DNA of 55,113 nt, from positions 145,407-200,519 of the forward strand of contig JALHNB010000002.1 in the NCBI GenBank assembly GCA_022843745.1, written 5' to 3'. Below the pieces are notes generated by a model. The model saw only the letters and a list, made by a program, of their open reading frames with translations. It searched no databases and was not told where the DNA came from. Position numbers and translations under genes: made by a program. This DNA is from Anaerolineae bacterium. GTDB taxonomy: Bacteria > Chloroflexota > Anaerolineae > Aggregatilineales > Phototrophicaceae. This document shows, piece after piece, positions 1 through 55,113 of this stretch; position 1 is the first letter of the stretch; every line of letters starts with the position of its first letter.

Positions 1-276
1 ACCCTGCTGGCTGAAAAGGGCGACCATGTAATTCTGGACTTTGCCCCAGTATTTATCCATCGAGTAACGGGCATCAACTTCCTGCGCCCATAAATTCGGA
101 TAAATCTGGATGGGTTCTGGCCCGATTTTTGTGTCGAGTGAATCGGCCAGACTGTGGGCCGTATCGGTACTGATGACAATTGTTTTCAAGCCCATATCGG
201 CGCAGCGCAGGGCGGTTGCTGCTGAAATACTGGTTTTACCAACGCCGCCTTTGCCGGTGTGAACGATAATTCTCAT
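1..276 (-). CDS. ArsA/GET3-type P-loop ATPase, N-terminal part (cut by window edge)
   Basis: Reverse-strand frame starting at ATG 276 and open to base 1, so only the first 92 codons are present. The protein begins MRIIVHTGKGGVGKTS, the deviant Walker A loop of the ArsA/GET3/MinD class. It continues with a switch-like STDTAHSLADSL segment, which is typical of ArsA-family anion-transport or tail-anchored-protein ATPases. A Shine-Dalgarno sequence, AAGGA, lies four bases before the ATG. A TATAAT-like -10 on the minus strand at 309-314 would give a short leader. The STDTAHSL motif separates it from ParA and MinD. Whether it handles arsenite or another cargo cannot be decided from this fragment. 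Confidence 0.85.
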   Translation of the reverse strand, partial: MRIIVHTGKGGVGKTSISAATALRCADMGLKTIVISTDTAHSLADSLDTKIGPEPIQIYPNLWAQEVDARYSMDKYWGKVQNYMVALFSQQG

Positions 277-390
277 AATTTCCTTCTCAGTTTTCTCATA
301 CCAATGTCATTATACAACCTGAAACGGGTAATTCCGCTTCATACTCATATACGGCTCAGGTGGTGAAAAGTCGCAATGCCGATTGACAGC

Positions 391-419
391 TTGACGGAAT
401 TGAACGTATGTTCTATACT
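391..419 (+). promoter_or_regulatory. sigma-70-type promoter for the MoaD-like/BNR pair
   Basis: TTGACG at 391-396 and TATACT at 414-419 are separated by exactly 17 bases, a near-consensus housekeeping promoter. Transcription would start around 426, about 23 bases before the ATG at 449. This also argues against the upstream in-frame start at 419, which falls inside the -10 box. Confidence 0.75.
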
Positions 420-448
420 TGCTCATAAAATATTCGGTAGGTATCGCT

Positions 449-721
449 ATGCCATATGTCAAATTTACCAAGAATTTACAGCGCTTTTTTCCGACGTTGA
501 CAGACTCCATTGTCGAAGGCTGCACCGTGGCCGAGGTTGTTTCGGCGCTCGATAAACGCTATCCGGGGCTGGCGGGCTACATTGTCGATGAACGCGGCGC
601 ACTGCGGCAGCATGTCAACATTTTTATCGGTGAGGAAATGGTTTTTGACCGTCAGAAATTGCAGGATGCTGTCAGCGAAGATAGCAAGGTTTTCGTCTTT
701 CAAGCGCTTTCCGGCGGCTGA
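449..721 (+). CDS. MoaD/ThiS-family ubiquitin-like small protein
   Basis: A 90-residue protein beginning MPYVKFTKNL and ending ALSGG. The C-terminal Gly-Gly is the feature MoaD, ThiS and SAMP-type beta-grasp proteins need for adenylation and thiocarboxylation or conjugation. Its length and the HVNIFIGEE segment also fit the MoaD fold. The start at 449 is preferred over the in-frame ATG at 419 because the promoter -10 covers the latter. It is followed 24 bases downstream by a BNR-repeat gene on the same strand. From memory this MoaD-like plus BNR pairing recurs in several bacterial phyla, and its purpose is unknown to me. No other molybdopterin or thiamine genes are nearby, so a role in those pathways is not supported here. 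Confidence 0.8.
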   Translation: MPYVKFTKNLQRFFPTLTDSIVEGCTVAEVVSALDKRYPGLAGYIVDERGALRQHVNIFIGEEMVFDRQKLQDAVSEDSKVFVFQALSGG

Positions 722-745
722 TTTTTTACATCTAAGGGGATGATG

Positions 746-1816
746 ATGAGTACACTTATTCTGGGTACACATAAGGGTCTGTTGTTGTTCGATACCGATG
801 ACTGTGAAATTAAACGCGAGTTTCATGTAGGCGTTCCCGTTTCATACGCGGCACTTGACCCGCGCACAGGCGTGTTATGGGCGGGTATGGATCACGGTCA
901 CTGGGGACAAAAGCTGCACTTTTCGAGCGATATGGGCGCAACCTGGGAAGAAGTGCCTGCACCCGCTTACCCCGAAGGCGCGGAAATTACCGATGGCAAA
1001 CCCGCAACCCTAAGCTACATCTGGATTGTCACGCCGGGTGGGAAAGATCAGCCAGAACGTGTATATATTGGCAGCGAACCAGGTGGTCTTTTCCAGAGCG
1101 ATGACGGCGGCAACAGTTTCCACATCGTCGAATCGTTATGGAATCATCCTTCGCGTAAAGAGCATTGGTTTGGCGGCGGACGCGATTATCCGGGTCTGTG
1201 TTCGATTTTGGTTGATCCTCGTGACAGCGATCATATTTTTGCGGGTATCAGCGTTGGCGGCGTTTTTGAGACTACAGACGGTGGCAAGACCTGGGAACCG
1301 CGCAATAAAGGGCTGATTGCCTGCTATCTGCCAGACCCGAGCGCCGAAGTCGGTCATGATCCGCATTTTGTCGTCGCGAGTCCGTCGAATCCTGATGTGA
1401 TGTGGCAGCAAAATCACTGCGGTGTGTTCCGCACAACCGATGGCGCACGAACCTGGGAAAATGTCTCACAGCCGGGTGGCCCGGTCAATTTCGGATTCGC
1501 GATTGCTGTGGACGAAAAAGACAGCGACGTGGCTTGGGTTGTTCCAGCGATCAGTGACGAGATACGCACTGCGATTGATCGTGCGTTGTGTGTCTGCCGC
1601 ACCGACGACGGCGGCGAAACCTGGAAGGAATTCCGCACAGGTCTGCCGCAGAATAATTGCTACGACCTCGTATTCCGCCACGCACTCGATGTGAAAGGTG
1701 ACAAGCTGGCCTTTGGCACGACTAACGGCAATGTGTATCTATCAGAGGATCGAGGCGAATCCTGGCGCTGTCTGGGGACGGCTTTCGCGCCTGTCTATTC
1801 CGTGCGGTTCGCGTAA
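746..1816 (+). CDS. BNR-repeat/sialidase-like beta-propeller protein
   Basis: A roughly 356-residue protein with repeated Asp-box-like motifs: SSDMGATWE, SDDGGNSF, TTDGGKTWE, TTDGARTWE, TDDGGETWK and SEDRGESWR. These mark the BNR/VPS10/photosystem-stability-factor propeller class. There is no signal peptide, so it is probably cytoplasmic. ATGs occur at 740, 743 and 746; the AAGGGG ribosome site best fits 746. It forms a two-gene unit with the MoaD-like gene and ends before a hairpin terminator. No sialidase catalytic residues can be assigned, so the 'exo-alpha-sialidase' label such proteins often receive should not be read as an activity. Confidence 0.8.
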   Translation: MSTLILGTHKGLLLFDTDDCEIKREFHVGVPVSYAALDPRTGVLWAGMDHGHWGQKLHFSSDMGATWEEVPAPAYPEGAEITDGKPATLSYIWIVTPGGKDQPERVYIGSEPGGLFQSDDGGNSFHIVESLWNHPSRKEHWFGGGRDYPGLCSILVDPRDSDHIFAGISVGGVFETTDGGKTWEPRNKGLIACYLPDPSAEVGHDPHFVVASPSNPDVMWQQNHCGVFRTTDGARTWENVSQPGGPVNFGFAIAVDEKDSDVAWVVPAISDEIRTAIDRALCVCRTDDGGETWKEFRTGLPQNNCYDLVFRHALDVKGDKLAFGTTNGNVYLSEDRGESWRCLGTAFAPVYSVRFA

Positions 1817-1845
1817 ACTATTTTGGTTGGCAAATGAAGTTTGTA

Positions 1846-1870
1846 GGGGCGCATGGTGAGCGCCCTTTTT
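1846..1870 (+). terminator. rho-independent terminator after the BNR gene
   Basis: The stem GGGCGC (1847-1852)/GCGCCC (1860-1865) with a seven-base loop is followed directly by five T. It lies between the converging BNR gene and the tag gene. It is also one copy of a dispersed GTAGGGGCG-type palindrome found elsewhere in the window. Confidence 0.7.
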
Positions 1871-1882
1871 GATTCTCTTGTC

Positions 1883-2467
1883 TCATTTTTCTATTGGCGG
1901 CGACTGTAATTCGGCGTGCCGGAAACAGGTAACGATATGATCGTTGACCAGCCCACACGCCTGCATCATCGCGTAGCACATGGTCGCACCGACGAATTTG
2001 AAGCCGCGCTTTTTCAGGTCTTTGCTGAGCTTGCGCGATAGGTCGGTTTCCGGTGGGATTTCAGAGAGCGTGTGCCAATGGTTGTGAATCGTTTTGCCAT
2101 TCACAAACCCCCATAAATAATCGCTAAAGCTGCCGAGTTCGTCCTGAAGTGTCAGAAATTTTTGAGCATTATTGATCGTGGAATTGATCTTCAGGCGATT
2201 GCGGATAATGCCCGGATTCTGCAAAAGTTCTGCGATTTTGGTATCGTCATATTTCGCGACAACCGCCGGATCGAAATTGTCGAAGGCCTGACGATAATTC
2301 TCGCGCTTGCGCAGGACGGTTATCCAGCTTAATCCCGCCTGTGCGCCTTCCAGACAGATGCGCTCAAAAAGTGCGTCGTCATCGTTGCGCAGGGGAACAC
2401 CCCATTCTTCGTCGTGATAGCGAATGTAGAACGGGTCGCTGCCCGCCCAGCCGCAGCGTATCGTCAT
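1883..2467 (-). CDS. tag: DNA-3-methyladenine glycosylase I
   Basis: A 194-residue protein of the expected length for Tag. It has the diagnostic start MTIRCGWAGSDPFYIRYHDE and the W-G-V-P core. YHDEEWG, AGLSWITVLRKRENY and a C-terminal zinc-ligand set (an early Cys, then HIVTCFRH) are all present. It removes 3-methyladenine from alkylated DNA in base-excision repair. It is the last gene of a reverse-strand run; its ATG overlaps the stop of the cupin gene by one base (TGATG), so translation is probably coupled. Confidence 0.93.
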   Translation of the reverse strand: MTIRCGWAGSDPFYIRYHDEEWGVPLRNDDDALFERICLEGAQAGLSWITVLRKRENYRQAFDNFDPAVVAKYDDTKIAELLQNPGIIRNRLKINSTINNAQKFLTLQDELGSFSDYLWGFVNGKTIHNHWHTLSEIPPETDLSRKLSKDLKKRGFKFVGATMCYAMMQACGLVNDHIVTCFRHAELQSPPIEK

Positions 2468-2877
2468 CAGCGTTGATCCGGCGGCACAATTTTAACATCC
2501 GGCGACTCGCGCAGCACAGCCTCAGCGCCCGCCGGGATATAGGCAACCGCCAGATGTAATGGGCCTGCTCCAGTGTTCACTGTGGAATGATAAACGCCCT
2601 TCGGTATCCAGGCGCAAGCCCCAGCTTTACATTGAACAGGCTCGCCATCGTCAAGCATCTGATTGCCTTCGCCAGAGATGAAAAAGATGATTTCATCGGC
2701 TGTCGGATGATTGTGGCGGACATGGCCTTTGCCGGGTTCTAAAACGACTGTGCCGAAGCTGATGCTTTTCGCTCCCGTCACACGCTCGTCGCACAGCATA
2801 TGGATCGTTCCCCAGTCGAAAACCAGCGAGTCAACATCTGCGCTGGTTGTTATCGTGCAGTCCCCAAAGTGTTCCAT
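2467..2877 (-). CDS. small cupin-domain protein
   Basis: A 136-residue single-domain cupin. It carries motif 1 around GHVRHNHPTADEIIFFISGEG (two His and a Glu as metal ligands) and motif 2 around GACAWIPKGVYHSTVNTG. The start at 2877 has GGAAGGA about nine bases upstream. It lies 26 bases downstream of the TIM-barrel gene and overlaps tag by one base, so it is the third gene of a four-gene unit. Substrate is not predictable; such cupins may be isomerases, dioxygenases or binding proteins. Confidence 0.85.
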   Translation of the reverse strand: MEHFGDCTITTSADVDSLVFDWGTIHMLCDERVTGAKSISFGTVVLEPGKGHVRHNHPTADEIIFFISGEGNQMLDDGEPVQCKAGACAWIPKGVYHSTVNTGAGPLHLAVAYIPAGAEAVLRESPDVKIVPPDQR

Positions 2878-2903
2878 TTTTTAAATCCTTCCAAATAATC
2901 TAC

Positions 2904-3734
2904 TCAAAATTTCAATGTTTTGAACTGCTCGGTCTGGTCTTGAATCGCGCGTTCCGTCGGCAGGCGTTCCATGCTCGACGCGCCGAAGAAGCCGACAATG
3001 CCTTTGGTGTGCTTGAAAATGTAATCGACATCTTCCGGCTCGGCGATAGGGCCGCCGTGACACAGAACCAGAATATCCGGGTTCACGGACTTTGCCGCGT
3101 CGTACATGGCCTGGATTCGCACTGCACATTCTTCAAGCGTGACTGTCGTTTGTGCGCCAATCGAGCCTTTAGTCGTCAGCCCCAGATGCGGCACGAGAAT
3201 ATCCGCCCCGGCCTGCGCCATTTTGATGGCATCTTCCGGGTTGAACACGTAAGGGCTGGTCAGCATATCCATTTCATGTGCAGTGTGGATCATCTCCACT
3301 TCGAGATCGTAGCTCATGCCTGTTTCTTCCAGATTTTGCCGATACACGCCGTCGATTAAGCCCACAGTCGGGAAATTTTGAACGCCGTCGAAGCCCATTT
3401 CCTTAAGCTGCTTGAGAAAAACAGGCATCAGGCGAAACGGATCGGTCCCGCATACGCCCGCCATCACCATCGTGTTTTTGACAATCGGCAGCACCTCAGC
3501 CGCCATATCGACGACAATCGCGTTGGCATCGCCGTAGGGCATCATGCCCGCCATGCTGCCGCGCCCAGCCATGCGGTAGCGCCCGGAATTGTAGATGATG
3601 ATGAGGTCAGCCCCACCGCGTTCGATAAATTTGGCGGAAATGCCCGTGCCTGCGCCCGCGCCAATAATGGGCTTATTTTCTGCCACCTGTTTGCGCAGCC
3701 GCGCCAGAGCATCGCTGCGAGAAATAAAAGGCAT
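2904..3734 (-). CDS. TIM-barrel protein of the PEP-hydrolase family (Tm-1 C-terminal-domain homologue)
   Basis: A 276-residue protein opening [16 protein letters not shown], followed by [20 protein letters not shown], a [11 protein letters not shown] segment and [11 protein letters not shown]. This is the signature of the family annotated as phosphoenolpyruvate hydrolase-like TIM barrels. The gene starts six bases after the Tm-1-like gene, with GGTGAGG ahead of the ATG. In the tomato Tm-1 resistance protein the equivalents of these two genes form a single polypeptide, so the two products here probably act together. The enzyme reaction is not established, and the family name should be treated as provisional. 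Confidence 0.88.
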
Positions 3735-3740
3735 GTTGCC

Positions 3741-4952
3741 TCACCTTTCCTGAGAAATGAGCGCCAATAAACGATCTGCCATCGCATCCGAAAAAGCCGG
3801 ATCGTTGATATGCAAATCGAGTTCGACCACTTCGACATTCGCGCCAATATTCTGCCGTATCGCGTCGAACAGCGCTACATCCGCCTCTGGTGAATAAAAA
3901 GGCTTTCCAACGTCGTCAATCGCGCTCACGCCCTTCAGCGGGATAAACAAGACGGTGCGCTCCTGCGCCATGTTGAGCTTTTCAGCGATGATGCGCCCAA
4001 GCTGTGCGTTTTCCTTCGGTGTTGTCCGCATGAGCGTGATATTGTCGTTGTGTTTGTAGAGATTGCGCTGCTTAAATTTTTCAGGAACAGTATCGTAGGC
4101 CCAGAAATTTACCATATCGAGCGCGCCGACGGAAACGACCTGCGGAATTTTATTGCGTCCTGCCGCTTCGAGTCGGTGCGGCCCGGCAGATAGCACACCG
4201 CCGACCAGTTCGTCGCACCACTCTGTTGTCGTAATGTCCGCCACGCCTGTGATAAAGCCGCCGTCAATGAGCGCTTCCATCGCCCGCCCACCGCTGCCTG
4301 TCGCGTGGAAAACCAGCACTTCGTAACCTGCCGATTCAAGTCGTTCGCGTACTTGCGTTACACAGGGGGTGGTCGCGCCGAACATAGTCGCGGTGATTAG
4401 CGGTTTGTCTTCGCCTGCGGGAACAATTTGCTCGACTGCGCCGCTAATCATCCCGGCAGCATTCGCGAGAATCTGACGTGATAATTTGTTCAGTCCGGCA
4501 ATATCGACCACCGAATACATCATGGTGATGTCTTTTACGTCCACATAGGGCGCAATATCGCCGGATGCGACGGTGGAAACCATGATCTTGGGGATGCCAA
4601 CAGGTAGCGCACGCATTCCGGCGGTGGCGATAGCCGTCCCACCCGAACCGCCGAGGCTGAGAACGCCGTCAAATTTGCCTTCGGCGTAGAGCTGCGGCAC
4701 AAGCTGTGCCACGCCGCGCGTCATCACCGCTACCGCACCGCCTCGATCATTGGCATCACGCAGGGCAGTCAGATCACTTCCGCCAGCCGCCGCGATTTCC
4801 TCGGCGCGAATGTCCGGCTGGAAAGTTGGCTCAAAAATGCCCGCATCCATCACCAGAACGCGATGCCCCCGCGCGGCGATCAGGTCACGCACGTAAGCGA
4901 ATTCGATACCTTTGGTATCCAGCGTTCCGATGAGCAAAATTGTTTTCGACAA
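3741..4952 (-). CDS. Tm-1-like ATP-binding domain protein (UPF0261 family)
   Basis: A 403-residue protein beginning with the typical TILLIGTLDTKGIEF motif. It contains the Gly-rich SLGGSGGTAIATAGM loop, MVSTVASGDIAPYVDVKDI and a conserved Cys/Glu segment TTTEWCDELVGGV. The start codon is TTG at 4952, chosen because GGAGG lies exactly six bases upstream and no ATG gives the conserved N terminus. It is the first gene of the unit running through the TIM-barrel, cupin and tag genes. In plants this domain is the N-terminal half of Tm-1, which blocks tobamovirus replicase. Its native bacterial role is unknown. Confidence 0.9.
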   Translation of the reverse strand: MSKTILLIGTLDTKGIEFAYVRDLIAARGHRVLVMDAGIFEPTFQPDIRAEEIAAAGGSDLTALRDANDRGGAVAVMTRGVAQLVPQLYAEGKFDGVLSLGGSGGTAIATAGMRALPVGIPKIMVSTVASGDIAPYVDVKDITMMYSVVDIAGLNKLSRQILANAAGMISGAVEQIVPAGEDKPLITATMFGATTPCVTQVRERLESAGYEVLVFHATGSGGRAMEALIDGGFITGVADITTTEWCDELVGGVLSAGPHRLEAAGRNKIPQVVSVGALDMVNFWAYDTVPEKFKQRNLYKHNDNITLMRTTPKENAQLGRIIAEKLNMAQERTVLFIPLKGVSAIDDVGKPFYSPEADVALFDAIRQNIGANVEVVELDLHINDPAFSDAMADRLLALISQER

Positions 4953-4972
4953 AATATTCCTCCAAGAAATTT

Positions 4973-5095
4973 TAAGTCTTTAGTCGATAGTCGTTAGCTA
5001 GTAGCCGAACTCGTAAGTGCTGTTTTGATCTTTTAAAGCTCAAAAAACTCATAAAGTCTTTGGCTAGAGGCTAAAAGCTAACGACTATCGACCTA
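4973..5095. repeat. palindromic TTAGTC-type intergenic repeat, copy 1
   Basis: A 17-base arm at 4983-4999 (GTCGATAGTCGTTAGCT) recurs as an exact inverted copy at 5076-5092. Both arms belong to an AGTCTTTAG/TTAGTCG-rich sequence. The unit fills the gap between the TIR-UDG gene, whose TAG stop is at 5093-5095, and the Tm-1-like gene. Related copies lie near 18679-18722 and 35886-36049. It may fold as a transcript 3' end or be a small non-autonomous element. Confidence 0.7.
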
Positions 5096-6187
5096 AATAA
5101 ACAGCTTTAATTTTTCAAAATCCTTTCGCAGCTTTTCCTTCTCACTGGGCTTATGAAGTGCGACAGCGGGATGATACAGTGGAATGACGTGAATCTCGCC
5201 ATAATGGATTTTCGTTTTGATGAGCTTGCCATGAAGCTGCGTGATCGTGCCGCCTTTTTCCGGCAAATCCAGCTTTTTCAGCATATAATTCATCGCGAAG
5301 CGACCCAATGTCGCGATCACAGCAGGCCGGATGATGTCCACGATGCGATCCATAAAGGGCGTGTAGAAAGTCAGTTCTTCCGGTGTGGGTTCACGTTGTT
5401 CTGGCGGACGATCCAGCAAAATATTGGTGATAAACACGTCTTCGCGCTCGAGGTTGATTCCGCGCAGCATTTCGTCCAACACGTCGCCGGATGGTCCACA
5501 AAATGGCCTGCCCGTTTCGGTTTCGGTTTTACCCGGTGCTTCACCGATAAACAAAAGATTCGCGTCGGCGTTGCCCTCGCCCAATACCGGAAAAAGCCGA
5601 TTGTCGACGCGGAATTTATAGAGTGGCGAAGTTGTGGCATTCACCAGATCGTTGCGCACAGCCTTCAGCGCAGTTTCTTTGAGCAGCACGGCTTCTGATG
5701 CCGCTTGCATCTTGAATGATGGCTGGCTGGGGATAGCATCCTTAATCGTATCGGCTAATTTTTTGACATCATGCGAAAAACCCTGGCGCGAGAGGGCGAT
5801 GGCGTTGCGTCGCGCAAATAGCTTAATATCTTCGGGCAGATCAGCGGGTGAAGGCATTTTTGCCTGACCGACCAGCACGGGAATCACCAGTTTGCTCTGC
5901 TTGAGTGCGCTGGCGATCTCAATACGCACAAAATCGTCCCACTGATCGAGGCGGCGGTTGCCACTGCTATCCTGAGCCGCTAACCACTGTGGGCCGATCA
6001 TGGCGATAAAAACATCGCAGCCCGCGACGGCATCTTCCAGCATTTGAACAAAATCTGCGCCGGGTTTGATGCTGTCCACGTCCATGAAAATATCTTCCGG
6101 CTTAAAATGCTGCGCTAGATGTTCATAGAGGCGATCCACATAAGCTTCGGTATCCTGTCGCCGGTAATTGATAAAAATGCGGCTCAT
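5093..6187 (-). CDS. TIR domain fused to family-4-like uracil-DNA glycosylase lacking its Fe-S cysteines
   Basis: A 364-residue protein. Residues 1-145 are a TIR domain: MSRIFINYRRQD start, FMDVDSIKPGADF, and the DDFVRIE helix with E90 at the usual NADase glutamate position. Residues about 175-364 match family 4 uracil-DNA glycosylases: LGEGNADANLLFIGEAPG, E222, GRPFCGPSG, the RPPEQREPTPEE loop and the HPA motif at H339-A341. All four cluster cysteines are replaced: A184 and S187 in the N-terminal CxxC, D259 before RPP, and Y275 before TPFM. Only two Cys exist, C57 and C230, neither at a ligand site. ATG 6187 is preferred over 6202 because GGAG lies upstream of it. I infer a nucleic-acid-sensing TIR effector, possibly antiphage. 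This is not demonstrated. Confidence 0.88.
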   Translation of the reverse strand: MSRIFINYRRQDTEAYVDRLYEHLAQHFKPEDIFMDVDSIKPGADFVQMLEDAVAGCDVFIAMIGPQWLAAQDSSGNRRLDQWDDFVRIEIASALKQSKLVIPVLVGQAKMPSPADLPEDIKLFARRNAIALSRQGFSHDVKKLADTIKDAIPSQPSFKMQAASEAVLLKETALKAVRNDLVNATTSPLYKFRVDNRLFPVLGEGNADANLLFIGEAPGKTETETGRPFCGPSGDVLDEMLRGINLEREDVFITNILLDRPPEQREPTPEELTFYTPFMDRIVDIIRPAVIATLGRFAMNYMLKKLDLPEKGGTITQLHGKLIKTKIHYGEIHVIPLYHPAVALHKPSEKEKLRKDFEKLKLFI

Positions 6188-6297
6188 AACTGCGCGCTCC
6201 ATGTGAGAGGGTTCAATAAAAATATTTTACACGGAATATAGTTGATTATTCACGAAATGTAGACGACTAAATTACGGAATATCAGCGATTAAGTCTT

Positions 6298-6305
6298 GGT
6301 ATAAT
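6298..6305 (+). promoter_or_regulatory. extended -10 promoter element for the membrane protein gene
   Basis: TGGTATAAT spans 6297/6298-6305: a perfect TATAAT at 6300-6305 preceded by TG one base away, the extended -10 arrangement that can work without a good -35 box. It lies 33 bases before the ATG at 6339. No convincing -35 is seen. Confidence 0.55.
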
Positions 6306-6338
6306 CCAGATTTTTCGCTACCAACTCATGGGGGAACG

Positions 6339-7499
6339 ATGAACAGCCCAAGCAGCCCAAGCGATACACCGCGTTTTCACAATCCGGTTCGCAACCCCCA
6401 GGCAGCCAATTATATCCTGCTGACGCTGGTCACATTCGCGATTACTGTCGTCGGCACGCGCCTCTATCTGGAATTGACGGGCTATCCCCAGCTTGGCAAC
6501 AAGACCTTTCATATTGCCCATGCGCTGTGGGGTGGGCTATTTTTAATGATCGCTGTGATGCTTCTCCTGATTTACGTCAACCGCTATATGCACACGGTAT
6601 CCGCCATATTTGCGGGTATCGGTGTCGGCCTTTTTATCGACGAGGTGGGCAAATTCATCACACAAAGCAACGACTATTTTTTCCCGCTGGCCGCGCCGAT
6701 CATTTACGTTGCATTTCTATTGTTTCTGCTGGTCTATCTTTCGCTTCGCCGCCGACGTTTGACGCGGGTACGTGGCGAAATGTACGACGTTCTCGAAGAA
6801 TTTCAGGAAATATTGGATGATGATCTTCAGGAACGTGAATATACGGCTTTGGTCAACCGCTTGCAGCCGCTGACGCGACAAACAGAGCGCCCCGATCTGG
6901 CAGCACTGGCACAAGCGCTCCTGGGATTTCTGGAGTCCAACACTCAAAATATTCGACCTGATGAAACCAATTGGATGACAAGATGGTTAGAGCGTGTGCG
7001 GCGTTTTGAAAATGCCTGGCTGGATCAGGTTACGTCGCGCCGTTTGTTGATGGCAGCGTTGACGACGCTTAGTTTCCTTTCCGCTTTGACGATTACCCTG
7101 CTACTATTGGTCGTTTTTGATCGAAATACGTTGGGCAATCTGTTCGTGGAGGATATCATTCGTGATAACATCCGCGTTACCGGAATGACCAGTTTCGTGT
7201 CTTATCTGGTGCTGCTCAGTGGTCAGGTTGTCACCGGGGTTTTATACATTGCTGCGCTGGCATTTTTCTGGGTGAGGCGCGAAATGCTGGCGGTTAATCT
7301 GGGTGGCGCGGCGCTGATCGTGTCGATCACCGTCCTCAACACGCTCGATTTTTATTTCAATCAATTTACGGTTGTGCTGGATAGTCTGGCGCTGTTTGGC
7401 GTGTTAATTCTGATGCTGCGCTACCGGGCGCGATATTTCATGCCCCAGAGCAGCGGGCGTGAGAGCAACCAGAGCAGCACCCAGCCTACTACACCATGA
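6339..7499 (+). CDS. multi-spanning membrane protein of unknown function
   Basis: A 386-residue protein with about eight hydrophobic segments. Three or four fall in residues 25-135 (for example IYVAFLLFLLVYLSL) and four in residues 230-370. They are separated by a charged, helical cytoplasmic stretch at about 140-225 that begins RRRRLTR. The FIDEVGKFITQSNDYFF motif after the third segment is notable but I do not recognise it. The start has GGGGGAACG just upstream and an extended -10 promoter before it. Its last 79 bases overlap the 3' end of the converging glycosyltransferase gene. I cannot assign a function. Confidence 0.75.
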   Translation: MNSPSSPSDTPRFHNPVRNPQAANYILLTLVTFAITVVGTRLYLELTGYPQLGNKTFHIAHALWGGLFLMIAVMLLLIYVNRYMHTVSAIFAGIGVGLFIDEVGKFITQSNDYFFPLAAPIIYVAFLLFLLVYLSLRRRRLTRVRGEMYDVLEEFQEILDDDLQEREYTALVNRLQPLTRQTERPDLAALAQALLGFLESNTQNIRPDETNWMTRWLERVRRFENAWLDQVTSRRLLMAALTTLSFLSALTITLLLLVVFDRNTLGNLFVEDIIRDNIRVTGMTSFVSYLVLLSGQVVTGVLYIAALAFFWVRREMLAVNLGGAALIVSITVLNTLDFYFNQFTVVLDSLALFGVLILMLRYRARYFMPQSSGRESNQSSTQPTTP

Positions 7500-8221
7500 T
7501 ATTTGCGCGTATAAATCAGCATATCGCGGAAATAAATCTCAGTTGCCAACCAGGATTTTGTGACCGATTTTTCGTTGTGGGTGATAAAAAAATCGGCTAA
7601 AAAGCGAAATTTCGAGCCTGTAAATCGCTGCGCCAGATCATCTTCGGGGAAATACAATTTGAGATCGTCAGCCAGTCGCAAATCGCCGCGCCGCATCATC
7701 AGGCATGAGCCGGGGAGTACCTCGACATCACGATTGCTGTCGCGCTTCCAATTTTCATACCAGTGGTGAGCATTGAGCCGCGCCCGCCAACCACGAAAAA
7801 TCAGCAGCGGCGTGTGGTTGACCAGCAAGTAGGCATAGCTCGGAATCCGCGAACATGTCCTCTGAATTTCACCGTTGGGATAGCGAAGCTGCATCGTGAC
7901 TCCCCTGTAGTCTGGATGCGAATCCAAAAACTCGACCATTGCTTCCAGCGCACCCGGCTGCGGAATCGTATCCGGGTTAAGCAGCAGAATAGTGTCGCCC
8001 TGTGCCGCGTCGATTCCGATGTTATTCCCGCCGCAAAACCAGCGATTTTCGCTCTGCGCCAGCCGGATTACGCCCGGAAATGACATTTCGATAGGACTTG
8101 CGCTGCCATCGTTGTCCACGACGATAATTTCCGGCTTTAATGGCGACAACATCAACGCAGGCAAACATGCTTGCAGGTGATCCCAGGTCTTGAAATTGAC
8201 GATAACGACGGAAAGTTTCAT
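7421..8221 (-). CDS. GT2-family glycosyltransferase (rhamnosyltransferase-like)
   Basis: A 266-residue protein with the GT-A opening MKLSVVIVNFKTWDHLQACL, then IIVVDNDGS and NNIGIDAAQGDTILLLNPDT. The NPD triplet takes the place of the metal-binding DXD. It ends with a hydrophobic, basic tail (VVGWVLLWLLSRPLLWGMK), probably a membrane association. This is the WbbL-type arrangement used to add rhamnose or a similar sugar to lipid-linked glycans. It lies downstream of a methyltransferase gene, with a stable palindromic hairpin between the two. It overlaps the converging membrane-protein gene by 79 bases. Confidence 0.85.
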   Translation of the reverse strand: MKLSVVIVNFKTWDHLQACLPALMLSPLKPEIIVVDNDGSASPIEMSFPGVIRLAQSENRWFCGGNNIGIDAAQGDTILLLNPDTIPQPGALEAMVEFLDSHPDYRGVTMQLRYPNGEIQRTCSRIPSYAYLLVNHTPLLIFRGWRARLNAHHWYENWKRDSNRDVEVLPGSCLMMRRGDLRLADDLKLYFPEDDLAQRFTGSKFRFLADFFITHNEKSVTKSWLATEIYFRDMLIYTRKYHGVVGWVLLWLLSRPLLWGMKYRAR

Positions 8222-8233
8222 CGATCAAATCAC

Positions 8234-8260
8234 TTGTAGGGGCGCACAGCCGTGCGCCCT
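8234..8260. repeat. GTAGGGGCG-type palindrome, copy 2
   Basis: An eight-base stem, GGGCGCAC (8240-8247)/GTGCGCCC (8252-8259), with a four-base loop, preceded by TTGTAG. It resembles the copies at 1843-1870 and 41698-41753. It sits between two minus-strand genes and could attenuate the downstream glycosyltransferase. Confidence 0.6.
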
Positions 8261-8270
8261 TATTGGCATT

Positions 8271-9035
8271 TTACGTTTCTTTACGCGCGATAATCAGCGT
8301 TGTGAAATTGAACGCCCAGGGCAGCGTGACTCGCAAAACTGCGCCAAGCGTTTCCGCTAACGAACTGGTTTGATAATAACCGGGCGCGCGGAACGGCCCG
8401 CCTAAACCCCACAGCGTAAATGAATGGCTGGTCGGGATCGCCTCGCATAAAGTGAAACCGACTCCGGTGACGGCGCTCACCAATTGATCGCGAGTGTAGG
8501 TGCTTTCATAAAAATCTTCGTCGTTGAGGCGGCTTTCCCCGCGTTGCTTTCGTCGCCATTCCACAAGTTGATGAACGATGTTCGGGTACGGAATCGTCAG
8601 CACCAGAATGCCGTCCGGTTGCAAAATTCGATATGCTTCGGCCAGCGCAGGAGACATGCCATGCTCAAAATGCTCCAACACGCCGAACGAGAGATATGCA
8701 CCAATCGAATTATCCGCGCAGGGCAGCTTATGCACATCCCCGGCGAACAGCGACAGGCTGGAATCGTATTCGCGCGAAATTTCCAGCGCGTTCACAGCGT
8801 AGTCCATGCCGATGACGTTATAGCCCATCTCACGCAGGGTAATGACAGCTGCGCTCAAGCCGCTTCCTGCCTCCAGAATGGGTGCATCTTTGGGCAGATA
8901 AGCGGTATAGGCACGCATGGTGTCCATCGCGCGGGCATAATGAGCCGTTTCCAGTTCCGTCTCCACCGAGGCTTGATCCCAGATGGTTTCCCAGGCGCGG
9001 CGGGTGGTATCGTAACGCGGTGATTGATTGGACAT
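8271..9035 (-). CDS. class I SAM-dependent methyltransferase
   Basis: A 254-residue Rossmann-fold methyltransferase. Motif I is ILEAGSGLSAAVITL, the acidic end of strand 2 is in VIGMDYAVNALEIS, and motif IV is SIGAYLSFGVLEHFEHG. The C-terminal part (about residues 190-254) is more hydrophobic and ends WAFNFTTLIIARKE. It sits with glycosyltransferases and a second methyltransferase, so the substrate is probably a lipid-linked sugar or small metabolite of envelope glycan synthesis. It is transcribed divergently from the zinc-ribbon methyltransferase at 9132. Confidence 0.85.
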   Translation of the reverse strand: MSNQSPRYDTTRRAWETIWDQASVETELETAHYARAMDTMRAYTAYLPKDAPILEAGSGLSAAVITLREMGYNVIGMDYAVNALEISREYDSSLSLFAGDVHKLPCADNSIGAYLSFGVLEHFEHGMSPALAEAYRILQPDGILVLTIPYPNIVHQLVEWRRKQRGESRLNDEDFYESTYTRDQLVSAVTGVGFTLCEAIPTSHSFTLWGLGGPFRAPGYYQTSSLAETLGAVLRVTLPWAFNFTTLIIARKET

Positions 9036-9131
9036 AACAATTGACAGCTTAGTTTTTCAATGTAATAGTTGAACAAGTCTAATTTACTCCCGTCGTGAAC
9101 ACCAGCCTTTTTTTAACATGAGTGCGTCCCT

Positions 9132-10013
9132 ATGAAAATTTGTATGCAGTGCCAGCATCGGTTTGCTGACGAAAATTGGCGTTGTCCCAACTGTGGATGG
9201 ACACCTAAAACCCTGGACGGTCATCGCCTGCTGTTTGAGCATGAAGATACTGGCGAAATTTCGGGCTACAGCGGCGAATACTTCGCACCGCTGGCAAAGC
9301 TCGAAAAAGGACATTTCTGGTTTGAAGGTCGCAATCGCAATATCGTCTGGGCACTGCAAAAATTTTTCCCGACGATGACCTCGTTTCTCGAAATCGGGTG
9401 CGGCACAGGCTTCGTGTTGTCAGCGGTGCGGCAAGCTTTCCCGAATATTCAGATGGCGGCAGGCGAATATTACGCCCAGGGGTTAACATTCGCTCAACAG
9501 CGTGTGCCGAGCGCCGCGTTTTATCAACTCAATGCCCTGTCGATGCCGTTTGAGGACGAGTTTGATGTGATCGGCGCGTTTGATGTGATCGAGCATATTA
9601 AGGACGACGAGCGTGTGCTGTCGCAGATGTTCCAGGCCGTCAAACCCGGTGGCGGGATCGTGCTGACTGTCCCACAGCATCGCTTTTTGTGGAGCGTGGC
9701 AGATGTTTATAAACATCACGAACGTCGCTACGAACGCCGCGAATTGATCGAAAAGGTCGAACGGGCAGGCTTTCAGGTGGCTTATGCGACCTCGTTTGTC
9801 AGCCTGTTTTTGCCCGCCATGCTGCTCTCGCGTCTCAAGCAGAACAGTGCCGAAGAAACGCCGGATCGCCTCACTGAAATTAATATCGGCCCTACGGTCA
9901 ATAAAATCCTGAATCCGGTGATGCGCTTTGAAACCAGCCTCATCAAAAGCGGCATTAAATGGCCTGCTGGCGGCTCCCTCTTGTTGATCGCCAAAAAAGG
10001 AATCACCACCTGA
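9132..10013 (+). CDS. SAM-dependent methyltransferase with N-terminal zinc ribbon
   Basis: A 293-residue protein. Residues 1-24 form a CxxC...CxxC zinc ribbon (MKICMQC, then RCPNCGW). A methyltransferase domain follows, with motif I FLEIGCGTGFVLSAV and motif IV FDVIGAFDVIEHIKDDERVL. The C terminus, ending GGSLLLIAKKG, is hydrophobic around SLFLPAMLL. No Shine-Dalgarno is obvious before the ATG. The stop overlaps the start of the flippase gene by one base (TGATG), which implies coupled expression. The ribbon-methyltransferase layout is common in polysaccharide clusters. Confidence 0.87.
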   Translation: MKICMQCQHRFADENWRCPNCGWTPKTLDGHRLLFEHEDTGEISGYSGEYFAPLAKLEKGHFWFEGRNRNIVWALQKFFPTMTSFLEIGCGTGFVLSAVRQAFPNIQMAAGEYYAQGLTFAQQRVPSAAFYQLNALSMPFEDEFDVIGAFDVIEHIKDDERVLSQMFQAVKPGGGIVLTVPQHRFLWSVADVYKHHERRYERRELIEKVERAGFQVAYATSFVSLFLPAMLLSRLKQNSAEETPDRLTEINIGPTVNKILNPVMRFETSLIKSGIKWPAGGSLLLIAKKGITT

Positions 10014-11005
10014 TGGGTGCTAGAAAATGGTTTTTCCGCCTCCTGCCCATCATCCTGAGCTTGGGCGGGCTGGCGATTCTCATCAGCCGCTTGAATTTGG
10101 CCGATCTGTTGCAAGCTCTGGAGCAGGTGGATTATGGCTATTTTCTGCTTTCGTTCCTACTGGCGCTGTTGACCCAGTTTTTCCCGCCCTGGCGTTGGCG
10201 AATCCTGCTCAATTATCGCATTTCGTTCTGGCATAGCTCCACTTCGACCTTTACAGGCGATTTCGTGAACGCCATCACGCCGCTGCGTATGGGCGAGGTC
10301 GTTCGCGCCGGGCTGATCCGCCGCAGCGAGAATATCCCGATGGGTGAGGCGCTGTCGTCGATTGTCCTCAGCCAGATTTTGGATATGTTAGCACTAATGG
10401 CATTAGGCGTGATTTTGCTGCTGAACGCATCGGTCTCCGAAACGCTGCTGCGAGCAGGCGTGATTATGGGCGCTTTGGGTGTAGTGGGCATCATCGCCTT
10501 GTTTTTCATGGCACGTTCGGCGGATGCGCTGGAAAAACGTTTGGAACCGCTTTTTCTGCGCTCAATGGGCGAAGCACGTGGCGCGAAGATGCTCAAACGC
10601 TTCGGTCACCTGCTCGATGGACTTCAGGCGTTGCAAAGCCCTGTTCAATTGGCTTATTCACTGTTGGTAACGCTTACCATGTGGCTGATTTTGGCGCTGT
10701 CAGGCTGGGCGCTGCTGATGGGCATGATGCCATTACCGTCCTGGACATTGGGGATTGCGGTAGGCTTCGCAGGTGGCGTTGGCAGGCTGATTCCGGCGCT
10801 CCCTGGCAGCATCGGTACGCTGGATTTCGCTGTGATGCTGAGCCTGACAACGTTGGGAGTACCAGAGGATACAGCCATTGCGTTTACGCTGCTGCTAAGA
10901 TTGCGCTATATCCTGATAACGCTCGTCACTGGCACAATCGGTTTGATGGCAGAGGGCATGAGTTTATCTGGCCTGCGGCAGTGGGTCAGCGCACCCAAGC
11001 CGTAA
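10013..11005 (+). CDS. UPF0104/lysylphosphatidylglycerol synthase-like membrane protein (flippase-type)
   Basis: A 330-residue, very hydrophobic protein with about eight transmembrane segments. The family landmarks are visible: an early RWRILLNYR segment, then DFVNAITPLRMGEVVRAGLI, and late in the protein PALPGSIGTLDFAVM. These mark the AglD/MprF-N-terminal family thought to move or bind lipid-linked substrates. The start at 10013 overlaps the methyltransferase stop (TGATG). The 3' end overlaps the converging sulfotransferase gene by 20 bases. A role in lipid-linked glycan export fits the neighbours but is inferred. Confidence 0.85.
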   Translation: MGARKWFFRLLPIILSLGGLAILISRLNLADLLQALEQVDYGYFLLSFLLALLTQFFPPWRWRILLNYRISFWHSSTSTFTGDFVNAITPLRMGEVVRAGLIRRSENIPMGEALSSIVLSQILDMLALMALGVILLLNASVSETLLRAGVIMGALGVVGIIALFFMARSADALEKRLEPLFLRSMGEARGAKMLKRFGHLLDGLQALQSPVQLAYSLLVTLTMWLILALSGWALLMGMMPLPSWTLGIAVGFAGGVGRLIPALPGSIGTLDFAVMLSLTTLGVPEDTAIAFTLLLRLRYILITLVTGTIGLMAEGMSLSGLRQWVSAPKP

Positions 11006-11735
11006 TTTCCCGCCCCAGATAAGCCTCAAGCTGTGTGTTGGCATCGGCAAAATAATCAACCATATATTTTTCAAGGTCGGGTGTCAGGTTGACCGCTGTT
11101 TTTTCGCTGGCGTTGATGTCTTCATGCAGCGACGGTGGCACAAAATCCGCCGTTGCTCCGAGTGCGGCATAAAGCTTCTGTACACTCTCCAACTGCTCGA
11201 CAAATTCCTCATAGATCATGACAATCAGGTTCTCGCGCTTGAAGAATTGCCCGAACATGCGGATATAGTCGATATAGATACCCCGTTGAAGATAGGCATA
11301 GGGCGACGCGGAAATTTTATTGTGATCGTAATTCTCGCGCCGCTGTTTTTCGCTACGAATCGCCTCGTCCAGAGGCAGTGTTTCCAGACCATTGTGAACG
11401 CTAAAGTGATAGTTCGAGATCGCGCGCGTTACTGGCTCACGCAGCAGAAAAAGAATTTTTGCATCGGGATACCACTGGGCGATGCGCTCGGCGGCAAGTG
11501 GCGACTCGATATAACTGGCGGTTTTTTCGCCGCGCAGTTTGACTCCTGGTTTCGTGCCGAAATACATGCGCTCATAATCTTGTTGCTGTGATTCGAGAAA
11601 TATAGGTTTCATGAAGAATTTTGGCTCTGGGCGAATCGGCTTTGCCATCTCGATTTGTGGATGTTCGTCGAGCATGTAATAGAGGTAAGTTGTACCGGAA
11701 CGCTGCGCACCAACGGCGAAAAAATGCTCAATCAT
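10986..11735 (-). CDS. PAPS-dependent sulfotransferase
   Basis: A 249-residue protein with the 5'-phosphosulfate-binding loop AVGAQRSGTTYLYYMLDEHP near the N terminus and the 3'-phosphate-binding segment FLLREPVTRAISNYHF near residue 100. Both are hallmarks of the Sulfotransfer_1/heparan-type family. It would transfer sulfate from PAPS to a carbohydrate or lipid acceptor. It overlaps the start-side GT2 gene by eight bases in the same direction, so the two are probably co-transcribed. This suggests that the surface glycan made here is sulfated. Confidence 0.87.
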   Translation of the reverse strand: MIEHFFAVGAQRSGTTYLYYMLDEHPQIEMAKPIRPEPKFFMKPIFLESQQQDYERMYFGTKPGVKLRGEKTASYIESPLAAERIAQWYPDAKILFLLREPVTRAISNYHFSVHNGLETLPLDEAIRSEKQRRENYDHNKISASPYAYLQRGIYIDYIRMFGQFFKRENLIVMIYEEFVEQLESVQKLYAALGATADFVPPSLHEDINASEKTAVNLTPDLEKYMVDYFADANTQLEAYLGREITAWVR

Positions 11736-12678
11736 GGTAATTCAGAATCTCTTTCAGATGATAGCTGCTGCTTTCGCTTACCTGGCGCACTAGCCGGATC
11801 AGATATTCACCCAACATGCTGACAATAATAGTGTTGATGCCGCTAAAAAACGATAGCAGGACGATCACGGTTGCCCAGCCGGGTACACTGACACCAATAA
11901 ATATCGCCCGAAGGAGATAGTAGATTCCGGCGACAAAGGCCAGAATTGATACTGCAAATCCCAGCAGGCTGACAACGCGCAAGGGATAAGCTGAATAATT
12001 GAACAAAATGCGTGTGACCAGGGCCAGAATCCGAAACCAGGTGTAATTACTTTTGCCGATTGGCCTGGGGCGATGCTCGACCCACACATTTGCACGATGG
12101 CTGGAAAACATGAGCGATAGGCCAGTAATATAGGGATAGCTGGTACGATAATTGACCATGCGCTGCACCACATCGCGCCGGATAATACGGAAATTCGTGA
12201 CGATCAAATCATCTGGCTGTTGGAAAATGCGGCGGTTAATCAGGGAAATGAGCTTGCTGCCTGCACGTCGATAATTGGCATGTTCTTTATGCCTGAAGCG
12301 CCCATAGACAATATCATAGCCCTCGAGTACGGCATTGACCATATGAACAATTTCTTCTGGTGGATTTTGCAGATCGTCGTCAATCGTGATCGCATAATCG
12401 CCAGTGGCGTGCTGTAAACCGCAAAAAACCGCCGTGTGCTGACCATAGTTTTTGAGCAGATTGATGGCGATAACGCAAGGATTCTCCTTTGCCTTTTCGC
12501 GCAGGATGTCCCAACTGTTGTCGGGACTGCCATCATTGACCACTATCACTTCGTAATTCCAACCTTGAGTCTGGAAAAATGACACGGTCTGGTCAATGGT
12601 ATTGCCGACAAGTTTGGAGCTGTTATAAACAGGGATCACGACGCTGTATTTAAAGTTTTTCGCGAGTTCGGTTGTCAT
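11728..12678 (-). CDS. polyprenyl-phosphate glycosyltransferase, GtrB/ArnC type (GT2)
   Basis: A 316-residue protein: a GT-A catalytic domain (YSVVIPVYNSSKLVGNTI, VIVVNDGSPDNSW, GDYAITIDDDLQNPPEEI with the DDD metal site), then two C-terminal transmembrane segments around residues 235-300. This is the shape of enzymes that load a sugar onto undecaprenyl phosphate for later use by GT-C transferases. The start at 12678 is chosen because family homology begins there; the frame extends upstream without conserved sequence. It is divergent from a GT-C gene, which is a likely partner. Confidence 0.87.
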   Translation of the reverse strand: MTTELAKNFKYSVVIPVYNSSKLVGNTIDQTVSFFQTQGWNYEVIVVNDGSPDNSWDILREKAKENPCVIAINLLKNYGQHTAVFCGLQHATGDYAITIDDDLQNPPEEIVHMVNAVLEGYDIVYGRFRHKEHANYRRAGSKLISLINRRIFQQPDDLIVTNFRIIRRDVVQRMVNYRTSYPYITGLSLMFSSHRANVWVEHRPRPIGKSNYTWFRILALVTRILFNYSAYPLRVVSLLGFAVSILAFVAGIYYLLRAIFIGVSVPGWATVIVLLSFFSGINTIIVSMLGEYLIRLVRQVSESSSYHLKEILNYHD

Positions 12679-12762
12679 ATGAGATTTAGCCGTGCGTTGC
12701 AAAAAGAAAGATGACCGACAATAATACAGCCCTTGTTCATCCGTAGGTAGAGCCGTCCATGT

Positions 12763-14715
12763 ATGAGAATTCGTCAAGTCAATAATAACCGTTTTTTCGT
12801 TTCTTTGCTTATATTCGCAGTAATAGCTGTGGCAATTGTCAGCCTGCATACTTATCATTTTGAGGATCATGCCTACCGTCAGGATGAAGCCTGGGTTGTA
12901 CATGGAGTGATGCTGAATTCACCATATGGCATTATGGAATGGAGTCTGTGGGGGACAAGTCCACCTGCCTATACCCTGATGATGAAAGGGTGGGTTTCCA
13001 TTTTTGGTCACAACGAGGCGATCACCCGCTTTAACTCGACCTTAATCACGCTGCTGACGCTGGCACTGGTTTTTCGCCTGACCAGCGATTTATTTGATTA
13101 CCGCGTTGGACTGCTGGCTGTATTTCTCCTGGGTACGCTGCCATTTTTTCAGTTTTATACACATGAGGTGCGTCCCTATCCCCTGTTGATCGCGGCAACG
13201 GTAGGCGCACAGTGGGCGCTTTTGCGTTGGCTGCGCAAGCCATCCGGGCGGTATGCGTTGTTGTTCGTATTTTTTGGCATTCTGACGCTTTACCTGCACT
13301 TGTACGGCATGTTTATGATGGCGGCGCTGGCGCTTTTTTGCCTGATTTTCGTGCGATGGGATCGACAATTACTCATACGTGGTGTAGGGCTTTTTGCAGC
13401 CGTCGGGATAGCCTTTTTACCCTGGTTTGTCGCCTTCATTCAGAACTTTGTCATCAACCAGCGAAGTGGGATCGTTTACGCGCTTGGGACGGAAGCCAGC
13501 GATATTGGCGAGAACGTCGCATTCTTATACGACAAGATGCAGATTCACCCCGCGCCAATAGGGACATTTTTGCTGATTTTAGGTTTTATAATCCCGCTGG
13601 TTTTGTGGAACCGAGACGAACGTCAGATTTTTCGTTTCAATATTTTCTGGCGCAGGATATTTCTCATCGCGATCCCCGTGCTGGTACTGCTGATCGCTTT
13701 TACCACAAATGCGTTTATCGATAACCTGACCTCTCGTAATCTGGTCGTCATCTTGCCATCGATGGCGATTATGAGTGCGCTTGCGCTTTATTCGCTTGGG
13801 TGGCGTGCACAATGGATTTTGATCGTGTTCATCGCGATTGCCGCCTGGAATGAATTCACATTTTACGACTTTGCCTGGCCCTACAATCAAATCTCAGACT
13901 ACATCGGTGAGGATTATCAGGCGAATACCGCAATCGTCGTCAATGTGCCATCGCCGGTACAGCAGATTCCGCTGATGTATTATCTTCGAGAGCGAATGCC
14001 TGTTCATCTCGAAAATGCCGATGTTTTCAGCTTTGTTGCCAGTGTTCGCCTGAACCCGACCATCCCTGATCCCGCTGTCAATTCCGTTAAACAAATGACC
14101 GATGATGCTATACCGCGTTTTGAAAAATTTCTCGAAGGTGAGCCTGTCGTCTGGTATATTGATGGTTACGGCGGGATGCCGTTTTCCCAGCCTTTTGTCG
14201 ATATTCTGAATGAGAATTATCTCGCTTATACAATACGTGAGTTTGTCCAGCCTTTCAGCCGTTTTTCGCCGTATATCGTGACTCAATACCGTCGAATCCC
14301 AGATGATCTCCATGATCTGTTTATTTTTGGCGATCAATTTGCGCTGCAAAACTGGACTCTGAAAGATAGCGTTGAGGTACAGCCCTGCCAGACAATCACA
14401 CTTGATAGCTGGTGGGAAAGTTCGCGTCCGCTGACGACGGATTACAGCCTGACGTTGGTGATGGCGAATGCTGAAGGTATTGGCGTGTCGCGCACTGATA
14501 GCGCCCCGGCAGGCATTCTGACGACACGCTGGCAGCCCGATCAACTTTATCTGGACGAACGTGCGCTGACGATTCCCTGCGACGTGCAGCCCGGTGAATA
14601 CCCACTGCTGATCGGCCTCTACGAGCCAAAAGAACTGGTGACGCTGCCCATAACCACACCAGAAGGTGCGCCAGTGGGCGAACAAATCTATCTGACAACG
14701 CTGTTTGTCAAATAA
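12763..14715 (+). CDS. GT-C (GT39-like) membrane glycosyltransferase
   Basis: A 650-residue protein with an N-terminal membrane segment followed by the extracytoplasmic acidic motif YRQDEAW, the usual GT-C catalytic loop. About ten further transmembrane helices follow, up to residue ~375. The C-terminal third (about 380-650) is soluble, and from about residue 510 it is rich in beta strands (FGDQFALQNWTL onward), probably an extracytoplasmic domain. It is predicted to take sugar from a polyprenyl-phosphate donor, plausibly the product of the divergent GtrB-like enzyme, and attach it to glycan, lipid or protein outside the membrane. Confidence 0.85.
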   Translation: MRIRQVNNNRFFVSLLIFAVIAVAIVSLHTYHFEDHAYRQDEAWVVHGVMLNSPYGIMEWSLWGTSPPAYTLMMKGWVSIFGHNEAITRFNSTLITLLTLALVFRLTSDLFDYRVGLLAVFLLGTLPFFQFYTHEVRPYPLLIAATVGAQWALLRWLRKPSGRYALLFVFFGILTLYLHLYGMFMMAALALFCLIFVRWDRQLLIRGVGLFAAVGIAFLPWFVAFIQNFVINQRSGIVYALGTEASDIGENVAFLYDKMQIHPAPIGTFLLILGFIIPLVLWNRDERQIFRFNIFWRRIFLIAIPVLVLLIAFTTNAFIDNLTSRNLVVILPSMAIMSALALYSLGWRAQWILIVFIAIAAWNEFTFYDFAWPYNQISDYIGEDYQANTAIVVNVPSPVQQIPLMYYLRERMPVHLENADVFSFVASVRLNPTIPDPAVNSVKQMTDDAIPRFEKFLEGEPVVWYIDGYGGMPFSQPFVDILNENYLAYTIREFVQPFSRFSPYIVTQYRRIPDDLHDLFIFGDQFALQNWTLKDSVEVQPCQTITLDSWWESSRPLTTDYSLTLVMANAEGIGVSRTDSAPAGILTTRWQPDQLYLDERALTIPCDVQPGEYPLLIGLYEPKELVTLPITTPEGAPVGEQIYLTTLFVK

Positions 14716-14811
14716 ATGCACATTGAATTGTAGAGACGACAGGGATCGGGTTAAGATTTCATGCTCGACATGGTTATTGTTGGGGCGCGAGGCCTTGCAT
14801 CCGCAGATATT

Positions 14812-15435
14812 TTAAGAACAGCTCAACCAGTGGGGCAGGCGATAATTTTCCATCTCAATCACTGGCAGCGAACCGATCAACACATTCACGGGAGACTGCC
14901 AGAAATCGCGTGTGCGTACCGGGCAAAAAATGGTACTGCGCACTTGCAGCCAATCCTGCTCGTGGTAGGACGCATAATGATTGATGCGCTTGGGAATAAC
15001 TGAAGACGTTTGGATAGCTCCCCTCAGTGGGTGGTCAAATATTAGCCACACCTCGCCAAAAGTGAGCCGTGTGGGAAGGTCAATCCACTGTACGATATTG
15101 TGCTGCACCCAGGAGATGCCGATGCGTTGGCTCTCAATAAATGGTGAAGGAGGATCACGCCAGCGCCAGGTGAGCAGCCCTGTATCAATTTCCATGCTGT
15201 AATTGAATTGGCGATCTCTGATCCAACCATTTTCTTCCAATATGCGAGTCATATCCTCGATGGTCGTAACGCCGGGGCGGATACCTTCCCAACACGGCGT
15301 TGAACACTCGGTAGAAGGCTGTAAAAACGCTCGAATCGCAGCATCATCATGACGAATCACGCCGATCAAAAGGATGCTGCTCATGGCGATGACCCATAGC
15401 GGGATAGTCAGAAGGCCGACCAAACGAGTTATCAC
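14812..15435 (-). CDS. membrane-anchored protein of unknown function, paralogue A
   Basis: A 207-residue protein with one N-terminal membrane segment (LTIPLWVIAMSSILLIGVI) and the remainder predicted outside. It contains ECSTPCWEGIRPGVTTIEDM, then LLTWRWRDP, then RLTFGEVWLIFDHP. The same three blocks occur in the adjacent paralogue at 15432-16043, whose stop overlaps this start by four bases (ATGA). The paired Cys could form a disulfide. I do not recognise the family. The genes sit directly after a Wzx-type flippase gene in the same direction. Confidence 0.65.
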   Translation of the reverse strand: MITRLVGLLTIPLWVIAMSSILLIGVIRHDDAAIRAFLQPSTECSTPCWEGIRPGVTTIEDMTRILEENGWIRDRQFNYSMEIDTGLLTWRWRDPPSPFIESQRIGISWVQHNIVQWIDLPTRLTFGEVWLIFDHPLRGAIQTSSVIPKRINHYASYHEQDWLQVRSTIFCPVRTRDFWQSPVNVLIGSLPVIEMENYRLPHWLSCS

Positions 15436-16043
15436 CCATCACCTTCACAGGCAATTTGTTGAATCCGGTTGAGATCGTAAACCCGCCGCAGTTCATACCT
15501 GTAATTCGCGTGCCACGATGCGATAAAAATATCGACGGGTGCTTCCCAGAATTCTTCGCATTCGGTGTAGCTACGGATCGAGAATCCATAAATGGGATAA
15601 TCCGCAATATGGTACAGTGAGTCGGCATTGCCACGTTCCGGCGCACCGAACGCCAGCCAGATGTCGCCAAAACGGATGCGGGTTCGTATCAACAGCGAAT
15701 CCACGATCTGGTCGTTAATTTGCGAAAGCCCATTGTTATTAGCACTGACAAAATCGGGCTGCTCACCACTCCAACGCCAATTGAGTGTCCCATAGCCGAG
15801 CGATGACAGCGAAACATTTACCCTGTTGACCCATTGATTTTGACCGAGCGCAGTTTCGGCTTCATCGACGGTCATCGTGCCGGGATGAACCCCCATAAAG
15901 CAGGGTTTAGCACAGTCCGATATGATAAAGGATCGGATTCGATCAAAATAGGCGGAGTCGTAAAACAGCGTGAATACGCCTGTCAGTAGGACGATAAAAA
16001 TCAGGTTAAGTGGCAGGATGAGTTGAAGCCAGATGCGCGTCAC
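15432..16043 (-). CDS. membrane-anchored protein of unknown function, paralogue B
   Basis: A 203-residue tandem paralogue of the downstream gene. It has an N-terminal membrane segment (LILPLNLIFIVLLTGVFTLFY), DCAKPCFMGVHPGTMTVDEA, TLNWRWSGEQP and RIRFGDIWLAFGAPERG. The C-x3-PC-x-G-x-x-PG-x-x-T block and the R-x-x-FG-x-x-WL-x-F block are shared, so the pair arose by local duplication and has since diverged widely. It overlaps the upstream flippase stop and the downstream paralogue start by four bases each, so all three are translationally linked. Confidence 0.65.
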   Translation of the reverse strand: MTRIWLQLILPLNLIFIVLLTGVFTLFYDSAYFDRIRSFIISDCAKPCFMGVHPGTMTVDEAETALGQNQWVNRVNVSLSSLGYGTLNWRWSGEQPDFVSANNNGLSQINDQIVDSLLIRTRIRFGDIWLAFGAPERGNADSLYHIADYPIYGFSIRSYTECEEFWEAPVDIFIASWHANYRYELRRVYDLNRIQQIACEGDG

Positions 16044-17578
16044 CAGTTAATCACCGTATCTCGTTTCCAATATTTCAGGATCAACCCGCCTCCCGGCATA
16101 GCCGCCACCAGACGATAAAGCAAATCCCAGTCATCCGGGGCGAGGACGTGCGCGACCAGAATGCCCGCCGTGTACAGTAACAACCCGCCGATAATGCCGA
16201 TCACGGGACGCAGGGCGTGTAAGCCGACTTCGATATACAGCCCGCCGAGCGCAATCATCAGGATTGCCGTGACAGCGCCAAGTGTGGCAAGCCGGACAAA
16301 GCGCGGGAATATACGCGACCATTCCAGCCCGTCAGCGCTGAAATTGCGAGTCAGGAAAATCAAAACCAGAATTTCAGCCGTCAATGAGGCTAGGGCAGCG
16401 CCTTCAACGCCTATTCGTGGCAAAAGCAGGGCGTTGAACGCAATATTGGTCGCTAACCCGGCTGCGCGGATGCCGAGCAGACTGCGCTGGCGATTCTGTA
16501 CCGTCATCCCCTGCGCAAACACGTTGGCCGTCATCGAAGCTACCGCGTACCAGATCAATATGCGCAGCACGTCTGCTGTTGGCGCGAAATCCAGGCCAAA
16601 CAGCGGCGTGGTAATCTCCGCCGCGAAAATGGACAGGGTGAGCGCAATCGGCAGGCTGATAACCAGCGTAAAAAATGCCAGTTTTTCGACGATAAAGCCG
16701 AATGTTGGGCTGCCGTGATAGCGCGACATCATCGGATAGATGGCGATCAGAATAGTCGTATTGAGCAGTTCGACCACGCCAAAAATGACCACGAACGCGG
16801 CAGTGAGATAGCCTGTTTCGGTTGTGCCAATGAAACGGGCGGTCATTAATTTATCGGCGTGCTGGTAAGCCAGTGATAGAAACGCCGCAATTGCCAGCGG
16901 TGCGCCGTTCATCAACAGGGGAACGGCAATTGAACGATCCAGCGGAAATATGGGGCGCACTTTCAACAGCAGCCAGAATACCGTCGCCCGCGCGATTCCG
17001 GCGATGATGGTGGCGACATAAACACCAGGCAGCCCATATCCGGCGACCAGCGCCATAGCTGCCAGCACGATGAGCAGAATGATATGCCCGACGGCGATCA
17101 CTGAGGAGGCGGTCATGCGCTCTTGTGCTAGAAGCAGATCGTTGCACATATTGCCGAGGATGTCGATCATCAGGCTGATCGCTGCCAGCGCGAGATAACC
17201 GCGAATTTCGTCTGGATAGCCGCCAAGCGCTGCTACACCGTTGACGACGAGATAGGCGATAATTGCCAGCAGTGTTTGCATAAAGAGTGTGGCGCTGAGG
17301 TACTTCCCGGCGGCGGACGGATTACGCGCCACATCGCGAATGACAATTGGCCCCATGCCAAAATTGACAATGGACGTGCCAATCGCGATAAAGCCGCCGA
17401 CAGTGCCATAAATGCCGTAGTGCGCCTCGCCGATCATACGTGCCAGCACCAACTGCCACGCGAACAGCGCGCCTTTGCTCAAAATACTGGCGATGGCAAT
17501 TGCACCCGCGTTGCGTGCCGCCCGCCGCGCCTCGACGCTGGAAATCAAGATAGCGACCCCATTGGAAGCGAAATCCAT
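16040..17578 (-). CDS. Wzx/MATE-type polysaccharide flippase
   Basis: A roughly 512-residue integral membrane protein with about 14 hydrophobic helices. It begins near AARNAGAIAIASILSKG, then ARMIGEAHYGIYGTVGGFIA, the usual opening of oligosaccharide flippases of the PST/MATE superfamily. It would move lipid-linked repeat units across the cytoplasmic membrane. ATG 17578 is taken as start; a TTG at 17605 in the same frame is possible, and neither has a clear ribosome site. Its stop overlaps the start of paralogue B (ATGA), linking the three genes. Confidence 0.85.
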   Translation of the reverse strand: MDFASNGVAILISSVEARRAARNAGAIAIASILSKGALFAWQLVLARMIGEAHYGIYGTVGGFIAIGTSIVNFGMGPIVIRDVARNPSAAGKYLSATLFMQTLLAIIAYLVVNGVAALGGYPDEIRGYLALAAISLMIDILGNMCNDLLLAQERMTASSVIAVGHIILLIVLAAMALVAGYGLPGVYVATIIAGIARATVFWLLLKVRPIFPLDRSIAVPLLMNGAPLAIAAFLSLAYQHADKLMTARFIGTTETGYLTAAFVVIFGVVELLNTTILIAIYPMMSRYHGSPTFGFIVEKLAFFTLVISLPIALTLSIFAAEITTPLFGLDFAPTADVLRILIWYAVASMTANVFAQGMTVQNRQRSLLGIRAAGLATNIAFNALLLPRIGVEGAALASLTAEILVLIFLTRNFSADGLEWSRIFPRFVRLATLGAVTAILMIALGGLYIEVGLHALRPVIGIIGGLLLYTAGILVAHVLAPDDWDLLYRLVAAMPGGGLILKYWKRDTVINW

Positions 17579-17667
17579 TTCAAAGCAAAGGCGTAGAGAG
17601 CGCAAAGAACCGCAAAGAAATTAAATTTTTTATCTGTGTACGCTATGCCTCTATGGTTCAAATTCAC

Positions 17668-18624
17668 TTATTTCAACTCGCGCGACTGGATGCGGCGAAT
17701 CCAGTAGTTGCCGGGGCCGCCTTCCGCGAACCAGCCGACCACATCCGGCCTCGACAAAATCTGAATATTCCACCAGTTGAGTCCATCTGCGCAAACTGGC
17801 CCGCCAATGACTGTGAATCCGATGCCGTCGATGAGCGTGAACAGCAGCGGCGACTCGACTCCGGGTTCGCTGCGCAGATTTTTAGGATAGGGATCGACGC
17901 TGTTGACGTAAGCGCGTGTGCCATTGCTCAGGCGAATTGGCGGCGCACATACGGGATCAGTCGAAATCGGCTCTTCCACAACGCGATGCCCTTCAAAGCC
18001 TTCAGCCATCCAGCCCTGATAGGTTACACCAGCAGAAACAAGCTGCACGGGAAACCAATTCAGCCGATCCGCGCAGATGGGATCACCCGTAATTGTGACT
18101 TCGGTATTCACAAGTCCGACGGTCAGCACGAGGCCGGAAAGCCCCGGCTCGGCGCGAACACGAACACCCCCGCTGATGAGGGGAACAACCGTCCCAACGG
18201 GCAGCGTTAACGGCTCAAAACAAATGGCTGATGGATCGGGCGGGCCAGGGACAAGCAGGGTGACACCATTAAAATTTTCCGCTACCCAGCCGTCTTCACC
18301 GGGAGCGCGTACCTGCCACCAGTTGAGGCCATCCGCGCAGACCGGGCCGCCTGTGACGATGACTGTGGTGCTGCTCTCGCGATAATTGACGAGTGCGCTG
18401 CTCAATATCGGCTGATAGCGGATATTCGCGCCGGGACGGACATATGCCGTCGAGCCGACGGTCAACACCAGCGGTGATTGGCAAAAGGCAGGGGTTGCCG
18501 TAGGAGCGATATAAGGCGGGCCGACAATGGGGATGGGTGTCGCTGTCTGCGCGGAGACGGCAGTCAACCCGGCTGCTATGAAGGCCAGCGCCAGAAAAAG
18601 GCTCAATAAATGGTGTTTACGCAT
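17668..18624 (-). CDS. secreted protein with three SH3-like repeats
   Basis: A 318-residue protein. It has a signal peptide (MRKHHLLSLFLALAFIAAG, predicted cleavage after VSA) and a short Thr/Pro linker, then three bacterial SH3-like repeats at about residues 40-120, 130-215 and 225-315. Each repeat contains a version of GGPVCADGLNWW and ends in a GW-x-AE motif (DGWVAENF, QGWMAEGF, VGWFAEGG). ATG 18624 is chosen because GAGGTG lies upstream and the signal peptide begins there. Bacterial SH3 domains of this kind usually bind peptidoglycan or other wall polymers. Confidence 0.82.
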   Translation of the reverse strand: MRKHHLLSLFLALAFIAAGLTAVSAQTATPIPIVGPPYIAPTATPAFCQSPLVLTVGSTAYVRPGANIRYQPILSSALVNYRESSTTVIVTGGPVCADGLNWWQVRAPGEDGWVAENFNGVTLLVPGPPDPSAICFEPLTLPVGTVVPLISGGVRVRAEPGLSGLVLTVGLVNTEVTITGDPICADRLNWFPVQLVSAGVTYQGWMAEGFEGHRVVEEPISTDPVCAPPIRLSNGTRAYVNSVDPYPKNLRSEPGVESPLLFTLIDGIGFTVIGGPVCADGLNWWNIQILSRPDVVGWFAEGGPGNYWIRRIQSRELK

Positions 18625-18678
18625 AAGGACACACCTCGCTTGATGATGTGTCCTATTGTAGCGCAATTTGAGAGAAGC

Positions 18679-18722
18679 GATTAGCAGTTAGCGGCTAGTC
18701 TTTAGTCATTAGCTCCTAGCTA
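18679..18722. repeat. TTAGTC-type intergenic repeat, copy 2
   Basis: The stretch contains degenerate TTAG-x(3) heptamers (GATTAGCAGTTAGCGGCTAG, then TCTTTAGTCATTAGCTCC) matching the sequence family at 4973-5095 and 35886-36049. It ends at the TAG stop (18720-18722) of the neighbouring minus-strand gene, as in the other two copies. Confidence 0.6.
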
Positions 18723-19574
18723 TGGATTCAACGTTCCTGTTACCTGGAAGGCTGTTGCCTCTGGCGCGTCCGGCGGCAGCAGATCAACGCGGAACACGCC
18801 GATGGTATATTGCCCCGCCGTTGGCAGCGTCAATCGTGTTGAAAGCGATTCAGACGTAATGAGGCCGCCGTAGAACACGACTTTGTTATCCGCCGAGAGT
18901 ATGACCACACCGAGATTGAGGTTGCCGGAAAGCCGGTTGACGCTCAAATCGAGCTTGTCGTTTGCGTTGGCATCCAGTGTGAAGCCGAAAATCTCGCTAC
19001 CCGTTGGCGTGATTGCCTTTGTCATCGCTGTGCCGATGATAAGGGGGTCTTTTGTTGCGTTGATAAAATCTACAGATGCAAGGCCGGGGAAGCCGAAAAG
19101 AGGCGCGACAGGTTCAGGCATACTGGGAGGAACAGTGTCCACTGCCGAAGGCAGCACATCACCCGGATTAATAATCGTTCCATCTTCTAAAATACAGCCG
19201 ATAGAAAGGGTAAATTGACCCGTTGTATCTGAGGAGGCTTCTATTTCAATTTCATGAAGTCCCGTAGAGCTTACGCCAAAATTTTCAATGCTTTGTGACC
19301 GTCCGCGAAAACCATTCGTTCTAAATTCAGTCATCCGACCACCAACATAAAGACGCATGATAGGAGCAAGCCCGTCACCAGTGGGCATGACACTTATAGT
19401 AATGGTTTCTCCAGCAGTGAGGTCAATGCCATACAGAAACGTAGGAAAGTTAGCGGTTATTTCATCGGTGCCAACGTATCCGCATTCAACTGGAGTTGCG
19501 ATCTGAGCATTGGTGGGCAGCAAATTAGACATAAACAGCAAAGCGAATACAAAGAGGGGATAGATGTGTCTCAT
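18720..19574 (-). CDS. secreted protein with PPC-like (pre-peptidase C-terminal) domains
   Basis: A 284-residue protein with a signal peptide (MRHIYPLFVFALLFMSNLLP, predicted cleavage after TNA). Two beta-sandwich segments follow. The first (about 25-115) includes DLTAGETITISVMP and STGLHEIEIEASSDTTGQF. The second (about 165-280) includes DANANDKLDLSVNRLSGNLN and LPTAGQYTIGVFR. These match the PPC-type fold often attached to secreted enzymes, but no catalytic domain is present. It lies between a TIR-SH3 gene and a triple-SH3 gene, all minus-strand. An AAAGGA ribosome site precedes the ATG at 19574. Confidence 0.7.
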   Translation of the reverse strand: MRHIYPLFVFALLFMSNLLPTNAQIATPVECGYVGTDEITANFPTFLYGIDLTAGETITISVMPTGDGLAPIMRLYVGGRMTEFRTNGFRGRSQSIENFGVSSTGLHEIEIEASSDTTGQFTLSIGCILEDGTIINPGDVLPSAVDTVPPSMPEPVAPLFGFPGLASVDFINATKDPLIIGTAMTKAITPTGSEIFGFTLDANANDKLDLSVNRLSGNLNLGVVILSADNKVVFYGGLITSESLSTRLTLPTAGQYTIGVFRVDLLPPDAPEATAFQVTGTLNP

Positions 19575-19645
19575 TCGTCTGGATGTCCTTTGCAAATGAG
19601 TGACATTATTAAGGCTATAGTGCAATTTGTTTTCGAATAGGATGA

Positions 19646-21196
19646 TTACTGAAGGCAGGCATTGAGATTTGCACGATCAGAATCGGTGAAATTGCTACTC
19701 TCTATCCATCCAGGCATATTGCTGCCAGATGAGAGTTGGATCTTATACCAGTCGTTATCGTCAGATACAGCCAAAACGATGACCTCAGAACCAACTGGAA
19801 CTGTATACAACCGACTAGAAGTGATGCGCTCATTTTCGTAAACACGAACTTGAGTAACCCCAAAAGCCGTTATGACTGCTTTACATCCCAGGGCTGATGG
19901 AACAGTATCTGTTGTCGATGTTGACATATTCAAATTTTGAGTGTTCCCTGCTAAGGGCCATTCCACCACACACGTTGTCTGACCTGCTGCACACACCGCA
20001 ACTGTATTCCTATCCCGCAATACCAGTACCGTTCGATGCTGATTGGCCGTGGAGTCATACCAGAAGACATCGGCATCAGCGACATTTTGCGTCAAGGGCA
20101 TCACCCCGCTTTGACATTCCAGCGGCGCGGGATTCTGACTGCCATTGCGTATCAATCGGAAACAAGCCGCGCTATTTAATACTTTAACATCCCCTAAAAT
20201 CGAATCACCGCCAAAACTGGAATATCCCATCAGCGGAAATGGACGATTTTGTCCACCTATTTCCACCTGAAATATTAATTCTGCCAATGAGAGTGAATCT
20301 CCTACATCTGGCATATACAGTGTCAGGCTGTCTTCGTCGCGGAAAATCGTCAGCGTGATTGTAGGGCCGCTGACTGTGGGTGTTGTGGGTGATGCGGGGA
20401 TGGAAGTGTTCGTCGGTGGCGCTGGCGTGTTTGTAGGAATGCTCGGCTGTGGGGTATCGCTCGGTAAAGTTGTTATCGTTGGTGTCTCGGTTACGGGCTG
20501 CGGTATTTCGGTATTCGTCGGTGGCACAGACGTATTTGTCGCAGTTTCGGTTGGTGATTGGGGCGTGTCGGTGGGATTTTGAACAAGTGCTAAAGAGGTA
20601 GCTGTATATACCCCTAGCTTATAAAAGAAGTCGTTGCGCCATTCTTCAGAGAGTAAGGCGAGGAATGCCAAAATAATGGTTAGCACGGTTACAATAACCG
20701 CACTAACTTTACCCCACGCAATATGGCCCAATATACCTTTGCCTCTGATCGCATGTAAATCCGTGACCAGCTTTTTCATGTCGTCGTTATAATCACTATC
20801 CCTTATCTGGCGGGCATTTTTGTAGGCTAAGGGGTTGAGATTAGAGGGAAGCAGTGATGCTCCCGGCATAGAACCGCCTTTAACTAGGACGGGGATCAGT
20901 TCGGCGTGACGCAATCCCATCTCAACTTCAATTCGCACAAAATCCGTTGGATCGTCCAACCGTCGGTTGCCGTTTGCGTCCTTAGTATCTAACCACCCAG
21001 GGCCGATGATGACCAGCATGACATCGCTAGAAATCAACTCGCTTTCAATAACTGCTCGGAAATCCTTCCCGACAGGGATCTTGTTGACATCTTTAAAGAC
21101 GTTTTTTTCGCCAAATGCTCGAACGAGATCATCGTAAATTCGTGCAGTAATGTCGGCACTATCGCTTCTGCGGTACGAGATGAAAATACGCGGCAT
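19646..21196 (-). CDS. transmembrane TIR protein with Thr/Pro linker and C-terminal SH3-like domain
   Basis: A 516-residue protein in four parts. Residues 1-150 are a TIR domain (MPRIFISYRRSDSADI, DVNKIPVGKDF, DFVRIE with E90 at the NADase glutamate position). Residues about 162-182 are one membrane helix, and 207-278 a Thr/Pro-rich linker. Residues about 280-430 are an unrecognised beta-rich domain with two Cys pairs. Residues about 434-510 are an SH3-like domain (TQVRVYENE, then WYKIQL, MPGWIESSNF). With a cytoplasmic TIR the SH3 part would lie outside the membrane. TIR residues 1-100 closely resemble those of the TIR-UDG protein. A role as an envelope-sensing TIR effector is inferred. Confidence 0.85.
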   Translation of the reverse strand: MPRIFISYRRSDSADITARIYDDLVRAFGEKNVFKDVNKIPVGKDFRAVIESELISSDVMLVIIGPGWLDTKDANGNRRLDDPTDFVRIEVEMGLRHAELIPVLVKGGSMPGASLLPSNLNPLAYKNARQIRDSDYNDDMKKLVTDLHAIRGKGILGHIAWGKVSAVIVTVLTIILAFLALLSEEWRNDFFYKLGVYTATSLALVQNPTDTPQSPTETATNTSVPPTNTEIPQPVTETPTITTLPSDTPQPSIPTNTPAPPTNTSIPASPTTPTVSGPTITLTIFRDEDSLTLYMPDVGDSLSLAELIFQVEIGGQNRPFPLMGYSSFGGDSILGDVKVLNSAACFRLIRNGSQNPAPLECQSGVMPLTQNVADADVFWYDSTANQHRTVLVLRDRNTVAVCAAGQTTCVVEWPLAGNTQNLNMSTSTTDTVPSALGCKAVITAFGVTQVRVYENERITSSRLYTVPVGSEVIVLAVSDDNDWYKIQLSSGSNMPGWIESSNFTDSDRANLNACLQ

Positions 21197-21374
21197 AATT
21201 TTTTCCGAGTGTGTAGGTTGGTGTTATGATACAAATATTAGCATAGGTGACGACTTCGCACACGCATTTTGTAATAGAAAAATTACCTTCCCTTACGATA
21301 TTACACTCGCAACGCGCCCTATTTTGCGCTAAAATTCGGAACACCTGTCCTAACGTTTTTTGGACGCAAATCCT

Positions 21375-23261
21375 ATGACTTTCACACCTTCTGACCACAT
21401 CCAGACGATTCTCAAAAATTTGCCCATGAAGCCCGGTGTCTACCTGATGAAAGACCTGAAAGGTACGATCATCTACGTGGGCAAGGCCAAGCGTCTCCGC
21501 AATCGTGTCCGCAGCTACTTCAACAGCAGCGCCGAGGGCAACCCCAAAACGATGCGTCTGCGCGAAAATATCGTGGATATTGAGTACATTGTCGAGCAGA
21601 ACGAAGTCAAAGCGCTCATCCTCGAAGAAACGCTCATCAAGCGCCATCAGCCGCAGTACAACATCATGCTGAAGGATGATAAGCGCTATCCGTATATCAA
21701 GATCAACTGGCAAGACCCGTTTCCGAAAATTGACGTGACGCGCCACATTGTCAAAGATGGCAGTCGCTATTTCGGGCCATATGTCGCCATGTGGGCGGTG
21801 CAGAATACGCTGCAAACGCTGCGCAAGGCCTTCCCCTATCTGACGTGTGATCGTGTTATCACCGGGACTGATGAACGCGCTTGCCTGTTCTACGACATCA
21901 AACTCTGCAACGCGCCGTGCATTGGGGCGGTCAACAAAGAGCAGTATCGCGCCATGATCGAGGAACTGATGGCGGTGCTGAATGGTCGTTCGGAAGAAGT
22001 GGTCGCGCGACTTGCAAAAGAGATGGGTGAGGCTGCCGAGAATCTGGATTTTGAGAAAGCGGCTTCCCTGCGTGACCAATTGAAGGCGATTGAATACATC
22101 ACGCAGCGGCATAAAGCCGTTGGCAACAACATGACCGACCATGACGTAATCGCGTTAGCGCGTGATAAAGGCGATGCCGTCGTCCAGATTTTGTTTATCC
22201 GCAATGGCAAGTTGATCGGCAGCGATTCACATCTCCTCGACAACGCTGAATTTGAGACGGATGAGGAAGTCCTTGAGTCGTTCATCAAACGTTTTTACGA
22301 CGAAGCGCCGGAAATCCCGCATGACTTGATTTTGCCGCAGGAAGTCGAAGAAGCGCGCATTATCGAACAGTGGTTGAAAAATAAACGCAGCGGGAATAAA
22401 GTGACGATCACCGTTCCACAGCGGGGTGGCAAGCGTGATCTGGTGAAAATCGCTGAGGAAAACGCTTCTGAGGCACTGCGAATGATGCGGGCGCAGTGGG
22501 AAGCGGATACGGTTAAGCAGGAAACGGCGCTGGGCGAACTTCAAAAAGAACTTCATCTGCCCAATATTCCGAATCGAATCGAATGCTACGACATCAGCAC
22601 GACGCAGGGTACGGCGATTGTCGCCAGTCGCGTCGTTTTCGTTCAGGGAACGCCCGCCAAAGGGGAATATCGTCGTTTTAATATTCGCACGGTCAGCCAC
22701 GATGGCTCAGATGATTATCAGTCAATGCGCGAGGCGCTTACACGCCGATTTAACCGTTATGTCCAGTCGCAGGAAGACCCGGCGTTGGTTTCGCCCGATG
22801 GCAAAGATCGTGATGAAACCTGGCGTTTGCTGCCGGATTTGATGATTATTGACGGCGGCAAAGGTCAGTTGGGCATCGGTGTCGAAGTGTTGAAAGAATT
22901 TGGCTTATTTGGTCAGGTTCCAGTTGTCGGGTTGGCGAAACAGTTCGAAGAAATTTATCTACCGGATAATCCAACGCCTGTGATTCTGAACCGCCGTAGT
23001 GAAGCGCTCTTTCTTATTCAACGTGTGCGGGATGAAGCCCATCGCTTCGCTATTACCAGCCACCGCAACCGCCGAGCAAAAATCGGTATGGTGAGCCGCC
23101 TGGAATCCGTGCCTGGAATCGGCCCCACTAAACGAAAAGCGCTTTTGAAAGCTTTTGGGAACTCGATTGACGCTATCCGCAGCGCCAGCGTGGAAGAATT
23201 GAGCGCCGTCAAGGGCATTAATCAGCAGTTGGCGGAAGCGATCAAGGCGGAGCTAGGCTGA
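21375..23261 (+). CDS. uvrC: excinuclease ABC subunit C
   Basis: A 628-residue protein of normal UvrC length. It has an N-terminal GIY-YIG nuclease (PGVYLMKDLKGTIIYVGKAK), a UVR motif for UvrB contact (ENLDFEKAASLRDQLKAIE), a RNase-H-like second nuclease (YDISTTQGTAIVASRVV and IIDGGKGQLGI) and tandem helix-hairpin-helix motifs (VPGIGPTKRKALLKAFG and VKGINQQLAEAI). It makes both incisions in nucleotide excision repair with UvrA and UvrB, neither of which is in the window. ATG 21375 is chosen over an in-frame TTG at 21360. Confidence 0.96.
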   Translation: MTFTPSDHIQTILKNLPMKPGVYLMKDLKGTIIYVGKAKRLRNRVRSYFNSSAEGNPKTMRLRENIVDIEYIVEQNEVKALILEETLIKRHQPQYNIMLKDDKRYPYIKINWQDPFPKIDVTRHIVKDGSRYFGPYVAMWAVQNTLQTLRKAFPYLTCDRVITGTDERACLFYDIKLCNAPCIGAVNKEQYRAMIEELMAVLNGRSEEVVARLAKEMGEAAENLDFEKAASLRDQLKAIEYITQRHKAVGNNMTDHDVIALARDKGDAVVQILFIRNGKLIGSDSHLLDNAEFETDEEVLESFIKRFYDEAPEIPHDLILPQEVEEARIIEQWLKNKRSGNKVTITVPQRGGKRDLVKIAEENASEALRMMRAQWEADTVKQETALGELQKELHLPNIPNRIECYDISTTQGTAIVASRVVFVQGTPAKGEYRRFNIRTVSHDGSDDYQSMREALTRRFNRYVQSQEDPALVSPDGKDRDETWRLLPDLMIIDGGKGQLGIGVEVLKEFGLFGQVPVVGLAKQFEEIYLPDNPTPVILNRRSEALFLIQRVRDEAHRFAITSHRNRRAKIGMVSRLESVPGIGPTKRKALLKAFGNSIDAIRSASVEELSAVKGINQQLAEAIKAELG

Positions 23262-23369
23262 TGTGTTGGCGCAGCTTCAAGCACGTATTCTGGACTTGGC
23301 CGATGGCGACCACCTGTGCCATGTGACGAGGAAGGGTAGGGACAATGCGCAGAGTCGTTCATATCGGGC

Positions 23370-23792
23370 TTATAAATCCTTCAGCGGATGCCAGCCAACT
23401 TTAATCCATTCTGTTCTCACATCTACGGCAAGGGAGTTGTTGAGTTGCAATGCGCCGATTGTTGCTCGCCCACAAGCAGTTTTTCCCATAATGAGCTTTC
23501 CGTCCTCGCTCCATACAAAATGACGTGACCATTTTTGAAGACGGGGATTGAATAACTTGATAGAACGCTCCGTTAAGGGGTCATATCCATGAGTTTGTTT
23601 TCCTTTGAAGGTATTACACAACCGACAGGCTAACCAGAGATTTTCTTCTGTGTCAGCACCTCCATGTGCAGATGGATAAATGTGATCGATTTCGAGTATA
23701 CCAAGTACATACTTCTGAGGGCTTCGACAGTATCCGCAGCGATTACCGGCTTGTTTACGTATTCGCTCTCGGAGGTCATTGGAAATTGTCAC
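23370..23792 (-). CDS. HNH endonuclease
   Basis: A 140-residue protein with a complete HNH/zinc core: C19 and C22 (GNRCGYCRS), D36-H37 (LEIDHIYP), H43, N51 (EENLWLACRLCN), C56 and C59. The remaining C-terminal 60 residues are not recognised. Its start overlaps the stop of the upstream RHH-like gene by four bases, so the two form a coupled pair. The pair could be a mobile or selfish element, a nuclease with its regulator, or a defence or toxin module. The sequence does not decide. Confidence 0.85.
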   Translation of the reverse strand: MTISNDLRERIRKQAGNRCGYCRSPQKYVLGILEIDHIYPSAHGGADTEENLWLACRLCNTFKGKQTHGYDPLTERSIKLFNPRLQKWSRHFVWSEDGKLIMGKTACGRATIGALQLNNSLAVDVRTEWIKVGWHPLKDL

Positions 23793-24175
23793 GGCTCTAA
23801 TGGCGCTCGCAGCCCGCGTTGTACTGCTTCGCGCAACGCATGGGCTTTCTGTAGCAATCCTTCTTTGTAAATTTGCATCAACCTTTCCAATTCTTCGCGC
23901 TCGGCTTCATTTAAATCACGTGCCTGTTGTTGATATAACAGTTCACTGAGTCGTTGGTCTTGTTGAGGTTCCATTTGTAAATTGGATAAGGCAAGTATTT
24001 CTTCATCAGAGAGAGATGAAAATGACTTTCTCATTTCTGTATCAACACTACGGCCTTGAGGAAATGAATTCTCTAGCATACTTGTCAAGATGTCGTTGAC
24101 ATTTTTTCCGGTTATTTTTGCTAATCGTTCGGCATGACGATAGACGTTTTCCGTCAAATTTAATGTAACTTGCAT
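23789..24175 (-). CDS. RHH-like DNA-binding protein with coiled C-terminal domain, partner of the HNH nuclease
   Basis: A 128-residue protein. The first ~35 residues (MQVTLNLTENVYRHAERLAK onward) have the strand-helix-helix pattern of ribbon-helix-helix regulators. The rest is charged and helical (DEEILALSNL, then LNEAEREELERLMQIYKEGL). This C-terminal half is clearly related to the small protein at 33009-33257 (EEILAF, then LTSEEMVELEQM and KAKAL). The HNH gene follows with a four-base overlap. The layout suggests autoregulation of the pair, or an antitoxin role, but no operator is identified. Confidence 0.7.
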   Translation of the reverse strand: MQVTLNLTENVYRHAERLAKITGKNVNDILTSMLENSFPQGRSVDTEMRKSFSSLSDEEILALSNLQMEPQQDQRLSELLYQQQARDLNEAEREELERLMQIYKEGLLQKAHALREAVQRGLRAPLEP

Positions 24176-24236
24176 ATTTCACGCCACCTCGATCTATCCA
24201 GCAATTTATACTCATTATAGCGCATCATGCCCCTGA

Positions 24237-25370
24237 TTATCGCCCTATTTGCAGGATGTATCCCAGCCGTAGCGCCGCCCGTTCAACTAATTCCGCCGCG
24301 TTCGAGATAGCTTCTTCCAGCGACATCGGTTTGGTGACAATCGGCAGGACAGCCTGGATTCCGGCATCGTGAAATTCCTTGTCATCCGCGTTCAGTCCGC
24401 CGACAATCGCAATTGTCGGGACACCATGTTCTTTTGCCAGCCGCGCCACACCCAACGGCCCTTTGCCGCCCAACGTTTGCGAATCAATTTGCCCTTCGCC
24501 TGTAATTACGAGGTCAGCCTCCGGCAGCCAATCGACAAATCCGCTGTGCTGCAAAATCAGGTCAATGCCGGACTCGATACGTGCGCCTAGAAATGCCATC
24601 AATCCAGCGCTGAATGCTCCCGCCGCGCCGCCCCCGCGCACGGAACGCACGTCGATGCCTAATTGAGCGTTGATGAGTGTAAAAAAGTGGCTCAAATTCG
24701 CCTCAAGCATTTTGACCTGTTCAGGAGTCGCGCCTTTCTGGGGGCCGAAAACCGCCGCCGCGCCTAGTTTGCCTAATGCCGTATTTTCCACGTCGGACGC
24801 GATCAACACCTCGACTTTTTTCCAGCGTGGGTCGAGTCCCTGCGCGTCCACAAGGAAAAGTTTATCGAGGTTGCCGCCGCCGCGCGGGATATTTTCGCCA
24901 TAGGCATTGGTCAGCGCTACGCCGAGCGCTTGCAATGCACCCGCGCCGCCGTCTACTGTCGCGCTGCCGCCCATGCCGACGATCATGCGCTTAACTCCGG
25001 CATCCAGCGCGGCTTTCATCAATTGACCTGTTCCATAGGTACTTGCCAGCATCGGGTTAAGCTGCCGGGGACTTTGGAGGAGTTCCAGTCCTGACGCCAG
25101 TGCCATTTCGATCACGGCAGTCTCGCCATCATCCAGTACACCATAAGCTGCTTCTACGGGTCGTCCAAGTGGATCATCAACGGTGACAGTGACACGCTTG
25201 CCGCCACCGGCCAGAAAAGCGTCCAGTGTGCCGTTGCCGCCATCGGCAATAGGGGCGAGCATAACCTGCGCATCGAGACCAGATCGTCCGATTCCGCGTT
25301 CAATCGCCTGTGCGACAGCTTCAGCGCTCAGACTTTGTTTGAATGCGCCCGGTGCAATGATTATTTTCAT
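24237..25370 (-). CDS. glycerate kinase (GarK/GlxK family)
   Basis: A 377-residue protein of the bacterial glycerate 2-kinase family. It begins MKIIIAPGAFKQSLSAEAVA, then IADGGNGTLDAFL, VGMGGSATVDGGAGALQALG and DLVITGEGQIDSQTLGGKGP, all standard landmarks. It phosphorylates D-glycerate to 2-phosphoglycerate and so feeds lower glycolysis. This fits a cell degrading sugar acids, as in the carbohydrate locus at 33-52 kb. ATG 25370 is preferred over an in-frame TTG at 25379. It is divergent from a response regulator gene. Confidence 0.93.
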   Translation of the reverse strand: MKIIIAPGAFKQSLSAEAVAQAIERGIGRSGLDAQVMLAPIADGGNGTLDAFLAGGGKRVTVTVDDPLGRPVEAAYGVLDDGETAVIEMALASGLELLQSPRQLNPMLASTYGTGQLMKAALDAGVKRMIVGMGGSATVDGGAGALQALGVALTNAYGENIPRGGGNLDKLFLVDAQGLDPRWKKVEVLIASDVENTALGKLGAAAVFGPQKGATPEQVKMLEANLSHFFTLINAQLGIDVRSVRGGGAAGAFSAGLMAFLGARIESGIDLILQHSGFVDWLPEADLVITGEGQIDSQTLGGKGPLGVARLAKEHGVPTIAIVGGLNADDKEFHDAGIQAVLPIVTKPMSLEEAISNAAELVERAALRLGYILQIGR

Positions 25371-25572
25371 CGTTCTCAAATTCCTTTAACCATAAATTTG
25401 ACGAAATTATATCAAAGTAAACTCAGGATTCATGACAATCAGTATTAAAGTAAGTGCCGCATTATAAGTAACCGAATTTTTGCTGAAAAAAGCTAAAAAT
25501 CTATCGACAGGAGCCGGCAATTCATGCACAATGGGTTTTATAAATTTCGTGCGTGTGGATAAACAGGTGAAA

Positions 25573-25959
25573 ATGTTGAACAACAGCCTTGCCCTGGTCG
25601 TCGAAGATGACGCGCTCAGCCTTATAGCAATTACCTCACTGCTCAAGAGAATGCGGATTAACTTTAAGCGCAATACCACTGGAGCGCAGGTCATTCAACA
25701 AGCGCGAGATATACACCCTGATTTTATTCTTCTGGACATGGATCTTCCCGCTGGTGATCCATTTGCTATCTGTGAAGCCATTCACGCCGACCCGACTTTA
25801 CGCGATATTCCTGTGATTGCCACTGGTGACGCAAATGTGATGCTGAAGCTGATGCCGCGCATTCGCTCAAGCCAGTTTGCTGGGTATATGGCTAAACCTG
25901 TGTGCCAGCAGGATTTGGACGGCTTGTTGCACAGTGTTCTGGGCGCACGTCTGGCCTAA
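25573..25959 (+). CDS. single-domain response regulator (receiver only)
   Basis: A 128-residue receiver domain with the acidic pair E11-D12/D13 (VVEDDALS), phosphoacceptor D55 (FILLDMDLP), T84 (VIATGD) and K108 (MAKPV). No output domain is present, so it is a CheY-like phospho-relay or docking element. ATG 25573 with AGGTG just upstream starts the domain neatly; the frame is open further upstream. No histidine kinase is encoded in the window, so the partner is unknown. Confidence 0.85.
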   Translation: MLNNSLALVVEDDALSLIAITSLLKRMRINFKRNTTGAQVIQQARDIHPDFILLDMDLPAGDPFAICEAIHADPTLRDIPVIATGDANVMLKLMPRIRSSQFAGYMAKPVCQQDLDGLLHSVLGARLA

Positions 25960-25978
25960 TTTTCGGGGATGAGCTTAT

Positions 25979-27181
25979 CTAGCCTTCCACCCAGACCAGA
26001 TCGCTGATCGTTCCCTCTTGATGAAATGTAATTTGTCGGACTCCCTCGCCCTGCCGTGACACCATGAAAATCTGCGGGATACCAGCCGCATCGTTATTGA
26101 TATAGGCCACCTGCTCTCCATTTGGACTGAAGGCCGGAATCGGCGGCAGGCTGCCAGCACTCAGGATTTGTACAGCGGTGTTGAAATCCTGATTTTGAAC
26201 CCAGATGGAATCTTTCGTCGAGACCAGCAAGAATTTCCCATCGCGGCTGAAGCTCAGATCATCAGATGGGAGCTTCATGCCGGATATTTCAGTCGGAATT
26301 TCGGTAATTGAGGCAGTGGGGATATGGCTCAGGATATTGAAAGTCTCACCTGTATCGAAATCTCGAAATGGCTTGAAATAATAAAGTTCGTCAGCTATCG
26401 GGCTGTAGATCAGGCCGAAGTCTGACCCAAAACCTGTAAGCGAGGTTAAAGGCTGTGACACCGCTGATGTTGCCAGATCGAGGGCGTAGATTGGGCCATC
26501 GCTGAAAAACATCCTGTCGCCGGCTCGATTCCAGACGAGGTCATGCAGATCACGGCTGGCGCGTTGGGTGAGTGGGCGCTGACCTGTACCATCTGCCGAA
26601 ACGATGTAAATAGCCAGCGGTGTGTCCGGCGCTTGTGAAGCCAGAAACGCTAGAGAACCACCATCGGGCCGCCATGCTAAGGCCTCTACACGCGCAAACC
26701 CCAGCTTTGAAACCTGCCGTGTGACCTCCCCTTCGCGGTCTGTGATATAAATTTCACGGGCGCTGCCACTCCCTGGTGCGACATAAGCTATCGAAAGTCC
26801 ATCCGGCGACAGCGTGAGATCGGATAAATCCGTGCCAATGTGCGGAATCGGGATGAGTTCTTCAAACGAGCCATCAGCAACGAGTTTCACAATCGCATCA
26901 CCGTTGAAGATATAATAAAGTGTACCAACAGCACTAAATCCAGTTGGCGTGATGGTCGGTACTTCCGCGATGTCGGTAGATGTAATCGTTGGCGCAGGTG
27001 AGGGTGTCCATGTGGGTGGTAGGCCGCGCGGTGTTGGCGATGCTATAGCCGCCGCAGTAGCTGCGCTTTCGGTGGCAGCAGCGTTGAGATCGAACAAAGT
27101 TGGAGTCGGCGCAAGCTCTGCCTCTGGTTGGCAGCCTGTCAATGCCAGTAAACATAAAACAAGAACAAGAATCGACCTCAT
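25979..27181 (-). CDS. lipoprotein with TolB/WD40-like beta-propeller
   Basis: A 400-residue protein with a lipoprotein signal peptide (MRSILVLVLCLLALTGCQPE, lipobox LTGC, lipidated C17). A Thr/Pro-rich spacer follows at about 25-85, then propeller repeats of the PD40/TolB type: LSPDGLSIAYVAPG, WRPDGGSLAFLAS, WNRAGDRMFFSDG, FSRDGKFLLVST and FSPNGEQVAYIN. It is probably anchored on the outer face of the cytoplasmic membrane. Binding target unknown. It ends 20 bases from the converging response regulator gene. Confidence 0.85.
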   Translation of the reverse strand: MRSILVLVLCLLALTGCQPEAELAPTPTLFDLNAAATESAATAAAIASPTPRGLPPTWTPSPAPTITSTDIAEVPTITPTGFSAVGTLYYIFNGDAIVKLVADGSFEELIPIPHIGTDLSDLTLSPDGLSIAYVAPGSGSAREIYITDREGEVTRQVSKLGFARVEALAWRPDGGSLAFLASQAPDTPLAIYIVSADGTGQRPLTQRASRDLHDLVWNRAGDRMFFSDGPIYALDLATSAVSQPLTSLTGFGSDFGLIYSPIADELYYFKPFRDFDTGETFNILSHIPTASITEIPTEISGMKLPSDDLSFSRDGKFLLVSTKDSIWVQNQDFNTAVQILSAGSLPPIPAFSPNGEQVAYINNDAAGIPQIFMVSRQGEGVRQITFHQEGTISDLVWVEG

Positions 27182-27257
27182 GGATGGTACACCTTTCGCT
27201 GCAACGCGCTACAATTGAATTATACACAATAAGACTTCACGAGAGAGGATTTGGACG

Positions 27258-27917
27258 ATGAATGCTCAAGCAGCCTATGACATTATCGCAGCAGATGGTG
27301 TATTAGCAGGGATGCGCGGCGATTTTTTACCCGATAAAGCGCTCAAAATTGCTGAGGTATGCATCCAGGAAGGTATTCGCACATTTGAATTTACGATGAA
27401 TTCGCCACAAGCGATTGAAGCGATGCAGGCCGTTAAAGCCGAATTTGGCGCGGATGCCTGTTCGGGCATGGGTACGGTGCTGGACGTGGAAACCGCCAAG
27501 CGTGTTCTCGATGCCGCGCCGGATTTTGTCGTATCGCCAGCGTTTACCCCGGCGGTGGTCGAAATGGTCGTCAAAGCTGACATTTTGATCGCGCCGGGCG
27601 TGATTACCCCGACAGAATGCGTGAATGCCTGGGCGATGGGTGTCAAAATGCTGAAAATTTTCCCGATTGGCCCGATGGGCGTGGATTATTTTAAGTCAGT
27701 GCGCGGCCCACTTGACCACATGAAATTCATGGCTAACGGCGGCATCAACCCGGAGACGACGCGCGATTTTATGAAGGCAGGCGCGATTGCAGTTGGCGCG
27801 GCTAACTGGCTGACGGGTGATGGCTCATGGTCGATGGATAAGATTCGCGAACGAGCGAAAATGCTGCGCGATGTCGTGCAGGAAGTCCGTACAGGCAAGG
27901 TCGTGCAGCGGGTATAA
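27258..27917 (+). CDS. KDPG/KDPGal-type aldolase (2-keto-3-deoxy-6-phosphogluconate aldolase family)
   Basis: A 219-residue class I aldolase. Expected landmarks are the catalytic Glu region IRTFEFTMNSPQA, then SGMGTVLDVETA, FVVSPAFTPAVVE, GVITPTECVNAWAMG, the Schiff-base lysine in VKMLKIFPIGP, and MANGGINPETT. It cleaves 2-keto-3-deoxy-6-phospho sugar acids to pyruvate and glyceraldehyde 3-phosphate, closing the Entner-Doudoroff or galactonate route. A dehydratase of the galactonate type lies at 46761-47960, but no keto-deoxy-sugar kinase is in the window. GAGAGAGGA is a good ribosome site. Confidence 0.92.
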   Translation: MNAQAAYDIIAADGVLAGMRGDFLPDKALKIAEVCIQEGIRTFEFTMNSPQAIEAMQAVKAEFGADACSGMGTVLDVETAKRVLDAAPDFVVSPAFTPAVVEMVVKADILIAPGVITPTECVNAWAMGVKMLKIFPIGPMGVDYFKSVRGPLDHMKFMANGGINPETTRDFMKAGAIAVGAANWLTGDGSWSMDKIRERAKMLRDVVQEVRTGKVVQRV

Positions 27918-27919
27918 AA

Positions 27920-28156
27920 ATGTCAAAGCGCCTGCTCGGTGACTATTTAGCACTGCCTTATCAACTAGTGATTATACCGGGTGAGGAAGGCGGCTTCGGG
28001 GTGGGAGTGATTGATTTACTCGGCTGCGTAACCTACGCAGAAAATTGGGAAGATATTCCAGATATGGTGCGGGAAGCAATGACCTCATGGATTGGTAGCG
28101 CACTCAAACATGATGATCCCATTCCAGAACCAGCTTTAGTGGAACTCAAAAATTAG
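27920..28156 (+). CDS. solo HicB-like small protein
   Basis: A 78-residue protein with the HicB-antitoxin-type core: YQLVIIPGEEGGFGVGVIDL, then LGCVTYAENWEDIPDMVREA. It lacks a recognisable C-terminal DNA-binding domain, and no HicA toxin gene is adjacent. It starts two bases after the aldolase stop, so it is co-transcribed with it. Such orphan HicB-fold proteins are common; this one may be an inactive remnant or serve an unrelated binding role. Confidence 0.7.
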   Translation: MSKRLLGDYLALPYQLVIIPGEEGGFGVGVIDLLGCVTYAENWEDIPDMVREAMTSWIGSALKHDDPIPEPALVELKN

Positions 28157-28166
28157 GATACCCTGA

Positions 28167-29081
28167 TTAATCCCCAAATGCCCATTCCGGCAGCGGTTCG
28201 CGTTTGCTGATCCATTCTGCCGGAATGCCTTCAACACCTGTGTACATGGCGACGATACCGCCGACCATCGCGCACGTGGTATCGACATCGCCGAGGGCGC
28301 TGGCTGTTTGCCAGATGGCTTGCTCATAGTCATGAAGATTTTCGCCCGCGCTCCACAGAACGAACGGAACAGTGTCCTGGGCGGATATGCGATAACCATT
28401 TCCGAGCATCGCAACGGCATTTTCAAGGGATGTTCTTGCGGAGATATTTGCTGCTTGCTGGACTTTGCTTTTGACCTCGCTTGAGGGGATATAGGGCAAA
28501 ATTTGCTCAATAAACTGAGATCGTTTTGGTCGCTGTTTCGCCTCTTTCAACTGCCATGCGATTGCGGTGGCAACTGCGACAGCGATTGCCCCAGCGACTC
28601 CCTCCGGGTGCGAATGCGTAATCTCCGCAGATAAGCGGGCATTTTCGACAACCGCGTTTAGTTCATCGGCAAAATATGTGCCTATTGGAGCGACACGCAT
28701 TGCGCCGCCGTTGCCATATGAACCTTGCCCGCTGAATAAATCGGCTGCTGCACTTTGCCATGATTCGCCCTGCCTGATTCGCGCCAGTAAGCCGTGCATC
28801 GCAGGGCCGTAACCGCGACCAGGATCATAATGTTCGGCAAAGCTGTTCGCAAGTTCAACCTGCTCTATTTTCTGATGCTGGCGAAGAATCTGATAAATCG
28901 AGAGCGCCATATTGGTGTCATCGGTATATTCCCAGGGCGCTTTGGGAAGTGTGCGCGAACGAATCGCTGATAGCGCCAAATCAGTGTGCATAAAAAAGCG
29001 ATCTCCAAAAGCATCACCTACCGATAAGCCTTCGAGCGAAATGCGAGCGCGGCGCAATCGTTCTTCGTGAGTCGAGTCCAT
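28167..29081 (-). CDS. ADP-ribosylglycohydrolase (DraG family)
   Basis: A 304-residue protein with the metal-binding signatures of the family. LSVGDAFGDRFF is near the N terminus, YTDDTNMALSIY near residue 65, GNGGAMRVAPIG in the middle, and ALGDVDTTCAMVGGIVAMYTG near the C terminus. It would remove ADP-ribose from protein or small-molecule acceptors. ATG 29081 is chosen because AAGGA lies just before it; an upstream TTG at 29105 is possible. It is divergent from proB. In a genome encoding two TIR proteins, an ADP-ribose-handling enzyme is worth noting, but no direct link is shown. Confidence 0.9.
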   Translation of the reverse strand: MDSTHEERLRRARISLEGLSVGDAFGDRFFMHTDLALSAIRSRTLPKAPWEYTDDTNMALSIYQILRQHQKIEQVELANSFAEHYDPGRGYGPAMHGLLARIRQGESWQSAAADLFSGQGSYGNGGAMRVAPIGTYFADELNAVVENARLSAEITHSHPEGVAGAIAVAVATAIAWQLKEAKQRPKRSQFIEQILPYIPSSEVKSKVQQAANISARTSLENAVAMLGNGYRISAQDTVPFVLWSAGENLHDYEQAIWQTASALGDVDTTCAMVGGIVAMYTGVEGIPAEWISKREPLPEWAFGD

Positions 29082-29154
29082 TTCCCATCCTTGAGGCGCT
29101 TTCAACGGCGCATTATAATCACGACAAACTTTCAGTCATCATACACTCAAAAAT

Positions 29155-30258
29155 ATGCAATCACTCCGAATCGTCGTCAAGCTGGGTACGAGTACTCTTA
29201 CGAACGGTACTGCGCGTCTTAACCGTCAGCGGATGCTGGAAATCGCCCAGCAGGTCGCGACATTGCATCAGCAGGGGCATGAGGTCATTGTCGTCACGTC
29301 GGGTGCGCAGGCCGCCGGACGCGAACGGCTCGGCTTTCCTGAGTTAGAGCGCTCGCTGCCGAATAAGCAGATGTTAGCGGCTGTCGGTCAGGGGCGGCTG
29401 ATGCAGATTTACAGTGACCTCTTTGATATTTTTGAGGTCGTTGTTGCCCAAGTCTTGCTCACGCGCGGCGATCTCGATAACCGCACCCGCTATCTCAACG
29501 CCCGTGATACGCTGCTGACGCTGATTGATACGCGCATCGTGCCGATTATCAACGAGAATGACACCACCGCTACCGAGGAAATCCGCGTTGGCGATAATGA
29601 TAACCTGTCGGCGCTGGTCGCCAATTTGCTGGAAGCCGATTTGCTTATCCTGTTGACCGATCAACCCGGCTTATTTACGGCTGATCCGCGCACGAACCAG
29701 AATGCCAGTTTGATCGCGCAGGTGACGCGCATTGACCAGGAAACATGGGCGCTGGCAGGCGGGGCAGGCTCTCAGGTCGGTACGGGCGGGATGATGACGA
29801 AAATACAGGCCGCCCAGCTTGCCAGCCGCAGCGGTGTGACGACATTCATTGCGTCGGGTAAAGAGCCGGACATTTTGGCGCGTATCATGCGCGGCGATTC
29901 TATTGGTACGCGCTTCGAGCCGATGATCACGCGCCTCGAAAGTCGCAAGCGCTGGTTGGTGATGGATAAGCCGCGCGGGCTGGTACGGGTGGATGCAGGC
30001 GCGGCTAAAAAACTGCTGAGTGGTGGCGCGAGTTTGCTGCCAGTGGGCATTACAACCGTCGAAGGTGATTTCGTGCGTGGCGAGACTCTCGCGATTTATA
30101 CACCGGATGGCCTTGAGATCGCACACGGACTGACCAATTATAATGGCGATGACCTGAGCAAAATCTGCGGAGTCAAATCCAACCGGATTAGCGAGATTTT
30201 AGGGTATAGTTATGGAGATGCCGTGATCCACCGCAATAATATGGTGCTTCTGGGATAA
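29155..30258 (+). CDS. proB: glutamate 5-kinase
   Basis: A 367-residue protein: an N-terminal amino-acid-kinase domain (IVVKLGTSTLTNGTARLNRQ, VTSGAQAAGRERLG, PIINENDTTATEEIRVGDND, GTGGMMTKIQAAQLA), then a C-terminal PUA domain (about residues 275-360). This is the full-length ProB layout. It catalyses ATP-dependent phosphorylation of glutamate, the first step of proline synthesis, and is normally feedback-inhibited by proline. It is followed 22 bases later by proA in the same direction. Confidence 0.96.
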   Translation: MQSLRIVVKLGTSTLTNGTARLNRQRMLEIAQQVATLHQQGHEVIVVTSGAQAAGRERLGFPELERSLPNKQMLAAVGQGRLMQIYSDLFDIFEVVVAQVLLTRGDLDNRTRYLNARDTLLTLIDTRIVPIINENDTTATEEIRVGDNDNLSALVANLLEADLLILLTDQPGLFTADPRTNQNASLIAQVTRIDQETWALAGGAGSQVGTGGMMTKIQAAQLASRSGVTTFIASGKEPDILARIMRGDSIGTRFEPMITRLESRKRWLVMDKPRGLVRVDAGAAKKLLSGGASLLPVGITTVEGDFVRGETLAIYTPDGLEIAHGLTNYNGDDLSKICGVKSNRISEILGYSYGDAVIHRNNMVLLG

Positions 30259-30280
30259 CTGCTGGATTGGATACAGAAAA

Positions 30281-31558
30281 ATGCTGAACGAAACGATCAC
30301 AAAACTTGACCTGACGGACATGGGCAAACGCGCCAAAGTCGCCTCCTACTCTCTGGCGAAAGCGAAGACGGATCAGAAAAATGCCGCGCTGCTGGCGATT
30401 GCCGATGCCCTGGAAGCCAACCACGAAGCGATTCTCGCCGCTAATGCGCTGGACATTGCTGATGCGCGGGCGAACGGTGTGGACGAAATCTGGATTCGGG
30501 ATCGCATGGATTTGTCGAAACGGATGCCGAGCGTTGTTGCCGATGTGCGCAAGATCATTGATTTACCCGATCCTGTGGGCATTCCATTCGAAGCGGCGAT
30601 GTTGGAAAATGGACTAAAAGTTTCCAAACGCCGGACTCCGCTGGGCGTCCTCGGTGTCATTTACGAAGCGCGTCCGCAGGTGACAGTCGATGTGGCCTCG
30701 TTAGCGCTCAAAAGTGGCAATGCGGTGATTCTGCGTGGTGGCAAAGAAGTTTTGCGCAGCAACATGGAATTGGTGCGCATCCTGAGTGAGGCGATGGTCG
30801 CCACTGGATTGCCTGCCGATGCTTTCCAATACATTGATAATCCAGATCGCCAGTACGTGGCGGATATGCTCAAAATGCACCAGTATATCGACGTGATTAT
30901 CCCGCGTGGTGGCAGCAATTTGCATAACTATTGCCGCGAAAACAGCACCATTCCGGTTATTATCGGCGGCATGGGTGTCTGCCACCTCTATGTCGATGAA
31001 TCAGCTGATTTTGACGATGCACTGGCGATTATCCATAACGCCAAAACACAGCGTCCGGCGGTTTGCAATTCACTCGATACGGTATTGGTGAATCAAAAAG
31101 TTGCTGCGGAATTTTTGCCGCGCGTGGTCGAGCATCTCGCCAAAGATGGCGTGACTTTCCGGGCAGAGCCGCTTGCGCGTGGTGTGCTGAACGGCAGCAG
31201 TACAGTGACTGATGCTGGGCCAGACGATTTTGACACCGAGTGGATGGCACTCATTCTTGGCTTGAAAATTGTCGATAATCTTGACGAGGCGATTGACCAT
31301 ATTCGTGCGCATAGTACCCAGCATTCCGATGGCATCCTGACGCAGGACATGGAAAATGCTAATCGCTTTCTGGACGAGGTGGATTCGGCGGCTGTGTTCC
31401 TCAATGCCAGTACGCGCTTCAATGATGGCAGTGCGCTCGGTTTGGGTGCAGAAATCGCCGTCAGTACACAAAAACTTCATGCACGTGGGCCAATGGCGCT
31501 GCAAGAACTGACCACCTATAAGTGGGTTGTGATTGGCGAAGGGCATATACGGAAATAA
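30281..31558 (+). CDS. proA: glutamate-5-semialdehyde dehydrogenase (gamma-glutamyl phosphate reductase)
   Basis: A 425-residue ALDH-superfamily protein with ProA landmarks: RTPLGVLGVIYEARPQVTVD, LKSGNAVILRGGKE, VIIPRGGSNLHNY, the catalytic Cys segment KTQRPAVCNSLDTVLV and STRFNDGSALGLGAEIAVST. It reduces gamma-glutamyl phosphate made by ProB to glutamate semialdehyde using NADPH. GGATACAG lies upstream of the ATG. The third proline gene (proC) is not in the window. Confidence 0.97.
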   Translation: MLNETITKLDLTDMGKRAKVASYSLAKAKTDQKNAALLAIADALEANHEAILAANALDIADARANGVDEIWIRDRMDLSKRMPSVVADVRKIIDLPDPVGIPFEAAMLENGLKVSKRRTPLGVLGVIYEARPQVTVDVASLALKSGNAVILRGGKEVLRSNMELVRILSEAMVATGLPADAFQYIDNPDRQYVADMLKMHQYIDVIIPRGGSNLHNYCRENSTIPVIIGGMGVCHLYVDESADFDDALAIIHNAKTQRPAVCNSLDTVLVNQKVAAEFLPRVVEHLAKDGVTFRAEPLARGVLNGSSTVTDAGPDDFDTEWMALILGLKIVDNLDEAIDHIRAHSTQHSDGILTQDMENANRFLDEVDSAAVFLNASTRFNDGSALGLGAEIAVSTQKLHARGPMALQELTTYKWVVIGEGHIRK

Positions 31559-31690
31559 TTGTCGGAATTGTTTTAATTTAAGATTCTCCCCATTACAGAA
31601 CGGTTTGTTTTGTGAGTATGGAGAGATTCATGGTTTAGAATAGAAGAGTTATACGAATTAATAATCCTGACTGAACGAATGAAGGCGGAT

Positions 31691-32068
31691 ATGACGCTAA
31701 TCCTTCTCGTAGAAGACAACGCGGATATGCTGATGATGTTGACCCAGGTATTGAAGTGGGGCGGCTACGAGGTGATTTCCGGGCGCAGTGGGCATGAAGG
31801 TTTGGATCGGCTCGATAACGCAAAGCAACTCCCCGATCTCATTATCAGCGATCTTTCAATGCCCGATATGAATGGCCTGGAGTTTTTGGGTGCTGTTCGC
31901 AGTAATCCCACCTGGACTCACATTCCTTTCGTCATTATGAGCGCACATTCGGCATCTGATGAAGCGAACCAAGCCCTTGCACAGGGGGCTGACGATTTCT
32001 TAGTTAAACCCTTTAACCTCGATGATTTCCAACGAATTATCAATCGCTGGAATCATTCCAGCCACTAA
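31691..32068 (+). CDS. single-domain response regulator
   Basis: A 125-residue receiver domain: acidic pocket E8-D9 (LLVEDNADML), phosphoacceptor D54 (LIISDLSMPDMNGLEFL), the VIMSAHSA switch Ser, and the LVKPFN lysine. There is no output domain. ATG 31691 is favoured over 31679 because AAGG lies six to seven bases upstream. A lipid kinase gene starts seven bases after its stop, so the two are co-expressed. It resembles receiver proteins that act through protein contacts. Confidence 0.85.
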   Translation: MTLILLVEDNADMLMMLTQVLKWGGYEVISGRSGHEGLDRLDNAKQLPDLIISDLSMPDMNGLEFLGAVRSNPTWTHIPFVIMSAHSASDEANQALAQGADDFLVKPFNLDDFQRIINRWNHSSH

Positions 32069-32075
32069 AGTTGTT

Positions 32076-32984
32076 ATGTCAAAAACATTGATTATTTTGA
32101 ATCCTCACGCAGCGGGTGGTTTAGCAGGGCGTGTTTGGCGCGATGTGGAGCCGATGCTGTGGCAAAGCCTGGGGGAGTTGGTCATTGCCGTTACGGACAA
32201 GCCCGAAGATGTCGCGCAGCATCTTGATAAAGCCTTTGCCAGCGGCCTGACCCGTGTGATTTCGATTGGCGGCGATGGCACGAATCACTCGCTCGTTAAT
32301 GCACTCGCTGACCTCAACGAGCGCCACCCTGAAGGCCCATTTATGGTTTATGGCAATTTGCCGATTGGCACGGGGCGGGATTGGGCGCGCAGCCGGGGTG
32401 TTCCTTTTGATACCGCTGCCGCCGCCCGCTGGATTGCCACCGCGGAGCCGCGTCCGATTGATATTGGTCTGCTGACCTATGGCAGCCATCGTGAGCATTT
32501 TCTAAACATCGCCAGCGCCGGACTGAGTGGGGAAATTGATAGGCAGGTGAATCAGGCAAAAGTGCGCCGACCCTGGACATTCCTCGCTTCGACAGTTGGT
32601 GCGCTTATCACGCATAAAGCACAGCCGATGCAGGTGCGGCTGGATGGCGACGTCTGGCATGATGGTTCCGCTTATCTTGTGGCGGTAGCCAATGGCACAA
32701 CATTTGGTCATGGCATGAAAATCGCGCCCAACGCACGTATTGACGACGGTCTGTTCGATGTGATTTTGATCGAGGGTATGTCGCGCCCTGCGGCCATATT
32801 CGCGCTGCGCAAGCTCTATGACGGCAGCCATTTGACTCACCCCGGTGTGCGTTTTAGCCAGGCCAAAGAAGTCAAAATCAGCAGTCCAGCGGGAGATATT
32901 GGCCTCGACCTGGACGGCGAACATGCTGCCGGGACAGACTTGACCTTTAGCGTCCGCCCTGGCTTACTGCACATGCTGGCCTAA
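32076..32984 (+). CDS. diacylglycerol-kinase-family lipid kinase
   Basis: A 302-residue protein of the DagK/YegS/sphingosine-kinase family. It begins SKTLIILNPHAAGG, has the nucleotide loop SIGGDGTNHSLVNALADL and YGNLPIGTGRDWARSRGV, and a C-terminal beta domain including VAVANGTTFGHGMKIAP and SPAGDIGLDLDGE. It would phosphorylate diacylglycerol or a related lipid alcohol at the membrane, recycling it into phospholipid synthesis. It follows the response regulator by seven bases. Confidence 0.9.
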   Translation: MSKTLIILNPHAAGGLAGRVWRDVEPMLWQSLGELVIAVTDKPEDVAQHLDKAFASGLTRVISIGGDGTNHSLVNALADLNERHPEGPFMVYGNLPIGTGRDWARSRGVPFDTAAAARWIATAEPRPIDIGLLTYGSHREHFLNIASAGLSGEIDRQVNQAKVRRPWTFLASTVGALITHKAQPMQVRLDGDVWHDGSAYLVAVANGTTFGHGMKIAPNARIDDGLFDVILIEGMSRPAAIFALRKLYDGSHLTHPGVRFSQAKEVKISSPAGDIGLDLDGEHAAGTDLTFSVRPGLLHMLA

Positions 32985-33008
32985 TCGACGTAAAGTTGCG
33001 AGGTAAAC

Positions 33009-33257
33009 ATGGCGACTGCGGGTATTTTGCCAGAGTTTGATGAATTCCTCGATTTTCTGGTTGAAAAAGTGACACCAGAAGAAATATTAGCTTTCACAGT
33101 GTCGGAAGCAGGACAGCAACGAGCCGAAGAACTCACGGAACGAAATAAAATGGGGTCATTGACATCTGAAGAGATGGTTGAATTGGAGCAGATGCGTCAA
33201 TTTAATCGCCTGGTATCTCTGCTCAAAGCAAAAGCACTGAAAGCACTGAAGAAATAA
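33009..33257 (+). CDS. small helical protein sharing a domain with the RHH-like partner of the HNH nuclease
   Basis: An 82-residue acidic, all-helical protein with GAGGTAAAC ahead of its ATG. VTPEEILAFTVSEAGQQRAEEL and LTSEEMVELEQMRQF, with a final KAKALKALKK, align with the C-terminal half of the 128-residue protein at 23789-24175 (EEILAL, then LNEAEREELERL, QKAHAL). It lacks that protein's RHH-like N terminus, and no nuclease gene follows. It is 24 bases downstream of the lipid kinase. Function unknown. The shared domain may mediate oligomerisation or binding to a common partner. Confidence 0.65.
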   Translation: MATAGILPEFDEFLDFLVEKVTPEEILAFTVSEAGQQRAEELTERNKMGSLTSEEMVELEQMRQFNRLVSLLKAKALKALKK

Positions 33258-33259
33258 TT

Positions 33260-33285
33260 CCCTGTGCCGTTCGACCAGCACAGGG
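33260..33285. terminator. hairpin between converging genes
   Basis: A perfect eight-base stem, CCCTGTGC (33260-33267)/GCACAGGG (33278-33285), with a ten-base loop in the 45-base gap between the small helical gene and the converging SDR gene. No strong T-run follows on either strand, so termination is plausible rather than certain. Confidence 0.45.
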
Positions 33286-33302
33286 CTTCCAATGAGATCA
33301 AC

Positions 33303-34058
33303 TTAGCCTGTCGCGCCCTTGACGCTCCAGACCGAGCCGGTGGTGTAGGTATTACGCTCGGAAACGAGAAATTCGATCACCTCGGCAACTTCTTCCGCAT
33401 CCGAGTAGCGCCCGATGGGAACGCCGGGGTTCGCAAGATGTTCAGCCGAGAATCGCGGGATAATCATCTCAGTCAACGCACGTCCCGGCTCGACACCGTT
33501 CACAAACACGCCCTGCGATGGATACGCATTCCCCAGTGCGGCGACGAATGACCACACCGCGCCTTTTGATGTGCCGTAGGGGACGACATGAGTCGCGCCA
33601 AACCGCGCACCCGAAGTAATGGTCACGCAGCGACCCCAGCCTGCCTTCAGCATGTGCGGGATAGCAGCCTGATGTGCATAAAAAACGCCATAGACGTTAA
33701 TTTTCATCACACGGTCAAACATCTCGGCGGTCTGTTCAGCAAACGGAATTTCTTTGCCCAGAATGCCCGCGCAGCAGACGAGAATGTCCAGCCGTCCAAA
33801 AGTTTCGACAGCTTTCGCCACTGTCGCCTTGACTGATGCTTCGTCAGTGACATCGGTGTGGATATACAGGGCGCGTTGACCGAGCGACTCGATTTCTTTG
33901 ACGACTTCCGGCCCCAGGTCATCCAGCACATCGGCGATGACAATATCGCGGCCTTCTTCAGCGATGCGGAGGGCGCTGGCACGGCCTATCCCACGTGCAC
34001 CACCGGTAACAAGCGCGACTCGGCGTTCTTTTGGCGCAGCAAAACGTAAATTTGGCAT
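33303..34058 (-). CDS. SDR-family oxidoreductase
   Basis: A 251-residue classical short-chain dehydrogenase. It has the cofactor loop TGGARGIGRASALRIAEEG, D in VIADVLDD (suggesting NAD preference), the NAG-equivalent CCAGILGKE, catalytic Ser in TITSGARFGA and YxxxK as YGTSK. It is the last gene of the long minus-strand carbohydrate locus, 17 bases after the aldo/keto reductase. Likely substrates are sugars, sugar lactones or sugar acids, but none can be named. Confidence 0.9.
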   Translation of the reverse strand: MPNLRFAAPKERRVALVTGGARGIGRASALRIAEEGRDIVIADVLDDLGPEVVKEIESLGQRALYIHTDVTDEASVKATVAKAVETFGRLDILVCCAGILGKEIPFAEQTAEMFDRVMKINVYGVFYAHQAAIPHMLKAGWGRCVTITSGARFGATHVVPYGTSKGAVWSFVAALGNAYPSQGVFVNGVEPGRALTEMIIPRFSAEHLANPGVPIGRYSDAEEVAEVIEFLVSERNTYTTGSVWSVKGATG

Positions 34059-34075
34059 GATTCAAGTAACTCCCT

Positions 34076-34999
34076 TTATTGACCTGAAATGGTATCGACT
34101 CGTTGAAAAATGTGTTTGAGTCGTTGGTTGGTGGCTGGTGATAATGGTGGACGGGTAAACGCTTCAAGATTTTCGCGTAGATGGTCAGGACTGCCCGTCC
34201 CCGAAAGGATAACATGCGTCCCTGGCTCATCAATACAGAAGCGATAAGCAGCATCGGTGAGATTGGGTGAGTCGGTCTGGAGAAATTTCAGCGGCTCGTC
34301 CGCATCGAGATCAGCAGGATCAACCAGACCGCTGCCGATCAGTTGAGAAAGTGTGTCGCGAAGTCGCTGCGGGTCGCTCAGAGCGCGGCGAACGGCGAAC
34401 ATCACCAGAACGCCGATATTTTGCTGGATAGTCGCTGCAAAAACGCGCTCCCGTGCCGACTGGTTGAGAAAATTGAAACCCACCATCATCACGTCCCACA
34501 CGTTATCCTGCAAAGCGCGTTGCAGCATGGTGTGTTTGGTATCGCTGCCGAAGCGCTCGGTAATGCCGATGAAGCGGATTTTCCCCTGCTGGCGCAATTG
34601 CTCGAATGTCGGAACGATGTCGTTTAACAATCTTTCGTAATCATCCGGCGCGACACCGTGCAGGTGATAAACGTCAATATAATCCGTTCCGAGACGCTTC
34701 AGGCTGGCATCAAGGCTGGTACGCACGGCATTGGGTGTAATCTCATCCGTTGATTTTTTCGTCGAGAGGACAACTGCATCGCGTTTCACACCCGCAATTG
34801 CCTTGCCGACGATTTCTTCCGTGCCATAGCCTTCAGCGGTGTCGATAAAATTAACATCTGCGTCCAGCGCTTGGCGGACAATCGCAACTGATTCGGCTTC
34901 GGTCTTGTCTTGGGATTTCCCCAAACGGCTGTGACCGCCGCCACCCAGCCCGAAAACAGAAACCTTTAAACCCGTGCGCCCCAGCGTGGTGTATTTCAT
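34076..34999 (-). CDS. aldo/keto reductase
   Basis: A 307-residue AKR. It starts MKYTTLGRTGLKVSVFGLGG, with the Asp/Tyr of the catalytic tetrad in FIDTAEGYGTEE, Lys in VVLSTKKS and His in IDVYHLHGV. It is a cytoplasmic NAD(P)H-dependent carbonyl reductase. Its ATG follows immediately after the TAA of the isomerase/epimerase gene, so the genes are coupled. In this locus it may act on an aldose or a lactone precursor, as with L-fucose or L-rhamnose dehydrogenases of the AKR family. This is inference. Confidence 0.9.
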   Translation of the reverse strand: MKYTTLGRTGLKVSVFGLGGGGHSRLGKSQDKTEAESVAIVRQALDADVNFIDTAEGYGTEEIVGKAIAGVKRDAVVLSTKKSTDEITPNAVRTSLDASLKRLGTDYIDVYHLHGVAPDDYERLLNDIVPTFEQLRQQGKIRFIGITERFGSDTKHTMLQRALQDNVWDVMMVGFNFLNQSARERVFAATIQQNIGVLVMFAVRRALSDPQRLRDTLSQLIGSGLVDPADLDADEPLKFLQTDSPNLTDAAYRFCIDEPGTHVILSGTGSPDHLRENLEAFTRPPLSPATNQRLKHIFQRVDTISGQ

Positions 35000-35872
35000 T
35001 TACTCGTGCGCGTCCAGCACGCGGATTCCGAGTTCCTTCGCCGTATTGTGAAACAGTGCGCTCACTTCCGGCAGTTCTTCGGTGCTGTTGCCTTCGGAAA
35101 TGACCGGGTAATCTGGTGACAGGTCTTCCATACGGCGGAACAGGGTCTTAAAATCCATATTGCCTTTGCCGGGGCAGCCATCCTGTAAATGCACGGCGAG
35201 GCGATTTTCGACCCAGATGTCTTTGGCGTGGGTGCTGACGATATGTTTACCCAACAGATCAAAATGATGATTGAGTGCCGCCCCCGTATTAAACACGTCT
35301 TTGAGGGTGATCCAATTGGCTGAGTCGTAATCGCAGCGCACCCAGGGCGAATCCACCGCGTCCAGCACTTCTTTCGTGACTTCTGGCGATTCCAGCGTGA
35401 CCAGTTGGTGACTTTCGAGGCTCAAAAATACGCCTGCATCTTCAGCAGCCTGCGCACATTCTTTCATGCTTTTAATGAGCTGCTTGCGGCACACATCCGT
35501 CCAGTTATCGGGATGCGGAAACCAGGGGCCAGCCGGATTCATCGATCCTGGCCCGGTGTCGATCCCACGCGCACCCATCCAGCCCGCTAATTTTAATGCT
35601 GCTTGCACGGTTTTGACGCTCTCGCGCCGCGCGGATTCGTTCGGTGTGACCAGATTTTGCCAGTAGCCCGTCACCTGATACAGGCGCAGATTTTCACTCG
35701 CCAGCAGATCACGGAGGCGCTGTGCCTGTTCGCGCGGTGTGTCATGCGGATTATTCTTGCGGAAACGTGTAAATATGCCGCTAAAGCCCAAATCACGGAC
35801 TCGCTTGCACATCTCCGGCGTAATATCGTTCATGTCTTCGGGCAAAAAACACCCACTCATGCCAAAACGCAT
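35000..35872 (-). CDS. sugar phosphate isomerase/epimerase-type TIM-barrel protein (copy 1)
   Basis: A 290-residue AP-endonuclease-2/xylose-isomerase-like TIM barrel. Metal-site acids and His appear in FLSLESHQLV, WVRCDYDSANW, IVSTHAKDIW and the final YPVISEGNS segment. The N terminus MRFGMSGCFLPEDM fits family members that act on keto-sugars or inositols. A second, more distant member lies at 36535-37332, and two Gfo/Idh dehydrogenases are upstream. Such dehydrogenase plus TIM-barrel pairs often oxidise a sugar and then epimerise it or eliminate from it. Confidence 0.85.
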   Translation of the reverse strand: MRFGMSGCFLPEDMNDITPEMCKRVRDLGFSGIFTRFRKNNPHDTPREQAQRLRDLLASENLRLYQVTGYWQNLVTPNESARRESVKTVQAALKLAGWMGARGIDTGPGSMNPAGPWFPHPDNWTDVCRKQLIKSMKECAQAAEDAGVFLSLESHQLVTLESPEVTKEVLDAVDSPWVRCDYDSANWITLKDVFNTGAALNHHFDLLGKHIVSTHAKDIWVENRLAVHLQDGCPGKGNMDFKTLFRRMEDLSPDYPVISEGNSTEELPEVSALFHNTAKELGIRVLDAHE

Positions 35873-35885
35873 TCAAATGCCTTTC

Positions 35886-36049
35886 TAAGTCTTTAGCGAT
35901 TAGTCGTTAGCTTTTAGCCTAATAAGCTGCCGATTTCCTGTTATTGGAAAAATTGCTAAAGCTTCGTTTGAGATCAAAAAATTAAAATATGCTTTTGGGA
36001 TTTAGCTAAAGACTAAAAGCTAAAAGCTTATGACTAAAAGTGACTAATC
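35886..36049. repeat. TTAGTC-type intergenic repeat, copy 3
   Basis: The left arm 35886-35920 (AAGTCTTTAGCGATTAGTCG, then TTAGCTTTTAGCC) and the right arm 36003-36049 (TAGCTAAAGACTAAAAGC and relatives) are imperfect inverted repeats around an AT-rich centre. The right arm contains the TAG stop of the rhamnose mutarotase gene (36044-36046). It is the same family as 4973-5095 and 18679-18722. Confidence 0.65.
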
Positions 36050-36364
36050 CAGATGAAACACTTCTTCCAGACTCATCATGCTTTCGTCGGCGTGACCACC
36101 ATCGAGCGACTCGAAAAACGGTGCCATATCATCCTGCCAGCGTTTGTTGACCTCTTTATTTTGCATCCCGGCTTTGGCGGCCTCGAAATCCGGCGTTTCC
36201 AGGTAGCCGATGAGCAGGCCGTCCTCGCGCAAAAAGAGCGAGTAATTTTGCCAGCCCGTATCGCGTAGAGCCTGGAGCATGTCCGGCCAGACGGCGGCAT
36301 GGCGCACCTTATATTCTTCCATGCGATCTTTTTTGACTCTCAGTAAAAAACACACACGCTGCAT
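36044..36364 (-). CDS. rhaM: L-rhamnose mutarotase
   Basis: A 106-residue protein of standard RhaM length, starting MQRVCFLLRVKKDRMEEYK. It has H22 in VRHAAVWPDM, the position of the catalytic His in E. coli RhaM as I recall it, and then YLETPDFEAAKAGMQNKEVN and RWQDDMAPFFE. It interconverts alpha and beta anomers of L-rhamnose. ATG 36364 is chosen over 36379 because GAGGAG lies seven bases upstream. Its TAG stop falls inside an intergenic repeat. It is the best direct clue that rhamnose or a related 6-deoxy sugar is a substrate of this locus. Confidence 0.92.
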   Translation of the reverse strand: MQRVCFLLRVKKDRMEEYKVRHAAVWPDMLQALRDTGWQNYSLFLREDGLLIGYLETPDFEAAKAGMQNKEVNKRWQDDMAPFFESLDGGHADESMMSLEEVFHLD

Positions 36365-36430
36365 TGGAATTCTCCTCACGTTAAATGATTTATTCTATCG
36401 GGCGCAAGCCCCACTGGGACTTCCGGCCTG

Positions 36431-36450
36431 CCCCGCAGTTTTTAGCGGGG
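36431..36450. terminator. hairpin upstream of rhaM
   Basis: CCCCGC (36431-36436) pairs with GCGGGG (36445-36450) across an eight-base loop containing five T. The flanks include GTGCCCCTACAA at 36461-36472, which resembles one end of the GTAGGGGCG repeat family. It could reduce read-through from the epimerase gene into rhaM. Confidence 0.45.
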
Positions 36451-36534
36451 TGGTCGCTGTGTGCCCCTACAATGACCTTCTGAGTTCGACTATCCTCAAA
36501 AGCTGACATGCTGAGTCGCTGACTGGCTGACCAG

Positions 36535-37332
36535 CTATCTCGCGCCACACGCCTGCAAACAGGCCTGCATATGCCCGCGTGACTCGGCAGCGATGATGCC
36601 GCAGCGCTCGACGGGATAGTCCTTCGCGCCGATAATTTCCAGGTCAACCGGGCCAGTGTAGCCGTTTTCGTGCAAGACGCGCACGTAACCGACCAGATCA
36701 ATGTCGCCGCGTCCATTAGCTTGATCTTCTGGCTTGCCCGGCCCTTGCTGGCGGCCTTTGCAATCGCGGATATGGACGTGCTTCACGCGCGAGATCACCG
36801 CCGCAATCGCCTCGACTGGATTTTCGTTGGCACGGTGAATGTGCGAGGGATCCATGTCGATGCCGAACGAGGGAACTGTGATCGCTTCCATCGCTCGCAG
36901 GGTGGTCGGGGTGTTATAAATCGCTGAGTTGACATGCGCTTTTACGCACAGGGTCACGCCCGCTTTTCCGGCCATCTCCGCGAGGTTGTTCAGCGATTCG
37001 AGTGTGCGCTGAAAATTATCTTCATCGTCAGGTCTGCCACCCGGCCCGCAGTTGATAATCGGAATGCCGATTTCCGCTGCTGCCTGGATCGCTGCCTCCA
37101 TTATTTGTAATTCCTGTGATGGCTGTTCCATCGCCAGCAGTTCCAGCCCATAATCACCCGCTAATTTCTTGATCTGCGGCGCGATTTCCTGCCACTTGCT
37201 CAGGACAAGGTGCTGGCTCATGCCGTCGATGGCCGAAATTTCGATGCCATCGTAGCCGGACTGCGCGATATATTTGAAGGCGGTTTCCATATCGTAGCCG
37301 CCGAATAACACTGAATTTGCGCCTAGTTTCAT
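36535..37332 (-). CDS. sugar phosphate isomerase/epimerase-type TIM-barrel protein (copy 2)
   Basis: A 265-residue xylose-isomerase-like TIM barrel. It starts MKLGANSVLFGGYDMETAFK; metal-site residues appear in LLAMEQPSQE, TLCVKAHVNS, FGIDMDPSHIHR, VKHVHIRDCKG and VDLEIIGAKD. ATG 37332 is preferred because AAAGGA sits six bases upstream. It differs clearly from copy 1 at 35000-35872, so the two probably act on different intermediates. It is downstream of a Gfo/Idh dehydrogenase, with a GC-rich hairpin region between them. Confidence 0.85.
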   Translation of the reverse strand: MKLGANSVLFGGYDMETAFKYIAQSGYDGIEISAIDGMSQHLVLSKWQEIAPQIKKLAGDYGLELLAMEQPSQELQIMEAAIQAAAEIGIPIINCGPGGRPDDEDNFQRTLESLNNLAEMAGKAGVTLCVKAHVNSAIYNTPTTLRAMEAITVPSFGIDMDPSHIHRANENPVEAIAAVISRVKHVHIRDCKGRQQGPGKPEDQANGRGDIDLVGYVRVLHENGYTGPVDLEIIGAKDYPVERCGIIAAESRGHMQACLQACGAR

Positions 37333-37414
37333 CATCAATCCTTTTTGTCTAAATCTTGCTTCCCAACCTTTCATAAGGCTAGGTCTTTATTTTGTTCCTG
37401 CGACCTCTCTTGTT

Positions 37415-37456
37415 CCCCTCTCCATGAGCTTGCGAAATGGGGAGGGGGCGGGGGAG
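37415..37456. repeat. CCCCTCTCC/GGGGAGGGG intergenic hairpin
   Basis: CCCCTCTCCAT (37415-37425) pairs with ATGGGGAGGGG (starting at 37437) with one wobble, followed by GGGGGCGGGGGAGGGG. It lies between the Gfo/Idh gene and the epimerase gene on the minus strand. Similar G-rich spacers are widespread in such genomes; a transcription or processing effect is possible. Confidence 0.5.
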
Positions 37457-37472
37457 GGGTTACATTAAGGCG

Positions 37473-38465
37473 TTATTTTACGTAAACTACCGTCTCGGTA
37501 TTCAGCGACTCAATCGCTGCTGCCAACACTTTTTGTGCCGCGAGTCCTTCCGCGCCAGAGCCGTCGATTTCTTCCGGCTTCGCGCCGCTGTCGATCTGCT
37601 CCAGAAATCTGTGAATGCGGTTGCGAAACGTATCGTCAAAATTGCCGAATCCGCCAAACAGCGGGTCGCTGTAAACCGTTTTTTCCAGATTTCCGGCGGG
37701 GTAGAGTGTCAATTCGCGCCACATATCTTCCAGCACGAAGCGCCCCTTGAGTCCGGCGACCTCGCAGCGTTCCATCGGATGCCCGCGCTCGATGTCATAG
37801 CTGCCTGTCAGTGTGCCAACGACGCCATTCTTGAAGCGCATGTTGAAGGTCGCCGTTGACCAGATGACCCGTCCTGGCGCTTTTGTGCCGAAGCATGTCA
37901 CGGCCTCGATGTCGCCGCAGAAATAGCGCATCACATCAACCGTATGCGGATGCAGCGCCTTGAGGTGAAAATACGGCGATGTTTCGCGCGGGTTCTTGAT
38001 CCACATGCTCATGTTAATGAATAACTGATGCCCGATGCGCCCCTCGTCAATCCATTTTTTCGCCAGCCGCGCCGCCGGGGTGAAGCGGTGATTCAGGTTA
38101 ATGCCGTAGCATAGGCCTTTTTCACGGGCAGTCGTGACCATTTCCTCAGCTTCTTCTATTTCGTTGGAGATCGGTTTTTCGCCCAGAACGTGACACCCAG
38201 CGTTAAGCGCCTGCATCGTTGGCTCATAATGTTCGCTGCCATATTCATAGCCGCCCGTCGCGACGCTGCACATATCCGGCTTGAGCGTATCAAGCATTTT
38301 GCGCACATCATAAAATGCCGGGACACCATATTTTGCCGCTGCCGCGTCCGCGCGTTCCGGGATAATGTCGCACACGCCGACCAGTTCAGCCAGCGGGTCG
38401 GCTTTATGAATGCTGGCGTGGAGATTACCGATAACTCCCAGGCCGATCACACAAACGCGCACCAT
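37473..38465 (-). CDS. Gfo/Idh/MocA-family dehydrogenase (copy 1)
   Basis: A 330-residue NAD(P)-dependent sugar oxidoreductase. It has Rossmann start VRVCVIGLGVIGNLHAS, catalytic-region Lys in VLGEKPISNEIEEAEEM, then GINLNHRFTPAARLA and ALHPHTVDVMRYF. It is a close paralogue of the protein at 40676-41665; long blocks are shared, including GEKPISNEIE and FKNGVVG-x-LTGSYD. The family oxidises sugar hydroxyls, often at C3, in inositol, amino-sugar or glycoside metabolism. It starts one base after the sulfotransferase-like gene ends. Confidence 0.9.
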   Translation of the reverse strand: MVRVCVIGLGVIGNLHASIHKADPLAELVGVCDIIPERADAAAAKYGVPAFYDVRKMLDTLKPDMCSVATGGYEYGSEHYEPTMQALNAGCHVLGEKPISNEIEEAEEMVTTAREKGLCYGINLNHRFTPAARLAKKWIDEGRIGHQLFINMSMWIKNPRETSPYFHLKALHPHTVDVMRYFCGDIEAVTCFGTKAPGRVIWSTATFNMRFKNGVVGTLTGSYDIERGHPMERCEVAGLKGRFVLEDMWRELTLYPAGNLEKTVYSDPLFGGFGNFDDTFRNRIHRFLEQIDSGAKPEEIDGSGAEGLAAQKVLAAAIESLNTETVVYVK

Positions 38466-38466
38466 T

Positions 38467-39201
38467 TTATGCCTCCCTTTCGGGTATTTCGTAGCCGTAT
38501 TCAGTCATCGCCGGGGCGAAAAAGTCGAAATAATTCACCCCGTCATCGAGTTTCCAGCGCTCAATCGAGTCGCGCCGGACGATAATCCGCGCCAGTTTGA
38601 TGCCGAGGAAATCTTCGAGTTTTTGTAATGTTTCTTCCTGATTCAACACGAAATCTTCAAAGCGCACTTCCAGCCAGTTGGCAGGCTTGGGCGTGGCTTT
38701 CACCAGATCATATTGATATTTCCACGAGATGGCGCGTCGCAGTCGCACATCATCGGTTTGGGGATAGGGGATGCCGAAATCCGTCAGATCATCGGTGATG
38801 TGTTGCCCCAGGATGCAGTCGCGTGGGTTGCGAATCCAGAAAACGTATTTGATTTCGGGGAACATCCGCACAATCCAGGGATAAGCCAGCGTTGTTTCGG
38901 GGATTTTCCAGCCTTTATGCTCGGATTTGTCCGCCAGGACGGATTTGAGATACACGCTGATGAGGTTTTCAAATTCTGCCGGGATGGGCATGGTATGAAG
39001 CTGGCTGAAATCCCAGGACAGGTCGCCTTTCCATTCGACGTGGCTGGCGAGAATCCGGCAGGCCGCGTACATTGATTCCGGCGGGACAAGATCGCCGGAT
39101 GCGTTGAGCAGGCTGCCCATATAGACGTTGCTGGTGTAGAGCGTGTGAGAGATGGCGCGGGTGCCGGAATGTCCCCGCCCGATAATCGTAATCATGGACA
39201 T
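38467..39201 (-). CDS. sulfotransferase-like P-loop protein
   Basis: A 244-residue protein with an N-terminal phosphate-binding loop ITIIGRGHSGTRAISHTL and a second conserved segment YVFWIRNPRDCILGQHI. These match the 5' and 3' PAPS-binding motifs of sulfotransferase-like proteins. It is diverged from the typical family member at 10986-11735. A sulfate-adding enzyme is unexpected inside a catabolic locus, so it may have a different nucleotide or act in signalling. ATG 39201 is used, and a second Met lies two codons in. Confidence 0.7.
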   Translation of the reverse strand: MSMITIIGRGHSGTRAISHTLYTSNVYMGSLLNASGDLVPPESMYAACRILASHVEWKGDLSWDFSQLHTMPIPAEFENLISVYLKSVLADKSEHKGWKIPETTLAYPWIVRMFPEIKYVFWIRNPRDCILGQHITDDLTDFGIPYPQTDDVRLRRAISWKYQYDLVKATPKPANWLEVRFEDFVLNQEETLQKLEDFLGIKLARIIVRRDSIERWKLDDGVNYFDFFAPAMTEYGYEIPEREA

Positions 39202-39217
39202 CGTGTTCGACTTTCGC

Positions 39218-40663
39218 TCATGTAGTGACCCGGCGGACTCGCACCGCCATGTAGGGTTTTGAGGGTAGTTCTACCTGAAATTTTCCGGTTTCCGATGGTG
39301 GCAGCGGCGTGATCGTCATATCCCAGGTGTCGATCACCTCCGTCTGATATTGACCATCCGGCAGGTTAAAAATCGCTGCGCCGGGCTGGTGAATGCCAAA
39401 GTATCCCAGATAATACTGCCCCGGCACACCCGCCCATTTAAACGAATGGATTCCGGTTTCGAGGGGTTCCAAGCCTTGTGGTGGCGTTTCTTCGAGAATA
39501 CGCTGATAAAACGCGATGCGCTCAGAACTCTGACCGTGCAGGACTCCGCCTTTTGACCACCACAGAATATCCTGCGGGTGGAGATAAGTTTCGCCGTGTC
39601 CGGCATATGCGCCGTGTATCGTGCTTTCCCAGAAGCGGCGTACCATCTCCTGCGGTGTGATATTGCCCCAGCGATCCGGGATATTGCCTTCGTAGCAGCA
39701 CTCGTCGATGATAATCGGCTTTTTATACTGCTTATGCCAATCGCGAATCGGTTCGAGATTCATGCTCACGCCGACGATCTGGATGCTGGCATGTGTCACC
39801 CAGGGCTTGTTGTAGTCGTAAAAGGTGCGCCAATTGTGAACCGAGCGCAAATGCTGAGACGGGTCGTTTTCCTGCACGATGCGAAAAAATCGATCCCAAT
39901 CCGCCTCGGACTTCGCTTTCATCAAATCCCACTCGTTCGCCATTGACCACCACACGTTGCGATAGGCTGCCAACCGAGCGACGATGTAGCGCAGATAGCG
40001 GTCATCAACTTCGGCATCCATCGTGGCGAATCCCCAGCGATCATAAGGATGAAAGAGGATCAGATCGGCTTCAATGCCCAACGCCAGCAAATCGGCTACC
40101 CGCTGCTCGAAATGCTGAAAAAACGCCGGATTGAATCGTTCAAAATCCCATGCGCCGTTTTCCAGCTTCTCAAACGGATAATATTCCGGCTCGTTGGCAT
40201 TAAACGTGTAGTGTTTTGGGAAAACGCACATGCGCATTTTGTTGAATGGCGCATTTTTGAGCGTTTCCAGCGTTTGTTCTTCCAGCGCGTCACCCTGATG
40301 CGTCCAGACGTAGCAGGTTGTGCCGACCTGCCAGTAGGGTGTGCCGTCGGCATACGCCAGATGATGCATATTATGGACACGCACCGGGCCGTGATTATCA
40401 GCGGATGGCGTGACACAGGTGAATTTTCCGGGAAGGTTATCCAACTGCGATGCACTGCTGTATGTCAGATATTCCCAGTCACCTGGCACGTCCGGCATAA
40501 AGCGCAGGCGATAGATGCCAGCACCATCATAGAAACCCGGCACGTCGATCTCGCGATGTTGAAAGCGAAAACGCGCACCGAAAGCGACTTCTATAAATGG
40601 ATTGCCATCTTGGGGGCCTTCAAGCGCAAACTCGAAAAGCCCCCATTGCTCAATCACTGCCAC
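39218..40663 (-). CDS. DUF5060/DUF4038-type glycoside-hydrolase-like protein
   Basis: A 481-residue protein in three parts. An N-terminal beta domain (about 1-95) carries [20 protein letters not shown] and [18 protein letters not shown] central TIM barrel (about 100-385) carries [36 protein letters not shown] with a likely acid/base Glu, and [12 protein letters not shown] with a likely nucleophile Glu. A short C-terminal beta domain follows. This is the arrangement of DUF5060/apiosidase-like glycosidases from plant-glycan loci. No signal peptide, so it probably works on imported oligosaccharides. Exact linkage specificity is unknown. Confidence 0.82.
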
Positions 40664-40675
40664 AGCGAACTCCTA

Positions 40676-41665
40676 CTACAGCGTGATGACCTGTCCGCTG
40701 TTCCAGGATTCAATCGCGGCTTCGATCACCAACTGTGCCTTGAGCGCTTCTTCACCAGAGCCGTCGATTTCTTCCGGCTTGACCTGCTGAATATTCTGCT
40801 CGACCCAGCGCCCGATGCGGCTGCCAAATGTCTCGTTAAAGCCCATCATGCCGCCGAGGTAATCGTAAGTTTCGGTTTCGCGCGAAAATCGCGGATAAAA
40901 TTCCAGGTGTTCGCAGGCATCGCGCAGGACGAAACGCGCATCTGAGCCGACGACTTCCAGCGTTTCCAGGCCATAGCTGCCGCCCGCATCATAGCTGCCG
41001 GTCAGATGACCAACAACGCCGTTTTTGAACAGCATATTGACCTGCACATTCGACCAGATTTTGCGGCCTTTGCCCTTCTTGAAGAACGCCTGCACTTTTT
41101 CAACGTCACCCGCGAAATAGCGCATCACGTCAATCGAGTGCGGGTGCAGGGCGCGCATGTGGAAATGTTCGGCGCTCTCGTTCGGGTTGTTGATCCACAT
41201 CGTCATATTGATGATATTGAGTTCGCCCAGTCGTCCCTGATCGACCCATTCTTTCGCCCGCAGCGCTGCCGGGGTGAAGCGGTGATTCAGATTGACACCG
41301 TAGCGCAGATTTTTCGACTTCGCCAGCGCGACCATTTCTTTGGCTTTTTCGATCTCGTTGGAAATCGGTTTCTCGCCCAGCACAGGCAGCCCTGCGTTGA
41401 GCAGCTCAATCGTCGGCGTATAGTGGTCGCCGCCGTTTTCCTTGCCTGCTGTTGCCATACTCACCGCGTCGATCTGGATGCCGCTGGCAAGCATATCCTT
41501 GACCGAATAAAAACCCTGACAGCCGTATTTTTCAGCGGCCTTGTCCGATTTTTCCTGGATGATGTCGCAAACGGCGACGATCTCAACATCTGAACGTTTC
41601 GAATAAACTCCGGCGTGGATGTTGCCGATATTCCCAACGCCGACAATTGCTACTTTTAAAGACAT
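40676..41665 (-). CDS. Gfo/Idh/MocA-family dehydrogenase (copy 2)
   Basis: A 329-residue paralogue of the 37473-38465 protein. It has VAIVGVGNIGNIHAGVYSK, VLGEKPISNEIEKAKEM, GVNLNHRFTPAALRA and ALHPHSIDVMRYFAGD. Extensive identity along the whole length points to duplication within or near this locus. An NAD(P)-dependent sugar oxidation is expected. It lies 12 bases upstream of the DUF5060 glycosidase gene and downstream of the GH127-like gene, with a strong palindrome in between. Confidence 0.9.
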   Translation of the reverse strand: MSLKVAIVGVGNIGNIHAGVYSKRSDVEIVAVCDIIQEKSDKAAEKYGCQGFYSVKDMLASGIQIDAVSMATAGKENGGDHYTPTIELLNAGLPVLGEKPISNEIEKAKEMVALAKSKNLRYGVNLNHRFTPAALRAKEWVDQGRLGELNIINMTMWINNPNESAEHFHMRALHPHSIDVMRYFAGDVEKVQAFFKKGKGRKIWSNVQVNMLFKNGVVGHLTGSYDAGGSYGLETLEVVGSDARFVLRDACEHLEFYPRFSRETETYDYLGGMMGFNETFGSRIGRWVEQNIQQVKPEEIDGSGEEALKAQLVIEAAIESWNSGQVITL

Positions 41666-41697
41666 TTTTGCTTTCTCCTTGAATCAATTTACTTTGG

Positions 41698-41753
41698 TAG
41701 GGACGATCCCAACAGGTTGCCCAAATCGGGCGAGGCAGCGCCTCGCCCCTACA
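41698..41753. repeat. GTAGGGGCG-type palindrome, copy 3
   Basis: A nine-base stem, GGGCGAGGC (41728-41736)/GCCTCGCCC (41740-41748), with a three-base loop is flanked by GTAGGGACG and CCCCTAC. It lies between the GH127-like gene and a Gfo/Idh gene on the minus strand and could reduce expression of downstream genes. Confidence 0.65.
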
Positions 41754-41763
41754 GTTTGCGTGT

Positions 41764-43611
41764 TTATTCTGATACTCGTCCGCTGCGCAGCGGATTTTCG
41801 CGGCTGAACGGCGTTTTCTCGATATTGTGGACGACCAGCCACGAACGATAGGGTGAGCCGCCTTCACCCGCGCTGCCGAAATAGCACAGCCGCAGTTTGC
41901 GCCCGTCCACAGCCGTAAATTCCATTAACAAAATGGGCTTCATCCAGCCGTTCCACTCTGTGATTTTCCCTTGCAAGCCTTTTGCATCCAGCGCGGGAAT
42001 ATCGTCCGGGTCAAAATCGTTGAAACGGCGATCATAGGTCAGCAAAATCGGGCCGTAGTAAATAGACGTTTTGCCTTCGCACTCCTGCTCACCGACCCAA
42101 TAATGCAGTGACATATCGAGGTCAAGTTCGATAATGTCTCCCGGCTGCCACTCGCGTGATAATCGAACGTACTGACCTGCTTCTGCCCACTTGGTCACTT
42201 CGCCATTGATACTTGGTGGCTGAATATTTTCTGACCAGTAGGGGATGCGCAGCTTAAGCGCAAAGGAAGCCGCTTGCGAGGGTTCGACGATGATGCGAAT
42301 GTGACCGTTGCGAGGATAATCCGTTTCGTGCGTAAGCGTAACCGCGATACCTGAAGCAAGTTGAGTGCGGATTCGGCCTTGCCCATACCAGTTAAGATAC
42401 AAGCCGTCCTCATTTTCCATCAGTGCCCAATCGGAGATCATGCCGAAGCCGCGTGCGCCGTTGACCGAGCAGCAGTTCAATTCCGGCGTACCTTCGCGTG
42501 ATTGAAATACGATTTCGTGTGCGCTGGCTTTCCTCACCCCATCCATCGGCGTGTTATACGTCACCCATCGCCCTGAAACCGTATGGAGGCCAATTACAGA
42601 ATTGATTGTCGAAAGTTCCAGTTCGTCGGCGACGACAGAATTGCTCGTTAATCGCAGCATTTCGACGCTCATGGCGATCCAGGCAATCGTGCAGCAGGTT
42701 TCAATCGCGCCGGGGTGATAGGGATTGCCCTGCGCCTGTTCGCCAGACGTGAAGCCGCCGTTGTTATGGCGATCCAGCTTGACGATGCTCCACCACGTGC
42801 GCTCAAATGCCTCTCGATATTGAGTATTCCCGATGATGTTGTAAAGCTCCGCAAGCGCCATAATTGGGTGTAGGCTTTCCCAACGCGGCTTAGGCGTTTG
42901 AAAAAATTCCTGTCCCGCCAGCGGTGCGTTCAGATAATCACCTGCTAGAAATTTTCCATCGCCATCGACTGCCGCGAACTCATCGGCGATTTGCAGCGCC
43001 AGATCAAGATAGCGCTGCTCGTTCGTCTGCTTATACAGCAGGCAAAGTGTGTGAATTGGCGCGAGATTCATCTCTGTCCAGCCTGTATCGACCAACCGAG
43101 GCGATTTCTCGCCCAGAAATTGATCGCAGAATAGATCGGCAATACGTTTCGCACATTCCAGCGCTTTTTCGTCTTGTGTGTCTTCATACCACAGCAGTAG
43201 GCCAAGCATGATGTGATAGTGACCCCACGCATCCCAGGTGCCATCTTTCGCCTGTGGTGCTTTTCCTGTGAGGCTATACTCCTGCGGCCAGGGGCCAAGA
43301 TAACCGTTATCAGCTTGCAGCGTGACCAATTCGCGCACAAATTCCTGCACGTAGGCCTTGAGTTCGGCATCGCCTGTGAGCCGCAAAACCTGGGTCGCCG
43401 CCGTCAGATATTTTCCGGCGAACTCGCCTGACCAGGGAACCATATCGCGGTAGGGCTGGCGATCTCGATCTCGAAAAATTTCCAGCATTCCCGGATTTGC
43501 GGATGGCGCGATTTTTAACCACTGCTCACTCACGCCACGCAGATAAGCATCCAGATAGCCCTGAAAAGCATATTCAACATTTGATGGTCGGCTGCTTGGG
43601 TGAGTGAGCAT
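41764..43611 (-). CDS. GH127-like beta-L-arabinofuranosidase family protein
   Basis: A 615-residue (alpha/alpha)6-barrel protein of the DUF1680/GH127 family. E304 and C306 lie in GAIETCCTIAW and C380-C381 in ELNCCSVNGARG. These correspond to the Glu/Cys zinc site and the Cys nucleophile of the Bifidobacterium enzyme HypBA1 (E338, C340, C417, C418 as I recall). WDAWGHYHIMLGLLL and ADNGYLGPWPQEY are also typical. It has no signal peptide, so it acts on imported sugars. The family includes arabinofuranosidases and enzymes for other L-sugars, so specificity is open. Confidence 0.87.
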   Translation of the reverse strand: MLTHPSSRPSNVEYAFQGYLDAYLRGVSEQWLKIAPSANPGMLEIFRDRDRQPYRDMVPWSGEFAGKYLTAATQVLRLTGDAELKAYVQEFVRELVTLQADNGYLGPWPQEYSLTGKAPQAKDGTWDAWGHYHIMLGLLLWYEDTQDEKALECAKRIADLFCDQFLGEKSPRLVDTGWTEMNLAPIHTLCLLYKQTNEQRYLDLALQIADEFAAVDGDGKFLAGDYLNAPLAGQEFFQTPKPRWESLHPIMALAELYNIIGNTQYREAFERTWWSIVKLDRHNNGGFTSGEQAQGNPYHPGAIETCCTIAWIAMSVEMLRLTSNSVVADELELSTINSVIGLHTVSGRWVTYNTPMDGVRKASAHEIVFQSREGTPELNCCSVNGARGFGMISDWALMENEDGLYLNWYGQGRIRTQLASGIAVTLTHETDYPRNGHIRIIVEPSQAASFALKLRIPYWSENIQPPSINGEVTKWAEAGQYVRLSREWQPGDIIELDLDMSLHYWVGEQECEGKTSIYYGPILLTYDRRFNDFDPDDIPALDAKGLQGKITEWNGWMKPILLMEFTAVDGRKLRLCYFGSAGEGGSPYRSWLVVHNIEKTPFSRENPLRSGRVSE

Positions 43612-43616
43612 GTGTT

Positions 43617-45035
43617 TTACCGTGATTTCGCTTGTAATTTGGCTGCCTGATTCGGATCGCCGATGTGCAGCGTGTCATACGCCTGCTGTGAGGTCTTGAA
43701 CGGGCCGACACCTTCCTTGCCATGCCAGTCACCCTGATGATAAATCGGGTTCGGTAGGCCAGTCTCGTTTTCGCGTTTGGCGATCCATTCCAGCATTTGC
43801 GTGCGCAGCATGGCGACGACATCCGGGCGGCTTGCGGCAATATTGTTGTTTTCGTCCGGGTCATCAATCAGATTGTAAAGCTCGATTTCCGGTTTGAAGT
43901 GGAAATCCGGCTCCAGCGCGATCATCAGTTTCCAGTGGGGTGTGCGCCAGCCGTGTTTGCGCATCCACGTGCATTCAGTAATATAAAATTCGCTGTCGCG
44001 CGAGGTCACTTCGCCACGTGCCAGCGGCATCAGGCTTTGCCCATCAAAGCGCTTGTCCGAAGGCCATTTAATGTCCTTGTCGCGGATGTCCAACAATTCC
44101 ATGATCGTCGGAGTCAGGTCTTTGTGCTGGCTGTAACCCTTCACACGTTTTCCGGCGGGAACTTTGCCGGGGAAGTGGATAATCAGCGGTACGGACAGCA
44201 CGGTATCATACATGCCGTGATGATCGAACCAGCATTCGTGGTCGTAGAGCGTTTCGCCGTGATCGCCGTTGATGATGACAAGCGTGTTTTCGAGCAGGTT
44301 ACGTGCTTCGAGCGCCGTGAAAAGAGTCTGGATGCAGGCATCCATGTAGGCAATCGCGCCGTCGTATTGGGCGATGACGTAATCCTTGTCGCTGATCCCC
44401 GGCGGCATCCAACTGGCGAAAAAATCGCGGAACGGCTTAAAGCTCATGACAGGATCCATCGACTTATTTTTCTTGTCGGTTTCCTTGCCGTGATAAAACA
44501 TGCGCTCGTAGGGTTCGGGCGGCAGATAAGGCGCGTGGGGATCCATATGGCGCAGGAATAAGAAGAACGGGTCTTTTTTCTTGGATAAGCGCTCCAATTC
44601 AGGAATCGCCACGTCATTCAGTTTTTGAGCTTTGGGGCTGCGGCCTTCGTTCCAACTTCCCCAGGCGGGATAGTCGATATATTTATCGAATCCGCGTGAG
44701 GCCGGGTTGCCTGTAAAACCGACGCAGGTGGTGTTATAGCCAAAATCCTTGAGAATTTCCGGCAGCGTTTTGACTTCAGGACGCAGCGGCCCTTTGTGGC
44801 GGAGCGCGACGACCTGTGTGCCAAAAGTGTCCATCCCGGTCAGCATCGAGGAATAAGCGCTGGTGGTGGGGATGTGGGCGCTGAAGTTTTTTTCGAATAC
44901 CGTTCCGCCTTGTGCGAATTTGTCAATGTTCGGCGTTGTCAGGCGGTGATAACCATACAGACTCATATGGTCGGCGCGTAGGGAATCAATCCCAAACAGC
45001 ACCACATTCGGCATGTTTTTACGTTTCGATGGCAT
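43617..45035 (-). CDS. sulfatase-like alkaline-phosphatase-superfamily protein with Thr at the catalytic position
   Basis: A 472-residue protein with the sulfatase fold: NVVLFGIDSLRADHMSLYGY (metal Asp17), PNIDKFAQGGTVFEKNF, FLRHMDPHAPYLPP, VIINGDHGETLYDHE and SVPLIIHFPG. The CxPSR formylglycine motif is absent: the segment reads IPTTSAYSSMLTG, with T57 in the Cys position and Y61 in the Arg position. Superfamily phosphotransferases use Thr as nucleophile, so it may be a phosphodiesterase or phosphatase rather than a sulfatase. There is no signal peptide, so it is probably cytoplasmic. It is located between the creatininase and GH127-like genes. Confidence 0.85.
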   Translation of the reverse strand: MPSKRKNMPNVVLFGIDSLRADHMSLYGYHRLTTPNIDKFAQGGTVFEKNFSAHIPTTSAYSSMLTGMDTFGTQVVALRHKGPLRPEVKTLPEILKDFGYNTTCVGFTGNPASRGFDKYIDYPAWGSWNEGRSPKAQKLNDVAIPELERLSKKKDPFFLFLRHMDPHAPYLPPEPYERMFYHGKETDKKNKSMDPVMSFKPFRDFFASWMPPGISDKDYVIAQYDGAIAYMDACIQTLFTALEARNLLENTLVIINGDHGETLYDHECWFDHHGMYDTVLSVPLIIHFPGKVPAGKRVKGYSQHKDLTPTIMELLDIRDKDIKWPSDKRFDGQSLMPLARGEVTSRDSEFYITECTWMRKHGWRTPHWKLMIALEPDFHFKPEIELYNLIDDPDENNNIAASRPDVVAMLRTQMLEWIAKRENETGLPNPIYHQGDWHGKEGVGPFKTSQQAYDTLHIGDPNQAAKLQAKSR

Positions 45036-45118
45036 AAGTCCCCCTCGGGTAGATAGTCGATAATTTTAGCGAAACTCGGCAAGTAAAAGTTATATCCATT
45101 CAGCCAACCGCGCACATT

Positions 45119-45817
45119 TCAGCCACGCACATCAGCAAGCAGTTGGCGAATTTTTGGCAGCGCTTGTTCAACGAAAACGGTGAGCATCCGGCCTCCATCG
45201 CTGGCATTGGCGGTGCGCGGGTCGTCGCCCCATACGCCATCTTCATCCAGCGTGGCGACGCGATCCGCTGGCAGCAGCGAGAGGTCAACCGTGTCGGGAT
45301 AGAGATAGGTCATGTACGACGTTTCGCCATAAGCGGCATGATTAGCGTCAAAAAATCCTTCGTGCGGCTCGGCATCCGTCAGCGCCCAGACAGCTATTTT
45401 GGGATTGGCGGCGGCGAAAGCGGCGGCAGTTTCTTTGATCGCTTCCACATGCACCTTGCCATAATGTCCGGTGACGAGGATGATGACCTTAAATTCTTCG
45501 TCGGCAAGCTGTTCCAGAAATTCGGTGCATAAGGCTTTCACCGTTTCGATTTTATGCTCAAGTGTGTGGTGGAAACCTTTGAAGGGTTTGATCGTATCCG
45601 TGCCGACGTAAACAGGTGGCAGCACGACACCGCCCGTTTCTTGTGCCAGCGCTTCGCAGAGTTTCCGAGCTTTTAATCCATCCAGCCCAATCGGGTTGTG
45701 ATAGCTGTGCCATTCCAGCGCACCCCAGGGAAGGTAGGCGATTGGCGTGGCGCTGCGGATCGATTCGATCTGTGCTGGGCGCAGCAATTCATACGCCCCC
45801 CATTGAATATCCGACAT
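45119..45817 (-). CDS. creatininase-family amidohydrolase
   Basis: A 232-residue protein of normal family length. Metal-ligand motifs are PWGALEWHSYHNPIGLD (Glu, His, Asp), VTGHYGKVHVEAI (His) and a Glu in HAAYGETSYM. Family members open cyclic amides or lactams. In sugar loci they are also found as probable lactonase-like or amide hydrolases, though the substrate here is unknown. Its ATG follows directly after the TAA of the dioxygenase gene, with GGAGG inside the end of that gene, so the two are coupled. Confidence 0.87.
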   Translation of the reverse strand: MSDIQWGAYELLRPAQIESIRSATPIAYLPWGALEWHSYHNPIGLDGLKARKLCEALAQETGGVVLPPVYVGTDTIKPFKGFHHTLEHKIETVKALCTEFLEQLADEEFKVIILVTGHYGKVHVEAIKETAAAFAAANPKIAVWALTDAEPHEGFFDANHAAYGETSYMTYLYPDTVDLSLLPADRVATLDEDGVWGDDPRTANASDGGRMLTVFVEQALPKIRQLLADVRG

Positions 45818-46636
45818 TTAAGCCTCCGCTGTGACGTAAGGCTTGCTCACGTGGTAAATCAGCGGATTTAAAACATCGTTTTCCAGGACATCACCAATTT
45901 TGAGTTTTGCGAATTCATCGGGTGGCAGGATATTTTGCTGACCATTGAAGGTGCTGCCGTCGGGCATATAGGCGCAGGTCATGGCGCGGCGGAAACCGGG
46001 TGTCATATTCGCAAGTGCGCCATGTGCGGTCAGTCCATTATGGAAGGAGCAGGAACCTGCTTTCATCGGGGCAGAAACGGCCTTCATTTTGCCCCATTCG
46101 GTATAGTGCTTGAACAGGTCGCCAATATTTTTGCCGATGCCGACATTATCCCATGTAGCCGTTTTGTAGGAGCCAGGTATGAAGTAGAGGCAGCCGTTTT
46201 CCAGCGTGGCATCATCCAGTGCGACCCAGATGCTAATGGACTGGCGTGATGAGAATGACCAGTAGGGGTTATCGAGATGCCAGCCGGTGGGATTGCCCCA
46301 GGGCTGCTTGATGAGCGCCTGATCGTGCCAGATACGGATACCGTCAACGCCCGCTAACTGGGTCGCCATTTTGCCCAAACGCGGGTCGAGCATCAGCTTG
46401 CGCATTCCTTCGTGGTCATTCCACAGGTTGATACGCTGGATAAACACCTTGTCGTAATACGAGTCGCCTTCACGCATACGCCCATCCGCCAATTTGCGAT
46501 CTGCCCGTTGAGCGACGGCTTCATCCACCGACTTTCGCCAGAAATCAAGCTCTTCCGGCGTTAGAAAATTTTCGATGACGATGTAACCATTTTCCTGGTA
46601 AGCGCTGATTTGCTCAGGGGTTAAATCTGAATTCAT
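45818..46636 (-). CDS. phytanoyl-CoA dioxygenase (PhyH)-family Fe(II)/2-oxoglutarate oxygenase
   Basis: A 272-residue protein with the facial triad HxD in TGWHLDNPYWSF and a distal His in FHNGLTAHGALANM. A 2-oxoglutarate-binding Arg lies in FRRAMTCAYM. ENGYIVIENFLTPEELDFWR is the standard N terminus. It would hydroxylate a small molecule in the cytoplasm. GGAG lies seven bases before the ATG. It is the first gene after an intergenic region carrying a LacI-type palindrome and two direct repeats, so it probably opens the inducible second half of the locus. Confidence 0.88.
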   Translation of the reverse strand: MNSDLTPEQISAYQENGYIVIENFLTPEELDFWRKSVDEAVAQRADRKLADGRMREGDSYYDKVFIQRINLWNDHEGMRKLMLDPRLGKMATQLAGVDGIRIWHDQALIKQPWGNPTGWHLDNPYWSFSSRQSISIWVALDDATLENGCLYFIPGSYKTATWDNVGIGKNIGDLFKHYTEWGKMKAVSAPMKAGSCSFHNGLTAHGALANMTPGFRRAMTCAYMPDGSTFNGQQNILPPDEFAKLKIGDVLENDVLNPLIYHVSKPYVTAEA

Positions 46637-46691
46637 TATTTTCTCCGGTTAAAAAATTTATAAAACACAATGTGCAGAAATGTAATCAAAC

Positions 46692-46733
46692 GAAAGTAGC
46701 AGTTCTACCCAAATGAAAGTAGCAATTCTACCC
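46692..46733. repeat. 19-base tandem direct repeats upstream of the PhyH gene
   Basis: GAAAGTAGCAGTTCTACCC (46692-46710) recurs with one change (A for G) at 46715-46733, a 23-base period of about two helical turns. Each copy contains the small inverted motif GTAG-x5-CTAC. The pair lies between the palindrome at 46735-46748 and the PhyH gene, consistent with activator or repressor sites. Confidence 0.7.
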
Positions 46734-46734
46734 G

Positions 46735-46748
46735 TTTACACGTGTAAA
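46735..46748. promoter_or_regulatory. LacI-family-type operator palindrome
   Basis: TTTACACGTGTAAA is a perfect 14-base palindrome with a central CG step between ACA and TGT, the form typical of LacI/GalR-family operators. It lies 99 bases upstream of the PhyH start and 12 bases past the dehydratase stop. No LacI-family gene is in the window, so the regulator would be encoded elsewhere. Confidence 0.6.
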
Positions 46749-46760
46749 GCAAATCTGAAT

Positions 46761-47960
46761 CTAGCGAATATCTTCGACAGCCCAGTGATCGCCCATCGCG
46801 CGGCGGCCTTTGGCGAGTCCTTCGCCTTCCGAAATCTGTCGAGTCAGATCGGCGCGTTCCAGCATTTCTGGCAGCAGCGAAACCCCTAAGCCGGGGCCTT
46901 CAGGGATCGGCATGTGGCCGTTTTTCGCCGAGGGCGCATAGCCGCTGATGACGGGGAAATAATTCTGATAAAACGCACGTACTGATTCGCACATGAATAA
47001 ATTTGGGATATTGGCGCTCAGGTGCATGGCTACCGCGTGGCAAATCGGCCCGGCGATATTGTGCAGCACGATGGGTACGCCAAATGTTTCGGCGAGGGAA
47101 GCGATTTTGCGTGTTTCGCTGATGCCGCCCGTCCAGACCGGATCGGTCATCAGAATTTGCGAGGTGTGGTTTTCCAGCCATTCGCGATACTGCCAGCGCG
47201 TCATCAGAAGTTCTGATCCGACCACTGGAATTGATGTTTTTTGCGAGAGGGCTTTTATTTCATCGGGGTATACCGCGTGCATCACGTCTTCGATAAACAG
47301 GATGTTATAGGGTTCAAGTGCCCGCGCGATGCGTTCCATGCTGGCGCGATTCCATCGGAAATGACACTCGATGCCGATTTCCATGTCGTTGCCAACGGCA
47401 TCGCGAATCTGGCGAACGGGCTTCAGGCCATCTTCGATGTCGGCGAGGCTGATGTACTGACCGAATGATTTTTCGCTGTAAGGATCGAACGGCCAGATTT
47501 TCATCGCATTAACGCCGTCAGCGATCAGGCTTTTTGCCAATGCGCCTGCGTCATGATGCCAGGTTTCGTAATCCTTGTTGGGGCCAAAGCCGACGCAGGT
47601 ATTGTAAACAGGTATGGCGTTGCGCACTCTACCGCCGAGCAGGTGATAAAGTGGAGCATTGTAATGCTTGCCCATGATGTCCCAGAGCGCGATCTCAAGA
47701 GCCGAAAGCGCACGAACTTCCGCCCCTGCGAACCCGTGATACATGATGTTGTCCATCACAAAGCGCCAGACACCTTCAATATCGAGCGCGTCCTGACCGA
47801 GTACAAGCGGCGCGATTGTCCCGTGAAGCGCACCTTTTGAGCCGGGGATTTTATCGACGGTCTCACCGAGGCCGATAATGCCCGTGTCGGTATGCACGCG
47901 CACAGTCATCAGGCGCGGATATTCAGCCCATTGTAAGGATTCGATTGCGGTGATTTTCAT
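46761..47960 (-). CDS. enolase-superfamily acid-sugar dehydratase, galactonate-dehydratase-like
   Basis: A 399-residue mandelate racemase/muconate lactonizing enzyme. Metal ligands are E198 (GIECHF), E224 (FIEDV) and E250 (VGSE); H200 and H300 (IVLHNIAGP) are likely acid/base residues. The spacing 198-200-224-250-300 equals that of E. coli D-galactonate dehydratase (183-185-209-235-285 as I recall), with Glu for Asp at the first ligand. It should dehydrate an aldonic acid to a 2-keto-3-deoxy acid. ATG 47960 is preferred over TTG 47972. It lies 20 bases downstream of an SDR gene, a possible source of its substrate. Confidence 0.88.
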
Positions 47961-47980
47961 GTTTGCTTCCAATGTCCTTT

Positions 47981-48766
47981 TTAATCCTGCGGCTGTTCGC
48001 CCTTCGAACTTAGGCCGCCGTCTACCTCGTAATTTGAGCCAGTCACGAAACTGGCTTCATCGGATGCCAGAAACACAAATACGCTGGCGACTTCTTCTAT
48101 CGTTCCCACGCGGCCTATGGGGTGCATGGAGTCGAATTCCTGGCGCAGGCGATTTTGGTCGCTCTGTGCTGCCAGGAAATCACGCAGCATCGGTGAATCA
48201 ATTGTCCCCGGTGACACACTGTTGACGCGGATGCCCAATCGTGCGTAATCGGTCGACATGGCGCGGGTGAGTGAAATGAGCGCCCCTTTGGTCGCACTGT
48301 AACCCGCCAGTCCGGGCAATCCGCGAATCCCGGTGATGGATGCCATATGGATGATGCTCCCGCCACCGTTCGCGATCATCTGCGGGATAACTTCGCGGTT
48401 CACCAGATAAGCGCCGCGCACATTGACCCCGAAAACCGCATCCCATTCGTCCAGCGTTGTCTCATGCAGGACTTTCGCGGGCATCACCGCCGCGTTGTTC
48501 ACCACGACATTGATCGTCCCAAAAGTGCTGTTGAGCGTGGCAACAGCGTTTTTCACACTTTGCGGGTCGCGCAGGTTGCAGGTCAGCCCGCAAGCCTGAC
48601 CACCCGTTTTTTCGATGATCTCAACAGTTTCACGAACACCGTCTTCAAGTATATCCAATACGCCAACTTTTGCGCCCTCTGCGGCAAACCGCACGGCGAT
48701 TCCACGTCCGATGCCGCCGCCCGCACCTGTGACAAGCGCAACTTTATTTTTTAATCGCTCAGACAT
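47981..48766 (-). CDS. SDR-family oxidoreductase
   Basis: A 261-residue classical short-chain dehydrogenase. It has [21 protein letters not shown] in [10 protein letters not shown] (NAD-type), NNAAVMPAK, catalytic Ser in [12 protein letters not shown] and YSATK, then [14 protein letters not shown]. Its ATG overlaps the permease stop by one base (TAATG), coupling sugar uptake to the first catabolic steps. With the dehydratase immediately downstream, oxidation of an imported sugar or sugar acid is the simplest reading. Confidence 0.91.
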
Positions 48767-49671
48767 TATCGCTTGACTGCTCCGATGGTCAGATTATCCA
48801 ATAATTGCTTGCGTCCGGCAATGAAGATCAGCACCACAGGGAGCGTGGCGATAAACGCGCCGCCGAGAATCATGCCATATTCGACTTTATAGAGGCCATT
48901 CAGCGTTGCCAGCCCCACCGGATAGGTGAACTTTTCACTACTGCGCAGGACGATCAACGGCCACAGGTAATCATTCCACGCACCCAGATAGGTGAGAACC
49001 GCCAGCACGGACAGCGCACCGCGTGAGAGGGGAATGCCGATACGCCAGAAAATGCCCCATTCGGATGCGCCATCAATACGCGCCGCGTCGAGCAGTTCGT
49101 CCGGCAGCGTGACCATGCTTTGGCGCATAAAAAATACGCCAAAGGCGCTGATCGAGCCGGGGATGATAATCGCCAGATAATTATCCAGCCAGCCGATTTG
49201 AAACATCATCAGGAAAAGCGGCACCAACGTGATCTGAAAGGGCAGCGCGAGCGTGGCAAGCAGGAAAATGAACAAGAATCGTTTGCCAAAAAACTCGAAT
49301 TTCGCGAATCCCCAGCCGACCATGGATGAGATAAGCAGCGCCAGCAATGTTTGGCTCACCGCTACGAGTATGCTGTTCATAAACTGTTGGATAAAGGGGA
49401 TTTCCGCGCCGCTTAACAGGCGGTTGTAGTTCTCCATCGTTGGATTTTGCGCGAAGAAATTTAGCGGATAGGAGAACAATTCGCCATTTGTTTTCAGCGA
49501 TCCGGTAATCATATAAAGAAAAGGCGCACCGACCACGACACCAAAGGCTAGAAGTGCCGCATAAATCAATGCCCATTCAACGCGGCGGCGAAATAGACCT
49601 GTAGATGTGACAGGCAGATCAGTGGCGGTGGGGATATTCGGGTTTATTTGCGCGGGGGTTATATCGGCCAT
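48766..49671 (-). CDS. carbohydrate ABC transporter permease, MalG/UgpE type
   Basis: A 301-residue integral membrane protein with six predicted helices. The transporter EAA-type loop for ATPase contact appears as [20 protein letters not shown], followed by [13 protein letters not shown]. The first helix is preceded by a ~35-residue polar N terminus ([20 protein letters not shown]). It forms the transmembrane pore with the MalF-type partner, whose stop is one base upstream (TAAGATG). Confidence 0.93.
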
Positions 49672-49672
49672 C

Positions 49673-50557
49673 TTAATCCTCCCGGAAGACGCGCGTGAGA
49701 ACAAGCTGCAAAACAGTTAGCACGACGATGATAATTGCCAGGGTATAACCAATAGCCGCCGCGTAGCCTAATTTGAGGGATCGGAAGCCCTGTGTGTAGA
49801 GGTACATGGTGATCGTCAAGCCGGCATTTCCGGGGCCACCCTCCGCGCCGACCAGAATTGCAGGTTCGGCGAACAGGTTGTAGGAGCCGATAATCGCGAA
49901 GGTCAGCACAAATGCCAGCACGGGACGCAGCATCGGCATGGTGATAAAGCGGAAAACCGCCCAACGATTCGCACCATCCACGCGCGCTGCCTCTTTCAGC
50001 TCCGGTGAGACATTTTGCAGCCCGACCATAAAATAGAGTGCGTTGATTCCGGTGTAGCGCCATACGCCCAACAAAATGACCGATGGCATGACCCACTGCT
50101 GATCGCGCAGCCAACGTACCGGCTCACCCCCAAGCGGCTGGATGACAAAATTGTTCAATAGGCCATACTGTTCCTCAAACACCAGCCGGAAAATGATGCC
50201 AACGACGATGCCTGACGTGATATTGGGTGTAAAGAAGAACAGGCGGAAGAACTCGCGAAAGCGCAGATTGGGGATCGTGAGCAGCAGCGCCAGTCCCAGC
50301 GCAAGCGGCACAATAATGAAGATGCTTCCCAGCGCGTACTGGGTCGTGTTGGTCACAGACTTGATGAAGGTGTCATCTTCCAGGAGGCGTGAATAATTTT
50401 CCAGGCCAACAAATCGCGCTTCGGCGTTTAATCCGGTCTGACGGTAGAGGCTCAAGTTGAGAGACCAGATGACAGGAACTACGAAGAAAATGGCATATCC
50501 GATAAAAAAAGGGCTGATAAAAAGATAGGGTGTTAATTTGCGCCGCCAACGATACAT
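49673..50557 (-). CDS. carbohydrate ABC transporter permease, MalF/UgpA type
   Basis: A 294-residue permease with six predicted helices. It starts [20 protein letters not shown], with the ATPase-contact loop [20 protein letters not shown]. It pairs with the MalG-type permease downstream and the periplasmic-type binding protein upstream. No ATP-binding subunit is encoded in the locus, so a shared MsmK/UgpC-like ATPase elsewhere in the genome is expected. Confidence 0.93.
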
Positions 50558-50650
50558 AAAATCCTCTTTATAGTCTTATTGGCCTAATATTTTTGTTGAC
50601 TCGTTGATCTGACATTTTATTGACCCATCAATCTAACGGTCAATATAACA

Positions 50651-50688
50651 CAGGGCTATCTCGGATAACAAAACACGAGATAGCCCTG
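50651..50688. promoter_or_regulatory. 13-base perfect hairpin between binding-protein and permease genes
   Basis: CAGGGCTATCTCG (50651-50663) and CGAGATAGCCCTG (50676-50688) form a perfect stem with a 12-base loop. It lies 34 bases past the stop of the solute-binding protein gene, with no following T-run. It probably protects the upstream mRNA 3' end or attenuates read-through, giving more binding protein than permease. Confidence 0.7.
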
Positions 50689-50721
50689 AATCTAACTGAT
50701 TTGCGATTGTTCGTTTCTGAA

Positions 50722-51999
50722 CTAAGCTTCGTCTGCTATGGTTTGTCGGATTTCTTCAGCAATGTCGGTAAAGACTTCTTCAGGTGTGCGGTTGCGATCA
50801 AAGATGTCCTGGATAGCCGCCGCATAGAGTGAGTTCAATTCCGAACGATACGCGCTTTGGTACTGTGCGGGCGCACCCTGGCCGACCTCGCCAAACAGGA
50901 CACCAAGCTGTTGGCCGGAGAAGTAATCGTCCGGTGCTTGCAAGCGTGCGTCTGTCCAGGCAGGGATGAAAGGTGGGAACAGGTTAGTCAATTCATAGCG
51001 GCGCACGTTGCCCTCAACAGAGAGCATGGCAAATTCCAGGAATTTCCAGGCTGCTTCGGCGTTCGGGCTGGTTGCGACAATAGTCGCGCCTGTGCCGCCG
51101 TAAACGCTTGTCTGGCTGCCACCGGGTTCCCATGCGGGCAGGGGTGCTGCTTTCCATTTTCCGGCGAGTTCCGGGGCGTTGTCTTTAAAGAAACCGGCGT
51201 ACCAATCCGCGCCGAACTGGGTGATGTAACGGCCTTCTTTAAATGCTGCCCATCCTGCTTCGCCTGTGGCCGGGGCTTGTTCAGCGATGCCAGTATCAAT
51301 CAGGTTCAGCAGCCAGTTCATGGTGTCAATCGAGAGTTCGGAGTCAATGGTCACATTGCCATCGGCATCAAAGTAATCCCCGCCACGTTGGCGCAGGAGC
51401 AGTTGGTGCAGGTCGTTAAAAATGTTGACGGGTATCACTTCCTCAGTAGCAAGCTGCTGTGCGGCGGCGATAAAATCGTCCCAGGTTTCGAATGTTTGTG
51501 GGTCAAAACCCGCGGCTTCCCAGATGTCCGCGCGGTAATACATTACGACAGGCGTAAGCGCGTGTTCGATGCCGTAAATGTGACCGTCATAGGTATACAA
51601 TGCTTCGCGTGAAGCCACGAGTTGATCGAGATAGCCGCCCTCTTCCAACTGGGGACGCAGGTCAACCAGACCTGGATTGCCGCCGCGCAGGAAGCCGCCG
51701 AAACGACCCTGTTCGATATCGGAAATATCCGGCGCACCTACACCACCCGATTGAAGGGAGATGAGCAGGTTGTCGTGCATTTCGGTATAGGCAATTTCGG
51801 TGACGTTCAGCTTGAAGTTCGGGTCAACTTCAGCCGCATAGCGCTCGGCTTGTTCCTGGAACCAGCGGGCATGGGTATTGACGAACGTCCACAGTTCAAG
51901 TGTCACGCCTTCCTGGGCGATACTGACTGCTGGGCCGATGACAAAAATCATCAATACCAATAAGAAAACTGCTAAACGTAATAAATTCGGACGCTTCAT
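50722..51999 (-). CDS. extracellular solute-binding protein of a sugar ABC transporter
   Basis: A 425-residue protein of the family 1 (MalE/UgpB-like) binding proteins. It has a signal peptide ([19 protein letters not shown], predicted cleavage after SIA), then [21 protein letters not shown] at the mature N terminus and a [20 protein letters not shown] motif typical of the family. No lipobox Cys is present, so anchoring is unclear. AAGGAG lies upstream of the ATG. It opens the minus-strand carbohydrate locus. The ligand is presumably an oligosaccharide or sugar acid. Confidence 0.92.
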
Positions 52000-52321
52000 T
52001 TCTTAAACTCCTTAATATTCGATAATTTGTTTTTTAGGACGTGATGCCCCATTATCGCAGCCGCGAGGCTGTTGATAACCCAAAAAGGATACTGCTTTAA
52101 TTTTTTGTTCTGCAAATCATGAATAGCCACAAGAAAATTATAATATCACTGAGCCGCGAATAAAACTGTATCTGCAATTCGCATGGATGTGTCTGTAATC
52201 GCCATTGAATTGTGGGAGATAGTAGTAGAGATGAATAAATTTGATGAATGCGCGAAGGGCGAAGAAAAAAATAGCCCCGCTTACATGCAAACGGGGCTAA
52301 GAAGGTGGAACTGATTACATG
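52000..52321. promoter_or_regulatory. intergenic control region upstream of the sugar transporter locus
   Basis: A 322-base gap without a gene. On the minus strand a TATAAT-like -10 (52137-52142) lacks a clear -35. Downstream, in what would be the leader, is an imperfect inverted repeat, TTATC-CAGCC-GCGA-GGCTG-GATAA (52052-52078). It could be an operator or a leader hairpin. At the far end is the terminator of the gene at 52322. The rest is AT-rich and shows nothing I recognise. Confidence 0.45.
52264..52298 (-). terminator. rho-independent terminator of the nitrite/sulfite reductase operon
   Basis: On the minus strand AGCCCCG (52298-52292) pairs with CGGGGCT (52279-52273), followed by a run of seven T with one interruption (52272-52264). 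It lies 23 bases beyond the stop of the partner gene at 52322. Confidence 0.8.
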
Positions 52322-52909
52322 TTAACGTTCTGCGCTTGTCTGGTGAAACAAGTCAGAAATTCCCACCGCACTCTCACCCTGAACTTTGATGGTGAAAATG
52401 TGGCGCGCATCCTGTTGAACAGGTGCGAAACGGGCAGTATTGTTACCATATAATTCCGCGAGTACGATTGCCAGATCGTTCTTGACAAGATCGAAACTTT
52501 CAGGACGATTGGGAAGCTGCAAGCGGTCAGCGAACCGGATTTCAATTTCATCGGTGCGGAATTTCAATCGCGGCTCGAAGGATGTATCTTTTTCCAGGAG
52601 TTCACAGGCGAATAACGCCAGACGGAAGGAAGTCCGTAGCTGTGTTATCAGATCGGGTTCGAGTTGATGTTTGCGCGTATAGACCAATCCGGTCTGACCA
52701 TTGCGGCTCTCAATTGCGTAATCGCTTTCATGGCCGATGAGAATAATCGCTGGCCCCTCGAAGACGTGGCGATAATCTGCCACATCAATCAGCAGGCCTT
52801 CCAGTGCATTCTGCTGTATCCAGCGCTGGAACACGCCCATAAACGCGCCTACATCGACACCCTCTGGATTTTTGAGGAAAAATTTAATCTGTGTGCGGAA
52901 CGGTATCAT
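52322..52909 (-). CDS. conserved protein of unknown function linked to nitrite/sulfite reductase
   Basis: A 195-residue soluble protein starting MIPFRTQIKFFLKNPEGVDV, with VFQRWIQQNALEGLLIDVAD and GPAIILIGHESDYAIES. It has no signal peptide or membrane helix and no cofactor motif I can name. It begins 18 bases after the reductase stop, so it is co-transcribed. From memory, similar proteins sit beside sirohaem reductases in other phyla, which would suggest a role in that enzyme's assembly or electron supply. I cannot assign a biochemical activity. Confidence 0.75.
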   Translation of the reverse strand: MIPFRTQIKFFLKNPEGVDVGAFMGVFQRWIQQNALEGLLIDVADYRHVFEGPAIILIGHESDYAIESRNGQTGLVYTRKHQLEPDLITQLRTSFRLALFACELLEKDTSFEPRLKFRTDEIEIRFADRLQLPNRPESFDLVKNDLAIVLAELYGNNTARFAPVQQDARHIFTIKVQGESAVGISDLFHQTSAER

Positions 52910-52927
52910 TTCAATCTTTCTCCCTCA

Positions 52928-55113
52928 CTAGCCGAGGTCAATGATGCTGCCGTTGACACGCGCTTCGCATGAATAGCAAGCTTCGATAAAGAGTTGTGCT
53001 TCTCCCAACAGCCGCTTGGCCGCATCGGGATCCGCCCATGTTGGTGGATTTTCGTGACGATCAAACAGGAATTGCGCGAATTTCCCGCCCGCGAAGGGAT
53101 CGAAAAACAGCTTTGTATCATAGAACTGAGTGCGAAATTCTTCAACAATCCGGTTCGGATCGTCCGAGAGCGCCAAAAAGCGTGTGCGTACCAATGCACG
53201 AGCTGCCATCAGCATCGCGAGATAGGCATCTGCATCGGCTTTCTCATACTTGCCTTCATCCAGCGCGATGAGTCCATCAAAGTGGGTCGATTCAGCCTTT
53301 GTGATTTCCAATGAGAACAGGGATACGACCTCACCTGCGCACTCGCCAACGCCAATGTCGCCCAGTGAATATTCGCGTGTATCGCCCCAATCGGTGTAAA
53401 ACGAGGGATCGACTTCGTAGGCTGGCACTTTCGTGAAAGGCTCCAGCATGACCTTGATTTCTTTCTTGCCCAGGCGTGTCACCCAATCCTGGAAGCTCTC
53501 GCTGTCAGAACGTTCAGTCGCATACCGATTGGTCAATGACTCCAGAACTTCCGGTACACGCTTGGAAGGAACAGCACCCATCGCCAGCCCGAAGCTGCCC
53601 GCGTTTTCCTTCCATTTGCCGCCCAGTACCAACTGGAAGTGGGGAACAAGGTAATTCCCGGAACGGCGGCTGTTTCCGAAGAAGCCAATATCGGCAACAT
53701 GGTGCTGACCGCAGGAATTGAAGCAGCCACTAACCTTGATTTTCAGGTCTTTAATAGCGTCGGGAAGGCTATCAATTTTCTCGGTAAGCTGTTCGCGCAG
53801 TTCGCCCGTTAGCCCGCGTGAGGAAGCGATACCCAGCTTGCAGGTATCCGTTCCGGGGCAGGTCGTAATATCGACAATTGTGTCAATACCTGGTATCGCA
53901 AGCCCGATTGGTTTCAGCAGGTTGTAAATCTCCGGCAGGTCGGCCTCGGAAACCCAGCGCAGCAGCAGATTTTGCTCGACAGTCGTGCGGACGGTATCGC
54001 CAGCATATTTACGGGCAATATCCGATAGGGCGAACATTTGCGAGGAGGTCATATCACCCAGCGGGAGGTTGATATAGACGGCGACGTAACCTTCCTGGCG
54101 CTGCTTATAAATATTGGTTTTGTACCACGCTTCAAAGCCTTCGGGTTTGACCTGTCCATTCAGGGACACAGGCAGCTTGGGCGGGGTTTCATGATAGTTC
54201 GGTACATCATCGACATAGGCTGTCCAGCGCTCATCGGGAGGCAGAATTTCGCGTTCTTCGTAAACCAGACGGCGGAATTCTTCGATACCAAGCTGCTCCA
54301 CAAGGAATTTCATGCGGGCGCGGTTACGGTTCTTCTTCTCGCCCAAACGTGCAAATACACGCGCAATCGCCTGTGCCAGTGGGAGAATTTCTTCCTCGGT
54401 GACGAAGCTGCTCAACAGTTTGGCCTGTTGGGGGATGGCGCCCAAGCCGCCGCCGACGAACACCGCAAACCCGCGCTTGATCTCGCCATCAACTTCTTTG
54501 GTACGTGCCAGCAGTCCCAGGTCGTGCATGTTCACGAGGCCGCAAGCATGTTGTTCGCAGCCCGAAAATGCCGTTTTGAATTTCCGTCCGAAATCCTGTG
54601 TGTCGCCATGACCGAGCAGGAAATAGGCCAACGCTTTGGCATAAGGGGTCACATCAAATGACTCGTCATGGCAAACGCCGGACAGGGGGCAAGCGGTGAC
54701 GTTGCGTACCGAGTTGCCGCAGGCTTCCTGAGAGGTAATACCCACCGCCGCCAACCGCCGCATCAGGTCCGGCATATCATCAATATGCACGAAATGAAGC
54801 TGGAAATCCTGACGGGTGGTGACGTGCAGAATGCCGTCCGAATATTCGTCTGCGACTTCAGCCAGAACTTCCATCTGCTGCGGGGTTACGCCGCCGAATG
54901 GTATCTTGATACGTAACATACCGGGCGCATCCCAATAGGTGTTTGGACCTTTGGTCAGGTCGCCTGCCGGGTACTTGAGAGTCTGTGTTTTTGTACCATC
55001 ATAACGCTGACCATTATCGTAGCGTTGACCATATATCCCCCAACGCAGGCGAGTTTCGGCGAATACTTTTTCGTCGAGTTTGTTCTGGCGTCTCAATTCC
55101 ATCTGGCCGGCGA
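52928..55113 (-). CDS. sirohaem nitrite/sulfite reductase with C-terminal HEPN-like helical domain (5' end cut)
   Basis: The frame is open to the window edge. An ATG at 55102 exists but has no ribosome site, and homologues seem to begin earlier, so the start is probably missing. From that ATG, 724 residues are visible. Two ferredoxin-like/sirohaem half-repeats are present. The second has C415-x5-C421 (TTCPGTDTCKLG) and C460-x3-C464 (SGCFNSCGQHH), the [4Fe-4S]-sirohaem ligands. The first half also carries Cys pairs (C138/C144, C182/C187). The last ~130 residues are helical and HEPN-like (DADAYLAMLMAARALVRTRF). It reduces sulfite or nitrite by six electrons; which one is not decided by the sequence. 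Confidence 0.9.
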   Translation of the reverse strand, partial: AGQMELRRQNKLDEKVFAETRLRWGIYGQRYDNGQRYDGTKTQTLKYPAGDLTKGPNTYWDAPGMLRIKIPFGGVTPQQMEVLAEVADEYSDGILHVTTRQDFQLHFVHIDDMPDLMRRLAAVGITSQEACGNSVRNVTACPLSGVCHDESFDVTPYAKALAYFLLGHGDTQDFGRKFKTAFSGCEQHACGLVNMHDLGLLARTKEVDGEIKRGFAVFVGGGLGAIPQQAKLLSSFVTEEEILPLAQAIARVFARLGEKKNRNRARMKFLVEQLGIEEFRRLVYEEREILPPDERWTAYVDDVPNYHETPPKLPVSLNGQVKPEGFEAWYKTNIYKQRQEGYVAVYINLPLGDMTSSQMFALSDIARKYAGDTVRTTVEQNLLLRWVSEADLPEIYNLLKPIGLAIPGIDTIVDITTCPGTDTCKLGIASSRGLTGELREQLTEKIDSLPDAIKDLKIKVSGCFNSCGQHHVADIGFFGNSRRSGNYLVPHFQLVLGGKWKENAGSFGLAMGAVPSKRVPEVLESLTNRYATERSDSESFQDWVTRLGKKEIKVMLEPFTKVPAYEVDPSFYTDWGDTREYSLGDIGVGECAGEVVSLFSLEITKAESTHFDGLIALDEGKYEKADADAYLAMLMAARALVRTRFLALSDDPNRIVEEFRTQFYDTKLFFDPFAGGKFAQFLFDRHENPPTWADPDAAKRLLGEAQLFIEACYSCEARVNGSIIDLG

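Follow-up and report, generated by a model that had tools for sequence, protein, structure and literature searches.

The sulfatase-fold gene and its product

The gene described here lies in a window of 55,113 nucleotides, which is the whole stretch of DNA that was analysed and to which all positions refer. It occupies a single open frame on the minus strand that runs from an ATG at 45035 to 43617 and encodes a protein of 472 residues, hereafter P0001:

43617..45035, minus strand: Thr-type sulfatase-fold hydrolase, 472 aa (ORF; PF00884, 181.9 bits; AF2 pLDDT 88.8, pTM 0.91)

The first-pass annotation gave this interval correctly and did not state the strand. Frame 1 of the plus strand over 43617-45035 contains stops and is not open, and an overlapping plus-strand ORF of 254 aa in another frame (43797-44561) is taken for an antisense shadow. 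P0001 belongs to the PF00884 (Sulfatase) superfamily both by profile, since its match spans residues 9-317 with a score well over the Pfam cut-off of 25, and by fold, with structural Z-scores of up to 36.0. A second match, to PF01663 over residues 224-331 (43.2 bits), exceeds its cut-off of 23 but falls far under the PF00884 score, and an NCBIfam scan of P0001 returned no model above its cut-off. The N-terminus, MPSKRKN, is short and basic and directly precedes the first strand. Upstream of the ATG, the reading frame stays open for only 10 more codons (482 aa), so that no room is left for a signal peptide; judging from these features, P0001 is most likely cytosolic.

Conservation of the active site

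The family was aligned in 95 rows, comprising 94 distinct ORFs that score at least 780 bits and the trimmed query, the window protein being counted twice. These rows were drawn from 80 loci and from further genome searches that included a class-level sample, and one copy that is split in two ORFs of lower score (L060) was excluded. Invariant columns amount to 123 of 472, which argues that the family is a working enzyme. Codons 57-61 read TTSAY at 44867..44853, with exact numbering, and the following residues are the most informative for the active site:

44982..44987, minus strand: D17, proposed metal ligand, and S18, which replaces the second sulfatase Asp (both 95/95 rows)
44853..44867, minus strand: T57-T58-S59-A60-Y61, where sulfatases carry Cys-x-Pro-Ser-Arg; T57 is the proposed nucleophile (T57, T58 and Y61 95/95)
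44715..44717, minus strand: F107, at the position of sulfatase Lys113 (95/95; by alignment)
44535..44537, minus strand: H167, equivalent of His211, retained (95/95)
44259..44264, minus strand: D258-H259, proposed metal ligands (95/95)
44232..44234, minus strand: C268, invariant Cys outside a CxPxR context (95/95)
44217..44222, minus strand: H272-H273, with H272 at the Lys375 position, the least certain column (95/95; by alignment)
43971..43973, minus strand: C355, invariant Cys outside a CxPxR context (95/95)

H163 and D271 are likewise present in all 95 rows. The presence of T57 and Y61 in every row rules out that the motif is a local peculiarity or stems from an error in sequencing. The first-pass annotation had placed T57 at the formylglycine (FGly) position and Y61 at the Arg position in a protein of retained overall length, and the alignment bears this out. 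Its further statement that the metal ligands are kept holds for D17, D258 and H259 and fails for the second Asp of the Asp-Asp pair, which is Ser18 throughout the family. The two invariant Cys residues, C268 and C355, were absent from that annotation.

As set out in the 2016 sulfatase classification (PMC5066984), FGly-sulfatases carry Cys or Ser at residue 51 together with Arg55 (99%), Lys113 (94%), His211 (99%), Asp317 (99%) and Lys375 (96%). The P0001 family retains H167 for His211 and D258 for Asp317, and it has T57 at the nucleophile place, Y61 for Arg55 and F107 for Lys113, all of them in 95/95 rows; the F107 column aligns with G-K of solved sulfatases. The Lys375 column holds H272 in every row but shifts by one in some Cys-type rows. 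In a wider 71-row sample, Arg occupies the FGly-stabilising position in all 22 Cys-type rows and is absent from all 48 Thr- or Ser-type rows besides the query. His259 is not diagnostic, since 22/22 Cys-type rows of that sample also have His in this column and His is listed as a frequent residue at the Asn318 position of sulfatases (PMC5066984).

The CxPxR motif is found in 0/95 family rows, and none of the Cys residues of P0001 (C104, C234, C268 and C355) lies within such a motif, which leaves no alternative active-site Cys of this kind; a string of the [CS]x[PA]xR type occurs somewhere in 11/95 rows. P0001 is thus almost certainly not an FGly-sulfatase. The absence of CxPxR likewise suggests that the protein would not be matured by a formylglycine-generating enzyme, as had been proposed, and the tracking of Arg with Cys in the 71-row sample agrees with the earlier suggestion that it may not remove sulfate. 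The warning that a 'sulfatase' label would mislead has a published precedent, given that the PF00884 profile has produced many false annotations of this type from Thr-bearing proteins and that Thr is found in 30/59 Pfam PF00884 seed sequences (PMC5066984), a prevalence on which the first-pass annotation is silent.

Distribution and phylogeny

A scan limited to one genome per species yielded 506 relatives, the best 80 loci of which were kept. The proteins at these 80 loci are 69-81% identical to P0001 over the best segment and come from nine named phyla, namely Chloroflexota (27), Candidatus Poribacteria (24), Armatimonadota (12), Latescibacterota (5), Deinococcota (4), Gemmatimonadota (3) and, with one locus each, Abditibacteriota, Zixiibacteriota and Pseudomonadota, in addition to two loci without an assigned phylum. 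A copy is also carried by Devosia geojensis BD-c194 (L063).

The phylogeny of Thr-type members was approached with a quick 71-row tree, from which the motif columns were omitted and which was rooted at its midpoint, with SH-aLRT support. The PTTSAY family forms a group of 24 rows (support 100) beside a PTHPSF protein, its sister (96), and both fall within a wider group (39 rows, support 98) to which nine Cys-type PCLPSR-like proteins also belong. At least three changes among Thr, Cys and Ser, in either direction, are needed on this tree. The Devosia copy groups with a Chloroflexi row (98) and phyla are intermixed within the family, which suggests transfer of the hydrolase between phyla.

Several related proteins deserve attention in their own right. 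The Cys-type PCLPSR-like rows (L128, L137, L138, L140, L145, L149, L150, L151 and L163) have both Cys and Arg and no Lys at the Lys113 place, and they possibly represent an intermediate between sulfatase and phosphoesterase sites. On an Armatimonadetes contig (L040:4655-7527, plus strand), tandem Thr-type genes with the motifs PTHPSF and PTMPSF lie downstream of a member of the hydrolase family, and tandem pairs of the family itself (L157 and L161, with identities to P0001 of about 70% and 60-62%) are found in several genomes of the bacterial family f43. The genome to which the window belongs contains four PF00884 genes (five matches), two of them with Thr by alignment, one with Thr by eye and one with Cys. 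In the same genome (G000), the FGE-sulfatase domain PF03781 is matched 19 times, and only one PF00884 gene is seen with Cys.

Gene neighbourhood

The genes of the window that bear on the neighbourhood of the hydrolase are the following, where counts refer to orthologs of at least 50% identity among all stop-to-stop ORFs at the best 80 of 506 relatives, a selection that favours closer relatives:

40676..41665, minus strand: Gfo/Idh/MocA dehydrogenase (Gfo1), cassette (Pfam; near the hydrolase in 32/80 loci, all on the same strand)
38467..39201, minus strand: sulfotransferase-fold protein, cassette (PF13469, 57.7 bits; AF2 pLDDT 91.5; 25/80 loci)
37473..38465, minus strand: second Gfo/Idh/MocA dehydrogenase (Gfo2), cassette (Pfam; 23/80 loci)
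36535..37374, minus strand: xylose-isomerase-like TIM barrel (AP_endonuc_2), cassette (Pfam; 33/80 loci)
45818..46636, minus strand: PhyH-family oxygenase (Pfam; 16/80 loci, among them 14/24 Poribacteria loci), adjoining the hydrolase in many Poribacteria
45119..45817, minus strand: creatininase-family protein, directly upstream of the hydrolase in the window (Pfam; only 1/80 loci)
2904..3734, minus strand: PEP_hydrolase-like protein, 40 kb from the hydrolase in the window (Pfam; 15/80 loci)

Orthologs of the four cassette genes lie on the same strand as the neighbouring hydrolase, with median identities of 69-75%; one or more of them is found in 49/80 loci and at least two in 36/80, where 16/80 loci have less than 3 kb of downstream DNA. 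The usual layout in Poribacteria consists of PhyH (14/24 loci), hydrolase and a PEP_hydrolase-like gene (15/24), the last of which directly follows the hydrolase in many loci. Neither the cassette nor the Poribacteria-type set is found at 16/80 loci. Moreover, an upstream gene on the other strand falls, in 10/80 loci, into a cluster of which the one Pfam-scanned member is SBP_bac_5; this count is based on an ORF set in which some real genes were hidden by long antisense ORFs. The transporter genes around this gene appear by eye to be of the Opp type.

By sequence, the isomerase-like cassette protein has no solved relative at 1e-10 and Gfo1 none at 1e-20, and the solved relatives of the PhyH protein are general Fe/2-oxoglutarate oxygenases, with SnoK as the best match. 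At 1e-120, Gfo1 is found in one of 121 genomes of a phylum-level sample, namely that of the window. No published description of the cassette or of the hydrolase family was found in the open-licence literature, to which most subscription papers do not belong. Thr-type PF00884 proteins are already known as a class, and the part for which that literature gave no description is the setting of this family in a same-strand cassette that is shared across phyla.

Deriving the substrate from other neighbours in the window (GH127, apiosidase-like, mandelate-racemase-like and ABC transporter genes) was attempted and dropped, as none of these genes has an ortholog that reaches 50% identity in the flanks of the 80 loci (0/80). 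Among these, the GH127-like gene (41764-43611, minus strand) has as its best NCBIfam match aceric acid hydrolase, at 141 bits far below the cut-off of 950, and the apiosidase-like gene (39218-40663, minus strand) lies two genes away from it; together they possibly serve the use of rhamnogalacturonan-II-like sugars. At 2904-4952 (minus strand), the PEP_hydrolase-like gene adjoins a UPF0261 gene, and a nitrite/sulfite reductase with two NIR_SIR domains is encoded at 52928-55102 (minus strand), on the upstream side of the hydrolase gene at a distance of about 8 kb. Elsewhere in the window, a gene at 5093-6202 (minus strand) encodes a TIR domain (PF13676, 55.0 bits) fused to a uracil-DNA glycosylase superfamily domain (PF03167, 104.1 bits), for which PADLOC gives no more than a faint ThsB-like match, and a second TIR protein is encoded at 19646-21196 (minus strand), with a borderline C-terminal SH3_3 match (27.4 bits versus a cut-off of 27).

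Proposed function and mechanism

With a probability of roughly 0.55, P0001 is a member of the alkaline-phosphatase superfamily that has a sulfatase fold and acts in the cytosol as a metal-dependent phosphoesterase, most likely a phosphodiesterase. The components of this reading differ in strength. Thr57 is very probably the nucleophile, and phosphorus rather than sulfur is probably the centre of the ester. That a diester is the main substrate is only slightly favoured, and this choice over a monoester substrate or a transferase reaction is made by analogy only. The first-pass annotation had named Thr as the nucleophile of phosphodiesterase-type members of the superfamily, in agreement with descriptions of LtaS, EptA, MCR and YejM, in which Thr is the nucleophile or a key residue of the metal site (PMC7576196), and of the ENPPs (PMC11677397). 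In PorX, of the same superfamily, the T271V substitution is reported to abolish phosphodiesterase activity (PMC11320123).

In the proposed mechanism, a divalent metal would be held by Asp17, Asp258, His259 and Thr57, and the metal-bound alkoxide of Thr57 would attack the phosphorus with departure of one alcohol, followed by hydrolysis of a phospho-threonine intermediate. His167 and His272/His273 are candidates for acid-base or second-metal residues. The enzyme would act inside the cell on an imported ester that contains a sugar or polyol, and the product, either this sugar or polyol or its phosphate, could be oxidised by the two Gfo/Idh dehydrogenases and rearranged by the xylose-isomerase-like enzyme.

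The same Thr nucleophile and metal could instead act on a phosphate monoester or transfer a phospho group to an acceptor, a considerably less probable reading that nevertheless ranks first among the alternatives. The Thr-type kin do include the transferases LtaS, EptA and MCR and the phosphatase YejM (PMC7576196), and sugar-phosphate chemistry would suit the isomerase-like and dehydrogenase neighbours; however, LtaS, EptA and MCR are membrane proteins, whereas P0001 looks soluble, with fold matches that span residues 6-447.

The sulfotransferase-fold neighbour and the remaining alternatives

Several points stand against a phosphoesterase. Firstly, both by sequence and by fold, sulfatases and phosphonate monoester hydrolases of the FGly type are the best solved matches among those listed. 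Secondly, the PCLPSR group, which lies nearby in the tree, keeps Cys and Arg, so that close kin of P0001 may be FGly enzymes. Thirdly, the cassette contains a sulfotransferase-fold gene that points to sulfur chemistry, and this linkage, odd for a phosphoesterase in a catabolic-looking cassette, is the main evidence against such an enzyme. The sulfotransferase-fold protein has 244 residues, and its model aligns with human tyrosylprotein sulfotransferase-1 (TPST1) with a VIA Z-score of 16.5 (rmsd 3.5, 211 aligned residues); by sequence, its only match among solved structures is TPST2, with an E-value of 0.039 or worse.

In 396 class-level genomes, an ortholog of this protein is found in 52, the hydrolase family in at least 77 (a lower bound, as at most four candidates per genome were scored) and both in 49, the two samples being taken as the same set of 396 genomes. 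The two genes lie within 5 kb of each other in 44/49 of these genomes, and in the remaining five they are located on different contigs (four) or 47 kb apart (one). The sulfotransferase ortholog occurs without a counted hydrolase in 3/52 genomes, and 28/77 class-level genomes and 22/24 Poribacteria loci have the hydrolase but no sulfotransferase ortholog. Although kinship among the genomes inflates this association, the proximity of the two genes is a direct observation. A role of the hydrolase in recycling PAP for the sulfotransferase was considered and dropped, since the hydrolase is often present without the sulfotransferase.

These data bear on a minority reading, a formylglycine-independent sulfuryl-ester enzyme, in which Thr57 would accept a sulfuryl group and pass it to water or to an acceptor alongside the sulfotransferase-fold neighbour. 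The presence of the hydrolase in 49 of the 52 sulfotransferase-bearing genomes, the short distances and the fold of the neighbour speak for such an enzyme, and a choline sulfatase with an unmodified Cys is reported to turn over still, with a kcat of 0.27 per s (PMC6189696). Against it stand the loss of Arg55, Lys113 and apparently Lys375 and the many genomes and Poribacteria loci in which the hydrolase has no such partner, and we consider it unlikely. A broader and slightly more doubtful idea is that both proteins catalyse steps of one undescribed cross-phylum pathway, in which a sugar-like metabolite would be sulfated for activation or protection and the Thr-based, FGly-independent enzyme would cleave or transfer a sulfuryl or phospho ester.

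Two further explanations are weaker than these. The loss of the FGly site would suit a pseudoenzyme or binding protein that retains the fold alone; yet pseudoenzymes usually drift at active-site positions, and the 95 rows show no variation at D17, T57, H167, D258, H259 and many positions in loops, which makes this explanation improbable. Least credible of all is an ordinary FGly-sulfatase with its modified Cys elsewhere, since C268 and C355, although invariant, lie outside any CxPxR motif and, in the secondary structure of the AF2 model, follow strands 251-257 and 350-354, respectively, whereas the nucleophile helix comprises residues 57-66.

Implications

Given the share of Thr among the Pfam seed sequences, the numbers of 'sulfatases' counted in environmental genomes, from which the use of sulfated polysaccharides is inferred, are probably too high. 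The hydrolase family is a good test case, as it is highly conserved, often lies in the same cassette and has a copy in Devosia geojensis BD-c194, in which genetic work could identify the substrate. Should a member of this kind handle sulfate esters outside FGly chemistry, it would represent a new way to be a sulfatase.

Comparison with known systems

The AlphaFold2 model of P0001 is, in its global fold, closest to sulfatases and phosphonate monoester hydrolases among the matches listed by Foldseek and VIA-align, with VIA-align Z-scores of 36.0 (6hr5), 35.1 (5fql), 35.0 (4uph) and 33.6 (2w8s), and these matches cover residues 6-447. A shared fold does not establish function. The best of them, 6hr5, is an FGly sulfatase module (SulfAtlas S1, PF00884; rmsd 3.0, 351 aligned residues), to which P0001 is similar in having equivalents of His211 and Asp317. 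P0001 departs from the S1 sulfatases in carrying Thr57 where they have Cys/Ser, Tyr61 instead of Arg, Phe107 instead of Lys113, Ser18 in place of the second Asp and apparently His272 at the Lys375 position. The phosphonate monoester hydrolases and phosphodiesterases of the S1_0 group (4uph, 2w8s and 2vqr) likewise resemble it in fold (4uph, rmsd 2.9, 383 aligned residues). Their substrates are described as phosphodiesters and phosphonate monoesters (PMC5066984), and they use formylglycine as nucleophile, whereas P0001 has no Cys at this place and no CxPxR.

In the ENPP-type phosphodiesterases (PF01663), the described ligands of metal 1 are a pair of Asp residues, a His and the nucleophile, which is usually Thr (PMC11677397). 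T57, D17, D258 and H259 of P0001 match this set by alignment only. The second Zn of ENPPs has one Asp and two His as its ligands, and H163, H167, D271, H272 and H273 of P0001 would be candidates for such a site. None of the 50 structural matches listed is an ENPP, which excludes nothing.

LtaS, EptA, MCR and YejM have a Thr at a metal site, as proposed for P0001, but they are membrane-anchored envelope enzymes, whereas P0001 looks soluble and cytosolic and belongs to a catabolic-looking cassette. The NCBIfam models of CptA, EptA, YejM, LtaS and kindred proteins give P0001 scores between 20.4 and 44.2 bits, whereas their cut-offs lie between 404 and 970. A membrane-spanning N-terminal domain of the LtaS/EptA type appears to be missing from its 472 residues, as the fold matches span residues 6-447 and the basic N-terminus comprises only a few residues. 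Other Thr-type PF00884 proteins, with motifs such as PTxPSF/Y or WTxPSH, are about 30-39% identical to P0001 and, among the rows listed, lack a Cys in the C268 column, but they share the Thr at the nucleophile place, the absence of Arg and the retention of His167 and Asp258-His259; the genome of the window has one such protein (L002, WTIPSH).

For the proposed physiology, the agrocinopine system offers a parallel, although its hydrolase, AccF, presumably belongs to another protein family than P0001. In that system, AccA, which is similar to dipeptide-binding proteins, imports the sugar phosphodiester agrocinopine and AccF cleaves it in the cell (PMC4526662). It is thus a precedent for a dipeptide-type binding protein that feeds an intracellular phosphodiesterase, an arrangement comparable to that of the hydrolase and the cluster with an SBP_bac_5 member at 10/80 loci.
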